DNA from: Fragilaria crotonensis
Taxonomy: Eukaryota > Bacillariophyta > Fragilariophyceae > Fragilariales > Fragilariaceae
DNA: 24,641 bases
NCBI GenBank assembly: GCA_022925895.1
Contig: JAKSYS010000797.1
Location: forward strand, 1-24,641
Reading direction: 5' to 3'
Shown here: piece after piece, positions 1 to 24,641 of the stretch
Layout of the letters: each line of letters opens with the position of its first letter
Numbering within the stretch: the stretch's first letter is position 1
The notes under the pieces: generated by a model
Seen by the model: only the letters and a program-made list of their open reading frames with translations
Database searches by the model: none
What the model was told of the DNA's origin: nothing
Position numbers and translations under genes: made by a program

Positions 1-15
1 TACAGATCACACGGT

Positions 16-384
16 TGGCGAGCACGACAGTACAATTAGAGATGCATTGTAAGTACTCTATTAGCAGTACAAGCACTGTAATCTACGGTAGACAGTAGCT
101 TTCATGGGATCTTTTGTACTGTGTAGTGTTCGGCACAGGTACCGGTATAGTACTGGAGTACTTTCGAAACATTGTGTATAAAATGATGGAAGGACGTGTG
201 GATGTGTTCATACTGTACATGTATGGCGAGCACGACAGTACAATTAGAGATGCATTGTAAGTAGTTCTATTACCAGTACATAAAAGTACTATGTTGGGTT
301 TTTTTTGTAATCTAGAGTTGTACCATAGTAGATTTCATGGGATCTTTTACCGGTATAGTACATTCGAAACATAGCACATACACG
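16..384. repeat. tandemly duplicated intergenic unit
   Basis: Two imperfect copies of a roughly 200-bp unit both begin TGGCGAGCACGACAGTACAA (16 and 224). Both then carry a TTCATGGGATCTTTT block, an ACCGGTATAGTA block and a TTCGAAACAT block, in the same order. The end of copy 1 (TGTATAAAATGATGGAAGGA, about 176-195) reappears at about 2191-2210, after the hAT insertion, so copy 2 is split by that element. Copy 2 has small internal indels. The unit is rich in GTAC words and I see no coding potential in it. Confidence 0.8.
377..384. repeat. left target-site duplication of hAT element
   Basis: CATACACG immediately precedes the CAGGGG terminus. It matches CATATACG at 2178-2185 in 7 of 8 bases. Eight base pairs is the usual target duplication of hAT transposons. 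Confidence 0.75.
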
Positions 385-405
385 CAGGGGCGTCCTATTT
401 AAGGC
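385..405 (+). repeat. left terminal inverted repeat, hAT element
   Basis: This repeat starts CAGGGGCGTCC. It pairs with the inverted copy at 2157-2177 with one difference, C against T at position 7. Confidence 0.85.
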
Positions 406-1666
406 GGGCGCCTTAATTTTGGGGCTAAAGGCCAATGCTGCTTGTTTTGTTTCTCATTTTGTGAAAAACACGCCTTATGTCGAACAGTCTGCACCACGAT
501 ATGTTCACTATACAAACTCGTATAAAATAAATGATTCCAACTAGTACAATCTACAATCATGTAGAACAATACCGAAACTGTGCACCAGCCACCTCGTATT
601 CATAGATTCAATCGCTATCATTCAACTTGCACCATGCACCATGCTGCATCCAACATTTGGCTTCATCATCAACTCTCAATGATAAGAAGAATGGCTAAAT
701 GTTTCCACCATGATTGTCCTATAGTATTGTACTATCATAGAAGGATGGTGCAAGAAGCCGCCCAGTATTACGCTTTGGTTTTGAACGTTTCATTGTTGTT
801 GGAGCCGTAGTCTGAGGAGCCTTCTCGTCCTTTGAATCTCTACCTTCCACCTTTGTCAAGGGAAACATGAACTTTGAGCAATGACAATGAACCATAACTT
901 TGATGCTTGGAAGCAGCATCGTGATGGAGTCTGCTCGATTCGCAGTTGCGACAACCATGCCAGTCATTTGTCAGTAGTACTAGCTATGAATGGCTTTGGA
1001 TCAGGCACATTATCCGCCATCATTCAAGCATCATGTTCCTGAATTGCAAAAGTTGCTCTTGATCCACATTAGTTTGCTCATTCTTCCTCCGTACGACAGC
1101 TTGAGAAATGTCAAGAAAGTTACAAGCAGGATTGGTCGCACAAAGAGCATGTTGGTGGTGAGTTGTGAGGGGTGATGAGTCCGTCGCGGAATCACATTCG
1201 CACTGAAAAATGAGCTGAGCAACAGGTTTGCTCCTTGTTATTTTTGCACTCTTAACAACTTCTCTATGGTTGATGTGCGACAGAGAGTCATTGTATAGAA
1301 GGACATGACGCCAACTGTCCATTACCATTGTTGTTTCAGGCAAGTCAGGAGCGTTTGGTCATCAGTGCACTACGATTCTACCATATATGGCGAAAGCAAA
1401 TTCACATTCGAGTGGACGATCCGGCACATACTACCAGCACTGTCGTAGACTACGAAGTAGATGTTCTTGTGCACATTTTGTGCGAACCCCGGAGCCGAAC
1501 AAACCGTGTTACACGGATTGTGAAAAAAGGTCATGCCACCCGGCTTCACAAAACGTGCATCATGTTTTATTTTGTGATTTTCCATCCTAAGGAATGGAAA
1601 GTACAAAATATGCAGTGAATTTCTGTTTTGCGAACACCATTTGTTTGAGATAAGCATCGGCCTAAT

Positions 1667-1709
1667 CGCCTTTTTGAAGCCTTGAAATAGCGCCTTAAAT
1701 AAGGTCCTG
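1667..1709. repeat. internal copy of the hAT right subterminal sequence
   Basis: CGCCTTTTTGAAG followed about 13 bp later by a GCGCCT word occurs here and again at 2085-2119 near the right end. Here it is followed by TTAAATAAGGTCCTG, which resembles a degraded element terminus. This suggests an internal duplication or a nested, eroded end of a related element. Confidence 0.5.
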
Positions 1710-2040
1710 TACGCTAGAAACATACCGTCGTGTAGAATTGTACGTGCAAGTTTGTACGGAGCATTCTCGTAGCATAGTGCGACAGTACTCCAGTAGATAA
1801 TAAACAACACATACAGTAGACATAGATACAGTACCCTATTGAACAGTACTCCAGTGTATCCATTGCCAGTAGCCAGATGCTTTACTTGGACTTGGAACTC
1901 AACTGTTGCAGTGACAGAAGCTGAAACAATTGAAGTTACTTCCATGATTGTTCATGGTGTGGTGTGAGGTCTGTTGGCAGTGTCATTTTCTTTATGGACT
2001 GAAGTGGGGATGAGCGTTGCAGCAGCTCTGTACAGTCGTA

Positions 2041-2081
2041 AACCTAAACTCTAAATCCCCAAAACCCTAACCCCTAACCCC
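2041..2081. repeat. interstitial telomere-like tract
   Basis: This is a degenerate run of CCTAAA, CCCTAA and CCCCTAA words. It resembles the C-rich strand of TTAGGG/TTTAGGG telomeres and lies about 100 bp inside the right end of the hAT element. Too few and too irregular units are present for a functional telomere. Confidence 0.5.
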
Positions 2082-2156
2082 CACCGCCTTTTTGAAGGCC
2101 CATAAAAGCGCCTATATTAACTAATGAAGGCGCGCCGCCGGCGCGCCGGCCCGGTT

Positions 2157-2177
2157 GCCTTAAATAGGACACCCCTG
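2157..2177 (-). repeat. right terminal inverted repeat, hAT element
   Basis: On the minus strand this reads CAGGGGTGTCCTATTTAAGG, the inverted match of 385-405. It is followed directly by the second target duplication. Confidence 0.85.
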
Positions 2178-2185
2178 CATATACG
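2178..2185. repeat. right target-site duplication of hAT element
   Basis: CATATACG follows the right CCCCTG terminus and matches 7 of 8 bases of 377-384. Beyond it the tandem unit resumes (GTATAAAATGATGGAAGGA). Confidence 0.75.
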
Positions 2186-2215
2186 ACGTATTGTATAAAA
2201 TGATGGAAGGACGTG

Positions 2216-2893
2216 TGTATGAATATGATGTCAAATCCTTTTTTTTGAAGACAGCACCTCCAACACGTACAGTACAACGTCCTATAAAATGTAAAGGCGC
2301 ATTGTTAAGTACCGCAGTCATTGAGATATTCATTGTCAAAGCCAATGTAGTTAATGGCAATATTCTCTGCCGAGTTCATCACAAGGTGGGTTTTTGTGAG
2401 TTGATATACATGTAGTCATTAATGACGGTTTATGTTTACTAAAGTGGTTACTTTTAGACTTAAAAATAGTCAATAGTTATATATAGTTGGTTTTTTTCTA
2501 CATGTTATAATGATATAATACTTAAATATTTTTATTATCAAATTTTAACAGTGAATTCTTGAATTATAATCAATCTATATGGTTTGATATCAACAAAAAA
2601 AGATAAACTATAAATATATTTCTGATTGAATCAACAAAGTGATGGGTATAGCGAATTGATTTTCACTGCAGCAACCATTTTTTCAAAAATTTGACTTGGT
2701 GTTTTCTAAATTCACTGATATTGAGGCATACTCGCCAGTTAGGTTTCCGAGGCACAGTGAATGGCGTTGTCTAAAACTTTTACCGTATTTCTGGCATTTA
2801 ATGGCTGTTGTTCAACAGGTCCAGTGATCTTTTGAGTTCATTGTTGAATCTTCGACAATTCTGTGCATTGCTTCTCTCTTTACAAGGATTCAC
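2216..2893. other. gene-free leader, AT-rich
   Basis: I see no gene here. From about 2410 to 2640 the sequence is very AT-rich, unlike the flanks. The remainder up to the ATG at 2894 is probably the 5' leader and promoter of the transposase. A 13-bp word at 2377-2389 (CATCACAAGGTGG) recurs inverted at 11681-11693. Confidence 0.5.
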
Positions 2894-5800
2894 ATGCCGA
2901 AACGCACATCCTCTACTACGTTGTGTGACGGATGTCACAAACCCTTCAAGCGAATCCAGGTACACTTGAATCACAATCTTGTTTGCAACAGCATTTATGC
3001 TTCTCGGAAGAGCACAATTGATCTGTCTGCTGGTATTGGTGGTACTTTGATTAACAGGAGTGCTGCCAAGGCCGCGCAAAACCACGCTTCGTTGTCCTCA
3101 CATATCCTCACAGGACAAGTAAGTACTGGACACCAGGAGGGTCACAGTCGTCAACGATTTTCTGCACCATTCGAATTCAGTTCTGTTCAGGATGCTGGTC
3201 GTGCTGCTTCTGTTGAAGCACTAGATGGTGACGATGACCCCGATGAGCATGAATTGGACGACGACGATGACGTCAATCCTTTTGGTGAGGAAGAGTCGTT
3301 GACGACGCCACCTGATTTGGTTGAGAACGGAACGACAGACCCTGACGAAGGAGTCCTTGAATTGTACGAGGAACTCCTCCGCCTTCAGTCAAATCCATTA
3401 TCCTCGCTGGCCAAATTCTCTTGTGAAGAGAAGGTTCATATTGAGTTGCTTCAACTCCTAAAAGACTTGAAGGCGCCACTTTCTGCGTTTAAGTACATAC
3501 TGAACTGGGCCGCGAAAGCAAATGAAAATGGCCACCAATTTCAGACCAGTTGCCAGCCATCACGTGAGACGGTTACAAAGATGTTGTTCAGTCGTTATAA
3601 CATGCATGGTTTGGTTCCCAAGGAGAAGAAGTTGTATCTGCCCTATTCAAAGCGTATTGTTACGATGGTATATTTCGATGCACGCCAAGTGTTTGCGTCA
3701 TTGCTGTCATGCCGTTCCCTCAATAAGGACGAGTGTTTTATGTTTCATGAACAGGGGGATCCATTTGCTGTGCCTGATGCGAGGACATCAGTAATTGGTG
3801 ACATCAACAGTGGTCGGTGTTATCGAGAAACCTATAAGAAATTGGTGAAGAATCCGCAGTCTGACATGATACTTCCTTGTGTGCTTGCAATGGACAAGAC
3901 GCACATTGACCTTCCGGGTAGACTCCAGATGGAGCCAATCACAATTTCTCACGGGTTATTGAAGCATGAGTTTCGCCGTTTACCCATTGCAATGCGAATT
4001 TTGGGTTACATCTATCACGGGAGTGCCTCACGTAAGGCTCAGAAGGTTGACCTCAACGTTGATTACAATGAGGCACCCAATGACCTTCCTCCTGGTGTTG
4101 CGACTGTGAGCAATGTTCTAAAACCTAAAAAAGGCGTCACCTGGCCTACATACATGTTGAATGAGTATCACATGCAGATTGCATTTATTCTTTCGGCATC
4201 AGGTTTTTTAAGTTTGCAGGACAAAGGCTTCAAGTGGAAGCTTCAATACAAGAAGACTGTCCACGACGTCGTATTTCACCCCTTTGTCCCTTTCATAATT
4301 GGTGACACGGAGGGTCACGATCGTCTTTGCGGGCACTACACCGCACGATTTGCAAAAATCAAACAACTATGCCGTGCATGCGAATGTCCCACAGAGATGA
4401 CTGGTTACTCGAAATCTGTGTACCGCCACAGGAAGCCAAGTCATGTTGGAGGTTTGGTGAGAGAGGGTGATGTTGAATCCTTACGCGCACTATCACAAAA
4501 TTATGTTGTTAACGGCTTTAACAAAGTTCGGTTTGGCCAGCACAATGCGAGAGGAATTTTTGGAGCTTGTCCTGGTGAAATCCTCCACTTGATCACACTT
4601 GGGTGGTTCAAGTACTGCCTTGAATCCTTTGCACACCAAGCTGGCGCAAAGAAAGGGAAGAAATCGGCTGCGCTTGAACATTATGACGCTCTTTGCGCAG
4701 ACATTGGAAGTGCCATGGTACGGAAAAGTGACCGCGACCTACCACGTACAAATTTTCCGAAGGGTTTTCCACGGGATCTAATCTGATGGGTCATGAGATA
4801 CCAGGATGTCTCCTAGTCAAACTCTTCGCATTGCACACTAGTAGTTTCCGACAAATCTTTCCCCTCCTAAAGAGTCAAAGAACAAGGCTGCGAATGGAAA
4901 GGGATGGAAGAAGAACGAGAACGGAAAGCCTGCAGAAAGAAAGGGACAACAGAAACGGCCGTCGGCAACTGTGGAAGCAGGGAATGATGCTGCGATGCAC
5001 GATGCGAAGCAGGAGGAAGTGAAGTATGTACCACCCCCACTGCCTAAACTAGGGTGTCCCAAGCACACCGCAGATTGGATTCACATCATTTCTTGTCTGC
5101 TGCAATGGCATCAATGGATGAAGCAACCGACAATAAGGCGTAGTCATGTGATAAGGTTGGCCACTGGTGTTCGATGGCTAATCCGCAATGTTGCCAATAT
5201 TTGCCCACGGATGTCGGGAATGAGGAACAATACAATCAAGATGCACCTTGCGCTTCACATCAGTGAGGATATACTTGATCATGGTGTCCCCGACGTGGTA
5301 AACTCATCATATGCAGAATCTGCACATTCCACTTGCAAAGAATACATCTCGCAATACTCAGAAGCGTGTTGCATCCTTTACAAGACAAGCAGCACACCGG
5401 TACCATGAGGATTTGGCAATCTTGGTTGCCAATAATGATGTGGACGAGTTTGAGGCCAAGAAGCCTCCAATCCCTTTAACTTCCTCTGGTGCTGCTGGTC
5501 GTCGGTTTGTTCTATCGCAGAAACCCTCCTCAGCTGGTGATGACATCATGTTTGCGTGGAACTCTCCCGCGCGACAGATGATTCGCCTAAAAACAGGCTT
5601 CCATCTCGTATCTCCAAATTTATTATGAAATATTGTTGCCCAGATGTCCCCAGGGGTTTGGCAAAGTCTGTGCAATGCTTCACGGAGTTTATCTCTGAGG
5701 AAGGAGATCGGTACAGAGGCCATCCAAACTATCATGGGAAACGTTGGTGCGATCATGCAATGATTAATTGGAATCTTGATTTCCCCTTGCCAGGACTCAT

Positions 5801-6271
5801 TCACACCTTTGTGGACCTTCGTCATCTCCCAGATAATACTCGTATTCGCACGAAACTACAAAAGAATCTCAAACCTGGAATGTATGCGGTTTTGGAATCC
5901 TACGATGCAGAAGATGCAGATCCGGCTGTTCGAATAATATGATCGGCCTGTACACACTTCATAGGGAACCAGAAGAGGGTCGTGGCAATATGCTGGTATC
6001 TATTTACCTCATCGAGGTTGGGAGCATCTTTGCTCCCACAGTTGGGATTCCGGACTTCGGGAACAGAGACTCAGACAAGTATTTGTTCCTATTCCGAAGA
6101 AGAGAGGAATGGCCATCAGCATGGGATCATTTTGTACAGTACTGTTGCAAGAATAACGAGGAGGAAAGCTTAGAGTCTGAATACGAGGAGGAGGATGACA
6201 AAGACAACGAAGAAGTCAACGAGGACGACGAGCAGGATGATGACGACGACGATGAGCAGGAGGATGACAAT

Positions 6272-6315
<44 letters not shown>

Positions 6316-6469
6316 CAATGACAATGACAATGACAAAGAGGATGACAATGATGACAAGGACGACAAGGATGATGATGATGAGGACAATGACGACGATGAC
6401 AACAACTCGGATGATAACGATGATGACAACGAGAACGAGGATGATAACGACGATGACGACAACGAGTGA
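2894..6469 (+). pseudogene. CACTA/Plavaka (tnp2)-like DDE transposase, frameshifted
   Basis: The gene reads from the ATG at 2894 through five frame changes, near 4780, 4860, 5325, 5589-5593 (an A5 run) and 5937, to TGA at 6467-6469. It would encode about 1,180 residues. The N-terminus has a C-x2-C...H...C zinc-finger-like motif (C11, C14, H24, C31). An acidic linker follows (residues 110-135). The transposase core has LAMDKTHID (D334), IIGDTEGHDRLCGHY (D471), a CRACECP zinc knuckle (493-499) and EILHLITLGWFK. Further on come GHEIPG (about 4789) and an SSYAESAH stretch with the likely catalytic Glu near 5310-5328, then an AKNTSRNTQKR segment. This order, D...D...CxxC...lLH...E..H, is the one known in tnp2/Plavaka transposases. 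The tail is almost entirely Asp/Glu/Asn. The first frame alone is open for 630 codons, so decay is recent or some shifts are assembly errors. The exact superfamily branch is an inference. Confidence 0.75.
6196..6469 (+). repeat. GAY/AAY trinucleotide tract encoding acidic tail
   Basis: This is a degenerate GAT/GAC/GAG/AAC microsatellite with a nearly pure GATGAC hexanucleotide core at about 6264-6315. In the transposase frame it gives an Asp/Glu/Asn tail ending in a stop at 6467-6469. The opposite strand gives a poly-Ser open frame that is only its shadow. Confidence 0.8.
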
Positions 6470-6611
6470 ATACTCAACAAGTACAATGGTAGGTTACATA
6501 CGGCAAGCTAAATTCTAAACTTTAGTACTCCTTTCTTCTCCTTTTCTTTTCTTCCATTGTTGTGAAGGTGCACCAACGCCTACTAATTCCATCCCCAGAT
6601 TGAGCTCATCA
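6470..6611. other. short convergent intergenic spacer
   Basis: The transposase and the minus-strand dioxygenase gene converge on this 142-bp spacer. It carries a pyrimidine-rich run (CTTTCTTCTCCTTTTCTTTT, about 6531-6550), and both 3' ends must lie within or near it. Such tight convergence suggests that the two genes travelled together. Confidence 0.5.
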
Positions 6612-8620
6612 TCAAAAGGTGTGGTCACTCCTCCAATCGTATATCATCCTTGCACGTCGTGGACGATGATACGATGGCAGCACATGCATTGACCCTGCCC
6701 GCCCGAACAACCTTCTCTTTGCATGCCGTGAACGTTCCGTAAAGGTGATTGTCAAACCTTGACCGCCACCCGAAAAAACTTCGGCGTTGTCCTCGCCGTC
6801 GGGTTTGGAAACCGAAGTGCAGTGCCGAAGCACTCGCCCATCCCAGCTGATGGCAACTCCGTGATAGAGGCGCACAGCCAACCCAGAGAAAGGTTTGCCA
6901 TCTGCTCGTGTGCCAAACACATTTGGCATTATGAAGTACCAATTAGAGGCTTTGCCGGGCATCTCTTCCGTCCACACAGCAAAGCCCTGCGAACAATCAT
7001 TGACATCAAAGTGTGAAGAGTTGCCGAGGTTGACACTCATGTCAATAGTGCGCCCAACCCAATCCCCATCCTTTCCGTCCATAGGAGACATCATCGGAAC
7101 ACCAGAGTCGCTTTCCAAAGTCTTGATCAAGTGCATCAAGTCAGGGTAACACAGACGGCCAAGGCAACAAAGAGCAGCAACCATGTCTCGCAGGACAAGT
7201 TCGTCAACCTTTTCGTTTGCAGCGTAAGGAATCATGGTAGCCCCATCTCCCTCCACACGCATGCCAATGGCGTACATGTTACCAACATCACCCCCCGTAT
7301 TCCTGACCCCACTAGTTGTTCGCATGCCCCGGCGAATTGCAGTGTTACACCGCGTGATCTTCAAAAGCAAAGACGCACGGCGGGCTATTCTCAATTTCAA
7401 GTCGTCCATCGGCACAGGATCTGTTTTCAGCATGAGGGTATGCCTCACCCTCACCACAGTTTGCCGATCCACCGAGGTCCCACACGGTGCATCATCAATC
7501 ACGACGTCTACCATCGGATCAACCACGGGATCCAACACCAAGCATGAAGATGGAAGGTCAAAGTAACGTGTACCCGAAGCGTAGTGCCGACCGCCGAGTC
7601 GGGCAGACTTAGATCCCGCAAGAATAGAGTTGAATTCCAGTGCCAGTACCTCCCGTGGCCATGCCAAGGAGAAATTCTGTCCTGAGATAACATCTGGGGG
7701 CAACATGGGGCCGTCTTGATCAGCGCACTGATTGGCACGAATGATCACACGTTTGTCGCAAAGAATATTGTACGTCATGCGCCACACCGAAACTGGAAGG
7801 CCATCAGAACCGCCACCACAATGAAGTCGCTTAACATAACCGCCATCACCAATGGTGTACATAGGAACACGACGTTGTTGAGAGTCCAAAACTTCACTGC
7901 GATGTAGGCGAAGCCAACTCATGTCGTGAGGAACAAGCGTCTTTTCAACACCTGCGTCAGCACGTCGTCGATCACATGAGCAGTAGAAGACACCAGCATT
8001 GGGGATGAAAGCTATCAACGCACGGAACTGATAGTCCACAGAGTCATCAAGATCATCCGGTTTGAAGCATCTCATCACCCGAACATCATTGCCATTGTTA
8101 ATCTCGCTTGTAGTGGGAACAATTGCACGATTCAGCACAACATCCATGAAAAACACTTCACAGACAGATTCCCCAGGGGAGATGCTTCACATGCGACTCG
8201 TGGAACATATCTGATAGCTTATTGATGCGATAGAAGTCGCAGATGCGATATCCCACAGAATCCAAGGCCGCTCGAAAGAATGAGACAGGAGTGCCGCAGA
8301 TATCGTCATCAACGCCGCCAATTGGAGGAAGAGGAGGATTCAGCACGGCATCTCTGAAGGCTGTCGCAACCCGCTCGCGATAATCCTCCTGATCAAAAAA
8401 ACAGTACCTGCATCAACAGTGAAAGTACACGCTCCTTTGACGGAAGGAATCCTTCAGCAGTCCGATCTAAAGGCAGAGAACTGCCAGCAATGTCATGGCC
8501 TGCAGCACCAACCCCAACCGCACGCGGATTGCGTCCCATGGCTGAAACAGAGCTCTGCGCCGGAAGCGTACGCCGCGCGCTAGCTATCCTGGCGCGATCT
8601 CGTGAAGGATCTGCAAACAT
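6612..8620 (-). pseudogene. candidate 2-oxoglutarate/Fe(II) dioxygenase (TET/JBP-like?), frameshifted
   Basis: The gene reads leftward from the ATG at 8620 in three frames: 8620-8393, about 8400-8158, and about 8200-6612. The first shift coincides with a seven-T run (8395-8401 on the plus strand) and the second is near 8160-8180. The large last frame (514 codons, no ATG at its 5' end) has SSHFDVND, NWYFIMPN, then YHGVAISWDGRVLRH. In that frame H382 and D384 fit the HxD iron motif, H432 the distal iron ligand, and R441 or R444 the 2-oxoglutarate-binding basic residue. This HxD...H-x8-R order is diagnostic of double-stranded beta-helix dioxygenases. Its placement beside a transposase recalls fungal TET/JBP enzymes encoded in KDZ transposons, which oxidise 5-methylcytosine. 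Substrate and subfamily cannot be settled here. The N-terminal about 350 residues are unrecognised. Alternatives are introns rather than frameshifts, or a structural non-enzyme relative. Confidence 0.55.
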
Positions 8621-8631
8621 GATGATACCGA

Positions 8632-8858
8632 CGATAAGGCGGCAACGCGATCACTAACGACAAGTTGTTCACCCCTGTCTGGGGAAACAACCAATCCTGA
8701 GTTCGCACGCGCCAGAAAAACAAGCAATTCCCCTCTTCACGTTGAGTGATAAGGCAGCACGTCGTCACAAAGGACAGATTTGCAAATCCCTGTCTGGGGA
8801 GAAGGCAATTGTACCAGAGTTCCAACACGCCAGAAAAGCAAGCAGTTCCCCTCTTCAG
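8632..8858. repeat. imperfect tandem duplication upstream of the dioxygenase gene
   Basis: Copy 1 is 8632-8739 and copy 2 is 8747-8858. Both run GATAAGGC.GC, then CCTGTCTGGGGA, then CACGC..CAGAAAA.CAAGCA, then TTCCCCTCTTCA. They lie directly 5' of the ATG at 8620 on the minus strand and so would sit in its promoter or leader. One minus-strand frame is open across both copies, but I see no recognisable protein. Confidence 0.75.
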
Positions 8859-9709
8859 ACGACAACAAGCATGAATGTGGTATACCTCACGTATGTGCTG
8901 GGCACAAAGAGTGCAACAGCAGTGTGGATGTCCATAAATTGTTGTGAAAGCAACTCGTGCAAAATAGTGCATTTCACGTCGATTCCAGTATAACCAATAC
9001 TACGTGCAAGGCACGCGTTATGTGGGACTTCAGGCCAAAATTTCCTTCCCTCAAAACTGTCTAAGTACAAAAACAAATAAACATGTGTTAGTCATTTATT
9101 TTTCATCTTCTTCATTTTGCCATGGCAACAAGACCCTAACTAACGTAGCCATAGATGTGCTAAATCCTTATGTATTCAGGCACACATTCTTGTCACATAC
9201 AGAAATTCCAAGTCGAATGCATCACCAGCCAGCCAGTACTTAAGATGATAACGGTAATTTACCTTAGTACTGAGAACTGACGCATCGCAGCACCTAAAAA
9301 AACTCGCAGCACTTAGTAACAAATCATATATACCAAGCACATGCGCATCTTCATCGTACCGAGTGAGTGTACATGATACGCAAACATCGGAGTATTCCAC
9401 GAAGTAATCGTGGCGGTTACAAAAACGATTAGCGGCAAAATATTGCCATATAAACGTATACACATCATGATATATTGCAGGAATATAACTAGTAAGCCTT
9501 CAATCCCCGACACAGCAATATTTATTTACAACGGTAGCTTGCCACAAACAATTGTACAGTGCCTTTAGTAATAATTTCTGTCGACACACCCATTCAAATT
9601 GACTCTGTGTCAAGCATACAAACAACATGTGTGCCCAACTCTTCAAATTTAAATGGGAGTTGTGAACAAAAGTGCTTCGCGCTCAAAACTTTTCTTGTGT
9701 GCATAAGCG
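8859..9709. other. intergenic region, no supported gene
   Basis: Only short open frames occur. The longest (minus, about 9463-9176, 95 codons) shows no known motif. A small direct repeat, TCGCAGCAC followed by C/T-TA, occurs at about 9285 and 9305. The region separates the minus-strand dioxygenase gene from the plus-strand gene at 9710 and could hold a divergent promoter. Confidence 0.4.
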
Positions 9710-11071
9710 ATGAAACTTGTTCCCACAATTGTATACTTCTACAACAGAGTAACTGAAGCCATGAACAACGGAACTGTATCTGACAAATCAGACTCCGAAT
9801 CTTTATATGAGGATGAAGACAGCGGCAGTGGCGAAGACGAAATTGCCGAATCGTCAAAAGGAGGAAAGCGGCAAAGAGAACATATCGAAGAAGAGACCAT
9901 GACAACGAGGAGGCTACGGCACGGTCTAGTAGCCCGGACCACACATATAACACAAGTGACGGAGAAGAAAATAGTGACCAAGAACGAGAGTGGGATAGGG
10001 AGTTGACAAAATGCTTCCCTGCCGGGGTGCCGAGGAATTACATTCGTCCGATGATGACGATGATGATGACGACTATGTTGTTCCTGCAAAACGTGGAAGA
10101 ACATCGTCAGCAGGAGCTGCGCAGAATTTGGAGGGGTTGATACGAGTAAGAGGTATGTCAGCAAAAGAATCGTCCATGTCGGAAAAACACCAGGAGAACA
10201 TTGCAGATAGGGTCACAACTTACGTCAGAAAACATATGTTTCGAGTCGTCAAGTTTATCAGCAATGAACACATGTTTGGTAAGGCTTTCAAGGAGGTGAT
10301 GGACCACGAGTGTGTGGCAAACCGAGATCGTGTGAAATTCCAGATGTTATATGAAAGTGTTTTTAACCATGCGTTGAACAGCAAGAGGAGCACATGCGAG
10401 CAGGCGGGAAGAACATCATGATGAGAGAACTAAAACAATTCAAGGAAGATAGAATGGATGTGTTCTCAATTGATGAATTACAAAAAATGAGGAGAGCAAG
10501 TACGGAAAGGAGAAAAAGCATTCCTCTGGTTCTATGGAACATTTCTTGAGTGCGTTTGTGGCCTGAAGCACTGGGGTGTACAAAAGAGTAAGCAATTGGT
10601 GTCGCAGGCGACGAGCTCGGCCACAAAACACGGCAAGTTGGTGACCATCAGCGACGAGGCTTTCGCTCTCCTTCTCTACGACAACTATATTGAGAAGTGG
10701 CTCAAGGCATTTCAGCGAGAGGAACAACTGCGGCACGAGACCCCACCAGCAGAACCACAACCAAGGAGCGGCGCCGGCGGCAGGGAAAGTCCAAGAGGGA
10801 AAGGGAGAAAGGCAAGTATACTGCGCAAAAAACAGGCCACTGCAAGTATGGTGGATGGAGCCGCGAAGGAATGGCAAGGTACAACGAATTCTATCACTTG
10901 GTGAAGGCTGATCGCACGTGTGAACAAGCCATGGATATGGAGCGTGAACTGCTCAATCACTGCATTGCACTGAAAAGGAGAGGAACAAATGGTGAAGGAA
11001 GTCGAGACACCTCCGATGGAGAGCAGGCAGAAGCATTAGAACCAGTGGAAGCATGTTGGGATTTGGAATAA
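9710..11071 (+). pseudogene. acidic transposon-associated protein of unknown function, frameshifted
   Basis: A coherent protein of about 450 residues can be followed through shifts near 9895, 10040, 10400, 10513-10517 (an A5 run) and 10770 to TAA at 11069-11071. The start may be the ATG at 9710 or the ATG at 9761 (MNNGTVSD). The first third is very acidic and Ser-rich and includes an eight-Asp run, followed by the basic stretch PAKRGR. The middle is helical (VRKHMFRVVKFISNEHMF, then LWFYGTFLECVCGLKHWG). A Lys/Arg-rich segment follows, then GKYTAQKTGHCKYGGWSREG. The tail is again acidic. I do not recognise a named domain. The acidic/basic layout and the HCKYGGWS motif resemble repetitive hypothetical proteins of algal genomes, which is a recollection and not a search result. 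It may be an accessory gene of the adjacent transposon. Confidence 0.5.
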
Positions 11072-11656
11072 CAACGCAATTTATTGAGGTGCACAATTAT
11101 TATGATCATCACCATAACATTCTGAAACGAAACCGCAACGAGTGATTACTCCACTTTTGAATGTGGAGATGTCGACATGCAGCGTCATTGTTAAACATAG
11201 AAACTTAAACTATACACATATTGTTGTCAAGCAATCAATATTTCAAGCTAGTAAGCAACGTTTAACAACGACTCTGCACAATTTAAAGAATTTCATTTCA
11301 TCAGATAAAGTTATAGCATTTATCTTTTATTGTTATAAATGACTATAATATGGTGACAGATACCCATTAAATTGATTTATTCAATTTACATTGTGATTCA
11401 AATTTACTGCATAACGTTGCTTAAAACCAAAAAAAGCCATGTAAACCAATTTAAAAGTTTAAAACACAAAGCAAATTGTAATTGCAATCGACAAATCTTG
11501 TTTTATTTAGGACACCCCTGTTTTGATGTTTGTTGAGTATTTGCTTAAGGACGGTGTAGTATGATTTTAAACTGTGAAATATAACTTTAAAATGTTAGTG
11601 CTAAATATTTTATAATCATTAATCCCCGTCCACTAACCATATGTATTGAATCCATT
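11072..11656. other. AT-rich gene-free region with a hAT-like end
   Basis: The sequence is strongly AT-rich with no supported coding region; a 66-codon frame at 11142-11342 looks like chance. At 11502-11520 the sequence ends TAGGACACCCCTG, identical over 13 bp to the right end of the hAT element at 2165-2177. Confidence 0.5.
11502..11520 (-). repeat. orphan hAT terminus
   Basis: On the minus strand this reads CAGGGGTGTCCTA, the same 13 bases as the right end of the element at 385-2177, in the same orientation as that right end. No matching left end is visible nearby, so it is probably a solo or truncated end. Confidence 0.5.
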
Positions 11657-12493
11657 TTATTTTTTAAAAGTCACCATATACCACCTTGTGATGTTGTCAA
11701 GGTAGGTAAGCAAAAGCTTGTCATAGTATGTGGGCTTGTTTGCAAACGTCTTCTTCCTTGCGTCGACGAGTTCCCGAATGGTAGGACAGGAACCCATGTT
11801 GTTGACAATGTCTACTCGGTTCCTCTCATCAAGCCAAATGTTGATGGCTCAATAGTATGTTCCATCGATCGTAACTGAAGATGGCACGGTGGTCTTGTTA
11901 CATGTTTTTGGCTTCTTGCTGGATGGTGACGGCTCAACTGCCAACATGAGGTTCTTTCCCCGCCTCTTCTTCTTTGTCGTCTCATTTGCCAACAATGAAG
12001 CGGCAGCTTTATCCGTGGTTGACCGCGTCACTGGGGATGATGCAGCTGGCATTTTGGAATCATCTTCACTGGAATCGGAATAGAGCTGAGAATTATCAGC
12101 ATCAACATGCAGCAGTCTAGTATCTTGTAGTGGTGACTCGTCCTCAACATTTTCATCATCATACTGGTCCCTCTCCACAAATTCGTTCTTTTTTTGTTCC
12201 CAAAGCAAGCTCACCATTTCATCATGCCTCCTGTTCTTGTACCCTGACATCTTGAATTTGGAACACAGCGCACGTAGATGTTTCATGTTCCATGATTCTA
12301 AAGGCTTTGAATCAATTGATTCAATGCTCTCACAATCCGCAGAAAGCACGATGCTGTCCAGAGTAACAATTCTTGTCCACTCATTGAATGCCGCATCGGC
12401 ATTCTTCTTTTTCTCGGCCTTTTTCTTCTCCAGCAACATCATGTGATGCTGCTTTGCAGCAGTGATCTCCGACTCTTGCTGGGCACCATCCAT
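11657..12493 (-). pseudogene. SAP-like coiled-coil protein with in-frame TGA
   Basis: The gene starts at the ATG at 12493 (MDGAQQ). A TTG at 12514 is open upstream but is not a credible eukaryotic start. The frame stops at TGA 11849-11851, after 214 codons. The same frame then continues open for a further 63 codons of protein-like sequence (AINIWLDERNRV onward, ending TRWYMVTFKK) to TAA at 11657-11659. This suggests one base change to a stop, or readthrough. The features are a Lys/Glu-rich coiled coil (residues about 20-32), then a helix-extended-helix stretch MKHLRALCSKFKMSGYKNRR (about 70-90) that resembles a SAP DNA-binding motif, then an acidic Ser-rich linker and a basic KKKRRGK cluster fitting a nuclear signal. 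The function is unknown. It may be a transposon accessory gene or a host gene. Confidence 0.5.
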
Positions 12494-12965
12494 GCTGATC
12501 ACTACAAGCCACAACCTACCGGTAGTTATGACGACTAGTACTATGCATTACGAACGTCGTTGGGAGCAGTAGAATGTGATGGAGCGGACCGTACAAGAGC
12601 GAACACATTTAAAATGTTTTTGGATGATTATCCACATGGACATATAAAAGTATAAAGAGTTGAGGGGAATTTCATACGACATTATACATGTGGTAGGATG
12701 CTCGAGGTGCGTCCACCCCTGTTTGCAAACAGGGGTCGAGGCACCTAATGCCCCTACCATTTTCCGGGTTTTTTCTCACATTTCACGTCCTGTTAGCAAC
12801 AAATGACCAATTGTCCCAAAATAGTGCTGAGGATGAGGTAGGACAATGGAATTGTATGTTTGAAAATGGTATTATACCACCCAGTTTTGGAATTGTATTT
12901 TAAATTGTATTTTACATAGCTCACTACAAACAATCCTAGGGTGTCAAAAACATTTCTGATATACC
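12494..12965. other. intergenic region with a long hairpin
   Basis: No coding region is supported. The sequence carries the palindrome at 12691-12759 and the left copy of a flanking repeat (12919-12941). A TATAAAAGTATAAA tract at 12643-12656 could be a TATA element for the minus-strand gene, although it is 150 bp upstream of the ATG. Confidence 0.4.
12691..12759. repeat. imperfect long palindrome with perfect 20-bp core
   Basis: The core at 12716-12735 is CCCCTGTTTGCAAACAGGGG, a perfect palindrome. Outer arms pair AGGTGC with GCACCT and TGGTAGG with CCTACCA, with short mismatched stretches between them. It can be read as two CAGGGG-type hAT ends facing outward from an 8-bp centre (TTTGCAAA), or simply as a hairpin. 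Confidence 0.75.
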
Positions 12966-14958
12966 TTTTACAATCTTACCGCCTTATCGGCTGTGGCCTC
13001 TTCTGACGCCATGACCTTCAAGATTGTTTTCGCGCCGGATCGATATATTCCTGTCACAGATCGGCGTCAAAATTCCCCTATCCATCTATCCGTCGACCAA
13101 ATTCGTGTGATCAACTCAATCCTCTCCGAAAGTCCACCGGACGGGAAACCAGTGATCGAAGATAACCCGACGCTCATCATACGTTCACTGAACACCACGA
13201 GCCACGGAACCCACGAAGAACAGGCCATTGGAAATTTCACTCGGCGCAAACTCATTCGTCTTTCGAACTGGAGTGAATGGCAACAGAGCGAAGTCAAGCA
13301 GCTTGACTCTATGCAGAAACAAGACATGTATGGTGAACCATGTCTCCCTCCGCCAGACGCCATCATCCTTCGTCAACATTGGAATTACTCGATCAAGGCC
13401 GACGGAACTCGTAAAGCAAGGAATTGCTGTGATGGCTCACCCCGCGCAGCTCCGCAATTGAAATTGGCAAACACATATTCGTCATGTATTGAGCAACCTT
13501 GTATGCGTTTGTTCTTCGCATTATGTGCTCATGAAGGATTCATCAGCCTTAAGGTGGATGCGACCAATGCATACGCAAACTCTCCCCCATCGGAGCAGCC
13601 AACTTTTGTATTCATCGACGACCAATACGCGGAGTGGTATTTTGCTCGTTTCGGTATCCAGGTCCCTCGCGATATGGTTCTCCCCGTCCAACATGCCTTA
13701 CAAGGACATCCCGAATCAGGAGCCCTATGGGAAAAGTTTGTGAATAGCGTCATTGCTCGACATGGTTTCAAATCCACCGTTCATGAACGTAGCCTCTACC
13801 AAGGAACATACAAAGGACATCGTATGCTCATTTGCCGTCAAGTTGATGATTTGCCTTAGCCATTGGATGCAAAGATCCCGAGGCCATACGCGATCTTGTT
13901 CGCACCATCTGCAAGGAGGATGGTATTGATCTCCGCGATGATGGAATTCTCAATTCTTTTAATGGCGTTGATGTTGAACAAGCAGATCGCTACATCAAAA
14001 TATCCTGCGAGACATACATCGAAAAGCTGCTCACACATTATGGATGGTCCGCTCCTGGAAATCATGAAACAGATGTCAAACCCATCAAACCTCTGGCATC
14101 ATCAACACTGCAACAGATGTTTGAGGACTATGAAACGTCTCCGCATGACGGTACACCCGAACACGCTGCCTTGGAACGCTCTGCAGGGTTCTCCTATCGA
14201 AGCGTCCTTGGTGCCCTGATTTATGCCTACGTGGTCGCACGTCCTGACATTGGTTACGCCATGACCACCCTTGCTCGTTTCTCAAGCCGGCCCTCTAAAG
14301 TCCATTATGACGCCCTTCGACGTGTTGCACGATATCTTCGGATAACTAAGACATGGGGCCTCTACTATTGGCGTCGTGCTCCTCTGACCATACTTCCGGC
14401 TGGTGTTTTCCAACCTCTGTCTTCCGATCCGTCTCTCCCTTCTTTCCCCGAGCCATCGCAGCCTACTCTTCTCGCCGGATACGTTGACGCCGCTCACGCC
14501 ACTGACCTTATTACTCGTCGTTCCATCACGGGTATCGCTTTCATGCTCGGTGGTGGACCAATCGCGTACAAGTCAAAAATTCAATCTACGGTCTCCACCA
14601 GTTCCACCGAAGCCGAATTCCTCGCTGCCATGCGGCCAAAATCGCCAAGTATCTCCGATCCATTCTCGACGAACTTGGTTATGTTCAACATGAGCCTACT
14701 CGCCTTTATGAAGATAACGCAGCCGCGATTCTGATGATCAATGCCAGCCGACCGACACCACGTTCCCGTCACATTGACATTCAGCATTTTGCGATTCAAG
14801 AGTGGAAAGCAAATCGTGAGATTGTTCTTGAGCACATTCCGGGGATCATAAATCCGGCAGATTCACTAACCAAATCCCTCGGTACCACACTCCATCATCG
14901 ACACGTTCGCCGTTTGATGGGACACTACGGCGCCCCCTCCAGTCACCACTCCTCTTAG
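12966..14958 (+). pseudogene. Ty1/copia (CoDi-like) reverse transcriptase-RNase H, 5'-truncated
   Basis: Coding similarity begins about 12966 without a start codon, with an alanine- and serine-rich stretch before the ATG at 13011. The reverse transcriptase fingers and palm include LKVDATNAYANSPP (first Asp), LPVQHALQGHPESGALW and CRQVDD, the diatom-like variant of the YVDD box. A one-base loss at 13853-13854 shifts the frame right after VDD, in the catalytic palm. The frame then runs on through VLGALIYAYVVARPDIGYAM and the RNase H domain (YVDAAHATD, STSSTEAEFLA). A second one-base shift occurs near 14632, before LYEDNAAAILM. The stop is TAG at 14956-14958. Gag, protease and integrase are absent upstream, so only the last third of the polyprotein remains. 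It cannot move by itself. Confidence 0.85.
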
Positions 14959-15029
14959 ATCTCCCCTGGCATACTCGGATGCACTTCTGTTACTCATTGC
15001 CATCATCTACGATGTTGACAATGGGGAGG

Positions 15030-15430
15030 TGTTCGTGCACATTGGCGATCCAGACCACTACTGTGCCGTTCCGTCCAGTATGCGCTGAGACTACATATTA
15101 CATCTTCGTACGTGGCTGAGTCACACTTGCTCCTTCACTGTGACCCACGTACACCTACGTACAGTGAATACTACGATAGTCTAAACAGCGGAGTACCTTC
15201 CGGGCTCCGCTCACAACTTCATCTTAGCTTAAACACTTACCCTCAACTGCATCTTTGCCGGTCCTCGATCGTAAAGGTAAAGAGGGATCGTTTATTGTTT
15301 CGATAAAAGCCTTCCAAACACTTCCCGTTTAACGTGCACAATCGCCTCATTCAACGACCCTCCCCACCTTGTCTGTGTGCACATCGTTTCATCCCGACGT
15401 TATCGTTCGAGGACGCCCTGCTGCTGCCTT
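15030..15430 (+). repeat. candidate 3' LTR of the copia remnant
   Basis: A purine run ATGGGGAGG (15021-15029), 62 bp after the stop codon, fits a polypurine tract. The following TGTTCGTGCAC would be the LTR start. The stretch holds a hairpin (15108-15152), a TGAGTCA bZIP-type site (15117-15123) and a GATAAAAG word (15301-15308) that could serve as TATA or polyadenylation signal. The end is a guess. Confidence 0.4.
15108..15152. promoter_or_regulatory. inverted repeat in candidate LTR
   Basis: GTACGTGG (15108-15115) pairs with CCACGTAC (15145-15152), and GTCACA (15120-15125) pairs with TGTGAC (15139-15144) inside it. The ACGTGG and TGAGTCA words resemble bZIP-binding sites, so it may be an LTR promoter element. 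That role is inferred. Confidence 0.4.
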
Positions 15431-15434
15431 GCAA

Positions 15435-15925
15435 CTAAACCTGCTCCCCAGCGAGAGCGGCACCGAGGCAGGGCCTTGGAAGGTTTGGATTCACATATAT
15501 TAGGGGCTTATGCATTGACTTGTGTTTCAACCAATGAGTAAGCTCACTAAAAAATCCTAGGGCATCATGAACAACACCAATGCAACTGAAAGAAATATTA
15601 ATAGGATCATCTTCTGCATCTCCAAGTCTGACCACAGACTCTGCTTGGTATGCAGTGTCTTTGATCAGAGCACACAAACAGGCAGCAAATCCAACCACCA
15701 GCATAGAATTCCATTGCCGCTAGTGATGATCCTGCATCTTTCAGCAGCATGGAACCAAGCTCCTTGTTGGCCAAGCCTGAATCTGTCAACTTTACAGTAG
15801 TAGGTGAGGAAACATGGTGGTGTGGAGATATTCTCATTCCACACTGCGGCTCCTAAATTGCTGGTTACGTATGATGAAGAACCACCCCTACCCAAAACAC
15901 ACAAGTTAAACACATCAATGACCAT
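15435..15925 (-). other. possible degraded coding region, unidentified
   Basis: Three minus-strand frames are open in succession (15925-15665, 15837-15607, 15704-15435). They give protein-like stretches such as LTDSGLANKELGSMLLKDAG and VVHDALGFFSELTHWLKH. This could be one gene with introns or frameshifts. I recognise no family and no complete frame. Confidence 0.25.
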
Positions 15926-16636
15926 GACAGAACCATTTTACTAGGTGAATTAGGTCTTTAATTGCAATTTTTTTACTTTCTATGCTATGTTAGTATACTT
16001 GTTAACTAACCTCCAAAAAGGCACGTACTTGGAAGCCCTGCTCAGGAAAGTTTTCCGCATGTGGCGGGCTAACCCCCAACCCAGAGCACGTAGCACGGTA
16101 GTAGTCTACTCGGTACTGTACTGTAGTGCTGTTTAATACAATATGGTATAATACAGTAAAATACAGTATAATACACCCTCCATCTCAAATATTTGTTTAA
16201 TACAATTCGATAGGTAGGACGGGAGTTAACAACGGTAAAATATATTAAAACATTACAAAAAGCGAGTGATACATGCTGAGGTGAACGCTGCATGCCCTTT
16301 TCAAGGCTCACAGTTTACACTAATTCAATCTCTGGTTCACCAATCCTATCAGAAAGGCAAGCAGTGGTTTCTTCGCCCTTCTCTCCCCTCGACCTCGCAG
16401 CAGTGTCTCGGGTTCCACACACAGTATCGACTACTGTAGTATCGACTAGTGAAAGACACAACATCAAAGGCTACCATTCTCTAGCTGAGAATTGACTTTC
16501 GCATTCGCTCGTAACCAGGTATGTCTCACAAACAAACAAAGGCATGATCGAATGATATGCCTCGTCGCTCATCACATCCCCGTTCCCATGCCATATTGCT
16601 AACATCATCCCTTTTCCCTAATGATCCTCATCAAGG
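15926..16636. other. intergenic, AT-rich with TAATACA repeats
   Basis: No gene is supported. TGTTTAATACAAT occurs twice, at 16130-16142 and 16194-16206, flanking a run of ATACAGTA/TATAATAC words. The upstream part has GTACTGTACTGTAGT repeats. The end of the region is presumably the distal promoter of ankyrin gene A. Confidence 0.5.
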
Positions 16637-16644
16637 TATAAAAG
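16637..16644 (+). promoter_or_regulatory. TATA box for ankyrin gene A
   Basis: TATAAAAG lies 81 bp upstream of the chosen ATG (16718), a plausible core-promoter distance for a eukaryotic gene. Confidence 0.5.
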
Positions 16645-16717
16645 TGTGATTTTGTTCGACAAGTCCTATCACATTCCTCCTTTTGCCTACCATAGTGAAG
16701 TGCTGACCGAAAGCACA

Positions 16718-18002
16718 ATGTCATTGATGGACTCCTCCGAACAGCAAAGGTTCCGTCAAAATATTGCTTCGCTCATCGATTCCGCACCAAACCTGTCAAT
16801 CAGGGGTCGTCGTCATCTGCTGCGATGCCTGGAGAGATGCCTAAAGGGAGGTGATGTGAATTACCCTGTTTATGCTGACAGGACACTTCTGTCCTTGGCA
16901 TGCCGCTTTGGAGCTTTGAACATTGCCTGCGAGTTGTTGAGACACAAGGAGGTCAATGAATGCCACAGACTTCGATGGCCGCACTCCACTCGCCTCCGCT
17001 TGCGCGCTGGGACATCTGGACATTGTCTACGAATTGTTGAAATGCAAGGAGTTGGATGTAAACATCAGGGATGACAACGGCCTAACACCATTGATATGGG
17101 CATGCACCAGGGGACACTTGGATATCGTTCGCGAATTATTGAAACGCATGGACGTCGATGTCAATGTCCAAGATAATGAAGGGCGCACTCCACTCATTCA
17201 CTCATGTTGCACTGGATCACCGCACATTGTTTGCGAATTGTTGAAACACAAGCAAGTGGATTTGCATTTGCGCGATTCTAAATCCCGCGCCCCACTCGCC
17301 TACGCATGCGCCAGCGGAAGTTTGGAAACTGTCTGCTATTTGTTAAAACACAAAGAGGTGGATGTAAATGCCCAATGTAAGGATGGCTGCACTCCACTCA
17401 TAGTGGCCAGCTTCACGGGAAATGTGGACATTGCTCGTGAATTGTTGAAGCACAAGAAGGTGGATGTCAATATCAGGGATAACGCTGGCTCGACACCACT
17501 CTTGATGGCATGCGGCCGTGGCCATTTGAACATTGTCTGCGAGCTATTGAATCACACGGAGGTGGATATGTTCATGCGAAATAGTAAAGGTCGCACACCA
17601 CTAAGGATCGCATGGTCGCATGGCCATATGGACGTTGTTGGGCATATGCTGAAGCTCCTGGGCATGGATGTCAATGTCCATGCAGAGGATCGATGGGAAA
17701 GTGTTCTCGAGTTGTTGAAGTATGAGAAGGCGAATGTGAATGCACAAGGTGCTCTTGGTAACACAGCCCTTATCTGGGCGACCCTTAGCGGCCGGTTGGA
17801 TGTAGTTTGTGAGCTTTTGGATGACGTCAGGGTGGATGTGAGTATTCGGAATAAAGCAGGATCGACGGCGTTGGACATTGCTCGCAAATGCGATTTGTTA
17901 GAAATCGCACGCTGTCTCGAGGAACATGCCAATGCTTCTCGGCGTCGCGAGTCAGGAGCATATATCCTTCGAACAGCAGATGACAGACAAATTTCGGATT
18001 AG
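16718..18002 (+). pseudogene. ankyrin-repeat protein A, frameshifted, tail lost
   Basis: The start at 16718 (MSLMDSSEQQ) is chosen over the ATG at 16646 because the two paralogues begin with the same AGCACAATG context and (L/M)DSSEQ motif. A net +1/-2 shift at about 16951-16959 sits in the usual DVNA linker after repeat 1. Thereafter the frame is open to TAG at 18000-18002. About 11 ankyrin repeats of 34 residues can be followed (TPLxxAxxxGHLDIVxELLKHKEVDVN). Repeat 9 lacks about 13 residues in frame near 17686, compared with gene C. The conserved last module (GNTALIWAT, then NKAGSTALDIARKC) is present. The basic RERKRRR tail of B and C is missing: a deletion of about 45 bp joins the coding end to the former 3' flank. 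Ankyrin repeats bind proteins; the partner is unknown. An intron could in principle hide the shift, but no room for one is visible. Confidence 0.75.
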
Positions 18003-18456
18003 CCCATGGGGTGGCGGGCAAGTGGTTAGGATATTTATATGGTTAGGGATTTTCGTTGTTAGATATGTCTAGTGTATTGCCATGTTTCTGACCGCAATAA
18101 TAAGTCAACGACGTTGATTTGATTCGTCTCATTGTACATTTTCCTCACACTTTTTGAAGGCTTTAAAATATCTACGCTTGTATATGTTTGGCACCTTGGA
18201 TTACAATCACTCCATGTATATATCGCGAAGTTGTTACGTAAACGTGCCCCTCGAAGACAATTCACACAACTCGACACACTTCTATTTTTCAAGAATGGGG
18301 ATCGGATAGTGCCAGTAGCCCAGTGCTCGATGCGCAATCCCACAGGAACACAACACGCGCAACACACACATACTGCGGTGTTCTTGATAGTCGCCACAAC
18401 ATCCCTCCTTTGCTGTCCTATAATTGAGTGTGCGACCCAAAAGATTCAATAGCACA
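18003..18456. other. spacer between ankyrin genes A and B
   Basis: No gene is seen. The first about 20 bp after the stop of gene A still resemble the 3' flanks of genes B and C (GATGACAGA...TTTC). CTATAATT at 18418-18425 lies about 35 bp from the ATG of gene B and is a weak TATA-like candidate. Confidence 0.4.
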
Positions 18457-20349
18457 ATGTCGTCGTTGGATTCTTCAGAACAAGAAACATGGTTCTGGAA
18501 CAAGATCAATTCGCTCGTACATGCACCCGGCTATCCATACCATGATCGTCGTGAACACCTGCAAATTCTACAGGAGGCTGATGTGAAGCAATGGGATCCA
18601 CGTGACCGTAGTAGTTGGACATGTCTTTATATTGCAAGCGGACTTGGGGACTTGGAAATGGTTCGCGAGTTGTTACAACACAAGGACGTGATCAAGGCGG
18701 TGAATGGCAGCAGCAGTGGACACGGTAGCACAGCACTAATGATGGCATGCATGTATGACCATCTGCCAATTGTTTGCGAGTTGTTGAAGCAAAAGGAGAT
18801 TGATTTGAATATCAGAGATGTAAGAGGTCGCACAGCGCTCATCACTGCATGCATGCGCGGACATTTGGGGATTGTTTGCGAGTTGTTGAAGCGCAGAGAG
18901 GTGGATGTGAATGCCCAATGCACAAGAGGCCTAACAGCACTCTTCACTGCAGCCGACCTTGGATATTTGGAAATTGCTCGTAAGTTGTTGAAGCGCGAAG
19001 AGGTGGCTGTGAACGCCCAAGATGAGCATGGTCGAACAGCACTCAAGGCTGCAAGTGGTTATGGACATGTGGGAATCGTTTGCGAGTTATTGAAACACAA
19101 GGAGTTGGATGTGAATATCGGAGATACACGCAATATAACAGCACTCACTAGTGCAATCATTTCTGGCCATGTTGGGATTGTTCGCGAGTTGTTACAACAC
19201 AAGAAGTTGGATGTGAATGTCTAAGATATTAATGGTCGTACGCCACTCATCATTGCATGTAACAATGGTGATTTGGATATTGTTCGCGAGTTGTTGCAGC
19301 GCAAGGAAGTGAATGTGAATGCCCAAAACAAATATGCCGACACACCACTCGGCCTTGCAAGCAGCGATGGACATATGGCTATTGTTTGCGCGTTGTTGGA
19401 GCACAAGTCGAAAAAGTTGAAAATGAATATCAGAAATATGGACGGCCGCACGCCACTATGCTGGCATGTGTCAGAGGACGTCTGCCAATCGTTCACACGT
19501 TGTTGCAGCACCATGAGGTGGATGCGAACGCCCAAGATAAGGATGGCAAAACACCACTCCTCTATGCATGCTCGGAGAATAGGTATGGCATTGTTCGCAT
19601 GCTGTTGCTGCGCAAAGAGGTGAATGTGAATGCCCAAGATAAAAATGGCTACACACCACTCATCAGTGCAAGTGAAGATGGCTTTTTGGGAATTGTTCGC
19701 GCGCTGTTGAAACACAAGGCGGTGGATACGAATGCCCGCGACAATCGCGGCCACACATCACTCGCCATTGCAAGCAACACCAAAGAATTGGGACATTGTT
19801 TGCGAGTTGCTGAAACAAAAGGAAGTGGATGTGAATGCCCAAGATAACCAAGGCTGCACACCACTTATCCTTGCATGCTCCATGGAACATTGGCCGAGTG
19901 AATTGGATCGTAATTTATCTATTGTTTCCAAATTGTTGCAACGCGAGGGGGTGGATGTAAATCGAAGAGACGAAAAAGGTCGCACAGCCTTATACGTAGC
20001 GATTGCAGATGGTCGAAGGGAAGTTGTTCTAGAGTTGGTGAAACACGGCGAGTTGGATGTGAATGTTAGAGGTGCTCATGGCAACACAGCCCTTATCTGG
20101 GCAACCCTTAGGGGCCGGTTGGATGTGGTTTGTGGGCTTTTGGATGACGACAGAGTGGATGTGAGTGTTCGGAATAAAGCAGGATCGACAGCTTTGGACA
20201 TTGCTCGCAAATGTAACTTGTTTGAAATTGCTCGCCGTCTCGAGGAACATTCCAAAGTTGGTCAGCGTCGTGAGTGGGAAGCAAAGGCGCTTCGGCAAGA
20301 TGTGGAATTGCACAACAGGGAAAGAAAGCGGCGGCGTTTATCAGTCTGA
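18457..20349 (+). pseudogene. ankyrin-repeat protein B, nonsense and frameshifts
   Basis: The start is the ATG at 18457 (MSSLDSSEQE), in the family context AGCACAATG. The frame is interrupted by TAA at 19222-19224, where every other repeat has an alanine- or valine-glutamine step (CAA to TAA). It continues in the same frame, shifts near 19452, shifts again near 19785-19795, and ends at TGA 20347-20349. About 16 ankyrin repeats of 34 residues are visible, against 11 in A and C, so B has gained repeats or the others lost them. The final module and the basic tail NRERKRRR (a possible nuclear signal) are retained. If translated as is, only the first 255 residues (about five and a half repeats) would be made. 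Confidence 0.8.
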
Positions 20350-20686
20350 TGACAGATCAATTTCCGAGCATGGCGGTAGATGGTGGACAAAGCGGAAAAG
20401 TGATATGCCATCTTCATTCACGTAGAGTCCTTCGACTCGCATCGGATGCCAGTATTCCCGAATCAGTGATGAGCGATGGCTGGATTTGTCGTCACGCACG
20501 ATGGGCAGGAGCAACGAGATGGTACAAGGATGGCCATCCGTTTCTTTTGAAAGTCACAACAAACGTAAACAAATAGATGTATGGGCAACGAGCGCACTAG
20601 TTCCATTTACGTGCACGTTCAATATTGTAATCATTATTGTTGATTGTATTTTATTCCGAGTTAGGGATTTGTATGCTTGGCTCACA
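20350..20686. other. 3' flank of ankyrin gene B
   Basis: No gene is seen. The first about 50 bp (tandem TGATGA stops, then a GGTGGACA block) match the 3' flank of gene C, so the duplicated segment includes untranslated sequence. Confidence 0.4.
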
Positions 20687-22020
20687 CTACCGGAATGCTT
20701 TTCGAAAGTCATCGACCGTTTGGCGCATCTGACTCAAATCGTTGGTCACCTTGGAGGCTGCGTCGGTCCTGCGTTGCCAAATTTCTTGTATGCGTTTCGA
20801 GACCAAATGTTCCGATGTGACTCCAGCCATGGCACCGCAGAGTGCAATCTGCGGGTCGAGCCCAATTTGTTCCGACATGACGGCCTGTTCGTTTGCAGTT
20901 GGATCCCTTGAGATTCATCATGGTCTGTAGGTCGAGCGCCGATCCGCCGGGCCATTGGAATCGGAACACGTCAACTCGCATTGTGTTTGGTGTACCAACA
21001 AATCTTGAACAACGTTTCGATGCGTTGAAAGTGCTTGGTGACCATTTTGGGTGCACATTTCGGGACCAATAGACGTGGCCGCGCGCCCACCGAGTTGGCG
21101 CGTTGCGTTGTGTGGGCATTCACTTCGAAGACTCGCAGCTTCAAGATTGCCGTCTTGAGATAATAGGCGTCCAGCAAGAGTTGCTGGGTTGCCATCTCGC
21201 CAACCCGTTTTGGGCGAATAATAGTAGAAAGGTAAACTGAGGAACAGGTTGTAGCAAATTTGTCACAAAATTTCGAAAAGAAGGTTGAGAAACAAGTCCT
21301 CGGACGGTGGCAAAGAAAGGAACACAGTCCCTTGAGTCATTCCCACGTACGACGGCTTCTCGCCAACCATGTCGAACGTAACCCAGTTGATATCAGTTAT
21401 GGTTTTGAGAACGTCTTGGAGGCGATGCATGAGACCTGAAACAAGCACATTCATGCATTTTGCAGTAACGTCGCGGAAACGCAATTTGCTGAGCCGACAT
21501 ATCGATACAACCCTTGAATGCCCGTTCAATTGTATAAAGAATCAAGTCTTCCAGTGCTTCGACAGTTTCAGCGCAGGACTCACACGTTCGAATAACTTGG
21601 CAAGCCGTGACTTGACGCCCTTGGGTATCGCAATTGTGGCGCCCTCGGTGAACTGCTGCCCTTGTTGCTTTCTAAAAGAGGAACCGATGTTGATACCACC
21701 CACAACCGTGTTTTGGGAAGTCGACCCTGCCTGAGGCAGTTGACCCCCAAGTACTTGAGCGTATTTGTTCAGAGAATCCTGAAAGGCTGCAAATAGCAGA
21801 AAGAATGCCTGTCCCTTGGTCATGGCAGTCCATCGCGTAAGATCCCTTGATGTTAACGAACAATCCAGTCGACATCGTGAAGACAGGCAACTCACCCCAC
21901 GGGTATCAGCAGCGCCATCTCCGAGAGATTCAACAGTTGCTCGACCCTACATTGTCCTTCCAAAAGCACTGCACGGATCCTTGTGAGCAGTGTAGATTGG
22001 TGAGCCTCACTCATATAACA
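20687..22020 (-). pseudogene. VPS53: VPS53 C-terminal fragment, multiply frameshifted
   Basis: Reading leftward, successive frames give segments in the order found in VPS53, the GARP/EARP tethering subunit that docks endosome-derived vesicles at the trans-Golgi. These are a TKGQAFFLLFAAFQDSLNKYA segment (about 21810-21750), CAETVEALEDLI (about 21585-21545), VLKTITDINWVTFDMVGEKP with SYVGMTQG (21410-21330), KFCDKFA followed by RVGEMATQQLLLDAYYLKTA (21270-21150), LDLQTMMNLKG (about 20930) and EQIGLDPQ to a stop at 20687. At least five frame changes and an in-frame TGA rule out function. The N-terminal half is absent: above about 22020 the sequence turns into GTAC-rich intergenic DNA. A GTGAGT at about 21901-21896 (minus strand) could be an old splice donor, so this may be a partial genomic duplication rather than a retrocopy. 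The family call comes from recognised motif order, not a search. Confidence 0.7.
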
Positions 22021-22513
22021 GGGATCATGCTCCGAGAGTATCCGTGTATAATGTAGTGGTGTCCAAAAGTACTGGAGTACTCCGATACTGAGTAGTGCTA
22101 TGCCGTACAAAAGTCGTCAAAGTCCTACAGTCCTACGGTTATAATGTCCTGAATTCACTTCCTTCTATTGGCACGCCAATCGAAACTTGTATGTACTACT
22201 ATTAGCTAGTAGAGTAGTACCAGATACAAGATACCGGATGTATCGCAGATCGCACGTACAATTACTGGTACAAGTACTGGTATGCATACCTCCTTGGATT
22301 AAGCTGCGTAGTTGAATCATACACTGTAGAACAGTACAGGTACAGTACGACGAACTAAGTCCAAGAAATATCTCCAGATTTGATGTTCGTTGTTCGTAAT
22401 CTCCTCATCTGACATCTTACTTCTGTCACTAGTACAAATTGTTGTTGTTGTAGGACCAGGGCCGCGGTCCACTAGATGAGCTTTAGTTTCTTCACCGTGC
22501 TCGCTTTAGCACA
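22021..22513. other. GTAC-rich intergenic region upstream of ankyrin gene C
   Basis: No gene is seen. The stretch is full of overlapping GTAC/TACTGG/CAGTAC words, like 1-380 and 16100-16140, and probably contains the promoter of gene C. No clear TATA box is near the ATG. Confidence 0.5.
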
Positions 22514-23881
22514 ATGCCGACATTGTTGGATTCCTCCGAACAGCAAAGGTTCCGGAATAATATAAATTCTCTCCTCAATGCCACACCCGACCTGTCAATG
22601 GAGGTTCGCTGCCGTCTGGAGCTATGCCTATACACTGACCTGAATCGCCAGGATCGTGTCGGTAGAACATCTCTCTCCTACGCATGTCGCCACGGCCATT
22701 TGGAAATCGCGTTGGAGTTGTTGAGACACAAGGACGTCAATGTCAACATCAACGACCGTAATCGCCGCACACCACTCATGTTTGCATGTTCCAATCGACA
22801 TCGGGACAGCATGGGTGGTAATTTAGGTATTGTTCGCGAATTGTTGAAACACCAAGTCGTCCTTGAGAATGTGAATGCCCAAGATATGTATGGACGCTCA
22901 CCTCTCCTTGATGCATGCTCCGAGGGAAATTTGGACATTGTTGTCGAATTATTGAAACACAATGGGGTGGATGTGAATGTACGAGGGTTGCATGGCTTCT
23001 CACCACTCATCAAAGCATCCATGGTTGGTAATCTGGAAATTGTTTGCGAGTTATTGAATTACAAGGATATGGAGGTGGATGTGAATGCCCAAGATGCTAT
23101 AAGCCGTACACCACTCATTATTGCGTGTTCAGATCGCAATTTGGGGATTGTTTCCAAATTGCTGGATCACGACAAGATTGATGTGAATATCAGAAACAGT
23201 GGAGGGTGCACAGCACTCATCATTGCAACCGTCCATGCTCAATTGGGTATTGTTCGCGCATTGCTGAAATGCACGGGGACTAAAGTGAATGCCCGAGATA
23301 GTGATGGCCGCACACCGCTCATCATTGCAAGCTATTCAGGCTGCTTTGGAATCGTTTGCGAGTTATTGAAGCATAAGGAGTTGGATGTGAATATGCCAGA
23401 TAGTGCAGGCAGTACACCACTCATCATCGCATGCACCCAGGGAAACTGGGACATTGTTCGCGCCTTGTTTAAAAACAAGGATGTTGATGTGAATGTCAGA
23501 GACAGCAAAGGCCAAACAGCGTTATACTGGGCCTGTGGACAGGATCGATGGGATGTTATTCTCGATTTGTTGAATCACAGCAACTTGCATGTGAATGTTC
23601 AAGGTGCTCACGGCAACACAGTCCTCATCTGGGCCTGCCTCAGGGGCCGGTTGGACGTTGTTCACGAGTTTCTGAAAGACGGACGGGTAGACTTGAGTGT
23701 AAGGAATAAAGCAGGATCGACAGCTCTGGACATTGCTCGCAAATGTGAGTTGTTTGATATCGTACGTTGTCTTGAGGAACATTCCAAGGCTTCTCGGCGA
23801 CGCGAGTTGGAAGCAACGAACCTTCGACATGATATCGATTTGAACAGCAGGGAAAGAAAGCGGCGTCGTTCATCAAAATGA
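22514..23881 (+). CDS. ankyrin-repeat protein C, intact (455 aa)
   Basis: This is an uninterrupted frame from the ATG at 22514 (MPTLLDSSEQQRFRNN) to TGA 23879-23881, followed by a second TGA. The start has the family context AGCACAATG. Residues 1-45 form a family-specific helical N-terminus. About 11 ankyrin repeats of 34 residues follow (residues about 48-415), with consensus D..GRTPLIIA...GNLGIVxELLKHKxVDVNAx; repeats 2 and 4 carry short insertions. The C-terminal cap (NKAGSTALDIARKC) is followed by a charged helix and NSRERKRRRSSK, a likely nuclear signal. No membrane segment, signal peptide or enzymatic domain is visible. Ankyrin stacks mediate protein binding, and the target is unknown. 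It is the only undamaged member of the local three-gene family and probably the functional one. Confidence 0.9.
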   Translation: MPTLLDSSEQQRFRNNINSLLNATPDLSMEVRCRLELCLYTDLNRQDRVGRTSLSYACRHGHLEIALELLRHKDVNVNINDRNRRTPLMFACSNRHRDSMGGNLGIVRELLKHQVVLENVNAQDMYGRSPLLDACSEGNLDIVVELLKHNGVDVNVRGLHGFSPLIKASMVGNLEIVCELLNYKDMEVDVNAQDAISRTPLIIACSDRNLGIVSKLLDHDKIDVNIRNSGGCTALIIATVHAQLGIVRALLKCTGTKVNARDSDGRTPLIIASYSGCFGIVCELLKHKELDVNMPDSAGSTPLIIACTQGNWDIVRALFKNKDVDVNVRDSKGQTALYWACGQDRWDVILDLLNHSNLHVNVQGAHGNTVLIWACLRGRLDVVHEFLKDGRVDLSVRNKAGSTALDIARKCELFDIVRCLEEHSKASRRRELEATNLRHDIDLNSRERKRRRSSK

Positions 23882-24641
23882 TGACGGAGGAATTGCCTAA
23901 GATGGCCTTTCGGTGGTGGACAATGGGGTGAGGGATTTCTAATGTTCGTAGTTGTCTAAATTCTATATGGTCGCAAAATCTTTGATTCGTTGTCTATTAC
24001 GTATCATCAAGAAACTCTCAACGACGACAACATAATTGAAAAGAGGACATGCCGGCCCGTGAGCTAACAATCATGAGTGCTGCTGTCGTACGAATGCTTG
24101 AATGGTCCCATTGACTACGACCTGAAGACTGAACATTATCGGTGTGCTGATCTCTGCACTACAAGATCCATTCCCAAAAACAATATATACCTTCTGGTCT
24201 TGCCCATTGCATGCTATTGTTGAGTTGTATACTTGCCTCACACTACAAAAGCAATGCATGGAGCCATGAATTCATTAAGGCCGATGTCGCCACTCCCACC
24301 AGTGGATCTTCTGGAATTTGTTCGGCAGACACACGTCACCGGCAATATTTTCACCTTTGCAAGGGTGGTCTCTTGTTTCAGCCGTCGCTATTTTATGCGA
24401 ATTCCCTGTGGACTGTCTCCTACGACAGCTTGGCCGGACTCATCAAACTCCAATACTTCACCACGGTCTCCACGAAATTGCAGTCTGCTATTGGTGTGGC
24501 TGCTGCTGATACTATGTCTTGGCAGTGCCACTGACTGAGAAAACAGGACGAAAGTCTCGTTTCAACCAGTCCATAAATTCTTAATCAAAGAGGATTTGAC
24601 CTTAATGGCCTTGAGGAGAGAGTCGTTGCATTATCGGAATC
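23882..24641. other. right edge, possible degraded minus-strand coding
   Basis: The first about 50 bp match the 3' flank of gene B. Farther right, minus-strand frames are protein-like in patches: a GDRGEVLEFDESGQAVVGDS stretch near 24495-24435 is closed by a TAG, and a 62-codon frame at 24259-24071 is rich in Cys and N-glycosylation-like NST/NGS/NGT sites. A plus-strand frame (24233-24538, 101 codons) overlaps them. I recognise no family and cannot choose between the strands. A gene may continue past the window edge. Confidence 0.25.

Follow-up and report, generated by a model that had tools for sequence, protein, structure and literature searches.

Fungal Plavaka elements that carry TET/JBP genes have already been published (Kojima, 2025, PMC12730594). 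These TET+ PlavakaB elements combine a Plavaka-type transposase, 5'-CATCA..TGATG-3' ends and target-site duplications of 2–3 bp with an internal gene for a PE-type TET/JBP oxygenase, in which the metal motif reads HxE, and in rust fungi the oxygenase gene moves between elements (PMC12730594). TET/JBP genes are also carried by basidiomycete KDZ transposons (Iyer et al., 2014, as cited in PMC12730594), and the duplications of Zisupton are 8 bp long (PMC12730594). Plavaka has been placed with EnSpm (PMC12730594), and potentially active Plavaka-type transposons are described from an alga, the green alga Auxenochlorella, as EnSpm-Plavaka, in an article whose main text does not use the word dioxygenase (PMC12633428).

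The element described here comes from the diatom Fragilaria crotonensis and lies in a window (our term for the whole stretch of 24,641 nucleotides that was analyzed). It shares with the fungal TET+ PlavakaB elements the transposase type, the ends, the short duplications and an internal gene, here oxygenase-like. Unlike them it has a diatom host, a third conserved gene, no detectable TET/JBP similarity, an HxD motif in place of HxE, and an oxygenase-like gene that has diverged with its transposase. As in the basidiomycete KDZ elements, a transposon bears a multicopy gene family, here oxygenase-like, but membership of KDZ was rejected because the transposase is of the Plavaka type, a different superfamily, and the duplication is 2 bp long rather than 8 bp as in Zisupton. 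An accessory gene next to a transposase of a related clade is also found in EnSpm/CACTA elements: TnpA of maize Spm is an accessory protein that counters methylation of its own element, and is a DNA-binding protein not known to have an oxygenase motif. The suggestion in a first-pass annotation that an algal transposon of a lineage other than KDZ carries a second gene is borne out by a complete diatom element with a Plavaka transposase. The novelty that the annotation saw in joining Plavaka to an oxygenase is diminished by the fungal precedent; what is new here is a diatom variant of the transposon–oxygenase pair and, judging from its residues, possibly a new oxygenase lineage.

Structure and copies of the diatom element

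The element is almost certainly a PlavakaB-like cut-and-paste transposon of the diatom that is complete and has moved recently (Table 1). The window element and its three further copies (C279, C571, and C108) were 99.2–99.7% identical in pairwise comparisons of aligned bases, their inverted ends were identical in all four copies examined at both ends, and each was flanked on both sides by a 2-bp duplication (TT in the window, TT in C279, GA in C571, and AT in C108). Ten diverged families were fetched and five of these were checked on both sides; paired CATCAGAAGG-type ends surrounded the gene cassette in four of the five (C341 had a left end only), and three of those four had a matching 2-bp duplication, C109 being the one that failed. 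Termini of the form CATCA..TGATG were present in all four window-family copies and at both ends in four of the five diverged families checked. The label PlavakaB-type rests on the Pfam Plavaka domain together with ends and a duplication like those of the fungal "PlavakaB." ORF3, the termini and the target-site duplication were absent from the first-pass annotation.

Gene order was fixed and recurrent, with the transposase (+) followed by the oxygenase-like gene (−) and ORF3 (+). The forward-strand gene, earlier read as a DDE-type Tnp2/Plavaka-like transposase, matched the Pfam Plavaka family above its cut-off (30.5 bits vs. 26.3, E = 2.8e-7), and a CRAC (C-x2-C) motif was read in its translation from the window. 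Its start codon at 2894 (+), that of its neighbor at 8620 (−), and the 142-bp gap between their stop-to-stop frames (6470–6611) were as originally described. ORF3, open across 469 codons in C279, had no Pfam match above cut-off.

Table 1. Features of the element and its genes, in window coordinates.
Feature	Position	Strand	Remarks
Complete PlavakaB-like DNA transposon	2377..11693		9,317 bp; ends shared with three further copies inserted elsewhere
Left terminal inverted repeat CATCACAAGGTGG	2377..2389	+	13 bp
Right terminal inverted repeat CCACCTTGTGATG	11681..11693	-	13 bp
Target-site duplication TT, left	2375..2376		Flank comparison across four copies
Target-site duplication TT, right	11694..11695		Flank comparison across four copies
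Plavaka-type transposase gene, frame broken in window copy	2894..6469	+	Pfam PF18759
Transposase stop-to-stop frames	2828-4786, 4845-5408, 5544-5942, 5837-6469	+	Window copy
Asp/Glu-rich repeat tract at end of transposase gene	6161..6469	+	Length differs between copies; indels
Oxygenase-like gene, frame broken in window copy	6612..8620	-	Longest frame 6612-8186, 524 codons
HxD motif (H392, D394)	7005..7013	-	Invariant in 24/24 aligned loci
H442, distal ligand proposed earlier	6861..6863	-	Tyr in C109, Asn in C341
R451, R454, H455 (H455 the candidate distal ligand)	6822..6836	-	Invariant in 24/24 aligned loci
ORF3, third conserved gene, frame broken in window copy	9666..11071	+	At least 77 merged loci

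The transposase and its neighbor had been said to show similar decay, a description that calls for refinement. Both frames are broken, but the window copy and the three others differed by substitution at only 7 of 3,259 transposase sites (acidic tract excluded) and at 2 of 1,995 sites of the oxygenase-like gene. Yet indels separated the same four copies in 18 blocks of the transposase gene, seven of which lay within the acidic tract, and in 10 blocks of the oxygenase-like gene. More than half of the blocks in the two genes (15 of 28) were one-base indels. The broken frames are therefore largely the work of small indels, some of which may be assembly errors. Within the acidic tract, 34 of 292 sites were variable among the four copies.

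Conserved residues and candidate function of the middle gene

At least 105 merged loci of the oxygenase-like gene were found in the genome. Two stretches singled out earlier, SSHFDVND and YHGVAISWDGRVLRH, are indeed present in the reverse-strand frame 6612–8186, where the residues previously numbered H382, D384, and H432 become H392, D394, and H442 of 524 codons. A first alignment of 17 rows, with L015 and L024 left outside it for their split frames, was reduced to the 15 sequences of alignment A1 by dropping L004, whose frame fails between HxD and H455, and L013, a near-duplicate of L012. HxD and a distal histidine were found in every one of the 24 distinct loci aligned, and we infer that this distal ligand is H455. 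The residue previously assigned that role, H442, is substituted in two of the loci and gives way to H455, which is invariant.

The densest conserved stretch, residues 382–458, contains HxD and the later invariant histidine at a jelly-roll-like spacing, and the turn G443...G450....H455 matches in its spacing GDVLFFKGNEYKH from the Tet-like enzyme of Naegleria (PDB 4lt5). Beyond H455, the lysine of a G[ST]F-x3-K motif was retained in 23 of the 24 loci still in frame at that point (C285 departs), a count that excludes the window, C279, and C773, which lose frame ahead of the motif. The family alignments held no invariant arginine about 10 residues past the distal histidine, where the Naegleria segment reads H-x9-R.

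On these conserved motifs, the middle gene probably encodes an iron-dependent oxygenase, a reading we favor with some reserve. The protein would belong to the mononuclear Fe(II) oxygenases and have a double-stranded beta-helix (jelly-roll) core, with H392, D394, and H455 as its predicted iron ligands and the conserved lysine perhaps replacing the usual arginine that holds 2-oxoglutarate. Because the conserved residues of the second gene are oxygenase-like, the transposon may carry a tool that undoes host silencing marks. By analogy, such an enzyme would oxidize the methyl mark that silences the element, whether this is 5-methylcytosine in DNA or methylation of a histone or of RNA, and would thereby keep the promoter or the ends of the element active; ORF3 may bind the element's DNA. 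If the middle protein is an oxygenase, an anti-silencing role appears reasonably likely, again by analogy, and the joint reading of a PlavakaB-like element whose Fe(II) oxygenase oxidizes its own silencing methyl mark seems to us about evenly balanced between right and wrong.

A lesser but substantial possibility is that the middle protein is no oxygenase and serves as a second transposition subunit, or as a DNA- or metal-binding accessory of the transposase, with an unrecognized fold. The sequence of HxD, invariant histidine at jelly-roll-like spacing and conserved lysine argues against such a protein, while conserved positions far upstream of HxD (R200, H201, Y202, D51, and W91) would suit it, as would the parallel divergence described below, which a transposition subunit would show equally. 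It is also consistent with the lack of any sequence or profile match to oxygenase families across all searches. The 15 family members matched no oxygenase family in Pfam, NCBIfam, or PHROGs (weak unrelated matches had a best E of 0.014), the family consensus matched none in Pfam, and PDB searches with the window protein, the family profile and the family consensus returned no oxygenase. A profile of the motif region gave no score at all to the verified Naegleria Tet segment and 0.1 bits to an approximate, fungal-type Tet_JBP-like probe, a score reached by 27 of 399 scored shuffles; for a second approximate fungal-type probe searched against the family profile, 70 of 1,645 scored shuffles reached the score of the probe. 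The HMMER local alignment of this second probe set H455 opposite the probe's distal histidine, which carries no weight since the probe is only approximate and no relevant Pfam or PDB match accompanied it. Single-sequence AlphaFold models were unusable (pLDDT 29.5 for the window protein and 34.7 for a 189-residue fragment). Relatives were found in none of the phages (tblastn), viral contigs, and prokaryote genomes searched, and pattern matches in viral contigs yielded no relative on follow-up (best E 0.008). Ulp1-like cysteine proteases are often carried by transposons; this identity was rejected for the middle protein, as the 15 A1 sequences have no invariant cysteine and the residue after H455 is alanine or glycine in some copies.

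Rather unlikely, in our view, is an oxygenase whose substrate is RNA, histone lysine or some other protein (JmjC-, prolyl-hydroxylase-, or AlkB-like) and not a DNA base. All of these groups share the metal motif, and Tet_JBP (PF12851) had no match at E ≤ 1 either in the genome or among the 15 family members, but the same 15 members were equally without a Pfam match to the JmjC, prolyl-hydroxylase, or AlkB families.

An extended form of the oxygenase reading can be advanced only tentatively, namely that the gene represents a new Fe(II) oxygenase family outside TET/JBP, with H455 as ligand and lysine for arginine, which would be a standing gene of a diatom PlavakaB clade whose families have diverged to less than 40% identity and would erase the element's own silencing marks. 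Should the middle gene encode an oxygenase, it would be a candidate for a new oxygenase family and would extend transposon-borne eraser enzymes beyond fungi to diatoms within the same PlavakaB type, in a photosynthetic group with laboratory strains for testing whether such enzymes counter silencing. Regardless of the enzyme, the results define a three-gene transposon family whose ends and target duplications are known and whose second gene has over 100 loci.

The methylation setting speaks for the main reading in two respects: in the diatom Phaeodactylum, 5-methylcytosine is stated to occur in transposable elements only (PMC12344493), and C5 methyltransferase matches (15 rows) are present in the genome studied here. 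CpG observed/expected values in the element and ten related loci (0.78–0.93) gave no sign of escape from 5mC-driven mutation; four LHC loci had values of 0.84–1.06. CpG depletion is uninformative on the methylation history of these elements.

Pairing and shared divergence of the genes

The window transposase as query recovered at least 64 merged loci in the genome. The locus counts of 105, 115, and 77 are lower bounds (82 of 456, 68 of 505, 56 of 413, 92 of 92, and 91 of 396 candidates were scored in the genome searches), and some loci are near-identical, e.g., C124 and C466, and possibly alleles, so the counts may include haplotype duplicates. Within 6 kb of the 105 oxygenase-like loci listed, a transposase was convergent at 31, in tandem at two, and divergent at none, compared with about 0.7 convergent pairs expected under random placement of loci; with the paired ends of four of five families, this places the two genes side by side between common terminal inverted repeats in related elements, where the first-pass annotation had suggested looking. 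ORF3 was found in divergent orientation at 39 of the 105 (0.46 expected), and all three genes occurred together at 24. Among the matches listed, 59 of the 105 had neither partner in its usual orientation within 6 kb; eight seemingly unpaired loci were inspected, and transposase similarity was found on the expected side in five, weakly so in two (22–23% identity).

The three-gene set is common to families whose oxygenase-like proteins are about 36–51% identical to that of the window over aligned positions. Chance neighbors carried along in one recent burst, as the youth of the window family with its near-identical copies might suggest, are extremely improbable and were rejected on the 31 convergent loci against 0.7 expected, the arrangement recurring in these distant families within paired ends and with parallel divergence. 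The transposase and the oxygenase-like gene have diverged together, their distances being closely correlated across 15 loci (Mantel r = 0.92, with 0 of 9,999 permutations as high). In favor of the main reading, dN/dS for both genes was 0.16–0.21 in three distant pairs, rough values given dS above 1; against it, the close pair C110/C773 had 0.70 for the oxygenase-like gene and 0.52 for the transposase.

The transposon and its copies

The first-pass annotation had placed two convergent genes in the window, separated by 142 bp, and had assigned the first to a Plavaka-like transposase; frame coordinates and the Pfam score agree with it on each count. Both genes lie in a PlavakaB-like element, followed by a third gene, ORF3, on the transposase strand. 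A repeat search of the window gave its paired terminal arms, and identical ends were found at other sites in three further copies (C279, C571, and C108). Each of the four copies, the only ones of this family in which both ends were inspected, is flanked by a 2-bp duplication (TT, TT, GA, and AT); they measure 9,316–9,333 bp and are 99.2–99.7% identical in pairwise comparisons of aligned bases.

Features of the window, with positions on the forward strand
Feature	Position	Strand	Remarks
PlavakaB-like transposon	2377-11693		Paired arms at 2377-2402 and 11668-11693
Transposase gene	2894-6469 (end of last frame)	+	Pfam Plavaka match over cut-off
Asp/Glu-coding repeat tract	6161-6469		Length differs among otherwise near-identical copies
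Oxygenase-like gene	8620-6612	-	Frame broken in window copy
Possible hAT-type element	385-2177		Ends CAGGGGCGTCC...GGACACCCCTG; adjoins PlavakaB-like transposon
Imperfect palindrome	12705-12746		Two 22-bp arms, AGGTGCGTCCACCCCTGTTTGC / GCAAACAGGGGTCGAGGCACCT
Copia-type polyprotein fragment	12960-14958		Frame 12960-13859 matches RVT_2, E 1e-7
Ankyrin-repeat frame cluster	16941-23881		Direct repeat units of 102 bp

The four copies differ at 7 of 3,259 transposase sites (acidic tract excluded), at 2 of 1,995 sites of the oxygenase-like gene, and at 5 of 1,274 ORF3 sites, fewer than in three longer non-coding stretches (10/513, 10/1,148, and 22/613), and the coding parts were thus conserved among recent source elements. 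The spacer between transposase and oxygenase-like gene varies at 1 of 142 sites. As to the similar decay originally ascribed to the two genes, the coding stretches do hold many small indel blocks (18 for the transposase, of which the acidic tract accounts for 7, and 10 for the oxygenase-like gene), but substitutions are few, so that the decay consists mostly of indels, part of which may be assembly error.

Recurrence and co-divergence of the genes

The window element is a genuine, clearly delimited transposon whose second gene recurs and diverges in parallel with its transposase. Ten diverged loci were fetched, and both ends were sought in five (C529, C30, C341, C109, and C134). Paired ends of the form CATCAGAAGG surround the cassette in four of these, with 0–1 mismatches in 13, and three of the four have a matching 2-bp duplication; C109 has paired ends but no matching duplication, and at C341 the left end only was found. 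The proposed pair is thus kept side by side within common TIRs in four of the five diverged loci checked, all in the same genome. Oxygenase-like proteins of diverged families are ∼36–51% identical to that of the window over aligned positions, and their distances track those of the transposases (r 0.92 over 15 loci, some of them near-duplicates, with 0 of 9,999 permutations as high). For three distant pairs with dS above 1, dN/dS was 0.16–0.21 in the oxygenase-like gene and 0.17–0.18 in the transposase; the close pair C110/C773 gave 0.70 and 0.52, respectively.

Genome-wide, matches merged into at least 105 oxygenase-like, 115 Plavaka, and 77 ORF3 loci. Among the matches listed, a transposase lies within 6 kb of the oxygenase-like locus convergently in 31 of 105 cases (chance expectation ∼0.7), in tandem in two, and divergently in none, while ORF3 is divergent in 39 of 105 and convergent in three. 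Two of these three, in C22 and C40, adjoin a further oxygenase-like locus and are probably nested or adjacent elements. Transposase matches in C22 and C40 fall into parts ∼7 kb apart, as if the gene were interrupted by another element. The full three-gene arrangement occurs at 24 loci, at least one partner at 46/105, and neither at 59/105 among the matches listed; when eight loci first scored as unpaired were fetched, five proved to have a transposase-like stretch at the expected flank, with weak similarity (22–23% identity) in two. An oxygenase-like gene lies within 6 kb of 30 of the 64 transposase loci found with the window query and of 3 of the 51 Plavaka loci found only via Pfam model PF18759 (again among the matches listed), so the remaining Plavaka loci of the genome mostly lack it. 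ORF3, whose frame in C279 stays open for 469 codons, had no Pfam match over the cut-off.

Nature of the middle protein

From its conserved residues we lean toward reading the middle protein as an oxygenase, and the second gene of the transposon is probably enzymatic. In 24 distinct aligned loci (15 in a first protein alignment plus 15 anchored, six common to both), H392, D394, R451, R454, and H455 are invariant. H442, the distal metal ligand of the first-pass annotation, is not invariant: C109 has Tyr at this position and C341 has Asn. H455 is the better candidate because G443, G450, and H455 are spaced identically to the G, G, and His (0, 7, 12) of segment GDVLFFKGNEYKH of the Naegleria Tet-like enzyme, verified against PDB 4lt5, whose His at position 12 we take to be a metal ligand. 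Past H455, after a loop of variable length, comes a G[ST]F motif, through which 24 loci are in frame, with a Lys four residues past its Phe in 23 of them (the exception is C285); in three copies (window, C279, and C773) the frame is lost ahead of this motif. Many such enzymes hold 2-oxoglutarate by a Lys or Arg of the last strand. Eight hydrophobic stretches around the conserved residues, read manually rather than from a computed fold, could be beta strands.

AlphaFold models of the protein were unusable, which we counted against the oxygenase reading, and no sequence or profile search gave recognizable similarity to any oxygenase: the window copy had no Pfam match at E ≤ 1, and 15 family members had weak matches to unrelated families only.

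Published elements, host methylation, and neighboring features

Fungal transposons of 11 lineages, PlavakaB included, carry TET/JBP genes, and fungal PlavakaB has CATCA..TGATG ends and 2–3 bp duplications (Kojima, 2025, PMC12730594). On the transposon features testable here, the diatom element matches fungal PlavakaB. Its oxygenase-like protein has HxD where the fungal enzyme has PE-type HxE and, unlike that enzyme, lacks detectable TET/JBP similarity and diverges in parallel with its transposase. Plavaka-type elements in an alga are already published: a paper on the genome of a green alga refers in one passage to EnSpm-Plavaka transposons (PMC12633428), and the word dioxygenase is absent from its main text. 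Giant KDZ and EnSpm elements also appear in a paper on brown-alga transposons (PMC12477816), whose main text contains neither the word dioxygenase nor Plavaka. Among the papers listed by literature searches that covered few subscription titles, none was found to report an algal transposon carrying an oxygenase. Within that scope, a transposon with such a second gene is new in diatoms, though it varies on a kind already described in print.

The 62.1-Mb genome, of which the window is contig C777, has 15 matches (match rows, not genes) to the C5 DNA methyltransferase family. It also has 19 matches to PF03842, a family of silicon transporters (18 above cut-off), and 61 to light-harvesting proteins, which identify the host as a diatom. 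A published passage on the diatom Phaeodactylum describes methylation as confined to transposable elements (PMC12344493). Within this mobile element with its recurrent three-gene set, the transposase would work on the CATCA ends; by analogy with fungal and plant elements, the oxygenase-like protein would strip or modify a methyl mark carried by the element itself or by its chromatin, and ORF3 may bind DNA of the element. CpG observed/expected ranges of elements (0.78–0.93) and four LHC loci (0.84–1.06) overlap, so base composition speaks neither for nor against removal of a methyl mark.

Two frames reaching the end of the Copia-type fragment had no Pfam match and look like a continuation of the polyprotein. 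The element adjoining the transposon looks like a non-autonomous hAT-type element, with 8-bp flanks (CATACACG / CATATACG) alike at seven of eight positions.
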